Shown here: positions 1 to 64,000 of the stretch, piece by piece
How positions within the stretch are numbered: position 1 is the first letter of the stretch
Layout: each line of letters begins with the position of its first letter
Source of the DNA: Tubulanus polymorphus
Taxonomy: Eukaryota > Nemertea > Palaeonemertea > Tubulaniformes > Tubulanidae
NCBI RefSeq assembly: GCF_964204645.1
Contig: NC_134026.1
Span: forward strand, 19,672,650-19,736,649
Direction of reading: 5' to 3'
DNA length: 64,000 nt
Position numbers and translations under genes: made by a program
The notes under the pieces: model-generated
The model's database searches: none
Seen by the model: the letters and a program-made list of their open reading frames with translations, nothing else
Told to the model about the DNA's origin: nothing

Positions 1-838
1 TTACAGCTAATTTCAGTTGTTGAATATCATTAGTTATTGAACATTTTCGTCATTTTTGCCGGGTTAAGTAATATACTTTTGCCGGCTAATTCCGTCGTAT
101 TTGTATGCGTTCTGGATTAAATACGTTTCCAGCGGTGTGTACAAATCGTTCGTTCATACTAAACATTTTCAATTGAATGTCCATATTCTGGCCAGTGATA
201 TGTCACTCGGTCGTTATTTAGTCATATTTATCACCTAGCCTACCACTGATATCGGTTTCGGAGAACTTCCATTTCCGGTTAAGTTTTTTCGTAGGCCATT
301 CCGGAGCATTTTAGCTCCAACTTATTACTGTATTTGGTATTTACAGAAATCGTGAAGTGAATTATTGCGAATATTGTCGTCTGGTCGTCTCCAGTCGTGG
401 AGAACTGAATCGAACTCCGCAATAAAAGTGTATTGAAACTGAAATAAATATATTTGTACCAAGAAAGAACTTGTCACTCGCGTCATCGGGATATCAGCCG
501 TTACATTGGCTTTACAATATAAAGACACAATTTAAACATAAAGAGAGAAAAAACAATTTACATCATTAGTTAAAAGCTTTAGTGAACAAATGGGTTTTAA
601 GTTGCGATTCAAAAACATCAGTAGAAGGACTAGATTTAATTGCATCTGGTAAGGAGTTCCAAAGTAGTGGGGCGGAGTAAGAAAAGGCCCTGTGACCCGC
701 AGAGACTAGATTGACACGAGGGATGACTAGAAGTGATTGACTGTTTGATCTTAACACTCTAGAGGATGCCTTGTATTGCACTAATGATTTCAAATATTGT
801 GGGGCCTGACCATTCAAGGATTTATAAGTCTAAGGTTA
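1..838 (-). mobile_element. 3' end of a 5'-truncated non-LTR retrotransposon (LINE)
   Basis: On the minus strand, 817-566 encodes 83 residues typical of the extreme C-terminus of CR1/Jockey-like reverse transcriptases. The order is a GQAPQYL motif, a VPR-like IPRVN, RAFSYSAPLLWNSLP, then LKTHLFTKAF and a stop. The reverse transcriptase and endonuclease domains are absent, so the copy is 5'-truncated near 838. The remaining minus-strand sequence down to base 1 would be its 3' UTR. I infer a dead copy. Clade assignment is from the motif pattern only. Confidence 0.7.
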
Positions 839-1159
839 TATAAGTCTAAGGTTTTTGGTTCAGGGAGAGTACAAAAGAGAGTACAAAAGAGAGTACATGG
901 GAGAGAGTACAAAAAGAGAGTTGGGGAGATAAAGCTGAATTGATGGTGTAAGCAGTAGAGAGAAAGTAAAGTAAAGCTTGATCATACCAGATAGAAGTGT
1001 TAGTAGTTAATATCTACATAAGGAAGAGGCAGCTCAGCGAAAGGAACCCGTTACATAAAAGATCCAGCGGCGCAGCATTTATTGAGAAGAACGAGGTGAC
1101 ATAACAGTGGTGGAGGTGGTAGTCCCATTGCAAGTAGTAGAAATCGTAATACCATTACA
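839..1159. other. Non-coding stretch with short purine-rich repeats
   Basis: It contains repeated GAGAGTACAAAAGAGAGTAC-type words near 866-925 and no supportable gene. It separates the LINE tail from the GPCR relic. Confidence 0.5.
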
Positions 1160-2180
1160 GGTGTCACGGTGTTCATACTTATATTTTTAGTGCAGGGAAT
1201 GGTGCAGTGATACTTATATAAATAATGCTATTAATAATATAGCTAACAATGATTGTTCAATTCTATGATAATAGAAATGACAATAGTGACAAAATGGAGA
1301 TGGAATAATCATAATAAATAATAATAAAAATGATAGCAATAGCAAAAATAATAATAATAACAATAATAGTACTGATAATAATCATCGTGAACATCGTTTT
1401 ACCGTCGTTCATTTTACGCCATCGATTGACGAAACGGCGTCATAATTCAATTCAATTCACACTTTATTGATCCTTGTCGAAACATTACAACATCAGATAT
1501 ACAACAATAAAGTGAACACATTACAATCACAGTTACAAACAAGAGAGACAAGTTGAAAAAGAGAAGAGAGAAAAACAAAAACAAAAACATATGTAACAAA
1601 AATACGATTTACAAGTAATGAAAAAAAGGAACATTTACACGTTCATGACTCGAGCGATTGCCGTTTAATGAAGATATTATTTATAAATTTATTAATTATT
1701 GGAAAAATTTCTGTGTCATCACGACCATAAGACATAATAAATTGAAATTGTGTATCTTCCGAAAGGTCCAGGAAATCAGTAAATTTTGATAATTTTGAAA
1801 AACATTTAGCACGTAGATCGCCGTAAACCGCACATTCCATGACGAAGTGGACGCCATATGTTGCCAGCGCACGACGTTTCGAATGAGCGCGTGTCTCCGA
1901 AACACACGAGGCGAAAATCTTGAAAATGGTCTTATCGATCATACTCGTATTCTTCGTTTATGAGATCCCGGTCGGGTTAGACAGGATTTTTACTTTTCCT
2001 GGGTGACTTTTGATATACACGTCGACATCAGTGGTGACCATGCGATGATCATGAGAAAAGTTGGCATTTTGCTCGGCTGTGTTGACTCGTCGCCCGACTG
2101 GATCATTTATTGCGCCATCAATAATGTCTTTAGAATAGCGTACAGTAAATTATTTTGCTTGAATTATTGCACTTAGTTCA
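1160..2180 (+). pseudogene. Degenerate third copy of the local GPCR
   Basis: Three blocks align with the intact receptors at 7792 and 13065. Block 1160-1190 matches the TM4 region at 8274. Block 1375-1442 matches 8515-8582 (end of TM5 and ICL3). Block 1854-2180 matches 8583-8905 (TM6, TM7 and C-terminus, including the GDHSMVMRKVGILL-like stretch). Sequence between the first two blocks is unrecognisable. A LINE 3' end (1443-1853) interrupts the last two. Frameshifts and substitutions, such as loss of the FFVCEIP context, leave no usable reading frame. It is an older member of the duplication series that produced the two tandem units downstream. Confidence 0.8.
1443..1853 (-). mobile_element. 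LINE 3'-end insertion inside the GPCR relic
   Basis: The minus strand reads a C-terminal LINE fragment (HFVMECAVYGDLR, then an IMSYGRDD region and a stop). It is followed by a short 3' UTR ending in GGATCAATAAAGTGTGAATT and an (AATTG)n tail at 1443. Receptor sequence resumes on each side. The same tail type appears at 57.6-57.8 kb, so this LINE family has more than one copy in the window. Confidence 0.7.
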
Positions 2181-3445
2181 AAATGCGATCACCAATCGTC
2201 CAACCGTCACGAAGTGTCGTGAACCATTTGTATTTTCAATTTCTTTTGCTGTAGCATTTTTATCATCTTGACGAAAAAATGTTTTTGAGAAACTGTGATA
2301 GATTTAATCATATACAGAAAAAAACAAATCATTTGGAGCTAGAAGAGGAGAGAATGTGACTTTGAGATGATGAAAAAAGAATTAAAAACTGTTGTCGTAT
2401 CGATCGAGTATGAATTAAGAATTTGCTCAGAGATTTGTATCTCTTATTTCCCGAATGAAGTGCCACTATCAGCGCTGATTGACAACCGGGTTCGAGTCCT
2501 GCTGGCTGCTTACAGTGTGCGGGCAACACTTCAAAGGCCGTCTCGTCGTTATTTTAAATGAATAATCCAATAGGGTTAGTCTTGGGAAACCAAGATATGA
2601 AAGACGTAAAGCCAAAACAAACAACAAACAAACAAGTACAAGTTTGATATCATTTAAAAATCATTTTTAGATTATTTCATGATATCCCCGCTCCGTGAGA
2701 AATGGAAAACGACGAGCTTTGTTTGAAGCAAACTAAACAAGACATGTAGTTGATTGATTAAAGGTAATATATTAATGCAAATGACAGATGAAACTAAGTG
2801 ATTACAAAATGTTTGCTAATTGATACATGCATGTACATATTTTGCAAAAAGTTTGGCCAAAAAAATCGCCGAATTTCCTTCGTATGATGTGACAACATTC
2901 ACAAATAAGTACGTCCAATACGAATATATACAAAAAATTACATTTGAAAAATGGAGGGAATATGGGTGGGATAACGAATTGAAGTAGGTGAAACGAAGTA
3001 TCCTACTGGTGCTTCTATGCTCTCTAGGATTGCGAGGAAATGCTCAGCCATGTTGTCAGGATAAGCGGTGGCAAAGAGCAATTGACAACTGATAAGCATC
3101 ACGTGACTCCGCGTGATCTCACACAACATTTATTTTCGATTTTACTCGGCGATTTTTGGCCAAACTTCTCGCAAAATATATACATGTATGTTTCAATTAG
3201 CAAAAATCTTACAGTTGTCAACTTAGTTTCATCTGAAAGAATTTAACACGCTAAGGATTTACATTTACTAATTCAAAACGTTTCTTAGTACAAACTTAAA
3301 CTAACATCCCATCCATATATCGTTCTTCGATATCGGACCAACCATTGGATCATTACCAGTTCGGGTATAACAACTACAACATGAAGATATGATCATATCA
3401 CGTTTAGTTTACATAATTTGAAATTTAAAAACGATGACTACTACT
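2181..3445. repeat. 3' flank of the old GPCR duplicate
   Basis: This stretch matches, with divergence, the DNA downstream of the intact GPCRs. For example, 2330-2480 matches about 9035-9150, and 3300-3440 (CATCCCATCCATAT, TTACCAGTTCGGGTATAA) matches 9668-9840 and 14945-15110. No gene is seen in it. Confidence 0.6.
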
Positions 3446-3634
3446 GTTGATAAACACGCTTTAACCGCAATTTCAAAACTAAAACCAAGGTAAAATAATC
3501 AAAATGCCGGCAGTGACCTTGTCTCCAAACATCGGTTTCACAGTCGACGTTTGGAGACAAGGTCACTGCGGGCATTTTGATTATTTGACCTTGGTTCCAG
3601 TTTTGAAATTGCGGTCAAAGCGTGTTGATTAACA
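3446..3634. repeat. Long foldback (inverted repeat, ~85-bp arms)
   Basis: The left arm 3446-3530 and right arm 3549-3634 are near-perfect reverse complements around an 18-base centre. The arms contain GTGACCTTGTCTCCAAAC and its complement. The homologous place after the intact GPCRs (about 9826-9900) has only one arm, so the palindrome arose in this copy. Confidence 0.8.
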
Positions 3635-4736
3635 GACAGTAATTGAATGTATGGCCATTAAGATTTTTCTTTTTATCCAAACAGCCTCCTTAGATACTTT
3701 TAAAAATTGCACAGTCGACCTTGCGGTCGCCAGTGCGGGGTATTGGGTATTATAGTTTTCAACTAACAATTGAAAAATCGGATAAAATAGAAACTTTGCC
3801 GTCAGTTGAGCAGAGTATTTTTGAATATCGAAGACGAATGCAGTTGTATTCTTAGTAGCCGCAGCGGCCAGACGTGAGAAAACAATATTGAGAATGGAGA
3901 TTCGTTTATATCAATAGATCTTATAGCTCCTGGTGATGTATGAAAAGTTTAAGGAATCGCCGTTACAACCACGTTCTAAGTAACCGTTGATCAACTTCGT
4001 CATTTGGTGCTACTGGTAGAGGAGCTTAAAGGTCAAATGTAGCCCACGATAGCTTTTTTACGATAAATCATGTTACATAAATACATAATAATCAGTAGCG
4101 ATAATTTTTCACAATTTCGACTAATTATGTCGAAATTCGATTTAATAAGTCGAAATTCGACTTAAGAAGTTGAATTATCTCGTATGTGATTTATAAGAGG
4201 CTTCCGTAGAATTCAAGCCAGCGCGAGTTGTTGATATACATGGTAGTTTTAGTTATCCCCGTTTATCTTATGTACTAAATAGTACATTCATCAGTATGTC
4301 GTCTATGCGTGGGAAACACAATCGGATCATCTTTTAAATTCGTGTTTACCTTGCCTGTTACCGCGGTGTACTGCGCCGATTGGAGGTAAAAAATGTGTCA
4401 TATCTTGATTATATCTAATTGATTACAGTTATGATGAAAATAAGGATAATACCAATTAATCAAGAATTCAGTTGAGATCGAGTAGAAAAAAAACGATAAA
4501 ACTTACACTGACAATGTGTATTCGCAGTAGCCCGCATGACGTCACTCGCAGAAAATTCGCGCACATGCCATTCATTTTTCAAACTCATTTTATTCAAGTT
4601 CAGTGTTGATCGAATAAATTACATTTATTACTGGTGGGTTAGTTATCTATTGCATGATACCATAATTAGAATTTTGATGAATAGGCTACACTTGATAGTT
4701 CATACTCAGAAATTGATACATGTTGTGGAAACATGA
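3635..4736. other. Intergenic stretch, no gene recognised
   Basis: It is AT-rich with short self-similar words (TCGAAATTCGACTTA around 4130-4170) and no supportable coding region. Confidence 0.4.
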
Positions 4737-5200
4737 AATATCGTACAGAACCAACCATTAATTCGTTTTCGTGTTTTTCGTCTAATGGTGTCGGCACGTG
4801 ACACCCGCAAGGTGTTTACGTTTTCCATCAATTTTAGAATTTTGAAATTCTGCCGCATATTAACGAGATTTAGAATTTTCCAAATCGATTTTGATGAATG
4901 GTATAAGTTATATCCCAGAAACGTGGATTTCCTCCGTTTCTCTAGTAAAGTGATAGTTATGTTCTGAAAAAGAGAAGAAAAGATCTACCAAGCCACACGT
5001 ACATTATATGGGCCCCAAACGAATTTTTCAAATGAGCCGACCCCACCAGTTGAATTTCACTACATATTTACTATAGGGCTATCTGGAACGTTATTGTTAT
5101 TTGGAAACGCTACCACCAGGAGCCAAGGGCCAACACAGCTATGTCGCTAGAAGGAAGGCAATCAAGTAAGCATTTACTTTCGAAGAGGCATCAGGAGTAG
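4737..5200. repeat. Dispersed repeat, copy 1 (unclassified)
   Basis: The sequence recurs in inverted orientation at 18490-18965. Shared blocks include GCCAAGGGCCAACACAGCTA, CCTTCTAGCGACATAG on the reverse strand, and the CACCAGTTGAATTTCACTA region. No terminal repeat or coding domain was identified, so the class is open. Confidence 0.6.
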
Positions 5201-5369
5201 ATTTTCATGAAAGTTGAACTTTTTTTCTTGAAAAGTGGAACTTTTTGTAAGGTGCTCACGCAAACGTCGAGTTTAAAAAATAAGATGCAGAGAAGCAATT
5301 TCGCAACTTCAAGCATATTGGGGTGAAAATTTTGCTTCTTTTCCTTTCTATTTGGCCTCGAAGTTTGGA

Positions 5370-7160
5370 AGCATGTTTATATTTTGAACGAAATGATTGA
5401 AAAGGTTTTACTAATGATGGTAGAATACATGGCGTTCATAGCTTTATCATACAGAAATCTTTTTGCTTTAGCGAAAATACCATTCCAATTGAATTTCACT
5501 TCAAGATACACATAATCCTCAACTATCTCTAACTCCTGATTACCGAAAATCCTACTTTTACTTCGAGTAAATACTAATATCTTAGTTTTTATCAACATTC
5601 ACCGTGAGGCCGTTGTCTAAGAAATATTCAAATAGTGTATCTAAATGTGACTGGAGAGAATTCTCATCATCAGCAAAAATGACCGTGTCATCAGCATAAA
5701 GGATAATGAACAAATTAAGTAAAGTCCCTAGTTCTGGGTCACAATTCACATTAAGCTTTTCAATATACGACAAAGTTGGTTTACCGCGCGTAGCAAAAAA
5801 GTCATCAATATCGTTTAAAAATAGGGAAAATAGGATAGGTGATGAATTTTCACCTTGTCTTAATCCTCTATCTGCAGCAAAATATTGTGATGTGTTACCG
5901 TTAAATTTAACACATGATTTGACCGAATTATAGATATTTCTAACTAAGTTCAAAAAATTCCCTGTAATGCTACTCTAAATTTTCTCCTTAAAATAACTCG
6001 GTAAACCGAGTCAAAAGCCTTCTTAAAATCAACAAAGGCGCAAAAAATCTTATTCCTTGGCAAAAGTACAATTCGACGATTGTTTTCAACGTGTAAATAT
6101 GGTCAGTAGTAGAATATTTTGGTCTAAATCCGGCTTGTTCTTCACTAATTACATTGTTCGAATCGAGGAAAGTAATTGACAGCCTTTCATTAAGGATACC
6201 TGTGAACAATTTACCTAGCATGATACCTCTATAATATTGTCAGGATTAGTGGGATTGCCTTTCTTTTTAAAAACAGGTTTTATTATCCCTATAGACCACG
6301 TCTCTGGGACATGTCCAGTCTTAAGAACTAAATCAAATAGGTTTTGTAATATATTGACTAAACATGGATACCGACTAAATTTTAATAACCTATTAGTGAT
6401 GCCATCTATACCAGATGCCTTATTATTTTTAGCATTAAGATAGCTTTCGTTACTTCATCAGCTGTTATGTCGCAATTTTCAACATACGGTTGTCATATAC
6501 AGGAGGATCATCATTCTGTAGCTCAGTATTATCGTTCACTTCGTGTACACCATGTAAGTCATTTAATTGCATAAAATGTTCGAAAAAAATATCAATATCA
6601 ATATTAGCGTCCTATGTTTTTGCACAAGTTGCAGAATTAAGCATAGCCCAATACTTTTTCGGATTACTGATTTCACAATCTCTCAGTTATTTAATAAAAG
6701 TTTCCTTCTGTTTTCTCTTACTTTCCCGGATGATTTCTTTTTTATTTCTTTGACGAGTTCTTGAAAGCATCAAAGTTAGAAGGGGTGGAGCAGCCCCTGT
6801 ATCTGTTTTTACTATAACAATAATAGTCTTTAAGCGCATCCCTACATCTACGATTAAACCACTTTTTATGAACCAGATTTTTGCGTCTTCTATTTTTCCT
6901 ATGGAACATCAAATTACATTATTCGGCACTTAACAACAAAAAAGATACAAATCTAGCAGTGAGTTCGTTTACATTGTTATTGTTTAGAGACTGATAACCT
7001 AGGTCCTGCGATCCATTCAAGTGAATCATTAAAGCCAGTGTCATATAATTTTGATTCTACCGTCGCGAAAAACTGGTCCGATCTAGTATTGTCCCATCTA
7101 ATTGAAGGTTTTCCATTTACCCGATCGTTGTTCTCATTATGAGCAATACTAGGTCCCTAG
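5370..7160 (-). mobile_element. Decayed non-LTR retrotransposon, reverse transcriptase region
   Basis: Read on the minus strand from 7160 down, several reading frames give an ordered LINE protein. First come pieces of the endonuclease-to-RT linker. Next are the RT entry motif near 6340-6240 (PETWSIGIIKPVFKKKGNP), EEQAGFRP with TTDHIYTLK (6221-5988), and LRQGENSSPILFSLFLND followed by ILYADDTVIFAD (5953-5582). A thumb segment (VFTRSKSRIFG, 5580-5377) comes last. At least two frameshifts separate these pieces, and sequence below 5370 no longer matches. The upstream edge coincides almost exactly with the start of the tandem duplication at 7167. It is a pseudogene copy; the clade is CR1/Jockey-like by motif only. 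Confidence 0.8.
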
Positions 7161-7791
7161 AATGTCTACATAAATAGAGCCTAAGAGGGTTGTTCCGTGT
7201 GTCCGCAGCGGCACGTAGTGATACTAGCCTGTCCTATTCATATTGAATGGACATGCAACCAGTCTAAGTATAGCAGGGATAAGTACCGTGACGAATATCG
7301 ACACCATCAAGTTCGAATCTCTACTGGGAGGATGGCTCGAACGCGATTGAAATACTTGTCATCTCGCTCTTGTGAAAGCGCTGTTGAGCATATCATGATT
7401 CAGTATATAGTGTAAAGGTTTTTTTGGTGTGACGCTGTGCGTCGAAACTTATACGCTTGCCTGCAGGCATGTCACTGACATATTGTCATCAACGACTGAG
7501 TACAGCCTACGTCTCCACATCTCTCGTAGGTATAGCTCGTTACATTCATTCCTGAGAGACAAGTGCGTTCGAATATTGTTGGCTCCTTACAGAGTAGGGG
7601 CAATACCTCAAATGCCGTTTCCTGCCGTAATTCAATGGTCGTAGGAAATCAAGCACCGAACGACGTAAAGCAAGCTATATAACAGGATTGTTTGGAAATG
7701 TACGGAAAGATTGTGTTGCACGGGAAGATTGATTAGTTTTGCCGCCTAGTGCGGTGCACGTTGACACTTTGGCGAAACCTTAACTTAGAAA

Positions 7792-8904
7792 ATGACTCTG
7801 CTGAATGACACTGAAGTGTTTTCGACAACACGCCGTTCCGAACCTGTGTGCAAGTACCCGCCATATAGGTGGGATTACGCGTTTAGCGTCTATTTGTACT
7901 TGGGTGCTTATTTTCCTGCCGCTACCATCGGAATATTACTCAACATCGTCACAATCATAGTGTTCAACAAAATGGGAGTCGCTAGCTATCGTTCCATTAT
8001 TATCCTGGCATGGTTCGACCTTTTGTTTGTGATCACGGTGTTCATCATGTACCCGCTCCGCATCATGATCCTGATAGCAATAATCGGCTATAGTCCGATA
8101 TTTGGCTACGATGATTGGTATTTCGGCCACGAGCTGATTATTTGGGCAATGCCATTTTTTTTCGCTTTCCAAATGTCCCGTAACTGGGCGGTAGTGATCA
8201 TCAACTTGGAGAGGTTGTTCGTCGTGATGAGTCCGCTTTATTATAAGCGTTTCTGGGGCAAGAAACAGCTCATAGGTGTCACTGTGTTCATATTCATATT
8301 TTCTGTTTTTTGCAACTGGCCATTTTTCTTTCCGCTTACTTTACCGGGACCAGCAATGTGGCCTTGTTTGTATCACAGTCCAGGGCCACGCGTATTCACG
8401 ATGGGCGCATTCGGTGCCAAAACGATCCGCACCATATTTGATTATAATGCAGGATGGGCGGGAACGTTTACTGGTTTCACGTATTTGTATATGACGGTGA
8501 TTGTACCGCTGTTTTCGTTAATCATTGTGAACATCGTTTTATTGTCGTTCATTTTACGCCATCGATTGGCGAAACGGCGTCAAATGTTGTCAGCGGACGG
8601 CGTTTCGAAAGACAGCCGGTCTCAATCGACACACGAGGCGAAAATTTTGAAAATGGTATTATCCATCGTTCTCGTATTCTTTGTTTGTGAGATCCCGGCC
8701 GGGTTAGACAGACTTTTTTACTTCGTCTGGAGAAGTTTTGGTATAACGGTCAACATCAGCGGTGACCATTCGATGGTTATGAGAAAAGTTGGTATTTTGC
8801 TCAGCTGTGTTGACTCATCGCTCAACTTCATCATTTATTGCGCTACGAATGATATCTTTAGAAAGGCGGGCAGTAAATTATTTCGCTTGCATTATTTCGG
8901 TTAG
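7792..8904 (+). CDS. Rhodopsin-type GPCR, copy A (370 aa, intronless)
   Basis: This is a seven-transmembrane receptor of class A by architecture; the ligand is unknown. Predicted helices are at about 34-58, 67-95, 113-147, 159-180, 226-254, 284-312 and 331-352. The DRY position reads E140-R141-L142. TM6 has CEIP in place of CWxP, and TM7 has NFIIY (345-349) in place of NPxxY. The N-terminus has an Asn-linked glycosylation site (NDT, 5-7), and C20 lies close to TM1. The start ATG follows TTAGAAA and is shared with copy B. There are no introns. An AATAAA lies at 9438. Copy B differs at 16 residues, all between positions 22 and 235; the last 135 residues are identical. It probably belongs to an invertebrate orphan peptide/chemoreceptor-like expansion. 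Class-level call is firm; subfamily is not. Confidence 0.88.
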   Translation: MTLLNDTEVFSTTRRSEPVCKYPPYRWDYAFSVYLYLGAYFPAATIGILLNIVTIIVFNKMGVASYRSIIILAWFDLLFVITVFIMYPLRIMILIAIIGYSPIFGYDDWYFGHELIIWAMPFFFAFQMSRNWAVVIINLERLFVVMSPLYYKRFWGKKQLIGVTVFIFIFSVFCNWPFFFPLTLPGPAMWPCLYHSPGPRVFTMGAFGAKTIRTIFDYNAGWAGTFTGFTYLYMTVIVPLFSLIIVNIVLLSFILRHRLAKRRQMLSADGVSKDSRSQSTHEAKILKMVLSIVLVFFVCEIPAGLDRLFYFVWRSFGITVNISGDHSMVMRKVGILLSCVDSSLNFIIYCATNDIFRKAGSKLFRLHYFG

Positions 8905-9437
8905 CTTGAAACGCGATCACCAATCGCCCAACCGTCACATTTTCAATATCCTTTGTCGTAGCATTGGTATTATATTTACGAGATATGTTTTCGAGAAAAT
9001 GTGTTATATCTATTCATATACGAAAAAGTCATTTCGAGCTATGTAGTAAAGAGAATGTGTTTTGGAAATCCTTGACATTAAGATGGGAATGAAATTTAGA
9101 TCAAAAAAAAAACTTTTATCCTATCGATGGATGTTAAGAATTTGCTCGGAAATTTATATCTGTTTTTTTTTCGAATTAACTGCAGTTTGATATCATTTAA
9201 AATCATTCCATTATTGTTGGTGACACAAACAAACTGACGCTTACCTAGTCTCTCCCCCCCCCCCCCCAACTATTCTCGATTGTGTTCTTTTCTTCGGTTG
9301 GACTAGGGTCCAATTTGTACAATCTTAAAAGCAATCTGCGAATGCCAGCAGCCTTTAAAATCGAAAATCTGCCCGCATGAAATAATACCGATATACAAGT
9401 ATATAAGTCTGTGTACGTTGGATATTAAGTTTTATTC

Positions 9438-9443
9438 AATAAA
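9438..9443 (+). promoter_or_regulatory. Poly(A) signal for GPCR copy A
   Basis: AATAAA lies about 530 bases after the GPCR stop, within TTTTATTCAATAAAA. That string also carries a minus-strand AATAAA, so it could serve the convergent MMP copy as well. Confidence 0.5.
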
Positions 9444-10051
9444 ACGATTCTTTAAACGGGCCACGCTTCGAACATTATTCCCTCTGGGTTCGAAAATATT
9501 TCAAATTAGTTTCGTAAATCTTATTGCATGTGTTTCATCATTCGGAGTTAAGTATTTTACTCAATAAATTGTGTTTAGACCCAATGAAACTAGCAAAACA
9601 ACATCGAAAGTATTTAACACGCTAAGGATATACAGTATTTACGAATTTAAAACTTTTACATAAGTATAAACTGAAACTAACATCCCATCCATCTTTTGTC
9701 CTTCGAAATCGGACCAACCATTGGATCGTTACCAGTTCGGGTATAATAACTACAACATTAAGATATAAGCATATCACGTTTAGTTTACTTAATTTGAAAT
9801 TTAAAAAGGATGACTACTATTGTTGATAAACGCACTTTAACCGCAATTTCAGAACTGGAGCCAAAGTCAAATAATGAATTTGATCCTGCCCACAGTGACC
9901 ATGCCAAGTCAAATTAAACCTATACTCCTGTGAAACTGAAGTCAATGTGACTGCAAAACTGGGACCGAAGTAAAACGAAAACTACAACAGCAGCGGAAAT
10001 TGAGTCAAAACTTTATGAGCTTTCAAACGAGAAATGTCGAGAATCTACTTA

Positions 10052-12503
10052 CTATTGTCCCTGAAACATAAAGATTGTGTTTCCATGCATGGTTGCCGAG
10101 TCTATTTCACCTTGCGGTGCGTTCGGAAAATAATCGGCTAACTTGTACTTCTTGTTTTTATCCTGATCTTCAGAGAACTCCCAGAAATATCCGTCCTAAA
10201 ATAATCGAATGATACTCTTCATGCATCCACAGCGGGGATCGAAATGTACGGTCTGATCTAAGATTTCCACAAGGTATGAGGTATTAGAAAAGTGCTCAAA
10301 TTACTAAAGTTGAAAACACTAAAGGCACTGATTCATCGGAGTATACCTGTATGTTAAATTAGATACCTTCGATGATCACGTTTATAACATTACAAAACCT
10401 ATGGCCAGCTATGAAATCTTGTTCAAATAACATCTAATATTATATATAGAATTATATATTCAAATATTGCGCGAAGTTAAGAAGGGATCAGAGCTACCGA
10501 GATGAACACTCATCATTCCAGCGATTACCGGAAACGGATGTTTCGCGAGACTGTTGCTCAGTTCATCAGATATAATGTGCGTTAATAAGGCTTTGTCCTC
10601 GTTTCAAGACTCACCTCAAGAATGACAGTCCAGCCGACGAAATCCAGAAAAGCGGCTTCTGGATTATGCGGGAAGTCCTGCCTATGGCTGTAGTCTTTCG
10701 GGTAGCCATTGTCCAGATGGAAACGATGTTCATTGCTGTTGTATCTATAACGCCACAGTTTTCTACCTGTAGTTCAAAGAAAGCGATATTTGTTCAGTCC
10801 ATAACCATTTTCCATTGGAACAAAAGTATCAAATCGCTATTCAATTACGATTAGATAATTGGCTTCACGCACACATTCGAATGCGAAATGTGATATTGCC
10901 AAACGACAGGGATCTCACCTCCGAAAACTAGAGCGCTTTCCGTGCGTTTGTCGTACACCGCAGCTTGTATCGGTTGACCCGGTTCCGGAATCATCACATC
11001 TCTGACGTCAGTTTTCCGTTCGACACCGCTTCTATCGGATAATTCGTATACCGTGTTTTCGTGGAACGCATAGGTCAATCCATCAGGGGCTGTAATATGA
11101 CAAACGTCTTTCTATTTAAAAAAGCGTAAGTTCGTCGTCCATCTCGTCCATTTCATGCGCTGGAGAGTTGCCAGAGAGTGTTGCCAGAGGCGCGTCGCGA
11201 AGACGTATGCACTGGGAACGTGGTATTATAACTCGCAACTAAATGATACATAAGTACATATAATTTTCTTAGAGTTTAGAGCTCTCTACACGTAGAAAGT
11301 AGTACATGCCAAAACGCGTATGGAGAGGAATAGTTGAAACCTTGAAAAACAAGATGTGAAGCTAGATTTCAACAACTACCGAAGGAAAATTCAACATACA
11401 ACTTTCAATGAAACGATATTGGGCATTAATCATCAATGAAGATACTGACTAGATATAACGGCATCGAATGAGCCCTGACATGGTCCTGAGCCTGGTCTCA
11501 TAGTTTTAGGTTCGTTTGGCTTGGCGGTCGTCCGTGGAACTGGACCACCCTTCTTACCTAGAATGAATATATATATGTTTTGAAATCATAGAATATTTTG
11601 GTCAATGTTATCTGACTCATCCATCTGACTCATCTTCTTTGTAATTAGGCATACACGCTCTTGTGATCTTATCGTCTAAAATTCTTTAAATAAGGAAGTT
11701 TTTGAATTGAGAGTTCTCAAATATAGTGATGAGGACTATTTCCGACCTGAATTGCTTTTGCGTTAAGTTGGACTCACCATACAGCGATTGAATAGCGCGG
11801 ACATCGTCGTCGGGAAGTCGAAATTCTTCAAAGCTCGTATAGCCTTGATACCACGGCGCCATAAGGGCCTCGGGGACTTCTGAGTGGGATAGTCCCAGAC
11901 CGTGTCCGAGTTCGTGCGCGGCGACGATACGAAGGTTCGTTCATACAGATAATTACCGAAGTTTTCGCTATATTTTTTAGATATGTATTTCATCGATCAT
12001 TGTAGACTTCTGTAATGATTTTTTTTCATTTTTGAAAAACGGTAATTTAAGCGATTTTGCTGCAATAGTTTTACTGGTCTTTTTTCCTTCAGTATATATA
12101 ATGCCCTACATAGTCACCTTTGCTCATTTTCGGGCATGTCCGGCGAGAAGTTAAGAATCTTCCATGTAAACGTATCTTTCGGCCATTTGTCTAGAAATTA
12201 GTGTCAAGATACGTATTAATTCGACGATAGAGATAAAAGGGAAATCATTTAGCTATTAAGGATTATCAATTTCATAGTTGCGGAACTTGATCGAACATAG
12301 TCGATACATTGTCGATTAAAGAAAAGTATGATTAAGCACGAAAAGCCTCATTCTTCAAACAGAAAATGTACTTGCAATAATTGTAAAATCTTTTCAAAGG
12401 TATCCCGACGGATGGAGTTTACGTACTAAATGTTTCGTACATATCTGGAACAGCGAGATTAGGGGTTGACGTTTTCCTATCAGGCATGCCACAACGAGGA
12501 GCA
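10052..12503 (-). pseudogene. Truncated matrix metalloproteinase, copy A
   Basis: It corresponds exon by exon to the MMP in unit B. The equivalents are hemopexin exons 10053-10195, 10615-10766 and 10919-11089, hinge exon 11450-11557, part of the catalytic exon 11778-11941, exon 12118-12190, and the 3' part of the prodomain exon 12427-12503. Two lesions kill it. The duplication breakpoint removes everything upstream of the cysteine-switch region. A deletion of about 357 bp (unit B 17209-17565 lost, junction at 11941) removes the exon encoding [11 protein letters not shown] and the first third of the [11 protein letters not shown] exon. The zinc-binding motif itself survives in the remnant. Confidence 0.85.
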
Positions 12504-13064
12504 TAATACATAAATAGAGCCCAAGAGGGTTGTTCCGTGTGTCCGCAGCGGCACGTAGTGATACTAGCCTGTCCTATTCATATTGAATGGACATGCAACC
12601 AGTCTAAGTATAGCAGGGATAAGTACCGTGACGAATATCGACACCATCAGGTTCGAATCTCTACTGGGAGGATGGCTCGAACGCGATTGAAACAGACTAG
12701 TGTATAGGCTTTTTTGGTGTGACGCTGTGCGTCGAAACTTATACGCTTGCCTGCAGGCATGTCACTGAAATATTTTCGTCAACGACTAAGTACAGCCTAC
12801 GTCTCTACATCTCTCGTAGGTATAGCTCGTTACATTCATTCCTGAGAGACAAGTGCGTTCGAATATTGTTGGATCCTTACAGAGTAGGGGGCAATACCTC
12901 AAATGCCGTTTCCTGCCGTAATTCAATGGTCGTAGGAAATCAAGGTCCGAACGACGTAAAGCAAGCTATATAACACAGGATTGTTTGGAAATGTACGTGT
13001 CGCACGGGAAGATTGATTAGTTTTGCCGCCCAGTGCGGTGCACGTTGAAACCTTAACTTAGAAA

Positions 13065-14177
13065 ATGACTCTGCTGAATGACACTGAAGTGTTTTCGACA
13101 ACTCGCCGTTCCGAACCTGTGTGCAAGCACCCGCCATATAGGTGGGATTACGCGTTTAGCGTCTATTTGTACTTGGGTGCTTATTTTCCCACTGCTATCA
13201 TCGGAATATTACTCAACATCGTCACAATCATAGTGTTCAACAAAATGGGAGTCGCTAGCTATCGTTCCATTATTATCCTGGCTTGGTTCGACCTTTTGTA
13301 TGTGATCACGGTGTTCATCATGTACCCGTTCCGTATCATGATCCTGATAACGATATTTGGCTATAGTCCGATATTTGGCTACGATGATTGGTATTTCGGC
13401 CACGAGCTGATTATTTGGACGTTGCCGTTATTCTTCGCTTTTCAGATGTCCCGTAACTGGGCGGTAGTGATCGTCAACTTGGAGAGGTTGTTTGTCGTGA
13501 TGAGTCCGCTTTATTATAAGCGTTTCTGGGGCAAGAAACAGCTCATAGGTGTCACTGTGTTCATATTCATATTTTCTGTTTTTTGCAACTGGCCATTTTT
13601 CTTTCCGCTTACTTTACCGGGGCCAGCAACGTGGCCTTGTTTGTATCACGGTCCAGGGCCACGCGTATTCACGATGGGCGCATTCGGCGCCAAAACGATC
13701 CGCACCATATTCGATTATAGTGCAGGATGGGCGGGACGGTTTACTGGTTTCACGTATTTGTATATGATGGTCATAGTACCGCTGTTTTCGTTAATCATTG
13801 TGAACATCGTTTTACTGTCGTTCATTTTACGCCATCGATTGGCGAAACGGCGTCAAATGTTGTCAGCGGACGGCGTTTCGAAAGACAGCCGGTCTCAATC
13901 GACACACGAGGCGAAAATTTTGAAAATGGTATTATCCATCGTTCTCGTATTCTTTGTTTGTGAGATCCCGGCCGGGTTAGACAGACTTTTTTACTTCGTC
14001 TGGAGAAGTTTTGGTATAACGGTCAACATCAGCGGTGACCATTCGATGGTTATGAGAAAAGTTGGTATTTTGCTCAGCTGTGTTGACTCATCGCTCAACT
14101 TCATCATTTATTGCGCTACGAATGATATCTTTAGAAAGGCGGGCAGTAAATTATTTCGCTTGCATTATTTCGGTTAG
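13065..14177 (+). CDS. Rhodopsin-type GPCR, copy B (370 aa, intronless)
   Basis: This is the tandem paralogue of the receptor at 7792, with the same length, helices and start context. E140-R141-L142 and NFIIY are unchanged. The 16 substitutions cluster in TM1 (A43T, T45I), TM2 (F79Y, L89F, A96T, I98F), before and in TM3 (A119T, M120L, F122L, I137V), extracellular loop 2 (M189T, S196G, N219S, T225R) and TM5 (T235M). Many of these positions could face a ligand, so the two receptors may differ in recognition while keeping an identical TM6-TM7 and tail. The poly(A) signal AATAAA is at 14706. Function is inferred from family only. Confidence 0.88.
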   Translation: MTLLNDTEVFSTTRRSEPVCKHPPYRWDYAFSVYLYLGAYFPTAIIGILLNIVTIIVFNKMGVASYRSIIILAWFDLLYVITVFIMYPFRIMILITIFGYSPIFGYDDWYFGHELIIWTLPLFFAFQMSRNWAVVIVNLERLFVVMSPLYYKRFWGKKQLIGVTVFIFIFSVFCNWPFFFPLTLPGPATWPCLYHGPGPRVFTMGAFGAKTIRTIFDYSAGWAGRFTGFTYLYMMVIVPLFSLIIVNIVLLSFILRHRLAKRRQMLSADGVSKDSRSQSTHEAKILKMVLSIVLVFFVCEIPAGLDRLFYFVWRSFGITVNISGDHSMVMRKVGILLSCVDSSLNFIIYCATNDIFRKAGSKLFRLHYFG

Positions 14178-14705
14178 CTTGAAACGCGATCACCAATCGC
14201 CCAACCGTCACATTTTCAATATCCTTTGTCGTAGCATTGGTATTATATTTACGAGATATGTTTTCGAGAAAATGTGTTATATCTATTCATATACGAAAAA
14301 GTCATTTCGAGCTATGTAGTAAAGAGAATGTGTTTTGGAAATCCTTGACATTAAGATGGGAATGAAATTTAGATCCAAAAAAAAACTTTTATCCTATCGA
14401 TGGATGTTAAGAATTTGCTCGGAAATTTATATCTGTTTTTTTTCGAATTAACTGCAGTTTGATATCATTTAAAATCATTCCATTATTGTTGGTGACACAA
14501 ACAAACTGACGCTTACCTAGTCTCTCCCCCCCCCCAACTATTCTCGATTGTGTTCTTTTCTTCGGTTGGACTAGGGTCCAATTTGTACAATCTTAAAAGC
14601 AATCTGCGAATGCCAGCAGCCTTTAAAATCGAAAATCTGCCCGCATGAAATAATACCGATATACAAGTATATAAGTCTGTGTACGTTGGATATTAAGTTT
14701 TATTC

Positions 14706-14711
14706 AATAAA
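14706..14711 (+). promoter_or_regulatory. Poly(A) signal for GPCR copy B
   Basis: AATAAA in the same context as the copy A signal at 9438. Confidence 0.5.
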
Positions 14712-15319
14712 ACGATTCTTTAAACGGGCCACGCTTCGAACATTATTCCCTCTGGGTTCGAAAATATTTCAAATTAGTTTCGTAAATCTTATTGCATGTG
14801 TTTCATCATTCGGAGTTAAGTATTTTACTCAATAAATTGTGTTTAGACCCAATGAAACTAGCAAAACAACATCGAAAGTATTTAACACGCTAAGGATATA
14901 CAGTATTTACGAATTTAAAACTTTTACATAAGTATAAACTGAAACTAACATCCCATCCATCTTTTGTCCTTCGAAATCGGACCAACCATTGGATCGTTAC
15001 CAGTTCGGGTATAATAACTACAACATTAAGATATAAGCATATCACGTTTAGTTTACTTAATTTGAAATTTAAAAAGGATGACTACTATTGTTGATAAACG
15101 CACTTTAACCGCAATTTCAGAACTGGAGCCAAAGTCAAATAATGAATTTGATCCTGCCCACAGTGACCATGCCAAGTCAAATTAAACCTATACTCCTGTG
15201 AAACTGAAGTCAATGTGACTGCAAAACTGGGACCGAAGTAAAACGAAAACTACAACAGCAGCGGAAATTGAGTCAAAACTTTATGAGCTTTCAAACGAGA
15301 AATGTCGAGAATCTACTTA

Positions 15320-18300
15320 CTATTGTCCCTGAAACATAAAGATTGTGTTTCCATGCATGGTTGCCGAGTCTATTTCACCTTGCGGTGCGTTCGGAAAATA
15401 ATCGGCTAACTTGTACTTCTTGTTTTTATCCTGATCTTCAGAGAACTCCCAGAAATATCCGTCCTAAAATAATCGAATGATACTCTTTATGCATCCACAG
15501 CGGGGATCGAAATGTACGGTCAGATCTAAGATTTCCACAAGGTATGAGGTATTAGAAAAGTGCTAAAATTACTAAAGTTACACCGGGGTACACCTATATG
15601 TTAAATTAGATACCTTCGATGATCGCGTTTATAACATTACAAAACCTATGGCCAGCTATGAAATCTTGTTCAAATAACATCTAATATCACATATAGAATT
15701 TGACGTTTTCAAATATTGTGCGAAGTTAAGAAGGGATCAGAGCTACCGAGATGAACACTCATTATTCCAGCGATTACCGGAAACGGATGTTTTGCGAGAC
15801 TGTTGCTCAATTCATCGGATATAATGTGCGCTAATAAGACTTTGTCCTCGTTTCAAGACTCACCTCAAGAATGACAGTCCAGCCGACGAAATCCAGAAAA
15901 GCGGCTTCTGGATTATGCGGGAAGTCCTGCCTATGGCTGTAGTCTTTCGGGTAGCCATTGTCCAGATGGAAACGATGTTCATTGCTGTTGTATCTATAAC
16001 GCCACAGTTTTCTACCTGTAGTTCAAAGAAAGCGATATTTGTTCAGTCCATAACCATTTTCCATTGGAACAAAAGTATCAAATCGCTATTCAATTACGAT
16101 TAGATAATTGGCTTCACGCACACATTCGAATGCGAAATGTGATATTGCCAAACGACAGGGATCTCACCTCCGAAAACTAGAGCGCTTTCCGTGCGTTTGT
16201 CGTACACCGCAGCTTGTATCGGTTGACCCGGTTCCGGAATCATCACATCTCTGACGTCAGTTTTCCGTTCGACACCGCTTCTATCGGATAATTCGTATAC
16301 CGTGTTTTCGTGGAACGCATAGGTCAATCCATCAGGGGCTGTAATATGACAAACGTCTTTCTATTTAAAAAATCGTAAGTTCGTCGTCCATCTCGTCCAT
16401 TTCATGCGCTGGAGAGTTGCCAGAGAGTGTTGCCAGAAGCGCGTCGCGAAGACGTATGCACTGAGAACGTGGTATTATAACTCGCAACTAAATGATGCAT
16501 AAGTACATATAATTTTCTTAGAGTTTAGAGCTCTCTACACGTAGAAAGTAGTACATGTCAAAACGCGTATGGAGAGGAATAGTTGAAACCTTGAAAAACA
16601 AGATGTGAAGCTAGATTTCAACAACTACCGAAGGAAAATTCAGCATACAACTTTCAATGAAACGATATTGGGCATTAATCATCAATGAAGATACTGACTA
16701 GATATAACGGCATCGAATGAGCCCTGACATGGTCCTGAGCCTGGTCTCATAGTTTTAGGTTCGTTTGGCTTGGCGGTCGTCCGTGGAACTGGACCACCCT
16801 TCTTACCTAGAATGAATATATATATATATATATATATATATGTTTTGAAAGTATAGAATATTTTGGTCAATGTTATCTGACTCATCCTCTAGTCCTTCTT
16901 TGTAATTAGGCATACACGCTCTTGTGATCTTATCGTCTAAAATTTTTTAAATAGAGAAGTTAAAGAATTTGAATTGAGAGTTCTCAAATATAGTGATGAG
17001 GACTATTTCCGACCTGAATTGCTTTTGCGTTAAGTTGGACTCACCATACAGCGATTGAATAGCGCGGACATCGTCGTCGGGAAGTCGAAATTCTTCAAAG
17101 CTCGTATAGCCTTGATACCACGGCGCCATAAGGGCCTCGGGGACTTCTGAGTGGGATAGTCCCAGACCGTGTCCGAGTTCGTGCGCGGCGACGATACGAA
17201 GGTTCGTTCCGTCGTCCGATCCTTCCGTCCACGTCTCATCCTCGTCGAAATGCGCGCGTCCATCTTCCGGGTAGAAACAGTGGGCCAAAGTACCACCTGG
17301 AATTTTACGGCACTGGCGGCATAGAGAAAATGTGTACGATAATATCATCGATTTAATGATGTCGTTAAGTACCTGGTCCGTCGAATGGATAACCGCAGCC
17401 GTGTTCGAATGGGCCGAATCCAAGTTCAAAATCCGCTTTAGCGTTCCTTGACACTTCACTGAATTCTATATTTGTCACTTCGTGCCAATAATTAAAAGCC
17501 CGTTCGAAAGCAATTCTATGATTGATCAAAGATAAATGCATATGGTGTACATGGCGATTTTTTAGCATACAGATAATTACCGAAGTTTTCGCTATATTTT
17601 TAGATATGTATTTCATCGATCATTGTAGACTTCTGTAATGATTTTTTTTCATTTTTGAAAAACGGTAATTTAAGCGATTTTGCTGCAATAGTTTTACTGG
17701 TCTTTTTTCCTTCAGTTTATATAATGCCCTACATAGTCACCTTTGCTCATTTTCCGGCATGTCCGGCGAGAAGTTAAGAATCTTCCATGTAAACGTATCT
17801 TTCGGCCATTTGTCTAGAAATTAGTGTCAAGATACGTATTAATTCGACGATAGAGATAAAAGGGAAATCATTTAGCTATTAAGGATTATCAATTTCATAG
17901 TTGCGGAACTTGATCGAACATAGTCGATACATTGTCGATTAAAGAAAAGTATGATTAAGCACGAAAAGCCTCATTCTTCAAACAGAAAATGTACTTGCAA
18001 TAATTGTAAAATCTTTTCAAAGGTATCCCGACGGATGGAGTTTACGTACTAAATGTTTCGTACATATCTGGAACAGCGAGATTAGGGGTTGACGTTTTCC
18101 TATCAGGCATGCCACAACGAGGAGCAGCCATTTTGGTTATTGTTTCCGTGTCAAGGACGCCGGTCTCCGGAAGCATGGCCATATGCTGAAATTCTCTGAA
18201 AAGTTTTCGCTGTTTAGAAAACACTCTCGTGGAAAATGTGCGTTCGATGCTTTTATCTATTAGCGATTATCTTTATCAGGTCATGTGGTTAGAATTTGCT

Positions 18301-19518
18301 TTATTTAACGAAGTAGCAACTGCAATAGACAACCTTATAGACAATCCCGAAATAGATTTGACCATTCCTTTCATTACAGATTATCAAGATGATATTTCGA
18401 CGGAACGATTACGTTTGACCTTTGACAGCCAGTCGATGAAATTCATAAAGAACAACATGCTTCCGTTCGGAAGTAGTTCCCGTTGCGGAAATCTCCAACC
18501 CCCTTCGAAAGTAGATGCTTACTTGATTGCCTTCCTTCTAGCGACATAGCTGTGTTGGCCCTTGGCTCCTGGCGGTAGCGTTTCCAAATAGCCGTAACGT
18601 TCCAGATAGCCCTATGTTAAAATATAGTGAAATCCCACTGGTGGGGTCGGTTCATTTGAAGAAGCCGTTTCTATTGAGCCCGATGTGAGCCTTGGTGCAT
18701 TCATTCTTTCATATCTATAGAACATTACTATCACTTTACTAGAGAAACGGAAATCGACGTAAGTATCTTGGATATAACTTATATCATCCATAAAAATCGA
18801 TTTGGAAAAATTTTGTTTCGTTAATACGCAGCAAAATCTCAAAATTCTACAAATTGTTGGAAAACGTTAACACGTTGCGAGGTCACGTGCCGATAATATC
18901 AAATGTAAAACAAAGGGTTAATGGTTGGTTATGGCGATATTTCATGTTTCATTAACATTTAGAAGTAACTGACATGATGGCACCAATGTCGAAGGCCTTT
19001 TTGGTTACTCTGAGTACGAACTTTTTTCCAAGAAAAAAAGTAGGTGGCTAAAGGGAAAAAAAGTAAAAAAAAGAGGTTTTTTATAATAGGCTTTTTGAAA
19101 TTGAAGGAACAGAAAAAAAATTAAAATTGTGATGAAACAAAATAATGATGGAAGGAATGAAAAACAGAACTAACTCTTTTCGCAAATCACGAAAATTAAA
19201 AAATCACAAATTGAAAATTCCGATGAGCATAACTTAGAGATTGAAAGTACTGATGTAAACACGAAGGAGGATTTTTTATTTAATCATTTTTGCAGAATTC
19301 CCCGGATCCGTACTCCAGATAATTAAAAAAGACTGGCCTATATGCCCGCATTCCTTATTCAAATTTTTATGCATCATCGGGAGCTAAAAGATCTTACGTA
19401 TATATCCATTCTCAATATTGTTACTCACGTCCGGATCGACTGTTTTATTCAGATTTCGGCAATCGACAGTGACACCTAAAAAGGCCGCTGCGGCTACAAC
19501 GAATACGACTGCATTCAT
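15320..19518 (-). CDS. Matrix metalloproteinase with hemopexin domain, copy B
   Basis: This is a secreted zinc endopeptidase of the matrixin family. Exons by GT-AG and phase: signal peptide 19518-19429 ([20 protein letters not shown]); prodomain 18195-18050 with cysteine switch PRCGMPD; 17813-17741 ([19 protein letters not shown]); 17515-17373 (ends GYPFDGPG); 17296-17045 with [11 protein letters not shown] and the downstream Met (EALMAPW); hinge 16806-16699; hemopexin 16338-16168, 16015-15864 and 15463-15320. The last exon ends FMFQGQ-TAG; the same bases also form a GTAAGT donor, so a further exon is possible. A prodomain exon of length 3n+2 is required between 19429 and 18195 but was not found. 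A dispersed repeat occupies 18490-18965 there. [11 protein letters not shown] has Cys where most MMPs have Asp. It may be functional or missing one exon. Confidence 0.82.
16816..16841. repeat. (TA)n microsatellite in MMP intron
   Basis: An uninterrupted TA run lies just upstream (in gene sense) of the hinge exon acceptor. It is much shorter in unit A (about 11567). Confidence 0.9.
18490..18965. repeat. Dispersed repeat, copy 2 (inverted relative to 4737-5200)
   Basis: Reverse complement of 4737-5200 with substitutions. It lies in the MMP intron where a prodomain exon is expected. An open + frame at 18229-18549 runs into it (ends YLIAFLLAT) but matches no family I recognise. Confidence 0.6.
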
Positions 19519-20589
19519 CTTCGACGTTCAAAAATGCTCTACTCAACTTACGGCTATGGTTTCTAATTTATTCGATTGTTTGGACTGTTTGCGCAGACTG
19601 CGTTTACCCGTTACGTGTTTTCAAACGTTGTTAACATGACAGATTCGAATATATTCGACAGCTACAAGTGCATTTTTACAATTAATTTCTATCATAGCGG
19701 ATATGTTCGATCGACATGACATATATAAAAAATGACTGATGTGTCATTTTGAATAAAATGCGTAGGGTGTTGCCCTAATTTACTCCCACCATTTCTAACA
19801 TTTAATCTCCCCCTTTTATATTTGCCTTTGCAATTTCGTACTTCCATATGTTTCTCGCGAATCATTTTCTTCTGTTTTCGACGTTGTTTGATTACTTCAT
19901 ATTCATGTGTCCAAGTAATGAAAAAAAAGTTAATATGTAATTGGCATTTGATTTGAAATATAGGGAGCGTTCAAATAGTACGTACGGCAAATTTTGCTGT
20001 TTTTTTTTTTAAATCCGCCTACCCCCTTATACGATCTCGGTACTCATTTTTGACCCCCAACCGATTTTGTAAGAACCCCTCAACCACGAATTGCATAATG
20101 TTATTGTTGGCCTACCTTCAATTTGAAAAACGCTCAGAAAGTCACTAGAATTCAATAGCGACGATGTGTCTATTAAATAAAATCGCGTAAATCGATGATA
20201 TTAGGATACTGTAATCTAATATTTCGTATCAATGTTTGACGTAATTTTGGATCTCTCGTCGCGTCAGTATACGTAATATTTACTTAAGAGACGCCCTATC
20301 AGAAAAGTACGCATATTTTTCTTTGAAAACGTAGCTTTCGTCGGGAACGTATAAACTACTTTAATTTGGGAAGATAAAGACCAACAAGGCATATATAAGA
20401 CTAAAAATTGGTTTTCGAAATGGCATATATTCATGTGTAGATATGGATATGTCATGTGTAGATATGGATATGTAGTGTGATAGTTGAATCAATTTAAGAT
20501 CCATCGCTAATGGTGCCAATGAATATAATTTGATATAAATGTCATATGGTTCCACTGTTCTCACATTTATTCCCACTACGGCATCATTT
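19519..20589. other. Intergenic region between MMP and the ApeC gene
   Basis: AT-rich. It should contain the MMP promoter (upstream on the minus strand from 19518) and the 3' UTR of the ApeC-like gene. The short repeat AGATATGGATATGT occurs twice at 20440-20475. No gene was seen. Confidence 0.5.
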
Positions 20590-23500
20590 TCACGGATTTG
20601 CTGTATAATAACACATGTTATAGGAATGATATTGTAGATTCGGTCCTGAAGTTTTCGGATGGCAACCCGTTGGTACCGGGGGCCGATTATTCGGCGGAGG
20701 CCCGGCGAAGTTATTGAAATGGTATTGTTCCTCGGTGGCCGTCATTCCCGCTACGGATTGACAAGTCCCAGAGCCATAGACGAATAGGTAAAACGACTTA
20801 TCGGTCGGTAATTTTATGGGATTAGAAATTGCCGAGCTGTCGTTCATACAGCAAAAATTGATTGAAGTTCTTTGAGGATCATATGTGCCAGTCGGAAAAA
20901 CTCCAGTATTGGTGTTTAGACGGGAAGTGTCGTCAACCCATTCAACTGTTCCATCGTGCAAACCTTTATAGAATTCAAAATACTTAAGTTAGTTTTACGA
21001 TAGTTCCTCGGATAAGTTATATGCAATAATTTCATACCTTTTGGGCAGTTTTTGTACATGAATATACAGTAGGAACCAGCAGGCCATTCGGTAGACACAG
21101 GCTTAATCGCGTCGCTGGTTTTCATGCAAAATCTCTGCGTTATATCCGTCGTAGAAAAGGAACCGGGGGGAAAATGTATTCCGGGAGTGAATTGCCCGGC
21201 GTCCCTGGACGTTCCCTTTTGAAACCTTTCTCCTTTTTGCCAGTTGAATCCGAAGGAACTCGGGCAGCCCTCGTCCGTTTCGTACAGCCCGTACGTACCC
21301 GTTGGCCATTTAACTAAAAGAAACGTGGTAAATGAAGTAACTTTCAGATATTAATAACATCTCATTTCAAACCAGTTTTAATCATAATCTTGATGAAACA
21401 ATCTGCCCGTGTCGCCACGTTGGATACAAGTCCGAAAGGTTTCCGTGAGCTTAAGTTCATTTCAACGTTTCGACTACTTTCGTAGTCATCCTCAGCAAAA
21501 CTGTATTCGGCATTGAACAGAGTATACACATAAGGTGAATACAGTATTCCCGACTATAAGCGCGAGGATAGCCGAAACGTGGAAATGGACTCTACGGGCG
21601 GATCCAGCCAACCGCTATTACCGCTGGGGCGTATTCACGTTTGTAGAAGTGCCCTTCTATTTTTCAACTTCTGGTAGAAGTTATTAAAATGGTCAATTTG
21701 AATAATCGAAAATCACAACAAACTTCATGTTTCTTTAAGATTCCATCCAATTCGTTCACATTGAAATGAAACGATTGGAGGTTTTTATGATATCTCATTT
21801 TCTCTTTGCGTCCACCTTAGAATGCAAATATTGAATCTTTGATAGTCGATGAAGGTTAAAAGATAAGACGCCTTCTCCTTGAACGCGTGCTCGTAATTAA
21901 AATCCTAATGTAATAAGCCGTTATAAGACGTGATGAGTAATAAACTTGTCATAATATCACATGAATTCGAACTGATTCGAGGATTATTATTCGTGAAATC
22001 GTTCGTATTTTAGTCGAATACGTGACAAGACCAATCGGATCGGCTGCTGCCGCATAGCCGTATATCGGATTAACGCGAATGAAACGACTGACATGTCAAC
22101 CGTAATGAAACCCACAAATCGACGACTTATACACGTCAATTATTTACTACTTAGAAATTCAGTTAATCTTATTTCGCTGTTGATATTATTTTCACATCGC
22201 TACCGGGTGTTACGGTGAAGTCATATTTTCAACAACTGGCGTCACCAACCGAGGGCAGGTCCAAACGAACTAGGAAGGTTCGAACCAAATATACCAGAGG
22301 CGAATTCATCCTGTCAAATTAGATTAAATTTGATTTTCCAAATCGTAATTTGCTGGTCGTGTGTCCAAATCAGATTCACACAACAGGGTAGATTTGACGA
22401 TTTGTTCAAAACCGCTGACACTGTCCCTGGTTATTGACTATTATGTCGACAACACATGAGTTTTCAGTTTCACTTTTTGAGTTTTTGACCAGTTTTTGAT
22501 CAGTTTTCCTAAAAGCTAGGAGCAGCTTTGATAGGGTTTTTCCATTTGATAACCATTTGATTATGAATTCTAAAACAACCAGGGGACATACGTATCGAGT
22601 TTTCAACAACAGCTAAGAAGAGCATGTTCTTTTAATGGCAGAAACCTTCTTGTGAAAAAGAAATTGTGAGTCCGCCATCTTTGAATCGCATCAAATCGTA
22701 TCAAATCAACCTCCGGTGGAGATTCGATGATTTGATATTATGCATTTGAAATCGCGTTGAATCAAAACATTTTACCAAATCAAATTTGATTATGCCAGGA
22801 TGAATACGATTTTATCTAAAATTCCAATCTGATATGAGAGGATAAATTCGCCTCAAGACTACAAATGGCGTCCATGCACGTCTCACCAAATGGCATGTTG
22901 CCCGCGAAATCCAGAAACTTAAAAAAAGGGTGAACCAGATATATTGGGATACAACACCTGAGGAAAGCAACTTTAAAGAGAGTAACAAATATTGACAATA
23001 CATGCAAATTTGATTTCCTTGATTTGAATAAACGCTGTCTTGATCTTTAGTAAACCTTGTTAAAATATCAATTCTCAGAAATCAGATATTTTGATTGGTT
23101 TAAACATGTATGTTTCAACTGGTCGACATATCTGATGTCAGTGAAATTTTACATTTTTTGAAGGGCTGATTAGTATTTCATCAGATCGATCCCTACAGAT
23201 GGCCTTCTGCTGACAACGGAATAACAATTCGACAACTTCTTTTTCCAGATTTCAAAATATCAGTTCAGAGCTTTTTCGCGTATTCTGAAGTTTGAAAAAC
23301 TCGTAGCGGTTTTCTCTATCCCATCCCTTTACTTGATAGCACAACGATGAGGTCATTGCAATCGGTGGAAAAATAAAGTATTTTCTCGATCAATAATCAA
23401 GATCGATTCTCGATCTTCCGAAGGTCACTTGGTAATAAAGGTATTGAATTATTCGCTTTTGATTTGGTGCTGTTCGAACTCGACAAGCAGAACGGGCGGA

Positions 23501-24428
23501 GATCTTAACGGTGATTTAATAAGCACGTTTGACATGAAAATACGCTTTAATACTAGAATCGATCTGTGGCTTAGATTTTTGTTTTTCAAAAGGTTTTATC
23601 GAACATAAACGGATCATTCGTTCGTAAATCATCGTATTACCGTTACCACGCGAGAAGGTTGACTTGACGCTGAACCCAACTAGCTGCGTACTAACATAAA
23701 CCATTAGGCCGGTAGAAAAAATTCCAATTATTTGCTTCGATTTAATAAAGAAAAATATTCGACTGCTGACCAAACAACTATATCTGTACTTGCATTTCCG
23801 ATTTCAAAACCAAACCCTGTTTCGCTCCCGGCAGATGTGGTGGGTTTGTAAGGGACTCCAAATCAAAACATCAAATCAAACGAAATCTACCTAACAAATA
23901 AATAACAGGGTCAATCCCTATTCTATGATGAAGAAATTATAATCAAGACTATGGGTATCAGGGAATGAATCAATAGTCTTTTTTGTTTTGGTTTATTGCA
24001 GGTAACTTGAATGCATTTGGAATACGGTTAAGTAACCTCACTCTGCAATACGTAACCTCTTTTAGATCGAAAAAAGTTCTTCAGTGTCCAGTTCCAAACT
24101 TACCCGCATCCGGATTGTGGTCGGCATAGAAGGCCAAATCAGTTACCGATATATTAGCGTTGCTACCAGAATCTGTATACATCCAAAGTTTGCATTCTTT
24201 GCCCGCTCTCTCGTACGTAAATCCGACGCATGTCTCGATAATCGTCGTGCACAGCGAGGCACAACCCAATTTCGTATCGGTCGAGTTCGTGCTCAGTTCG
24301 GCCCACGGGTACGCGCCGGCGGGAACTTTTCGATACATCGTTTCTCGCCGCAAAGCGGTCATATTCGCGACGAACCCCGTCGATAGCAAGGTCCAGAAAG
24401 TTATTCTTACAAACGGCGAGGAAGCCAT
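20590..24428 (-). CDS. Secreted Apple-like/ApeC (apextrin-like) protein, 324 aa
   Basis: The three exons join in phase: 24428-24104 (ends phase 1), 21313-21038 and 20963-20590 with a TGA stop. Exon 1 gives a signal peptide (MASSPFVRITFWTLLSTGFV) and a Cys-rich segment LGCASLCTTIIETCVGFTYE plus KECKLWM, resembling a PAN/Apple module. Exons 2-3 give an ApeC domain from about residue 110 to the end. This has paired WPTGTYGLYE and WPAGSYCIFMY motifs, a GCPSSFGFNW block, then GTVEWVDD, INFCCM and SGTCQSVAGM. ApeC proteins are secreted pattern-recognition or structural proteins in many marine invertebrates and have been linked to carbohydrate/peptidoglycan binding. That role is inferred here by family. 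Exon 3 uses an unusual TATAAAG acceptor. The ligand is unknown. Confidence 0.85.
21314..24103. other. First intron of the ApeC-like gene
   Basis: A 2.8-kb intron with degraded dispersed repeats. Many AATCAAATC-type words occur at 22320-22800, and TCAAATCAAACG near 23870. No internal gene is supportable. Confidence 0.5.
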
Positions 24429-26180
24429 TATTTCGACTCGATACGCCGGCGAGTGGGATATCTATACGAAATCCAAAAATCTCACGCAGACGACACGCGA
24501 GTGACAAACGAAAGATTTGTAACTGAAAATGATCGTAGGTGATGACATTCGGCGTTATATATTTGATTGATTGCGAATTCAAACGTATTAGGCCCATACG
24601 GTAGATCGGGCAGTCGTTCCTCTACAGATGGCTTGGTAACTAGATATAATGATTGATCGTTGATACCTTGCTTCCTTGCGCTTGCGAGAATCGAAGGCGA
24701 TTTTAAGCGTCGAAACGAGCTTTTTCGGTTAATCCTTGCAAATTGAATCATCCCGCGATTTGGTTTATCCGCGTCACCGTTAATTAAACAAGTAAATGTT
24801 CCTACAAATAAATCACTTCGCTCCGAGGCAGGCATTCTTGCAATTACATGTATAATATTTCATAGATGGAAAAACTGTCCATAAGATGTAGGTACGCATA
24901 TATTACATGTATAGTCCTTATCTCAAATAACTGAGGAAGTCAATTTTAATATGCCCTCTCTTTGGCATCAATAATGAAAACGCCAATTAAATCCAAAAAC
25001 ACTGAATGCACTTTCGCGTGATAGGTTTGGCTTTTATAGCTTTTTAGAACGTGCATTAAAGTCAGAGAAACATCTTGGTCGTTTCCTGACGCAGCTTTCC
25101 AAATCCTTGTGGAGTCTATGCATGCCTTGCGCGCGTGAATACGGATCGTAAATTTCATTTCCCACAAACGTCTACCGTCATCACCTCTAAACCACTGTCC
25201 CTTTTCTTTAGAAGGTCCCCTATCAGCGCAATCAGCAAATTGGTGAACGCGTATTAGGTGCTACATTGTTTTGGTGTTCAGAGGTTATCGGTGCCAAAAC
25301 TCTCCCAACCTAACTCCGGTACAATGGCGACCCGCTGAATTTGAGGTATGATCCCCTGGCTGGTCAATTTCTAGTATGGTTGAACCTCGTTAATACGATT
25401 CTGTTAAAGGCGAAACAGTTTATTGCGATGATTTCCAGCATGATCGTAGGTAGAGAGTCTAGATAATTCAAAATCCATAGAAGCAAAAAAGTACAAATCT
25501 CATTTTCTAATGAGTAATTTATATTTATCATAGCGAACGTTTTCGGGAGTTACATTTTCCCTCTTCAAGCATAGCGCAAGTGATTAAAAATTAAATTTAA
25601 TCACTTGCGCTATGCCTGAAGATGGGATAATGTAACTCCCGAAAACGCCTGTGTGTGCGCGTGTGCGCGAGTACTTTTCTACTTGTAAAAAAAATTGGAA
25701 GAAATTGCGAGAACAATTTCAACAATGCGAATCTAATGGCTAAAAAGGGCTTATAGTCAGTGCAAACAGGCAGATTTAAAAACACGGGAAATCCGCGTGC
25801 GAGATGCATGGTGTTTTCAGTTACACCAGACCGGTAGGGTGGGATCGTATCAGTATCTAGCTTCGCAAAGAACCAGTGTTTGATGTTACCGCATAGTTGG
25901 GTACACTAGGATCGTAGAGCGACGGAGATGACCGTGGATTCAAATCACTTCCAGGACTGAGTGAACATCTCACTGTCAGTGACTTATCGTTGGTGGTAAG
26001 CTTTCATAATTTCATGTGCCGTGGTTTGGGAATTACGCAATCGTGAAAAAGAACCACAGACAGATTACTGACTTCTTACGTACGTAGCTGCGTATATTTT
26101 GAAATTTTGATTTCAAAAAATGACACTAAGGAACTATCACTGCCTGAGAAAAGCAAACAATATTTCAGGAAATAAATATC
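24429..26180. other. Intergenic region
   Basis: It holds the ApeC-gene promoter side, a hairpin repeat at 25538-25647 and otherwise unremarkable AT-rich DNA. No gene was recognised. Confidence 0.45.
25538..25647. repeat. Foldback/MITE-like inverted repeat
   Basis: Arms of about 51 bp (25538-25588 and 25596-25647) read CGTTTTCGGGAGTTACATT and its complement outward and GCGCAAGTGATTAAA inward, with a 7-base loop. There are only a few mismatches, all in the middle of the arms. Whether it is a MITE or a solo foldback cannot be decided from one copy. Confidence 0.8.
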
Positions 26181-27439
26181 TTTATTTGTTAAACGGTTCC
26201 AAAAACTATTAAACAACTATTTTAAAAACAAAAACCCCTTACACAAACCAATGCATACGTACTCTGCAGTTTCACGATATTGCGGGCTAAGATTTGACTT
26301 AATATATATCGAAAAACGAAATAATTTTAGGATCATATTGATAACCCAACAATTGTATGGAACTGGACCCAGATCTAAGTAGTGTACCGAAATTTAAAAT
26401 AGTACGATCAAAATGACAAAAATCTTATATCCCAATAAAAAATTGCAAATATCATAAAATGACTCTAATCATATTTACCTCCCGAACCTATAGAATAGGA
26501 TATGTACATAACTATGAAATAACTCGCCCCAGTTTCACAGTATATGTGATACATAATGTAACCAGGAAAATGTAACATTTTCCTGGAGCTTCAAGTTTAA
26601 TTCATCATGATTATACAGTACTGATGAATGAAACTTTGAATGACAGTAGTTTTGGGAAACGGGCTGGTGGTCTTGGAGCAAATCTTGGAGGTAAACCATG
26701 ACTATTACACATCTATCCTGGGGGTGTGACCTTGTACATACAATCATGCACATATAAACTAGGTTTTTAACACATTTGCCGCTGACTTCAAGATGTCTCT
26801 TAGCTTTGGTTCGGCCATCATTGCCACTACAAGTGATTTCTTAGCTGATGCTTCATATTCACAGTATGATATTGGAATGACACATTTCCTGATTAGCTGG
26901 CAATGCGAACGAACTCTGCTTCATTCCAAGTGCTCATTCGTCAATCATGAACTATGGACGACTGTGTACTAGCTCTATCGCCAACTACGAGATAACGGGT
27001 AGTAGCAACTGGAATTCTAATATCGTCCAGTAAAGTTAATCGTAAAGTTAAGCCATAGAATTGTAAACTGAAGGGAATGCAGACTCTATTACTGTTCATT
27101 TGTCTTGGTGCAAACTATGAAATTCCACAGCCCCCAGCACCCTACTGGTCATGATAAACAATAGATTCTCGGTAATATTTTTTCAAGATTTGAAAAATTC
27201 TAAAGACTTAAACAAATCTTGAAAAACGGCAACCAGTCTAGAAAACCTATTGTTCATTGCTAACAGTGAGTGGGCTGAACAAAACACAAGAATACTAGAG
27301 CATTTTTGAGGAGTCGGCCATCGCTTCATTTCACATTCCTACTGTTAAGCTGTAACCTGAGAATATTGTAAATATTCGATGTACAATGTATTCTAAAAAT
27401 GCACCAAATAACAACAGTTTTCACCTATGATATGCGCAG
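26181..27439 (-). other. Probable 3' UTR of SLC35D
   Basis: It extends from the SLC35D stop at 27440 to a minus-strand AATAAA at 26186-26181. There is no coding potential. Confidence 0.5.
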
Positions 27440-30400
27440 TTACACCGGACTCTTATCGGATACTGGTGTTGTTGACACGGGAGGCTTTTGTTTAAACGTG
27501 ATCCAGGTGTATACTACACTTCCCAAAGCGCTGAAATGAAGAAATAAAGAACGGTTTACCATCTCTTCTGTTAGATAGTGGTCACACTAATAAACTGAAA
27601 TGGTCGGTACTAAAAGATTTAAGTAACATCCATACCTGATATTAAGTCCTATAAAATTGACCATTGAAAATACGTAATCACCCCCTATGAACATTCCTAT
27701 GTAAGTCACAAGTAAATTCTACAAAGAAAAACACAATCATTATTTCGAGTGTTATTTTTAGTTTCTGGATTTGAACCTGAATGGCCAGTGACAGGGAATT
27801 GACTAATCACAGACACATTTCTAAACGCATTATGCAATGCTGAATCTAGTTAAACTCCAAACTCTAATAGTTTCTGTACCATTTGACTCAGGTTAAAGAG
27901 AATATTTAGCGATGTATGGACATTTGATATTTAGGTGAAGATCTATGTCATCTGACTCGAGGGGTAAAACATTGGAATAAACTACCAGTAGAGCTAAAGG
28001 CGGATATAGAAGTTGACATGATAAAAACTCACTACGTACAAATCTAAAGACAAAACCATCATTCAAAAAAACGCACCTGACAATAATCTCTCGTTAAGAG
28101 TTCAAAACGTTGTGTACTCTGTTTTTAATTTTTAATCTTGAAATATTTTTGAATGATAATTTCGTTTTTAAATTTGTACAAGTGGGTTTTTATCAAATTA
28201 TCTATTCTCCACATTTGAGAGTGGCTATTCTACTACGAACAAATGATAACTGTTCATTATCATCACATTTATGAATTGGTGTTATACCTTGAGCACTCCG
28301 ACTATAGTAGTGGTCAATGCCGAGTTGTATAAAGTACACAGTACTATTGAATACATCAGTACAAAACCCATACCGCAAGACATCAGGAACTGTACAGTAA
28401 ACATCGGATTGCTCCAACTCTCAAATGCCAGCACCTGCAATTACAGCGACACTATCAGAAAATAATGGGGATATTGATCGATAACTGAATGACGGTATTC
28501 AAGAGATGCATGGACAAGATTATTGCCTTCCTCTATTATTGATCCATTCATATTTGAAATCTATTTCTAAAGACCATTAAATTTTGAGTGCTCCCTTTTA
28601 ATGTAAAGATACATCTTCAACTAGGGGTCCAGGGACACTATGCCGACTTAGCAAGTAGTTTGAAATGCTCAGCAATATGAAAATTTCACAATTCAATGCC
28701 CCCTGGTGAATATATACAGTAGTTATAGCAATGTAGGCAGAAATTCTTTGATTTTCTCGAGTTTTGAGAACCATTGCAATGTAGAGGCACAATGGAACAC
28801 GTAGCAATAACTTACAGATTTAAATTCTCCATTGATGAAGATGACTAGAGTGGCAGGAATAAGCATGAACAACGCATTATAATAAAGCAGACCGTATTTT
28901 CCAAGATTCTGAAAAAAATGTATCGAATTCCGTCATTACATGTATAAATTCAATTAACAAGTGACAAGCACGAACATAAGTATCAATTACTTTACTACAA
29001 TAAACCTCGCCTAACTCGGAAAAATTGGAACCAGTAAATTAAGTCTGACTAGAGTAAAGTCGAGAAAAGGATGGGAGAAAATGTTCGCAAGCCACATAAA
29101 TGATTTCATTTTTGTCCAAGTTAATCCAAGTTGACCGTATCCAAGCAAGCTGAGGTTTACTGTAATTCCACATATACTGTACTGGTACTATTAATCATAG
29201 AAAAATTGTTAATGAATTTTAAATTTCACAGTAGCAGCAACGAATAGATTCAGAAAAAAAAGTTTTCCGCAAAAACTGCATGAAAAAACCCTTTTCACCA
29301 TGCTCGGTATTTAGATGGTAAAATCGCTACATAACTGAAGCCGAGATAAAACTGCTTGGATTTGAATTAAACCTCCACTGCGGTAATTGGAACCTGAAGG
29401 CATTGCGAACTGTCACGGAATGAAACCTTGCCATGTGTTGTGATGTGGCTTGGACCTAGCTATTCGAGCAATCAGGACCGACATCCGCATCCACTTTCTT
29501 CTTGTTCGAAATTTGATTCAGGGTTGTTGTAAATGAACTATGTAATTAAACCAACAACTCTAGAACTTGGTCTAGAACATCAGCCGCGTTTGTTTGGCCG
29601 AGCATGTCAACTGACACCTGGAAAACGGCATCAAGATTTGAACTTCAATTATGACCGCCCAGGATCACCTCGCAGCAGGATCAGCCGAGGATGAGGCCAT
29701 ATTATTGTGACCAAGCCTCAGTCAGTTAGTACTAACGTGAGTTTCCAATTTAATGGCAAATCGAACCAAAAGTTTTGATTCCCATAACAGAAAACTTCTA
29801 ACCATTGACTCTCAGTTCATGTTCAAACTTAGCACCGGTCAGGGCAGTATGGCAGGGTTTCATACCGTGGATGAACCTCGCAATGGCATCAGGCTTCAAT
29901 TCCAGTTAGGGATGAAGGGTGTGGTGAATGAAAAACAAAAGATATTTTCCACCTTTGTATACTTTCCATAATCTTCATCACCCTAAATTTCAAAGATGAT
30001 GATCATCATCATCATCATGAAAAAATAAATTTCAGGTTAGATTTCACCCTAAATGAATCTAACCCATATATCGATGTTAGTAGCTATGATGTGGCCGTAA
30101 TTAGCCACTAGTCAACCAACATTTGAGTGGTTGGCCTGGTCATAATGTAAAGCACATCCAAAGCGTAAAGACCATCTTGACATACCTTGGTGTCCAGTTT
30201 TTTCTTCGTATAAACGCCGTTCAAAGCTGTGCACAGATCATTCAGTAAAATGAATACATATCCTTTGAGGTCAAATGCCAAATCATCGCTTAGAATGAAA
30301 TATGAAAATTTAAATATATAATCTATAACATTACTGACAGTATGGTTAATGACTATGGTTTATCTACTGACCTAGCAGCTATCAAAGCACCGATAATCAT

Positions 30401-32442
30401 AGAGGCAACAGTTAATTTGATGGTCAAGGAAGCCACTTTACTGAAAAATAAACCGCTCACGATTATTTTCAAAATCTGGTCCCACAGTTATTAGATTTGT
30501 CACATAAGGATATGGGGTCGTCGATTTATCAAGTAAGCGAAGGGGTCTAATAAAAATACGTTCTAAAGGGGGCCTGCTATATCTGAATATCTGAAATTAT
30601 GCAGAGACAAAGTGACAATAAAGAAACATAGGCTAGGGGTAATAAGTACCCATACTGAACTACTGCTAAAAAGTTTCTTCAAGGACCAATTATAGATGAA
30701 TTAGCAATGGTATTATCTTAAATTATACGTCTTTTACTAACTAAATCATCTTTGAAATAATCGACAACTGAATTTACAACTTACCCAATTAAAATCTGTT
30801 CGAAAATCATAGTGAGTAAAATTGTGAACCTTCTTAGCACCGTAAACATTGGTAAACTGAAATTTTTAGAAAAAAATTCCAAAAATCAATAACTTAGCTA
30901 TCAAAACTGCTTGAATGAATAATAATTGATCGGAAAATCACCTCAACTTCTGTGTACCCGCCAACCCAAAAACCATATTCGCCAAATAAATCAATGGCAA
31001 AGGAAATATCTGAAAAATATTGAAAATCTGTTGACTTTTCATTCATCTCAACCACATTCGATTCAACTTGCAGAACAAAATCCATACCTGTACAATAGTT
31101 TCTTTGGAGCAGTCAGGAAAATGAATCATTTTTAACCTTTTGGCAATAAAAAGCACGACAATTGTTGTAATTAGCTGAAAAAGATCATTGACAAGGGTGT
31201 AACTAAACATTTTTAGTAAAGATGACTATCTGGTGTCTGCTCAACCAAATTTACATACCAGTACTAGATATAGTTCCACAATTGTGAACTAAGATTTGAC
31301 TCGAGTTTACTCATTGAAAATTGAACTGATTTTAAGTCTCGAGTTAATTCTAACTCGCAACTACGGAGCTGGATCCAGATGTATCGATCCTGAAGACCAA
31401 AAAGCTATTTCAAGAATAATGCTCCTTGATGAAGATCAAACATAAATCAGACAAGATTTACGGGACTATAAATAAAACATGGCAGAATCTGTCACTGAAT
31501 ATTATATATATGTCAAAGGGAAACATTTATCTTTTTTTTGTGCCATATACACTCAGTACCAGGGCCTAGACAATGGATGGTAATAATCAATAACCTACCT
31601 GGCCAAGAGCAAGAAACTGGAAGGACGGAAACCTAAAAAAATCACAAAACATATGAACTGATTTACATAGCCTAATGGGTTTAAAAATAGTGATGGGTTA
31701 GGATTACGAATTGCTTCTTAGAGATTGCCCAGACTGGATTATGGGAAGGTGGGTGTAAATAAATAACCCTATGTGTTAGTGTCACTAGGATGTTTCCTGT
31801 AGGTCTTAGAAACTTTTTGTATGACAAACCAATTATAAAAGGGCATTCTCTTTTGACAAAAAAATACCCTGAATTGCACACTTATTTGATAGACAGCGCC
31901 AATTTCAGATTTCTCTCATTTTAGGGCTATCAATTAAGATATTGGCTATACTTAAGCCTGCATAAAAACATGGTGAAGGATTAGGGTTAAGGCTAGGTTA
32001 GGCTTCACTTAATCTACACCAATTTATTGAATATTTATGGAGAGACTTAGTGGACGGTACCTTATTCATATAGCCTGCAACACTTTAGAATTAAAAGGCC
32101 TCAAGAAATACGACAATTTCCCATTGCATTGGGTGGTCACGCATCAACTATAGATATCTACCATCCTATGGTCATCGGATATAAAGGGTATGTTAAGGGC
32201 TGGGACATTTTTGGGGCCTTTCAGGGTTATGCCTATGGAGTAATATATAATTGATTGAATTGGACAATTTCGAATGCGGGTGCGTAGACATTTTTTGAGG
32301 TTTTTGGAGACGTTTCATACTTGTAACTGGTGAGCACCACTTTATTCACTACTATTATGATAAACGAAGAGATGCCATAGAACAGAGCACCGAATAATCG
32401 TTGCGATAACACGGGTACTGCAACGCCGGACCGAGTCTCCAT
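27440..32442 (-). CDS. SLC35D: SLC35D-type nucleotide-sugar transporter (322 aa, 11 exons)
   Basis: This is a Golgi/ER multispan antiporter that imports nucleotide sugars (UDP-glucuronic acid/UDP-GalNAc/UDP-GlcNAc in the family) for glycan synthesis. Exons: 32442-32321, 31632-31599, 31174-31088, 31009-30942, 30856-30785, 30440-30372, 30288-30186, 28908-28816, 28434-28288, 27718-27636 and 27530-27440. All junctions are GT-AG and in phase; the summed length, 969 bp, is divisible by three. Family signatures in order are [77 protein letters not shown] and [20 protein letters not shown]. An in-frame upstream Met (32553) exists; 32442 is preferred because it matches the family N-terminus. D1 versus D2 is not resolved. 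Confidence 0.95.
29845..29940 (+). mobile_element. Degenerate tRNA-derived SINE copy
   Basis: GGCAGGGTTTCATACCGTGG, a CATCAGG-TTCAA-like B-box and GGGATGAAGGG match the SINE copies near 60.0 and 60.3 kb, with decay. Confidence 0.4.
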
Positions 32443-32760
32443 CCTGATGTGCCACGAATTATTCCTCTCCCGGAGGGTGCTGCCACCTATGCAATCAAAA
32501 AATGATTGACAGTTAGTTAATTGCGTGAGAAACGCACGGGGTTTCGGAAACAAAACTTCTTCCTTTTGTTTAGCCAGAATTCCACGTATCGAAATAATTC
32601 CTCGACATTTTCATACAGTATTTACAGAGAAATTAATTTTTGAGTTAAAGACTAAAATGTTCATACCATTTTGTTCGATATGAAATTTACTTACGGCGCC
32701 CTCAGCGCTTCCGTACGTTTCCCAAAAATGGCAGCGTCCTGGCGATGACGTTTCGGAACG
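32443..32760. promoter_or_regulatory. SLC35D side of a split head-to-head promoter
   Basis: The 318 bases between the SLC35D start codon and the left 9-bp repeat of the giant transposon. With 50030-50108 they would have formed one interval of about 0.4 kb between the divergent SLC35D and GIPC starts before insertion. Promoter function is inferred from position; no core motif was identified. Confidence 0.55.
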
Positions 32761-32769
32761 GATTTTGAC
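32761..32769. repeat. Target-site duplication, left copy (GATTTTGAC)
   Basis: Nine bases immediately outside the left TIR, identical to 50021-50029. Confidence 0.9.
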
Positions 32770-32813
32770 GCAAAAGGTTGAAAGCCTGTTTTGGTCGATG
32801 GCGAGTGACGTCA
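32770..32813 (+). repeat. Left terminal inverted repeat of the giant MULE
   Basis: 44 bp: 33 identical, one mismatch (G here, T in the right TIR), then 10 identical bases ending in TGACGTCA, a perfect CRE-type palindrome. Confidence 0.93.
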
Positions 32814-33472
32814 CTAGTACAAATTCCGAGCGGTTCGAATCCCACAATACGCCAAAATCACTACGGCCGCTCTGAGCGCACATCGCATTTCAACGTTGCC
32901 GTTTAATAATTGTAAAATAACTAATAATAGTTTAAGTTTTATAAGGGTTAGAAGTACATTGTATTTACTGCTAGTGTATGTATATATCATGTACGGTTGC
33001 GAGAAATCCCTGCCCTGGTTAAACAGTAAGTCCACTAAATCTTTAAATTTTAAGTTGTTTAATGAAACTATTATTGTTTTAAATTGTTAAAACTGCAAAC
33101 TATGGTTGTCGAAGATGCACCTTCTTCACATCCTTTGAAATCCTGGATAGCATCGCTGTCGGCAAAGACCTTCAGGTCTGTCTTCAACGGCACATCGCTT
33201 TGGAACAAGCGACTACTGTGTTATCAAATCTGAACTAGGTAAAAAAATGTTCCCCAAAAATAAAGACAAGTAAACGGATTAATTTGAGGTTTGAATGTTT
33301 TTGTTTATTTGTTGGTTCAAATCGAACCCTCGTCATCCTGATCTCCATAAATCTAAGAAAAGTATTCGCACACTTAAAACAATAAAATACGAGCAATAAG
33401 CAATAACATCAGACTGGAGTAAGTAACTTTACTTAATTCACAGATACAATCCTACACAAAACAATAGCTATT

Positions 33473-33713
33473 CAGTGGCGGATCCACCCCTCTATTTTTA
33501 CCGATGTAGCCGCAAATCTATGCGTTACTGAGTAAAAACCGAATGAAATCTTTCTATTAAGTAATGCTCAGAATGCACCTGCTTGCATCTATTTTTCCAA
33601 AAAATTTTTAGGAAGGGTCTTCGCGTTATCGGTGCTTGCTCTGGAATGGCTTACAGCCATCTGTTGTTGCTTTCATTTGCCCCCCCCCCTTCAAAATGCT
33701 GGATCCGCCCCTG
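33473..33713. mobile_element. Small hAT-like MITE
   Basis: The outer ends read CAGTGGCGGATCCA at 33473 and the complement of CAGGGGCGGATCCA at 33713, giving 14-bp TIRs with one mismatch. The CAGNGGCGGATCCA end is typical of hAT-derived MITEs in marine animals. No clear 8-bp duplication remains, so the call is tentative. Confidence 0.5.
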
Positions 33714-33734
33714 AGTGCAGACAAAATGATCGAC

Positions 33735-34395
33735 AAAGACATACAGAACTCTAAAACAACAGTTAACAATTTAAGCAACGATAGACAAAACAGATAGCTG
33801 ATTACTTTACAAACCTGTTGTCAGAACCTTAATTATTTTTACATGTACATACAGAGGACTGTTAACAATTCAACCAATGAAATTGCGATAGAGATACAGA
33901 ACATACAGCTTTAACAGTAAACAATGCAACCAATGAAATTGCGATAGAGATACAGAACATACAGCTTTAACAGTAAACCATGCAACCAATGAATTGCGAT
34001 TAACTAAGACCTACGAGCAATTATCAAGTTTGATAATTGCTCGTAGCTAAGACATACAGGACAAACAGGACTAACTTAATTGCGATAGACATACAGGACA
34101 TACAGGATTAACAGTAGACAATTCAACCAACGAATTGCGATTAACTAAGACATACAGGACTAAACCACAGGACATACAGGACTAACAGTAGACAATTCAA
34201 CAACCAATGAATTGCGATTAACTAAGACATACAGGACATACAGGACTAACTTAATTGCGATAGACATACAGGACTAACAGTAAACAATGCAACCAATGAA
34301 TTGCGATCGCGATCACAAAGACATACAGGACAAACAGGAATAAACCACAGTAAATTGCGATAAAAAAGACATACAGGACTAACTGCAGTAAATAT
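33735..34395. repeat. Degenerate tandem-repeat field
   Basis: Units of roughly 45-60 bp combine GACATACAGGACTAACAGTA, ACAATGCAACCAATGAATTG and CGATTAACTAA, repeated about ten times with internal loss. It lies 1-1.6 kb inside the left TIR, in the position where DNA transposons often carry subterminal transposase-binding repeats. Confidence 0.75.
34011..34046. repeat. Perfect 17-bp hairpin inside the repeat field
   Basis: Arms CTACGAGCAATTATCAA and its exact complement are separated by two bases. They replace part of one tandem unit. Confidence 0.85.
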
Positions 34396-35161
34396 ATAGG
34401 GCCTTAGGAATGCAAAATTCATTCATTTTGTCATTTGTAAACATTCCACAACTTATTTCATTATGTCATTTCCAGTTTTCAAAGGGAATTTTCTTAACTT
34501 CAGATGCCTCGAGGACATAAACATATAGAAAGATCTGTCCCAAAAAAATGTCAAGTGTCTTTCATAGTGCAATGGGCCCTGGTTTCCACGTTTATATATC
34601 ACATATAAAATTCTACAGAAACAATCAATGAATAAGTGAAAATTTACGAATAACAAACAAGACATTCAAGCAGTTGAGTAAGTTAAAATGGGACCAATCT
34701 ATATATATTATATATGGATTATACAATTTAATCAGGGACAGCCTTGAACCGAGGTTGATGTGTCCATACACTCTCTTCATACACTCTCTGAACATGCATG
34801 TATGTATACTGCTGCCAATTGATGATAAGTCAAGGATGTTGAAGTTCTAGACATGGTCAGAATCATCCAGAGACATCGGCACGCATCACAATAACTGATG
34901 ATTTTGCAGTAACCTGTAACATAAAAAATCAAGCGGTAATCTATTCACAAAATATATTTTCCTGAAAGAAAAAACCTGAAATAGAGCACTATAAACACCA
35001 GTGCATATACATCGCTTCTTAACCTTATATATAATCGAGTAAATATATAGGTGACTAAGTGACGGTCATTATAGGCTTCTACGTTCACCATGGGAAATGA
35101 AAATATTTCTAATGTCAGGGATTCATTCGAAACCCGATCAATAATATTCTATACAAACTAT

Positions 35162-38100
35162 TTAGGAAATCGGGTCACAATGAAAACAAAACCACCTGAT
35201 ATGTTCAGGAGGAGCCTCATTGATTGGAGCACATTTCCAATGATACCATCTATGGCAATTATCACATTCAATTGAGAATGTGGACTTTTTCTTAGGATTA
35301 GCATTGCATTTTTTGTGGCAGACAGGGCAGGTTTCAGCAACTAACTGAGAAGGGGTTTTTTCAACTTTTGATGACAAAAGATTATCTAGTTTCAATTTTG
35401 CTAGGTTTTGGAGGCCTGCATTTCCAGGTTGATCTATAAGAATTTCTAATTCTTTTTCAGAATTGGAATTATTGATTTCTGTAATAGGAGAACTGTTGAG
35501 ATAATCATCTCTATTATTATAATCGATTACAATAGATTTTTTCTTATGATGATTATGTTCAATACGAATGTGCTTTTGAAGGAATGTTTCACTTGCATAT
35601 GAATTAATAACCCCATCTGCCCAACAAATAGCACATGAGATAGGTTTCAAAGATGAATGAGAAGTGGATATGTGCCTATCTAGTTCCCTGCGACATGAAC
35701 AAAGATATGGAGGATTTATTTTGTCTTTAATACAAAAGGAACAGACAATACTTTTTTCAAATAAAACAGACTTCGAGTCATTTTTAACAACTGGTATTGA
35801 CTTAATATCTTTTGGTTTGGTATCTTTTGATTTTTTTGGTAAGGATGATTTATTCTGACTTAAAATATCTGCTGAAAATTCGATATCATTGCCAGGATCT
35901 GGATCAGTGGAGTCTATGGTTTCAATTTCTGATATTTTAGCTTTTTTACCTAGTTTGATAGCAGCATTTTCAACCATAGCAGAAAAGGATACACCTCTGT
36001 TAGCAGGTCTAATTATCTTTCGCCCTCCGTGTCTTGCATTCTCAGCATCTTTAGGCATTGTAACCTTAGGGCAGTAAGGGTCTATCACTTCAAGTTCAGG
36101 AAGGTTTATGGCAACCTGATTGTCCTTGATTGGACCCTCAGCACGCCTATGAGCCATATTGTGAGGTTGTCGTTTGGCAGGTCGTCCGCTTATTAACTTA
36201 ATTCCACAGTGGCTTTCATTATGTAAAATACTTAGAATGTGCCCTTTCCGAGCAGCATTGATATCATTCGAGCTAGCAATGTGGGAATGATCTTTTAACT
36301 TATCAATGAGGGTAGATGAAACAGAAATATTTTGTCGAGTAAAATTGTAAGTTGGCAGAGGCTCCACAATGTGGAATTTATATGCATCAATTAAAGCCTT
36401 CGTTGTGGTTATATTGTTTTTTTGGGCAAAACAGGCAAAAAGATGTTTGCAAAAATATGGTTGTCCAATCATTATAAAAGCTTCACAAGTACATATACCT
36501 AGTTTCAAATTGATTAAATGGCAATTACCATCTACGTATGAAAGACAATTTTCAGGAACGATTGTAATAACGTAATTGAATAAGATACGACTGGATATTG
36601 AATCTAAATTTCCTATGTACCTTCGGCATTTTTTTGAAATGTCATATGAATGTTCCTCGGATATTGATACTTTATCGGGGAATCTTTCTTCTAAAACATC
36701 AAGCTGATTGAATGTATATTGAGTATCACCATTGAAAAAATTATCATTATCTTCTAACCTATTTAAGTTCTTTCGTGAAGAACTCTTCACAACAAACCAA
36801 TTAGTTTCTTCATCATATTTTAAAATCTCATTATTCTGTAATAAATCAAAGGCTCTTTTGCAACACTTTTCTATCTTTTCAAGGTGACGTATATTCTTAA
36901 CTCGTTGGTCAAGTTGCTTAAATTGGAGATTGTTCATATTTGTCGCTTTGATCTCATCATTAAAAACATTTTCAAACAGTAATCGTACAAAAGATGATAT
37001 CAGTTTATTTAGGTGTCCACTTAAGTAGACATCATCTATTTGTTTGAATTTGCGCTCAGTAATATTATCAGTTAATAGCAAAGGGTTATTTCTGTTAGAT
37101 TGGTCTGACTGATAAATTGATTCAGCATTGAATGCCCCAGACCAAATTTGGGAATTAAACCAATTCTTCTTTAGGTAATCAATAAATAATGTTTTTGTAT
37201 CTTGCGACATAAGGTCTAAAGAAATATCATTCTCAATAAAACTAATAAATGAATTGGCTATATCAGTTCTAGAGGAAGCATCCCATGATCTCATAATGCA
37301 TTTGAAACCAGTTTCTAGAGGCTTGCAAAATAAGCGAAGTTCTTGATTTTCATTCATGAAGCGACGAATACACTGCAGGACATGAAAATTACATAGTACT
37401 GATTTAAGATTATTGTCAGATGCTCCTTGCTTTAGACTTGCATCTTTATCATGTTGTACAAAAGGACAAAATCTAGATGTTGATGAACATGGCTTGATTC
37501 TGAAAAAACCATTGCCATCATTAAATATATAGAATTCAGATGGATGATTACATTTTTCGTCTTTACATGGTGTATTGGCTAGAACTAACTGGATGGTAGT
37601 TGCATGAGTAGCCCCCCCTTCATCACTACTAATTGATGCAGCAGCAATACGTCCTTCATTTTTGTTGTCTGCAAAAGTTACAAATGAAGTTTTGAATTTC
37701 CACGAATTGAAATCATGTTTCACGTCAATACCAATGACAGATTGTCCAAAGTTGGATAAATGTTCCAGAGAACGAGGATCAGAGAGAATAATGTGATAAT
37801 TACGTTTGAGTGTGGCATCCCCTCGTTGAAATAAAAGGACAGATTCATAGTTACCCTCTAATAATTTTTCAGTATTTCTCCAATCAGAACTTAGAATAGG
37901 TATTTCGTCTTGAGATTTCATATGTAATTTTATCGAAGATTTATCAATATATTTCAATCTATTTGAAATTTGATCTAGGGTATGGTCATGACCGGCGCCA
38001 TCATTTACATTTGATACATGAAGGTTATTGTGAGCATTGGTGGCAGAAAGAACCTTCATTGCTGTGGCTTTCATCATGACTCTATTTTCATCCCATCTAT

Positions 38101-41100
38101 CTCTAGTAGATAAATTAGGTCGCTTTTTAATTTGTAAAGGAATATTGTCATGATATTGACCATTAAGTGGTTTGCTGAAGATTCTCCACTTGGATAAATC
38201 AGTACTAAATAATACAAGTTTCGTTGCCCAATAACACATAAAATGAGGGTGAATTAATTTTTTTGGCTCAAACTGCTGCCTTAACTTCACAGGACGATCA
38301 CGTTTATTCTTCAGCTTATAGTTGTAACAGTTGGAACAAAGTGTTTCACCATCAGCATTTTTCCTCCATTTGTTAGACATGGTAATGGAGCAATGAATAC
38401 ATTGTTTATCATTTAAAACAACGTCAATTTGACATGAGGGACAATTAGTGATGTTACTGGACATATTCAACTTTGAAAGATAATATCCACATGATGATTT
38501 ACAAACTGAAGACTTTGACGAACATTTTATGAGCATTTCTGCAGCCACAAATTGAGAAGTATCCTCAACAATTGGCTCAATAAATTCAAATTTATTATCT
38601 AATCTATGGGTTTGCCAATTCTTTTTTAATGTTAAGGAAGCTTTCATCGTTGTCTGGTTACCAACAAATGAAGGCCGCACATTCTTATGCAGACGAACTG
38701 TTTTTGTAAAATCAAAAGTGAATCTATCGAAATAATATTTTGTGTCAGCACCAGTCATTACTTCCCCATTTTCAACCCATTCATCACTAAGTGGATTCTG
38801 GTTGTTGAGGTATTTCTTGATAGTGTCAATGGCTACCTGGTCATTTGTACCTTGGTCTGTACAATGAAAACTTTTATACTTCGTCTTACTGCCAGTTGAA
38901 TGAAAAGCAACTTCAAGATAATGCTTTCCTCTCCTGATGCGATGGGAGATAGTAGTTTTAGAACCATTAATATGGGAAGTTAATGGTTCAGCTGAATTTA
39001 GAGTTAATGAGGATTGAGGATTCAAAATTGAGGATGTAGATTCAGGTGTAGATTCATTATTCGAAATTGGTGTAGATTCAGGTGTAGATTTAATAGTCAA
39101 AATTGGTGCAGATTCACTATTCGAAATTGGTGTAGATTCATTAGTCAAAATTGGTGCAGATTCACTATTCGAAATTGGTGTTGATTCAGGTGTTGATTCA
39201 TTAGTCAAAATTGGTGCAGATTCACTATTTGAAATTGGTGTTGATTCATTAGTCAAAATTGCTGCAGATTCATAATTCGAAATTGGTGTAGATTCAAGTG
39301 TTGATTCATTATTCAAAATTGGTGTAGATTTAGATTTGGCTGTAGTTAAGACTGATTTGCTTTTTTTAGGGGCAATATAAGAGTCTGACATCTTTAATTC
39401 AGAACTAGCTAGTGTATTATTTGACTCAGTTGATCGTTTATGTCTCTGTCTGCGAGATAATCGTGATATCTTAGAGAAAGTAGTACTATTAGCAGTAGGT
39501 TGAGATGACTTTGAGAAGAGTTGAGTAATATCAATTAGATGTTTCATAAGCCAATTAATCAATATCAATCTAACAAAATCAGAATAGTTAGAAATGTTCT
39601 TAAGATAAGATAATTCATTGGGAGATGAAAATACACTTGAAATATCCTTTTCATAATAGGTTGCAATGCAAGCACCAATTAATGTAGCAGGGCCACAGAC
39701 AGATGAACATGATTGGAGTGGGTAATAACTAGTACAATTATTACTACATACATGCACTGAATTTTCAGTAACAAAATGAGGATCATGGAGGTGGATATAA
39801 ACAGGATCAGGGCAATTCAAACCTTTCAAAACAGATCTTAAATGATTTTTAAATTCCCTTGGACAATCCCATGCTAGTGTATCAGCATAACACAGTTTGT
39901 TACTTTTTGGGTAAAAAACTGCTAGTGCATAATGATTGGCAACAACATGTCCATAAGAATTTAGAAATACGAAATCGTTTTGGGTGCCAACATGCAGGAA
40001 AAAAATTAGTTTATCACAACTTATGAGTGGATTAGGACCGAATCTTTTATATAAATTTGAAACATATTTCTTAGCATCAAATGTAAGTGGCATCATAAAT
40101 GCATGAATATTACAGTACTGTTCATTTATCATAGATGCAAAAGCATTTAACACAGATCCTTCAAACCATTTTTGATTAGTCATCGTCTGAAGTTCTGATA
40201 CAGATACGCTATTATTATTACCAACTGGAAATTGTTGAGAGGGTTTTAAGGAAAAGAGCATATTTGAAAATGCTTGAATCTGTTCCCAATCGACTGAATC
40301 AGTGGGGCTTAAAGGCTTACTATTTACCCAAAGATTCATGGCAAAAAGATCTTGTTGTTTGGTTTTAGCATAATGTAAGAAAAGAAACCTATTAATCTGA
40401 TCAATAGAATAGCAGCCTGTATCGAGTCTCACATGGATATTAATGGAAGGGTCACGGACAATCCTTGACTGCATCTGTGCTTTTATGTCCTCCAACTGAT
40501 TTTTGTGGGGCATAGTGGGGGCATCATCAGCCAAATGACATGAATTAGACATGTCACAAATTCTGAATGACGTGACCTTTGATGGCATAACAGGAGGAAT
40601 TTTCAAAAACTGATAGTCATTGAGGCACATTTCTGTTGGATTGTAACTAAAATTTCTTCTACATACATGTTCATCATCAGAATCATTCTCATCACTATCA
40701 TCAATTATGATTGGTTCGATACCTCCACCACCTGTGATACTTAGCTGTTTTTTGTTTTCCATCCAGCTATCTTCCTGCATCTTTAATCTTTCTATCCTTT
40801 CTTTCGAACTATCTTCCTGCATCTTTTCTGCTTCCTCTATCGTTCCTTCCGAGAAATTGTCACAAGCCGCGTCCTTTCCTTCTTCCTCCATTGTCCGCCT
40901 GAAATACACATTATCAACTCACTTTTTTTAGACATATGAATAGATAGAGTATGAAATTACCCATATAGGCCTAACATAAAACATGGGTATCTCTGAGTCA
41001 TTTGCATTAAGTCATTTAGATTTGTAGGTACTAAATTAATTGAATTATGTTGTACTTACATTTCAGTATGGTTTAAACTAACATGGTCTAGAAGATCTTT

Positions 41101-42017
41101 CCAATTGGTGAATTCAACTCCGCAAAAACATGTCGAGTCAGCAGGATCCGTCTGTGGATGAATAACCTAATGTGGAAGAGCACATTAATCTGTTTTTGCT
41201 TCAACATCTAAGCAAAAATAACAAAAATGAACCCGCGTCTCGCAGAAAGGGCATCAAACTTACATGTTCCACTGACTTCCTTTTTCTGTTAAATCTTTTA
41301 GTATTGTGACAACTTCTATTGTAGCATCCCTGAATATGAAAACAAAGCTTTACAGCATAAATCATACCAATACCAATGAATTTCTATAATTTCATTTCGA
41401 GAAACATATTACTCACGTTCTTAGTCTGATAAAAAGGAGTAAATAATTGAGGCTTTAAACAAATAGCAACACCAGCCACATCAATTTTAGTCATGTACTG
41501 GAAAAAAAAGACAGATTTGTGCATGCACAGCCTTTAGGTAATTGTGAAATAAAAGTGACCAAACTAATATTAAATCATAAGTTCTTGAGATGATATGTAC
41601 CTGGTCGAATGTGAAAAAGGCTCTTTGATCTTCACAACAGAATTGTTTCCTTGTATGATGCGCAACGTCAAAACTGCTATACTGGATTGAAGGATACAAA
41701 AAACTGTTAAAATATATCTAACTTTATAAAGATAAATCACGTACAAATCACTTAGGAAAACAACTTTACCACTATTGTTGAATCATCCCATGCTCTTGCT
41801 TGATCATCCTTCAATTTGTTTTTTGCTATCAGCTATCAATATGATTCATTAATTCAATGCAAGGATTTTGAATAAAGTGGTTTCGTATTCAAGTTATAAA
41901 AACTAATTGCAAATCATTCATTTTCTAGGATATCAATGCTAAATGATTACCTTTCGTCGATGGACTGCTCTACTTCTTTGCATCTTTTCAATCTCATATG
42001 GAAAGTATTGAGGGCAC
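35162..42017 (-). CDS. Multidomain MULE transposase: Ulp1 protease, GATA finger, DDE, SWIM, C2H2, PHD
   Basis: Seven exons are in one consistent frame: 42017-41951, 41832-41770, 41681-41601, 41497-41417, 41329-41264, 41166-41060 (C2H2-like CFCG...DHVSLNH) and a 5.7-kb last exon, 40898-35162. Residue numbers below count from the ATG at 40909. The Ulp1/C48 cysteine protease at about 290-420 has H326, D343, Q399 and C405 (SSVCGPATL). A Ser/Thr-rich degenerate repeat covers 525-625. A GATA-type finger at 837-861 has C-x2-C-x17-C-x2-C. The DDE core has D1062 (VIGIDVKHD), D1154 (HDKDASL), the CNFH motif at 1173-1176 and probable E1285 (DNITE). The SWIM finger is C1473-C1475-C1487-H1489. C2H2-like fingers lie at 1723-1751 and 1759-1785. 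The PHD finger is C1861/C1864, C1882/C1885, H1890/C1893, C1908/C1911. MULE transposases cut and paste with 8-10 bp duplications, agreeing with the element ends. The roles of the protease and PHD modules are unknown; chromatin or SUMO interaction is a guess. The start codon is not located; the frame may continue from the SGNH exons upstream. Confidence 0.88.
39035..39337 (-). repeat. Coding tandem repeat (ESTPISN / ESAPILTN)
   Basis: Minisatellite in the transposase exon encoding alternating 8-residue units between the protease and the GATA finger. All repeat lengths are multiples of three, so the frame is kept. It reads as a flexible, phosphorylatable linker. Confidence 0.85.
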
Positions 42018-42076
42018 CTGATTAAGAATCATTCATTATTTCCAGTACAATCATAAAATTTATGTAGTTTGCATAC

Positions 42077-42855
42077 CTGGTAATTGGATAAAATAATGCA
42101 ATTCTACGTACATTTCATCTTCATTTTTCAATAGCAGTAGTTCCATTATCCTGTTATTTATGAACTGATTTCCCTTACGGCTGGGGTGTAACAAGTCAGT
42201 CCTAGATCACAAAATTTAGAAAAAAACAAGTTAGTTTAAATCGCGAAAAAATGCACATAACCTACTGGGCTTATTAAGATTAAACGATTACTTACGGTGA
42301 AAGGAGATCTCTTGAGAAGTGAAAATCAACGAACTTTACACCAAGTGTAAAGCATTCGCGGTGCAGCATTTCATTGTAATGAAATATTTTTGTGTCAGCA
42401 TCGAAACTTTAAAAAAGAAAGAAATTTAAAAATCATTACATCGATCATAAATATAGTACTTCAAGAAAAATCTATTCTTGATACTTACTCATCACATCGA
42501 GGAAAAAGAGCTGGTACAATGATGGTCCCAGTACATTTATAGAGCAACAATCGAATTAATTCAACGTGTCTTCGCAGAACAATCTCAAGCGGGACATCAC
42601 GCGTCATATTATTTGTTCCAACATGGACGATTAGTTGTTCCACATTCAGCATCTTCACCTTTTTCAATTCTGTAATATACAACTAATCAGTAACCCAATG
42701 AAAATGAACAATATAAATCAGTACTGAACCGAGAAATTACCTTCCATCAATGTTTCAATGGTTCCTCCGGGGCACACGATCCTTGTCCATTCAAATAAGC
42801 CTACACCATCTAGCCCAGCATACTTTAAAATGCTGTCTGCTACGAGACCAATACG
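42077..42855 (-). CDS. SGNH-hydrolase module of the giant MULE (four exons, ~177 aa)
   Basis: Exons 42855-42741, 42669-42489, 42406-42296 and 42201-42077 join in phase. They give the SGNH/GDSL blocks in order: VADSILKYAG (block I, Ala in place of the usual Gly before Asp-Ser), CPGGTIETL (block II), LIVHVGTNNM (block III) and TDLLHPSRKGNQ (block V, Asp-x-x-His). The catalytic Ser, Asp and His are therefore present. Families of this type are esterases/lipases, and SGNH domains also occur in ORF1 of some CR1 LINEs. The next exon (42017-41951) is entered in phase 1 from here. That frame gives GALNTFHMRLKRC and then a stop (SKKQIEG) in the following exon, not the transposase frame. It is either a separate protein, a product of alternative splicing, or the result of a one-base indel. 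No upstream exon with a start codon was identified. Confidence 0.8.
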
Positions 42856-44243
42856 CTACAAAAAAGATTATTTGTCAGTCTCAGGCCAATATCACAGGGA
42901 GGTGTGAGAGAGCACACTGGTTACTGTAAGACCCTACTACATGCAAAAGAAGTGACACATATATGTATATCAATGTGATAGAATTGATTGAAAAAATTGT
43001 GCATAATAGTAGCTAGTGCCCAAAAATAGAACACAGTGTTATTGAAGTGAAAATTTCTAAAATCCTCTGAAGCGGTGCTTATTTGGTAGCTACATGGGTA
43101 TTCTAATTGAATAAGCATAAAGATAAGCGTGCACACACAGTAGCCTATGCATAAACAAGGGCCAGTTTCACCTTCACCTAAAAGTCCTGCAGTGTGAAGA
43201 CTAACTTGTTCACCTAAACCACCTCTACCAGGCTGTGGAAGGCCTAACATCAGGCACTAAATTAAAAGATTCCTCTAAATCAAATTATCTATAAACATCC
43301 TCTTAATTGCAGGCAGACTGATTCAGGGAGGGGTGCAGCCCAAAATAGGGCATACATATCAGTATCATATATAATTAAAAATCAAAAGGGCACCAGATCA
43401 TCAGAAAACATAATACCTATATTTTGGAAGTAGGCCTACAGAGAACATGTTTTGGAATATAAGCTTTTTAAAAATACTTGTTGATATTTTTAATTTTTCC
43501 TTTAAATTTCATTGCGACTTAAAAGTTTTAAGGGGTGTACACCCCTGTATACTCTCCTGATCTGCCCCTGAATTGCCACTTAACAAAATTTCTCAGCTTA
43601 ATTGTTGGCTAACTAGCTCAGTGAAACTGGGACCAGACCTAATGCATACACCCTCAGTGGCCAGGGCCAGGATTAAACAGTTAGGCTACGTATATAAATA
43701 AAGGAATGAAAAGTACTTATCCTGAAATTGGTTAGGCTATCTATCTGCAACAAGAAATACATTTTCATTGACTCTGAATACAGGGAACTACCATTCTTCT
43801 GTTTCGAGGCCTTAAAATTTATTGTTTATTTTTTGTTGCTGGATTTGGAATGGTTGTTGGAATATTTAAGGCCTAGTAGGTGGTGACTGTGTACGGGCAA
43901 CATAGGCCTATACCCAGTGGCATGGCAATGGCATGCCACTGGGTACCCACTACTGCACTATAGTATACTGCCTACGGCTACTGCGACTGGTGGTTCGGTT
44001 GGCAGAAATTACTTTTTAACATGGGGGGGGGGGAGGGGGGAAGTAAGCGTGGATGAAGACAAATTAATTTAGCCGAGTAAGTAGCAAGCAAGTAAAGTAG
44101 TGGCAGTACAGTAGGCCTAGCGACAATGTGAGTGTGGTGGTAACGTGGCCGTGGTGGCAATAACAAGACTCCAAAACTGGCAAAAGCCAAAATTAAAAAG
44201 CCCTGCCGCCGCGCGGTCGCGACGCCTCGCCTGCACCACCGTG
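42856..44243. other. Giant MULE interior between SGNH exons and the nested element
   Basis: No supportable gene. It contains a G-run at 44023-44040 and many TAGGCCTA-type words. The 5' exon(s) of the SGNH/transposase gene should lie here or beyond the nested element. Confidence 0.5.
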
Positions 44244-44245
44244 TA
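44244..44245. repeat. TA target-site duplication of the nested element (left)
   Basis: TA directly outside the left TIR. The partner TA is at 49731-49732. Confidence 0.8.
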
Positions 44246-44270
44246 GGGTAACTCCACGTAATTTCGGAAG
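44246..44270 (+). repeat. Left TIR of the nested element
   Basis: 25 bp, perfect match to the complement of 49706-49730. Confidence 0.95.
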
Positions 44271-44273
44271 ACC

Positions 44274-44716
44274 ACGTAATTTCGGAAGTTTTCTTCTACG
44301 GCCTCTCAGCAGTCGCGTAGAGGGAATACCTATTCGGACGAGCTTAAATTTGAAAAAGGGGAGGTAGGTTGGTATTTCCTGGGAATTCCACGGAAATCCG
44401 CGCCGTTTTGATGACGTAGTACGCATTTCTTCCCGGCACACGAAACCAGCGAAGCAGGAGATAAAAATCGGTCATGTAAGTACATTATTGATTGCCCCAT
44501 TTTTACGGCATTTCGCGGCCAGCTGTTATGTAAACACTACTAAGAAGTTCTAGGAAGTAAAAAGTTTGTTTATAAACATTCATTCGCTATTGGAATACGG
44601 TCATTGATGAAATATCAGCGATTTTTAGAAACTCGCTCGCCTACACATAATTTCGGATATCGTATACCCGGTTATTCTGGCTCGTTCACGTAATTTCGGA
44701 AGTTCCGAATTTATGT
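44274..44716. repeat. Subterminal repeat cluster, left end
   Basis: Copies of the TIR core ACGTAATTTCGGAAG lie at 44274-44288 and 44688-44702 (exact), with a variant ACATAATTTCGGA at 44644 and an inverted TTCCGAATTTATGT at 44703. They are likely transposase binding sites. Confidence 0.75.
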
Positions 44717-45048
44717 ATAGATGGTATTTGTGTGTGTTTTCTCGGTAGTCTATCATCAAACAGGCCTTTTTCTGAGATAACTGTCACAAAAGAGTGCATA
44801 CTGAAAACAAATGCAAATTGATTCATCATTTTAGCCCCAGAGCCTAGGCCTATAACCTAGTCTCCATAACACAGTTATCAGTAGGCCTAAATTATGAAAA
44901 TGCCATTCTGAGATCAGGTTGTAACTAATAACATGTGATGATATTTACTAAGGAAAATAATTAAGGCTTATTTATAAAAGAAAATGAATTCATTTTATTA
45001 TTATTTTTATAATCAACATGATATTTACAATGTTTTTTATTTTTAAGT

Positions 45049-48000
45049 ATGTCAAAAGTGTATCGGCGTTGGACAGAAGTGCAAATGGGTGAAGCTGTTG
45101 AGGCTGTTCAGAATGGGATGTCAATATTATCGGCAGCAAAAAACTTTGGCGTACCAAAATCAACATTACATGACCGAATAAGTGGGAAAATTCCTGCAGG
45201 AAGGAAACTAGGTCGACCGACGAATCTGTCTGAGGCAGATGAATCAAAACTTGCGGATTTCGCGAAAAACCGTGCAGACCTCGGTTACGGTTTTTCAAAG
45301 GGAAATCTATTGAAATATGCGGGTGATCTCGCCTTAAAAAGGGGGACACCATTTAAACAGGTAGGCCAACGATTTTCACTAAAAGGTTGTTGTTTATCCC
45401 TTATAATTAATACTGGTATATATATTTTACTTTTAGATTATCCCGAGTGACCAGTTCTGGGCTGGCTTTAAAACTAGAAACCCCACTGTTGCACTCCGAA
45501 AGCCAGAGGGCACTGCGGCAATCCGACATCAGTGCATGAATGTTAAGAAGGTTGGAATGTTCTTTAGATCGGCCACAAAAGTATTGCTAAATGCTCAACC
45601 GATGCATATTTGGAATCTCGATGAAACTGGCGTTCAGTTTTCTCATGTCCCCGGAAAAATTGTTGCACGGTAGGCTTTGAACTAAATTAGCCTATCATTT
45701 AAATACTTCAACTGTTGGTCTATAAATAGCCCTTATCAAACCCAAGTTATTAAGCCCAGCAATATTCTAATGAGTTGTTGAAGTATTTTTAATTTCCGAC
45801 TATCAGCAATCATCCAGATACAGAAACTCAATACCACAGTCATAAAACAACAGATTTAGGAATGAACGTTATAACGATGAAAATTTTATTTTCAAAACTC
45901 TTATTTACAGAAAAGGGAGCAAGTATGTTCAATCTCGAATCAGCGGCAATCGCGAAACAGTTACGATCATGGCATGTGGAAATGCTGCTGGGCAGATGCT
46001 GGCCCCTAACGTTATTTTTAAGGGCAAGACGGCAGCATCATTACTCTCAGTTGACACAATGAACGCACCGGCAGGTACGACAGTTTCTGTATCGGAGAGT
46101 GGTTGGACGAAACAGGTAATTAGTTGTCAGTCACATTTTGAATCAGGCTCCTGAAGTGAAAAGCATTGTCAAATTTCATGTATTCATGATTTCAACAGGG
46201 AATTGCAACGATTTGGTTTAAGAAAAATTTTTTACCTGCTATTGGAGCGGCTCGTCCACAGATTTTGATATCCGATGGACATAACAGCCACAATTTTCTT
46301 GAATTGGTCGAGCTGGCAAGAGAAAATGGAGTAACACTGTTAGAATTACCAGAACATACCTCACATTGGTTGCAACCTTTAGATCGGTAAACACACTTCT
46401 TACAGATTTTATTAAAGAATACATCTTCCAATGAAATTAGACCTCAACTGACTAATTAATGTTTCACTTTCTTTGAAGATCATGCTTTAAGACATTGAAA
46501 GCATCATGGAATCGCCTATGTTTGAATTTTCATAACGAAAATCCGGGACGTATAGTGAACAAAAGTTGTTTCTTTGAGATCTTCAGACCAACATGGCTCA
46601 GTATAACCCCGGAGAACCTTATAAATGGTTTTCGAGCATGTGGTCTTTTTCCATTCAATCCCGAGATCATTCCCAAGGAAGCTTTTTTACCATCAAGCAC
46701 AAGAGTTGCTGATGTGGTGAGTTACTGAATAATAAGTAACCCGTATTGCCCTTAATTGAGGTTAACTGTACCTACATGTTTTTTTTTATAATGGGTTATA
46801 GGTATCAGATCCTACAATTGAAACGATGCAAGATCCATTTTCAGGATTATCGAAGGTATTTTTCTCGTAAAACTTGCACAAAAATCTAAAATATATCTAA
46901 GAGAACCTAGTTCCATATATATTATCAAATGTAAAGATGAAAAAAAAAAATTTTCTTCACATTACTTTTTACTTAGGAATCTGCATCTAATGTATTGACA
47001 ACAGTTGAAAAACCATTTCGTGAGGTGTGAATAGTGATTTAATTTCACTTCAACTTTTTTATGATTAATTTAATTTGTTTAGATTGTTTTTGGACTAATG
47101 ACCTGTTCGAGTGTTTGTTGCATTGTGTGTTACAGTTTCTAACCTTTTTCATGATCATTGATTTTTTCAGTCTCTCAAGTCCAAGCACAATATATCCTTT
47201 TCAAAATGATAATTGCAGATTTTATTGATGATTTCAAATGGATGAGATATTTTAATTTGTGAATTGTTTTATAATCTTCTCAATCAGTGGTTGACCATAT
47301 TATTTTGTAGACACTGCCTATAACTATCGATGGTCATTCCATTGCCTTAAAGGCAATGGAATCAGCCATTTCCTCGGAAATGAAGAAAAAATTTGAAGAA
47401 CGATACACCGAAGGCTGTGACTTGACTAATGATGCACTGTATTCAGCATGGAAAATTTTGAAAACTAAATCATCAGCTGAAGTTATCGATAGCTTCCCGA
47501 TCGAAAATAACTCATCCCCAGGTAAGAGTTAAGATCATTTTTAAAATAATGATAATACTTATTCGCCATGTAAATATGCAGTATAAATAATATATAATTA
47601 CAAACAAATTGCATATACTTACTGATTAATTTTGATGTACTTAGCTGATCCCGACAATGATGTGCTGGATTATCCCGTACTGATGCCAACTGAAAAGAAA
47701 AGAAAACGCGATGATAAGCGTTATTTCATTCTAACTGCGGATGATGCATATGCAAATGCGGTTTCAAAACAGAAGTTGAAAGAACAAAAAGAAAAGGAAA
47801 AACTAGAAAGAAGGAAAAAGAAATGTTTGACAACGGTAAGTTTAAGAACAGTTCTACGATTCATATCAAACGGTGAAAAACACACATCATAAAGAAATTA
47901 ATTCAATAATTAATAAAAACTCTTGCAGGCTTCAACAAGACCACAAAATGGAACTTGCTCCATTAATCCTGTAAGTTGAAAAAGATCTCTTGAAATGAGC

Positions 48001-48786
48001 AAATTTAATGAAAATAATATTCATACTTTGTATTCCTTTATTGTTCAGGCTCCATCAAGACCAGACAAGGAAAAATTAGCCGTAGTTCATGTGAGTAAAA
48101 AAATATGTTATATGTGTTCACTTTCGTCAGTTTATTTGTAATATGAGTAACTGAGGTACCCGGTAACCGGTAGGCTAAAATTATATATAAGTTTATTGAA
48201 CAAAAATTAAACCGTTTAATTAAAATTTCATATTGAGAATGGCTATAATGTGTAATTCTGAATTTCAGGATCCTGTGCCTGAGACAAGTGGTGTCAACAT
48301 GGTTTACGAAATCAACATAAGGTAAATAACTTGCTGCGCTTCTAAATATAAAATATAAATATCTAGTCACTAGTGATGAATAATTTATTTGTACCGGGGT
48401 ACTTACTTTGTAGTGAAGGTTCATATATTGCCCTTTATCAGGAAGGTGAGAAGCGCAGGAAGCACTTATACTTTGGAGTGGTATGTATTAATCGGCTGAA
48501 TTATTTTATCTGAAAGGAAAAATACAATTCTCCTGTGATTGTTATGTTTAACTGCTTGCAGATTCTAGAGATATTGGACTTCGGAGAAGTAATATCCGTT
48601 CAGTTTCTTGAACAACACTGCAAGAAAAATTTATTCGTTTGGCCCGATGTGGATATTATCGAAGAGCATCCCGTTGAGAATGTACTGAACAACTTGAAAC
48701 CGCCTGAGGTGGTAAATACGAGGATGCAGATGGCATTTCAAGTTGATGAATTTTCAAAGACTTGCGATTTGTTCGCTTGCATGTAA
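45049..48786 (+). CDS. Pogo/Tigger-like transposase (702 aa, 14 exons)
   Basis: Exons: 45049-45360, 45437-45669, 45911-46115, 46199-46386, 46479-46716, 46802-46855, 46977-47024, 47311-47521, 47645-47835, 47929-47970, 48049-48090, 48269-48321, 48414-48480 and 48562-48786. Every junction is GT-AG and phase-matched; the total is 2,109 bp. The N-terminus is a Psq-type helix-turn-helix (about residues 10-45: [30 protein letters not shown]). A DDE_1 catalytic core follows with D166 (IWNLDETGV), D276 (LISDGHNSH) and D312 (THSW-like [10 protein letters not shown]), spacing DD35D. The roughly 390-residue tail carries a Lys/Glu-rich coiled segment (about 555-595) and no domain I recognise. Pogo-type enzymes cut and paste at TA. 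The many small introns are unusual for this class. Confidence 0.92.
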
Positions 48787-48837
48787 TAGGCTTACTACGT
48801 TTTGTTACGTAGAGAGGCCTTAAAGTTGTATTGCTAT

Positions 48838-49045
48838 TGTATTGTATATACGTGTGTGCGTGTGCGTGTATCTATGTATGTGTGTATGTATTTATGTATG
48901 TGTGTATGTATTTATGTATGCGTGTATGTAGTTACCAAGTATTTATGTATATATTTATGTATGTGTGTATGTATGTATGTATTTACCAAGTATTTATGTA
49001 TGTGTGTATGTATTTATGTATGTATGTATGTGTATATATGTAGGC
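48838..49045. repeat. (GTAT)n-rich microsatellite
   Basis: Compound TATG/TGTATG/ATTTATG repeats in the 3' region of the nested element. It creates spurious open frames. Confidence 0.9.
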
Positions 49046-49114
49046 CTATGTATGTTTGTTTTTTGTTACTCTTTTTGTTACTCATCTAGTCTTAAAAATG
49101 TTTATAAATAGTGC

Positions 49115-49120
49115 AATAAA
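49115..49120 (+). promoter_or_regulatory. Poly(A) signal of the nested transposase gene
   Basis: AATAAA 329 bases after the stop codon, still inside the element. Confidence 0.6.
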
Positions 49121-49309
49121 AATTTATTACTTTCTGTTACGCCTTTTAGGCCTACATTACATGTTAGTTAATCAGTTTATTACATGTACCTTCTCGACGG
49201 TTGCTGCATTTCTAACGGTCTTCCTTTTATCTTGGTGAATTGGGATTACCATATCCACCATCTAGTAGGCTGTAGAAATTCATACAATTGCTGGAAATTC
49301 CACTCGGAT

Positions 49310-49400
49310 AAAAAAAATATTTATGGGATTCGAACCCAAATGGTGTCTTGTCCCTAGATGTTTCTGATCTAACCAGCTGTTACTAAATGCTGCCACCCCT
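49310..49400 (-). mobile_element. tRNA-derived SINE fragment
   Basis: The minus strand has an A-box-like CAGCTGGTTAGATCAGA and a B-box GGGTTCGAATCCC about 40 bases apart. No cloverleaf is intact, so I read it as a SINE head and not as a tRNA gene. Confidence 0.45.
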
Positions 49401-49480
49401 GTAGAAGCAATTAGTATAACCCAAATACGTTCTAGCCTAGTTTCATAGAACGCATACACAAAAATAACGAATATATGCAT

Positions 49481-49538
49481 TTCCGAATTTATGTTGACTA
49501 TTTCCGAAATTACGTAACCCGGGCTTCCGAAATTATGT
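49481..49538. repeat. Subterminal repeat cluster, right end
   Basis: TTCCGAATTTATGT, TTTCCGAAATTACGT and CTTCCGAAATTATGT in succession, mirror images of the left cluster sites. Confidence 0.75.
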
Positions 49539-49705
49539 TGTCTCTATAAATGTCTCATACTGGTAAGTTATTTTAATGGATATATTTCAAATCGATTCTG
49601 GAGTAATATTTGGAAGCAGAAATATCAGGCTGTAAAAATATCCACCTTCCAACGGCATTTGTTCATGTCGAAAATCATCCGTCAAAACAGCGCATCCGAA
49701 AATAC

Positions 49706-49730
49706 CTTCCGAAATTACGTGGAGTTACCC
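49706..49730 (-). repeat. Right TIR of the nested element
   Basis: 25 bp, perfect complement of the left TIR, followed by TA. Confidence 0.95.
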
Positions 49731-49732
49731 TA

Positions 49733-49976
49733 CGATCCTCGCGGCGTTCACCAGTGTTACCCAGTGAGTTTTTTATAATCTTGCAATCTACCTCTTTTTT
49801 CAAACCAATATTCCCACCAACTGGTCCGGAGACAAGCTTAACACGTTCGGAAAACATGATTCACAATCTTTTAATCAACAGCCAGCAAGAATACACTTGA
49901 CAGAAAATTCAAATTCAGCGGTTAACCGTTAAAAGTGAGTTGTTTAGCTGTGGGAGTAACAAAAAGGCGATCTTGA
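49733..49976. other. Right subterminal stretch of the giant MULE
   Basis: 244 bases between the nested element and the right TIR. A minus-strand open frame starts at ATG 49857 (MFSERVKLVSGPVGG) and runs into the nested element. It is a candidate first exon of the SGNH/transposase gene, unproven. Confidence 0.4.
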
Positions 49977-50020
49977 TGACGTCACTAGCCATCGACCAAA
50001 ACAGGCTTTCAACCTTTTGC
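49977..50020 (-). repeat. Right terminal inverted repeat of the giant MULE
   Basis: Complement of 32770-32813 with one mismatch. It includes the TGACGTCA palindrome at its inner edge. Confidence 0.93.
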
Positions 50021-50029
50021 GATTTTGAC
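50021..50029. repeat. Target-site duplication, right copy (GATTTTGAC)
   Basis: Identical to 32761-32769. Confidence 0.9.
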
Positions 50030-50108
50030 AAATAAAATCGTTTTCTGGCGCGATTTCGATAGAATTTACCGACTTAGGAACCTCTCGTGGTCGAGTAGTT
50101 TGTTAAGA
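50030..50108 (+). promoter_or_regulatory. GIPC 5' UTR/promoter remnant
   Basis: Only 79 bases separate the transposon duplication from the GIPC ATG. The GIPC transcript must therefore start either in this short stretch or inside the transposon. Confidence 0.5.
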
Positions 50109-53100
50109 ATGTCGTTATTCGGAAAGAGGAAGGGCAAGAAGAAAGATTCGCCGCTTCAGGAACAACCGCCGTCTATGATGGACGGCGAATATGGCACCAC
50201 ACCCCAAAATCACCAGCAACAACAACAGCAACACGCTAATGGGTCTGCATCATCAGCAGCCGCGACAGGAGCAGCAGCAGAAGGCGACATGAACAAGGCA
50301 AGGCCAAAATTCCAGTTCCACTGCCAATTGGCGCAGGGCAGTCCGACCGGTATTATTAGCGGATTCACAAATGTTAAAGAACTCTATTTGAAGATTTCTG
50401 AATGTTACGGAATCGATGTGAAAATGGTAAGCATACTCCATGCCGATGAACAGGTTTACTTCCTTGTTTGTTTCTTGGAAAAATATGTATTTCTTTAATT
50501 TGATTCATTGACAAATATAAATGGTGTAGTTGGCCTAATAATAGCCTATTCATTATCAATCATGTATTCATCCATTCCATGCAGTAAAAGTGGTAGAACT
50601 TTTGGTATGAACTGCCGTACTCTTTAAGCCTGTTTCCATAGACTGTTGATATGACTGCAAGTAGAAACCCTCTTGTCCGGATCAGTCTTCTTTCACTTTC
50701 AATGAAGCCTAATCTGGACCATGAAAGTCTGATTCCATTGACTCTTATAGACTACTTTTACAATCCATTGTCTCCAGATGAGTCCAATTTCGTCCATTGA
50801 TCCAGATATTACTCTCAGCCCACCTATAAGCCTAACTTAAATAAATGTGAAATAGTGTTAAACCTGATTGGCATTCAGGAATTTGCGTCTCAGGAAATTC
50901 ACACGAAAAATCCTCATTATCATACGTAGCCTAATACTAATAGCTCATTGCCAGTTGATTTCTATGTAGGCCTATTACAAGTTTGTTATTCTGTAGTAAA
51001 CTCCAGGGTCCCTACAGGTCCTTGATTCCTTGTAAACCCCAATCTAAAAGAATATTTTTCAAGGTCCTTGTCGAATAGGCCTACCCTTTGATTTGAGTGA
51101 AGTGTCCAAAAGTCCTAGAAAACTCCTTGAATTTTGAGAATGGGAATTGGCAATCGGAAATTTAGGAAATTCACGCTGTAGGCAAACTTGTTCCTGTGTT
51201 AGTTTGTGTCTTTCACTGATTCTTTACTCAAAATCTTAGAAAAATATCCGGGTTCTTTCACTTGCGGGTTTGGATAGAATTTGGCATGCGGTTCTGTCAT
51301 TTTCATAGAGCCTAACAAATACTTGGGAATTTCATATAGGACGATGGTTATTTCTGTACAAAATTATGTAGTTCATCCAAAGCTGATGGGTGCAACTCCC
51401 ACCGCAACTGTTCTCGTGTAGACGAAGAAAAGAGCCAGGGAGTGGATTCGGGTGATTTTAGAGTAATGGGTGGCAGATTCAGGTGGTTCGAGTGCTAATG
51501 GGTTAATGAGGATTTCTCCTTTTCCTGAGCCCAGACAGTTACTGTAAAGTATAATGGTCCCGTTTGTCGACATCAGTTAACCGCCTATGTTACTGTACCA
51601 TTTGGAAAATATGTGTTAACGTGAAAAATCGGTAGAATTGGTATTTTAATGTGAAAAAGCGTGAAGAAAACCATGTGCAAAATGTGGTGTGCGAACTATC
51701 TAGGGTTCATCAATCCTTGCTGCCACTGCCGGTCCAGTCTTCTGTGACACGAGGTCGTTTCATCCGATGAGTAGATATCCGAGAATCAATCATATTGAGC
51801 ACTGTCTTCTGTGGCAGGGGTTCATTCATACCATGTGCGAAATCGAGTGTAATTTCATGAATCGGCCTTACGTGTCAGTTTTCATCAATTCAGCAGAAGC
51901 TGGTTTATAAAATGGGCCTTTTAGCTAACTACCATGGTAACAATGCTGATCAAAACCACGAAGCCTTTGTCATTGAAATTAAGTATTCATATTGATTATT
52001 ACGAAAATTCGTAATAGTTTCTACCTAATTCGATTTGTTGATTCAGCTAGAATAACAATGTTTCATAAGCCTAATAATAGCTTCACCATCTCATTCAGCT
52101 TCACCCCCATGGTCCTTTCTGAATATTCTTCAGACTGTGGAGATAGCCTATGTTCTTCAAATCACGTTGTAAAAAAGAGTTGTATTGACAAAGTAAACAG
52201 ATTGTTGGTTTCAATTGCCCTCAATCATGTGAAGCTATCCAACAAATAGGGTCTGAATTTCTGAAAATCATTCCATAAACACGGAGAACAGTGGCCGCGA
52301 GTTTTAGCATCAACTCAGATTTTCCGTGGCATGGAAACTTCGTGTTTGGTTTCTTGATGCTGTTTTGCCTGTCAAAACCGTACCTTAATCCAACTGAATG
52401 CAGCCCCTCGTACAATCAACAATTCATTTTGGAATAGATGACACTCATATACAACACATCAAGATGCTTGTGTATTAGATACATGTGTCTCGGCGCTACC
52501 GTCATAAGTTTGACGTGTGCGGATGTTTATTGATCGGTTAAATTTAGATCGAAATATAGCAATAAAAAGCAGTGACTATATATTGTTGGAGCGATTCAAG
52601 GTTCTAGACGTAGGTGCTTTGGGAATGGTTCCTCCGTCAGTCCTATCTGTGAGCTGGTAGACCTTTCTTCGTACTATCCACCTGTCGTTAAGGCCTGCGG
52701 TTTATCCTGGAGCAAGATCTGAGGGTGTTGCCAAATATTTTTAAAGAGTAATTAATGAGAAAAGAAGCAGTGCCGTTTTGACCCATTAGGCCTGCGGGAT
52801 TTCTAACAAAATTGTGCATTTTTATAAAAAAATGCCCTTTTATGTTTTATTTCTTTTTCAACAAAATAATATTTTGCCCTTTTTGAAAAAAAACCCTTCA
52901 GTTCAATGGACACTCAAAATTTCGAGGGTCTTACTGAAGTCTTGTAAGCCTGCTTAGAGCTAGTGTCAGTCATAGATAGTGTTAGGCTAAATTAGAACGT
53001 TCAGTTCGTCAGGAGATACATGTATTTCATTTAGACAGGCGTGGCCACACGCAGTCTTGTGGGTCTCTTACGATATTCTCAGATACTGCTGCGAGTTTTT

Positions 53101-56100
53101 CTTTTTTACAAACTAACTCAATGTCCTTCTGCACACGGATTCTTATTTAAACTTCGCTTTAGAAATCGATAGGATAAGGAAAAGATTTTCGCTTTTGAAA
53201 ATGCTGTACAATGCAGATGAGTATGAGCAACGTTTCACCTACTAGCCATCATCAGGCGTACTGATGAATTGTTGTATTTCTCACGTATATCTAACCCATC
53301 TACAAATTTTCAAGTTCGACCCCTTGATAACTAATATGCCTTTTCAGTTATGAAAAAATGCCATTGAATGTGTCACAAGACCTTCAAATGTAGGCAAGGA
53401 TCAGCCCCTATTAGATAAAGCTGAGTTTCATGATATGGGCCGATTATTATGGGGGGATCATTGTTATAATGTAGTCACATAGAGGGTGTTGTTCGGAAAA
53501 TGTTTATACAAGCCATAATCTTGTTGACCACTACTGACTGATTATGAGTCCGTGCGGCCATCGTGTAATCAAAGCGGCTTTCGAAAACACCTGTACAAGA
53601 CGTGAATATACGAATGTTAATCATATTCTTCGTCTCTCTCATACACGCGCGCGACTCAATTCATCCTCGATTTCTGACCACACCCTGACTAGTCTATATC
53701 GACACCGCGCAGAGCCGTAGTCGTACCTGAAGGTTTGATCTGATACACCGCGCATCATCACCTATAATAAGCCACGCGTCGCGGTGGTGGCACAGCTCCT
53801 CGATACACCGCTCTAGTTTATGTTGCCGCGGTGATGTACGGCACCGACGCATGCACCGAGTACAGACGGATACGTCGATTTCGCGTTAATTATCGCGATT
53901 GCCTAATTAGAACGTTTTGCGGGCGTCGTCCACCCTGCCCTTCGCCCCTCTCGCCCCACCCGCTATCTTTATGGTCGTTTGATTTGAAATGTATGAGGAT
54001 TTGTATTTCAGCCTCTTCCGAATAAATGCATTTTTACTGGCCTTGTTGATACCATTTAGGCCTATTAGCATTTATTGGTGAACGTTAGTCTTTAATGGAG
54101 TTCATCCATATAAAACTTTTTCGGCCATGTTTTTAAAGTCCCGGGCGAACTTCGGTTTTCGTAGCTAGTCGACTAGTGGTCGGAACTGATAACCGAAAGC
54201 ACTGTATGATTATAATGATAGTTCGTTCATAATGCATTTCACAAATGTTGACCATCTTGAACCTAGCATCGAACTACAGCAACTGTGGCATGCTCAATCA
54301 TGGTCGGCTATTTTCGGACCATAGTCTAGAGATAATAAGTTTTCTGATTTGAAATGGATTTCTGGTTTTTCGAATTTCCAACTTTTGACGCAATCGAATG
54401 AGACACTCTTGCTCTGGCATGAGCAGCCATCGGCCTTTGTTTCTTTGGGGGTTTCACCATTTTCAGGGTTTTGCCACTTATAACTAACTCTGTATAGTTC
54501 TGACCAACTGATTTTCGGTTTCATTTATTTCGACTGTATTTGACTAACTCTGATAACCGAAGTTGACCCAGTTCGTATGTGAATATTCTTCAAATTGAGT
54601 TTCTGTAGATACGTAATCAAAATCAGTTGTGTACAAGGCACAGTGTGATCAGTTCGATTGTTAAAAAAATAATCTGAAACATGGCTTCGCACTCCTTGGG
54701 TTTCATTGCTGTAGCCATTAGCCCCAACCCCCCCCTCCCGCCGTTCTCGCTATCTAGGGTTCAGGATTGCCTACGGCTAAAGCTCCTGCCAAACAAACCC
54801 TGGCTATGTCGAGAACGACATGTGTTGGTTCTCTTATATGATTTGTTGATGTTCCTCTTAAATGATTGGTTGCTGTTTCGCGCCATGTGTACTATACTGT
54901 AACCTACACTGTACATAATAAAGTTAGATGCTGTTTAGATTCACAAAATACAACATGCTCGTCGACTTTGCTCCTTCGGAACTGGTCAACTCTCTGTGGT
55001 GACAGTCACTCCATCACAGGCTACAGTTTCTATAGCACGCCAAACCCCCAATTCCCCCACGTCTACTACAGAGAAGTGCTTTTTCTGATCCTTTATGATG
55101 CAGGCTATATGCAGGAATAGATTTTTAAGGCGCATTTCCACATAGTAGAAAGTTTTGATTAATTCCAGACCCGTGATCTTGACTCTACCCGTTTTCTTGC
55201 TCTCAGCTTATATATCTGAATTGTCAATTCTGTAGTATTACGGAGTAGGTCAGCTGGCAGTGGTTTTTCAATTGGCTAGAGGTGTGATAAAGCCGATACA
55301 CTATTCATGACGCGTATGTAGATAACATGTCATTGCAGAAAGTGACAATGTTTGTCACCCTGTGCATCAAAAGGATGGACAAATCGTTATTTTTCCTAAA
55401 TTCTCGATAACACATGTCTTGGCAGTTTTTATGCAACCATACAAGTAAATATGAACAAAAGTTCTCGTAATTCAAAATGAACATGTTCATTTCGGTCTCA
55501 AATTCAATAGGCCTCTAGCTGAGATGGAGCTCAGCTCTCAAGTTTATCGATTCTGCCAAATTGACTAGATGGGCATCTGACGAGATCATATTCGGTCTTA
55601 ATAGTTACCACCTCTCCGCCTTCAAAAATAGAAATCTTAACACATAGTCAGTAGAGAATCTTAAGGCTTTTCTATAAGTGGTGCTCAGTCCTGAAGGTAA
55701 TTTCAACCTTCCCCGTCATTCACTACTTCATACTCATGAACTGCCTAAGAAACTAATAACCAAAACAGAATTGCTCCGGGAACACTTGAAGTCATGGTCC
55801 ATAAGGTAGTCCTACTCTACGTGGTCCAGGTACAAATAATGAAATTCTGAACTCGATCCCCAGCCCCAGTTTTCCAATTGTCTTAATTTACCTAAGTGTA
55901 CGGTTCGAAGCCCAGTACTAAGATGATTCAAACTTTAAAGAATTTATTGAGGCCATACAATGAATATCTTTTTTGTAAACTTTGCTTTTTCCCTCATGCT
56001 TTCTGCGTTCTTCAATAGGCCTATATGGCAATTACATAGCCTATGCATTATCTATGCATTACTAAGCGTTATCAGACTATGAGGTTATGTTTAGACTTCG

Positions 56101-59100
56101 CTCTCTTAGTATAGATTTTCAAGTCATCGTTCAACCAAATAGCCAATATCGATAATATAAGTGTTTACAGTCGAATCACAAATTGATTTGTTGGGCAATG
56201 GCTTGGTGCATGAACTTGCTGCTATCGCATCATTCATCCGTTTTCTGTAGCGGCATTTGCGCAAGATTCCAGGCTTAGGATGTACCATACTAATAGCCAC
56301 GTTCGCAGGAGATCGATTTTGGCCCTGAACAACTATTCGCATGTGTCCCATTGGGCCCGTGCCTGTTTAGCTGGACCAAAACTTCGAAACCAGACATCCG
56401 AGCATTTTTGGCATGGAACAACTGTTCACATGCGTGCCATAATTGGGCGCATGCCTGTTCGGCTGGACCAAAACATCGGACCAGGCAGGCCCGATCAAAT
56501 CTTTGTCACAGGTCAAAATTATTGCGTGTGAATTGCAACTGGTTCCGTAAGTGGCTCACTTCACTTAAACATTGTTTAGTATCAAGTGAGTGCTTGGTTT
56601 ACGTGTGAAGGTGCTCTCTGATTAGGCACGGGCCAAAGTTGACTTTGCCCTATCCGGGGCAATTTGGCGCGGGCCTAATTGTCTGTGTGTGATTGCAGCT
56701 TATGCGGTGCCGAATTTGCCAGAATGCTTCGTTTGCAGAGCGAGTTGCATTCACATGTGATTCAGCATTAAGTAAGCATACTCTCCTGTTGTGTACATTC
56801 GGTGTACAACTGTTACTAAGTTCCTGGCTAACGTGGGTGAAAACATGGTAAAGTAAGCGTCAAACCAAGCGACTACCCAGTGTTTTCAATAAGAAATTAG
56901 CAAGCCAGGTCCCTTTGAAAAACAGGAGGGTCCCATAATATGTCACAGTCCCGGAAATGAAAGCTGGTTTGAAAAAACAGGCGGGTCCTTTACAAACGAC
57001 AGACGGGTCTGGGACCTGGGACCTGGCTCATATTGAGAACACTGCTACCACGTTTTTTGATTGGTCAGACGTTTCCAACAAGAAAATTAATTTTAGAAAA
57101 TTATTTGACGCCTGCGAAAAAAATGTATAATTTCTGGGCTAAGCTAATGTGGAATTGCAAATTTGAAATCGAAGTTTTAAGAAATTTGGGGAATGATGAG
57201 ATTTGGCGATTGGGTAGATGATACAGCGGGTCTTCGACTCTAGTAGTGGTTTAAATTTTTTATTGAAAATTCTCAATAATTGATCGCGAACTTGCGACCG
57301 ACTTCATTTACTTATGCCTCTAAGCTGGTCTGCAAATTCATTGCCTCCGTGGTTGAAGAACGAGCTCTTCTGATGTCTGCTTCATCATGACTTCGAGCAT
57401 ATCGTGTGGCCTAGCCAGCCGGCCCTGGCCACCGGGGTTTGGCTGTCACTCGATATCCTAGAGTCTTGAGTCTGGGTGGGTTGAAGTAGACATTGTCATT
57501 TAAAATAACATGCTTATGTTGTATGAATTACCCGTGTGTCATGAATGTTGTATTAATTTATTTTAAAATTTGTATTTATTGAATTTGGGAATTTTATCCC
57601 GAAATTTCAATGTAATAAGGATCAATAAAGAATTGAATTGAATTGTCACCTAATACACATGCCATCAGAGGACGCGGAGCCGTATATGAATGGTGTATTA
57701 ATTTATTTTAAAATTTGTATTTATTGAATTTGGGAATTTTATCCCGAAATTTCAATGTAATAAGGATCAATAAAGAATTGAATTGAATTGTCACCTAATA
57801 CACATGCCATCAGAGGACGCGGAGCCGTATATGATAGCTATGCTATTATAAATTTCTAATCTCACGAAACCTGCATACTCCTTATATCAAACATATTTTC
57901 TGAAACGTTTGAATATTGAAATTATATGTTTACACATTTTCATATTGACCGCTCGTAGCCGCTGATAAAATTCACGCCGGCCCTACACACATCGTAGATA
58001 GCTTCGTCATTCCACCGGCATGCCCACGTCAGGGTCTGACTTTTATATCAGACTTCCAAATCGTGTATATATCCGCCATTTAACCGAATAATCCGATTTA
58101 CTTATCATTTCTATTTATGCCTGCCGCTTCTGATATAATCATACATCCTTTACTATTACAATACGTCTTCTAATGATATTCAATGCAATATAACATTTCG
58201 ATGTTCAAATATAGGTCATTATATAATCACAGGAAGCCATTCTACATCTATGTCAATAATATTTTGCCAGATAGCTTATTTGTGTACACATAGACCTGTG
58301 ACGTTTTGCACATCGATTTACGGCTGTCGTTTGTAAAATGACGCTGAATGGTTAACATTGTTTAGGTTTCATAATGGTAACGTTTTATAAGGCGTCAAAA
58401 AAATACTATTGAAAAACAGCTGCTTTCTAGCGAGCACCAAACATCCGAGGTCGACTGTGGGGGACTGGGGAGTACAGAAAATGTTACGAAATCTTGATGA
58501 TGCCTTCGGGCACACATTTTGTGAAATCCAAGAACCGCGGAATGTCAATGAAGATTAATCTGCTTGCAAACATGAATAAACCTCTGCATATTGGTATTTT
58601 AAGCCATGGATATGCCACCTATAGAAAGATCGACATCTCAAAATCTAATGAACGCATTCAACCATTTTGTTGCCTCAGAGTGGCTTCTTACCTTGAATTC
58701 AAGGAAAAGTCAGGGAATAATCTTTTGTTTAAAAAAGTCGAGGCATTTTGTGAAAAAGCTAAAAATCAGGGTAAAGTCACAGGGAGATTTCTTGCTAGAT
58801 GGTGTGTGAAAAAGATTTCCAATTGATTGATTGTCTTAATTGATTGCATTCTTAGTAGATCAATTAGTCATGGAAAACGATTAACGTATCAGGGGAAAGC
58901 AAGTCAAATAAAAGTGGCCACCCTGTAAGAACTGTTATCGAGCTGCCTTGTGGCTATATTAATTAACATACATTTCTCTCTCGTTCATTGCAGATATTGT
59001 TTTGCACGTTAAACACACACAAAGTGGATATGAATAAGTTGCTCGGCGGTCAGATTGCATTGGACGATTTCATATTCGCGCATGTGAAAGGACAAGCGAA

Positions 59101-62100
59101 GGAGATCGAAGTGTCGAAGGCCGAGGACGCGCTTGGCCTGACGATCACGGACAACGGCGACGGGTACGCGTTCATCAAACGCATCAAGCCCGGCAGTATT
59201 ATGGACAAGATCGATCTGATCTGCGAGGGCGATCACATCGAAAAAATAAACAACAAAGAGGTGAATAATTGCCGGCATTACACGGTGGCGAAAATGTTAA
59301 AGGATATCAAAAAGGGCGAAACATTCACTATTCGACTCGTCGAGCCGATGAAAAATTCACTGTGTAAGTGTTTTTGAAAATTTTTAGAAATTCCTGTCCA
59401 GTGAGTTGAATACGAGGCACGCCAATCTAGTGCATCTACATTTTGGTGCAGTGTATCGTTAGTTACTACTATTTCGGTACGTTTGACTGCTGTAGGTGCT
59501 GCCATCTTTCATTAGAGATAAAACAATGCAGTGTACTAGCAAAGTCCATCACTGATTTATACTCCGCACTGCGTTGTAGATGTACTGAAAGTGTTAACCA
59601 TCGCATAAATACTGCGGTCACCATACATTTTTAATTTTCACAATGTCAGTTATCCACTGGTTAATTTCTTCTTTTTTTTGTGAAAATAGGGATGATTTTC
59701 TTATTCATTTGATTCATTGATTTTTTCAAAATGTATACTTATCTGGTGTGTTCGTAAAAACCTACCAACCAACCGTTCACCTAGCCTCTGCGTGCACTTA
59801 GCTGTCAGGGATGGCTCCGTGGATATCCAAGTCTTGGCAATCGGATAAAACAAAGTCGATGATTACTGAGTTGATTACTCCGATTTTTGGAGGTCTAGTT
59901 CTATGAGAGAACATCATTGGCAGTGCTTTATTGGCAAGAGACCACTGTCTCCCCCGGCAGGGATTCAAACATGGCATCAAGACTGCCACGGTATGAAACC
60001 CTGCCACACGAGTGCGCAGCTACAGCTTAGAAATGTCATTATTCGCCAATCAGATTTATTTTAACCTGGGTTTTCCCATTTATTGCTCTGGTAGGTAAAA
60101 AATTTGCTTCAGCAATTATGCAATTAGCATAATTGCTGAAGCAGATTATGCAATTAGCAATCTGATTGGTGTTGCAAGTTTTCGTGCGGTAAACCTTCGC
60201 CTGTACCCAGGCACTCGGTCTAGTGTGGCAGGGTTTCGTACTGTGGCTTAGTTGAACGATGCCATCAGGTTCAAATCCCTGCCGAGGGAGGGTGGAGAGA
60301 CCGCTGCGCTTTGAAAAATTAAGTATGCATTCGTGATAGATTGTAATGATCGTGACTTCTTTACTTTTGAACAGCATATATCGGGCCGCCTTCTTCAAAG
60401 CGTAGAGGTGCCCCGAATCTAGGAACCGGAAAGGCCACTATTCGTCTGAGAGCAAATGGTAGCGCAAGTATGGAAAATGAGGTACGTATCGATTATTCGC
60501 TGACACTAGAGGATGTTTCTGCTGCTATGGACCATGATTGTTGCTCCAAAGTCACCCTCCTAACCAATTGATGAAACGCAATGTCTATGTTGTGACGATG
60601 TATAGAGAATCCCATACTAATATAACGAAAGATAAAGTCTGAAAAGTTTCCTTTCAGCTATAAATTTATTGATCCAACGTTTCGACTATAACCTAATAGT
60701 CATATTCAGGAATCACCCTCCTTTTTAGGGACTGTGCGGAGCCCCAGCAGGCCATTACGTTCACTTGTTGTTATCCATCAGTCGCTTGGCAGAATCTGGT
60801 ATTTTTGGAGACTTTTCATTATGCTTTGATGTATGATATTTGGTTTATGTATGTATCTGCCCTAGATGTGTCTGCTGCCTGAATGCTGGGCCGATTGGTA
60901 TCTATATGGCTGGCCTTTAGTCAATTTTGTTTTGGCAAAATGATTTTTGATTGAAAATGAAGTTTTGATTGGAAATTTTGAAGATGCGAAATTGTCTGAT
61001 CACTCTAGAGCCAATCAGATGGCTAGCCCTCGTGGAACAGGAAAATTCATTTTATATCTTGGCACTTTTCTTTGGTAGAATCTCGAAATAAGAGATGGGT
61101 ATTTTGGGAAGAGGTCTTTAACATATCAAGCAGGTTTTCGCATTCCCAGTCAATTGTTACACAGACAGTGTGGACATCTTAGTTTCATCAGTTCTCGTAT
61201 CTAGAGAATGCCAAAGTAAATATCGAGCATAATAAAAGTCTTGATATTCAGTAATAGTTAGCACTGTCATAACCGTAGGACTCATCTCGCATGGAATTGG
61301 GGCTTCGCAGTGTATTGTTCAAACCACTGGGGAAATTTAGATATTAATTGAAATGTATCAAATATTTCAATTTGTATTGGTGCCTACATATGCATGTTTT
61401 TGTAATCACAATCGATAGCAAAGTTGTAGTCCATGACATTGTCTAATGATTGTAAGGGCGTACTCTTTTATGACCTCCGAAGTCTCCGTCCGAAATCTCC
61501 GGTTGGCTCCACACAAAATCTGAATCACACCACCTCGACAGAAAGGAGGTTTCGGAGACTCCAAAAAGTCACGTGACCAATAAAAGAGTACGATTGGAGG
61601 CAAACGGATTCTCCGATCTGATAAAAGAGTTCGCCCTAAGGATTTTCAAGGTCATTGCGTTCCACGCATACATTCACCATAATTAGTAAACATTTCAAAT
61701 TGCCAACTTATGGGGTTATTTTTGGACTTTTCGGCCTAAACCTCATATGTAAACTAATCATTGAAGGTTTGTTTATGGATGTAACAGTATTCTGTAACAT
61801 AATACAAATTAATATCAATTGAAACGCTGAATGAGTCTTAAATATTTCTAGACTGTGTACAGCCAGAAATTAGAGTTATGAAAAATGCCGGGCACCAGAA
61901 AGTTGGTTTGGCGTTGTTAATAAAGTCAATACATCGGAATACCACTCTGGGCATTAGCACTAGCTTTTTCCCCACTTGATGGCAGAGTGAGAGCAACTTC
62001 AGCCATCAGGATTCAAGTCCATGAACACTAGTTACCAATGGCTCAAGCCACTTAGCTATAGTGCCTCTTATCAATTACCATGAGGATGTCTAAACCATTT

Positions 62101-63178
62101 GAAATGAGCTTCTGTTTTCATATTAGATTTCATACAAATCTTCTTCACTGCATTTCTACAATTCACTTGGGAATTTGATCATTCTATATGGGGAATTTAT
62201 GGAGACAGCTATCTTTTCTGTATGGGTTTTGATGTTTCATCTGCATATTTTATTCCTTTATCAAATGTTTCATGGTATATAAATATTTTTTTATAGTTTG
62301 ACAAAGCTGAACAATCAGCAATTAAGAAGATTGATGAACTGATAGAGAACTACCTGGGTGTTGCAGACGGTGTTTTAGGTAAGTAACTTCTGAGTGTGAT
62401 ATCGTTTCTTATGATATTCATAGCAAGGAATAATTTGACGGAATTAATGAATTAAAACTGAATCTGGATTGTAATGCTGTAGTGGGATGCAATGCAAAAG
62501 CAGAGACTGGTTGCATAGTCGAGGCCTTAGATATAATGCAGCAGCCTAAGTTTATTTTGGCTTAATTGCAAATCTGGACTATTTGCTAGCAAGCTTCTAG
62601 TTTTGAGAAACTCTAGAAGAGCCATCGACTGAGAAGCACTGCCACCACTATGATCTGAACCTGTTCGAGTTCTTGGTTAAGATTCTGCTATAGGGTAACA
62701 TGTTCGCTGATGACTACGAGACATCACCTAGTTCCGGTCCTTCCATCATTGCCACTGCCAGCCATTATCATAGCTGATCCTGCTTCTTATGCACTTGTTT
62801 CAATTTCGCAGTCTGGCAATCGGAATGATAGAATTCCTGATTGTTGGCGATGTGAACAAAACGTGTAAAAGCATTGAAAATGAACTGATTTTTATGTAAG
62901 AAGTGTAGAACTACGCGGAATACTGTGATGGTTTAAACCGCTCGGCCACTGCGAAAAATCGTTACCTGATCTTGTTGTTAATTTCAGCTCAAAGTATATG
63001 GGAAATCGGCAAGTCGAAGGATAATCCGAGTCAATTCGCGTTGGAGGTGGACAACAACTTCTCGGAGTTCGGCTTCTCCGACGAGATCGTGTTCGACATC
63101 TGGGGCGCTATCGGCGATGCGAAAAGCGGCCGACTAGCCGCTCAAGACGAAGCGATCGAATTCAACGAACAGTTTTAA
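50109..63178 (+). CDS. GIPC: GIPC-family PDZ adaptor (355 aa, 5 exons)
   Basis: This is a cytoplasmic adaptor that links receptor tails (through PDZ) to myosin VI for endosomal trafficking. Exons: 50109-50426, 58994-59363, 60375-60481, 62297-62378 and 62988-63178. Phases match and the total is 1,068 bp. Domains: a basic start ([14 protein letters not shown]); a Gln/Ala-rich low-complexity stretch at about 36-57; GH1 from about 64-140 ([36 protein letters not shown]); PDZ at about 142-223 with binding loop ALGLTI; and GH2 at about 266-340 ([32 protein letters not shown]). The ATG at 50109 is chosen because its sequence matches the family start. The in-frame ATG at 50025 lies in the transposon duplication. 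Length is close to vertebrate GIPC1 (333 aa). Confidence 0.96.
56335..56510. repeat. Imperfect tandem duplication in GIPC intron 1
   Basis: Two blocks share CCTGTTNNGCTGGACCAAAA and GGAACAACTNTTCNCATG. Unit length is about 95 bp. Confidence 0.6.
57300..57835 (+). mobile_element. LINE 3' tail with tandemly duplicated end
   Basis: A 143-bp block, ending GGATCAATAAAGAATTGAAT and TGAATTGTCACC and followed by CATCAGAGGACGCGGAGCCG, occurs twice (57548-57690 and 57691-57835). The AATAAA plus (GAATT)n end matches the LINE tail at 1443-1510. Confidence 0.6.
59918..60019 (-). mobile_element. tRNA-derived SINE
   Basis: The minus strand reads GTGGCAGGGTTTCATACCGT, ATGCCATG-TTTGAATCCCTG and CCGGGGGAGACAGTGGTCTC. 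It is related to the copies at 60221 and 29845. Confidence 0.55.
60106..60142. repeat. Perfect 16-bp hairpin between opposed SINEs
   Basis: GCTTCAGCAATTATGC, a 5-base loop, then its exact complement. A wider pair, CCAATCAGATT at about 60049 and AATCTGATTGG at about 60154, makes a larger interrupted foldback. Confidence 0.75.
60221..60315 (+). mobile_element. tRNA-derived SINE
   Basis: TAGTGTGGCAGGGTTTCGTA, A-box-like TGGCTTAGTTGAACG and B-box GGTTCAAATCCC in order, on +. Confidence 0.6.
61456..61636. mobile_element. MITE, PIF/Harbinger-like (181 bp)
   Basis: Ends read GGGCGTACTCTTTTAT and the complement of GGGCGAACTCTTTTAT (16-bp TIRs, one mismatch). They are flanked by TAA on both sides (61453-61455 and 61637-61639). 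A 3-bp TAA duplication is typical of PIF/Harbinger. Confidence 0.7.
61970..62075 (-). mobile_element. tRNA-derived SINE fragment
   Basis: The minus strand carries the A-box-like TAGCTAAGTGGCTTGAG and B-box-like GACTTGAATCC with typical spacing. Confidence 0.45.
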
Positions 63179-64000
63179 CACGCAGCTCTCAGTTGTCGTT
63201 TCGCTCGCGCTCGTCCTCCGTCTGAATGAAGAATCGGACGTTCTTGAATAATGATAGTTATGATGTTAATAGAGAAAGTAACGATGATTGAAAAATGGCC
63301 ATTCGATAATTATGTGATAATAATGACGCAAGGTCCACTGTTCCATAATATATATACCTTGCCAAATCGGGGGAAATCTATCTAAAACCATCTTTAACCG
63401 TCTTGAAATGAAATGAATTGCGAGTTCACTACTGAATCATAAACTATGGCTATATTGCCGTACTGTTTGTTCTTTTTTGGCCAGGTAAGATATCTATGGA
63501 ATTCTTACACCTAGTATATGCGATGAAGTGGTATAACCATAGTTTACTGTATTGGAAAATTGTAGCTCTGTACTCTGTTGGCTTCGTGAACATAAAAGAA
63601 ACGTGGCCCTACAGGAGGAACATGGCGCATACCAAATATACAATGCTATACCATGCACGAAATACTTCTATGAACGGGAAGTCTTCAGCCTTGGACGTAC
63701 TAGCCGAATTTCGCTGGAATTCATTTGGGTCTGTGCTGAATATCAAATGGATAAATACATGCATATGAGATACTCTTTCTCGACGTCTGGTTTTTGGTAT
63801 TTATCTGATTGCGTTAAAATGGAATGAATGCTTGACTGTACGTATAGAACAAGTTCAATTCAGGGGAGTGCCGATTTAGCGTCAGGACGTCGGACATACC
63901 AGCCTGTATCCAGTGATGAAATTCGGCTAGTGCATCTGCGGTTCTATATTCTGTTGTCCAAATTTTGTTTTTGAAAGAGCAGCACTACACGTTTTCACAT
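63179..64000 (+). other. GIPC 3' UTR and downstream
   Basis: Non-coding after the GIPC stop. I saw no canonical AATAAA before the window ends, so the UTR may extend beyond it. Confidence 0.5.

Follow-up and report, generated by a model that had tools for sequence, protein, structure and literature searches.

We found that the window, a 64,000-nucleotide stretch of the genome of the nemertean Tubulanus polymorphus, very probably carries a Rehavkus-type DNA transposon, from the sister or outgroup of the MULEs, that is autonomous and has moved recently by cut and paste; it is 11,764 bp in length, with a pogo-type transposon nested in it. This confidence extends to transposon identity, nesting, and cut-and-paste movement; the roles of the PHD finger and the Ulp1-like region lie outside it. 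A sequence-only reading had described the span as a complete 17.25-kb Mutator-like transposon with 44-bp inverted termini, one mismatch between them, and a perfect 9-bp repeat outside them. When we re-read the termini and the repeat, they were as described (Table 1). However, the element's own size is 11.76 kb and the rest of the 17.25 kb is an unrelated, nested 5.49-kb transposon, so that the claim of completeness at 17.25 kb fell. In the inverted-repeat listing the arms come to 45 nt, since a base of the duplication pairs as well.

Table 1. Positions of the transposon, its gene, the nested insert, and the neighboring host gene within the window
Feature	Position	Strand	Details
Target-site duplication GATTTTGAC, left	32761..32769	.	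9 bp
Whole Rehavkus-type element	32770..50020	-	11,764 bp of its own plus nested insert
Left 44-bp terminal inverted repeat	32770..32813	+	3' end relative to transposase gene; first base 32770, reads GCAAAAGGTTGAAAGCC...; inner end is the palindrome TGACGTCA
Minisatellite	33758..34400	.	TRF units of 56 and 77 bp plus diverged copies
Open frame, 1,918 aa	35162..40918	-	NCBI model main coding exon 40897-35165 plus stop
PHD finger	35177..35329	-	C-terminal
SWIM-type zinc motif CxC...CxH	36443..36493	-	
Putative DDE core	37055..37726	-	D1142/D1146, D1234, E1365 of P0001
GATA-like zinc ribbon	38276..38407	-	
Ser/Thr/Pro-rich linker coded by in-frame repeats	39045..39368	-	
Ulp1-like cysteine protease region	39680..40252	-	H406, D423, Q479, C485 of P0001
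Upstream coding exons, NCBI gene model	41059..41494	-	Residues 1-84 of P0001
TA duplication around nested pogo-type insert	44244-44245 / 49731-49732		
Nested pogo-type transposon	44246..49730	+	5,485 bp; 25-bp perfect inverted ends GGGTAACTCCACGTAATTTCGGAAG
Pogo-type insert: open frame with HTH_psq DNA-binding domain	45022..45450	+	
Pogo-type insert: open frame with partial DDE_1 domain	46190..46390	+	
Right 44-bp terminal inverted repeat	49977..50020	-	Last base 50020, reads ...GGCTTTCAACCTTTTGC; 1 mismatch to left arm
Target-site duplication GATTTTGAC, right	50021..50029	.	9 bp, perfect match to left
Start of host GIPC gene	50109..50498	+	

The sequence-only reading proposed a search of the genome for pairs of these termini flanked by 9-bp duplications. 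Among 30 copies examined, 25 had both termini, with no more than one mismatch across the outermost 40 bp. A perfect 9-bp duplication that differed from site to site flanked 20 of these 25. Copies ending at other positions, which that reading had named as evidence against itself, were not seen, as the same 25 stop at identical bases. In the other two-ended copies, the 9-bp repeat was perfect but displaced by one base (C1_1.59), imperfect (7/9 matched in C4_18.60 and 6/9 in C2_12.92), or absent (3/9 matched in C1_25.466), and C13 had a left flank of just 6 bp with no fit to a duplication. Because family copies show the same termini with site-specific duplications, inverted ends arising by chance are excluded. 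These results, drawn from many copies, support cut-and-paste movement of a Mutator-type transposon that has exact ends and makes 9-bp duplications. The copies are near-identical and mostly have their own 9-base duplication and have therefore moved recently. The 1,918-aa frame is open in 7 of the 30, including the window copy. Empty sites were sought by joining the two flanks at 7 of the 20 perfect sites; among the 40 of 523 candidates scored, a listing crowded by one repeated flank, no other place matched more than 12 bases across the junction.

Internally deleted derivatives of 2.1 to 9.7 kb have transposed as well. Three copies of 6,864 to 6,865 bp on two contigs share the same 5,362-bp deletion, and a fourth carries it together with another deletion; each of the four has its own perfect duplication. 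The derivatives were probably amplified by trans-mobilization. Of the 19 deletion junctions listed, 13 show microhomology of 2 to 7 bp, a raw count in which two rows are one shared deletion and 6 of the 13 matches are only 2 bp long. We also considered whether the 2.3-kb foreign middle of a 4.77- to 4.79-kb group of copies is a captured host gene, as in Pack-MULEs, of which none were reported from 100 animal genomes in the cited part of PMC8277862. That idea is the less likely one; a 461-bp piece of this middle has six other strong genomic matches with 89 to 99% identity, and the middle is therefore more likely another repeat.

The 5.49-kb insert has the features of a pogo-type transposon, namely a TA duplication, inverted ends, and HTH_psq and DDE_1 domains, but its coding pieces are split over several separate frames. 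Its first 175 bp are 100% identical to four other genomic places, and we therefore consider it young. This youth, and the presence of both components inside perfect termini and a perfect duplication, speak for a single composite of 17.25 kb that carries two transposase genes and as a rule moves as a block. Yet such a composite is very improbable, as the insert is bounded by ends and a TA duplication of its own and its site is uninterrupted in 21 of 29 other copies, with BLAST runs unbroken across it in 5 more; in the remaining 3, one deletion ends at the site and two copies read short of it. Moreover, the copy at C2:27,091,850 is 11,764 bp long and base-for-base identical to the window element except for the insert, which rules out the composite as the usual form. 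We give almost no credence to a fixed host gene, or a segmental duplication, whose inverted repeats are there by accident; NCBI does list the frame as LOC141914437, a gene for an uncharacterized protein, but the 25 dispersed copies with common end points and the 20 different perfect duplications argue strongly against this explanation.

The element encodes a single large protein with relatives of 1,727 to 2,270 aa, Patella and Oratosquilla being among the sources. On our reading, its upstream exons may hold a C2H2-like finger. The His, Asp, Gln, and Cys of the Ulp1-like region, which correspond to the catalytic set of Ulp1 (C48) proteases, are identical in 7 of 7 aligned proteins. A profile of the seven proteins matched yeast ULP1 (1euv; E 0.0066) and SENP5 (E 0.0077), the single-sequence search of the region was weak (E 0.13), and no Pfam protease domain was matched in the window frame and nine relatives. 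The SWIM CxC...CxH motif is likewise conserved in 7 of 7 aligned proteins, and P0006 had a match to PF04434 (E 0.0041) that fell short of that model's own cutoff. The PHD finger matched PF00628 (E 3.8e-5; 24.1 bits against a cutoff of 24), and its best match among solved structures was TAF3 (E 2.8e-9), followed by CFP1, BPTF, and ALFIN-like proteins. The PHD fingers of these proteins read H3K4me3. At the aligned C terminus, the finger is missing in three of the seven full-length proteins (P0003, P0004, and P0009).

Conserved residues, together with a low-confidence structure model (pLDDT 56), point to a putative DDE core. D1142/D1146, C1253..H1256, and E1365 are identical in 7 of 7 proteins and D1234 is identical in 6 of 7; the C..H motif follows the second Asp, and a helical stretch precedes the Glu in the same model. 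This arrangement is a MULE-like pattern. PF10551, the Pfam MULE family, had no match at an E value of ≤1 in the window frame or in P0001 to P0004, P0006, and P0009 to P0012, and no Pfam transposase was matched in the window frame and nine relatives. A weak ZSWIM1-3 RNaseH-like match (E ~0.04) was seen in two proteins. The structure models were poor (pLDDT 37 and 56), and a Foldseek search of the model against the PDB returned nothing at an E value of ≤0.001. In a viral library, the best fold match of the low-confidence model was a Bracoviriform inaniti protein (E 1.9e-3; TM 0.36), and no relative turned up in one scan of viral contigs. Thus, of the MULE DDE core and SWIM finger claimed earlier, the SWIM finger was seen, whereas the DDE core stands as a candidate that no Pfam MULE match accompanies.

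We then compared the element with published descriptions of related transposons. Rehavkus elements have a 9-bp target-site duplication, a TIR of 26 to 400 bp, one open reading frame, a PHD finger, and a minisatellite before the 3' TIR, and they sit beside the canonical MULE clades as an outgroup (PMC6446971). The window element has a 9-bp duplication (20 of 25 copies), a 44-bp TIR, a single open reading frame with a PHD finger, and, downstream of the transposase gene and before the left TIR, a minisatellite whose length differs among copies. By published description, it shares all of these traits with the Rehavkus elements of Repbase (Rehavkus-1_TC, 9.5 kb, and Rehavkus-1_HR; PMC6446971, PMC10218199), but it measures 11.8 kb and its host phylum is Nemertea, whereas the printed table of hosts lists Arthropoda and Annelida (PMC6446971). 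As of 2019, Rehavkus elements on record were very few, and those known were confined to Repbase (PMC6446971). Of the Mutator-like identity first proposed, cut-and-paste movement with 9-bp duplications is retained, but the traits fit Rehavkus. It is unlikely that the element is instead a canonical MULE of the Phantom or another animal clade. The 9-bp duplication, the SWIM motif, the C..H motif, and the helix before the Glu are consistent with such a placement, and SWIM or FLYWCH fingers are present in several animal MULE groups (PMC6446971). Against it, PF10551 is unmatched, and in the printed table the PHD finger is listed for Rehavkus only, with aphid Phantom having the minisatellite and no listed PHD (PMC6446971).

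Other features of the Rehavkus-type element recur elsewhere. Like animal MULEs, it has duplications in the 8- to 9-bp range (Muta1) and a TIR within the 20 to 95 bp usual in arthropod MULEs, and non-autonomous derivatives and a genic bias are features of Muta1. The 322 arthropod MULEs described span 1.4 to 10.0 kb, mostly 2.5 to 5.0 kb, and the main text of that report (PMC13359780) does not contain the term PHD, whereas the window protein has this finger. Ulp1, which has 0 occurrences in the main text on Rehavkus (PMC6446971), is known from Mutator transposases of hydra, lancelet, and plants, and Ginger1-9_HM carries both Ulp1 and PHD (PMC2836005). The window protein resembles these in joining a Ulp1-type protease, in some cases with a PHD finger, to a transposase. 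However, Ginger1 has a Gypsy-integrase-like core and a C-terminal Ulp1, whereas the window protein has an N-terminal Ulp1-like region and a C-terminal PHD finger in one chain. Because Ulp1-bearing Mutator and PHD-bearing Rehavkus elements are already in print, the domain content is less novel than was supposed.

In our proposed mechanism, the zinc domains of the transposase would bind the 44-bp ends and the DD...E RNase-H-type core would cut, with insertion at a 9-bp stagger. The deletion derivatives would arise when the gap left by excision is repaired incompletely, and they could then move in trans. More speculatively, reading of H3K4me3 by the PHD finger might guide insertions toward active promoters, and host or transposase proteins at the site might be stripped of SUMO or ubiquitin-like marks by the Ulp1-like domain. 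The relation of Rehavkus to MULEs and its activity become testable with a recent family that offers seven open transposase copies, deletion derivatives, and exact sites.

To examine insertion-site preference, we scanned 24 sites. CGGAAGT was near 6 of them, compared to 2 of 457 background windows, which overlap and come from one 46-kb region, and 0 of 46 distal flank pieces. All six occurrences are 9 to 20 bp from the duplication, and the motif is absent from the rest of the flank sequence read, which extends to at most 290 bp. It was the sole survivor of correction among 3,173 7-mers (3.9e-4), and the 6-mer CGGAAG survived likewise (0.0029). CGGAAGT is an ETS-type promoter motif, and its place beside insertion sites gives a possibly new and testable targeting hypothesis. 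A broader version, which we hold tentatively and consider rather doubtful, is a self-contained promoter-targeting integrase, in which a TAF3-like PHD finger would engage H3K4me3 at active start sites, insertion would occur 9 to 20 bp from an ETS element or close to a YY1-type core-promoter element, and the Ulp1-like region would edit SUMO. Besides the PHD finger and the CGGAAGT enrichment, we counted in favor of promoter targeting the position of the window copy just upstream of the host GIPC gene, its last base being 89 bp from the GIPC ATG. It is quite conceivable, though short of probable, that the apparent preference for promoters reflects chance or sampling, or that the transposase prefers CGGAAG itself and not promoters. 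The small number of sites and the single background region are consistent with chance, as are the 0 of 12 held-out insertion flanks with CGGAAGT, an underpowered comparison in which about 1.5 were expected at 6 in 48 flanks. Two of the six sites have a 16-bp stretch in common and are therefore not fully independent, and the CpG signal was marginal (near versus far from sites, Wilcoxon P = 0.057; versus window background, P = 0.017). Arguing against chance are the survival of one 7-mer, always at 9 to 20 bp, and a second motif picked by eye, AnATGGC, which is no more than 28 bp away at four other sites and farther out at two. In the cited portions of the literature, maize Mu favors the 5' ends of genes and mosquito Muta1 favors gene regions, which also speaks against chance.

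To our knowledge, no animal cut-and-paste transposon has been shown to choose its sites by a built-in histone-mark reader, and none of the literature matches listed described one by title. If the PHD finger does direct insertion to promoters, this would point to a way in which Mutator-type elements come to reach the starts of genes, and a chromatin-guided integrase would become available.

A tRNA scan of the window found none, and an Rfam search of the C8 flank gave a sub-threshold match only. At the insertion at 9.94 Mb of C6, the real flank has a reading open for at least 39 codons.

The sequence of both element ends bears out the sequence-only reading in its 44-bp inverted termini with one mismatch and in the 9-bp direct repeat outside them, GATTTTGAC on both flanks. 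With the terminal 131 bp of each end as queries against the genome from which the window comes (267.8 Mb, 77 contigs), at least 32 matches of at least 115 bp were found per end among the candidates scored (40 of 65 left, 40 of 70 right). Among these candidates, at least 23 left-end and 12 right-end matches were identical over the full 131 bp, and at least eight additional matches per end were short matches to the terminal inverted repeat (TIR). We then compared 29 genomic copies, taken with their flanks, and the window copy (n = 30). Rather than ending at other positions, 25 of the 30 share the same end bases and keep both termini (no more than one mismatch in 40 bp). A perfect 9-bp duplication is present at 20 of these 25, with a different 9-mer at every site and no strong consensus (the strongest position is T in 13/20). 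The repeat is displaced by 1 base in C1_1.59 (copies are named by contig and Mb position); the flanking 9-mers agree at 7/9, 6/9, and 3/9 positions in C4_18.60, C2_12.92, and C1_25.466; and the C13 copy has a left flank of just 6 bp that does not fit a duplication. Of the five copies without both termini, two have degraded right ends, one is missing the first 11 bp, and two have no right end within the sequence stretch taken. A head-to-head pair of copies, separated by about 180 bp, is located on C4 near 9.906 Mb; one of the pair is without its first 11 bp.

Coordinates of features of the window element
Feature	Position	Strand	Length	Remarks
Whole element	32770-50020			ends confirmed as the sequence-only reading placed them
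Pogo-type insert	44246-49730		5,485 bp	perfect 25-bp inverted ends beginning GGGTAACTCC; TA duplicated
Upstream 5' exons (NCBI model)	within 41494-41059	minus		added to main frame
Palindrome TGACGTCA	32806-32813 and 49977-49984			inner end of both TIRs
tRNA B-box-like GGTTCGAATCCC	32832-32843			immediately inside left end

The palindrome, which we take to be a CRE-type site, could serve as a promoter or enhancer. T-arm-like stretches similar to the B-box-like sequence occur in the flanks of the C1:18.92 Mb and C5:13.48 Mb copies, and ARAGORN found no tRNA across the window.

A complete element of 17.25 kb had also been proposed, and this did not hold. The copy at C2:27,091,850 is 11,764 bp long and identical throughout to the window copy except for 5,487 additional bases in the latter from 44246. 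These additional bases are a nested pogo-type transposon together with its duplicated TA. Within the transposon, an HTH_psq domain is encoded (E = 2.3e-12), along with pieces of DDE_1 (E = 1.4e-7 and 0.0037). Its first 175 bp recur with 100% identity at four other genomic places, and 24 places, the window included, match at least 120 of these bases at 77 to 100% identity. The insertion site is uninterrupted in 21 of the other 29 copies and is crossed by a BLAST alignment with small differences only in 5 further copies; in 2 of the 29 the stretch read stops short of it. Because an otherwise identical copy measures 11,764 bp and the site is uninterrupted in other copies, 17.25 kb is the size of a nest and not of the element. 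In C6_22.71, a second deletion ends exactly at the TA of this site, near element position 5443, which is either coincidence or the remnant of an excised insert. The gene of the pogo-type insert seems to be exon-split.

The identity of the window and C2 copies over 11,764 bp points to very recent movement. Deleted copies have the same termini as full-length ones, and an identical 5,362-bp deletion is found in three copies of 6,864 to 6,865 bp (two on C3, one on C11) and, combined with a second deletion, in a fourth. Each of the four has its own perfect duplication. Thus, deleted forms transpose, for which intact copies presumably supply the transposase. Exact microhomology of 2 to 7 bp lies at 13 of the 19 deletion junctions listed, a raw count in which 6 of the 13 have only 2 bp and two of the 19 rows are one shared deletion. 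Excision followed by interrupted gap repair may have produced the deletions, which the junction microhomology would fit. Five copies carry an insertion of about 540 to 580 bp at reference position ~11,105; the one read, in the C8 copy, is a near-perfect palindrome adjoining TA, and the insertion is probably a MITE now travelling with the element. Four copies of 4,765 to 4,791 bp have an unrelated 2.3-kb middle that contains a minisatellite and what reads as a DDE-transposase-like fragment; a 461-bp stretch of this middle is found again at six more strong genomic places.

The 1,918-aa frame is uninterrupted in 7 of the 30 copies, the window copy included, and three others have a common break near residues 1,177 to 1,180 of P0001, the encoded full-length protein (NCBI name, uncharacterized protein LOC141914437 isoform X2, Tubulanus polymorphus). 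The 5' exons appear to add a C2H2-like finger. There follow an Ulp1-like protease, Ser/Thr/Pro repeats, a GATA-like ribbon (GATA-1, E = 6.3e-12 by profile search), an HxHFxCxW...KL motif that resembles GCM/FLYWCH fingers, a putative DDE-type core, SWIM, and PHD, with two more apparent Cys/His pairs between the last two. The Ulp1-like region had no Pfam match and a weak single-sequence match (E = 0.13), and a seven-protein profile against the PDB reached yeast ULP1 (E = 0.0066) and SENP5 (E = 0.0077), with His, Asp, Gln, and Cys identical in 7/7 aligned proteins. Of the MULE DDE core and SWIM finger claimed from sequence, the SWIM finger is present, whereas the core is inferred only, and neither the window frame nor any of nine relatives gave a match to a Pfam transposase domain. 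The catalytic residues would be D1142 or D1146, D1234, and E1365; of these, D1234 is replaced by Gly in the protein from Oratosquilla. Structure models were poor (pLDDT 37 and 56), and Foldseek against the PDB gave no match at E ≤ 0.001. In the pLDDT-56 model, which contains both strands and helices, D1234 sits where a strand ends and E1365 lies within a helix; this layout hints weakly at a core of the RNase H type that carries a helical insertion.

Among the relatives returned by protein searches are long ones of 1,727 to 2,270 aa, including those of Oratosquilla oratoria and Patella caerulea (two in the latter, with 7 and 6 member sequences), and shorter ones that include Nymphon striatum. 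The genome also contains a second family, at C6:15,723,173-15,728,515, which shows 47% identity over residues 722 to 1993 and 36% over 138 to 563 and has a 1,787-aa open frame. According to PMC6446971, Rehavkus elements of arthropods and annelids, taken as the outgroup of MULEs, have a 9-bp duplication, TIRs of 26 to 400 bp, and a single ORF; a PHD finger and a minisatellite that precedes the 3' TIR are also listed. Every structural feature in this list is also found in the window element. Rehavkus-1_TC is 9.5 kb (PMC10218199), hydra and lancelet have Mutator transposases with Ulp1, and Ginger1-9_HM combines Ulp1 and PHD (PMC2836005). With these features already in print, the kind of element is therefore known, and this member is apparently new, at least to us; open-access literature searches found no paper on it. 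We conclude that the element is real and young and belongs to a known kind. Its family is unusually complete, and it suggests an idea about targeting that can be tested.

That idea concerns promoters. The ATG of a GIPC gene (GIPC1_GH1, E = 6.8e-13) lies 89 bp past the end of the window copy. Among 3,173 7-mers scanned without bias within 100 bp of the 24 sites with both flanks, CGGAAGT/ACTTCCG alone survived Bonferroni correction, at 6/24 sites versus 2/457 background windows (overlapping, from the 64-kb window) and 0/46 distal flank pieces. All six occurrences lie 9 to 20 bp from the duplication, with none elsewhere in flanks of up to 290 bp (123 bp for one left flank). AnATGGC, chosen by eye, lies no more than 28 bp from a further four sites, with two occurrences further off. 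We take the two sequences to be motifs found in metazoan core promoters, the first for ETS and the second for YY1. The best solved-structure matches of the PHD finger are TAF3, then CFP1, BPTF, and ALFIN-like, all PHD fingers that read H3K4me3. That the PHD finger guides insertion to promoters is offered as a hypothesis and not a result, since CpG content near versus far from sites is marginal (p = 0.057; p = 0.017 versus window background), CGGAAGT occurs in 0 of 12 held-out single flanks (about 1.5 expected), two of the six positive sites are not independent, having 16 bp of flank in common, and PHD is missing at the aligned place in 3/7 full-length proteins. Maize Mu is biased towards the 5' ends of genes (PMC2774946), and mosquito Muta1 favours gene regions, which hold 64.3% of 171 sites versus 28.7% of random sites; its preference for sequence is slight or absent (PMC5225508).

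At C6:9.94 Mb the insertion directly precedes an ATG (AAAG|ATGGCGG) whose frame, MADTGKHDIRGALANPGGWTSLL..., is open for at least 39 codons and may begin a host gene. To the left of the C8 insertion, the 300-bp flank recurs at 86 to 89% in clusters (C6, 1.06-1.74 Mb; C3, 0.41-1.32 Mb), and this repeat ends only a few bases from the insertion point. TTCCGGAAATTGAAATAGG is common to the flanks of two copies, C6:13.25 Mb and C5:13.48 Mb, which places both inside or next to a single repeat family.
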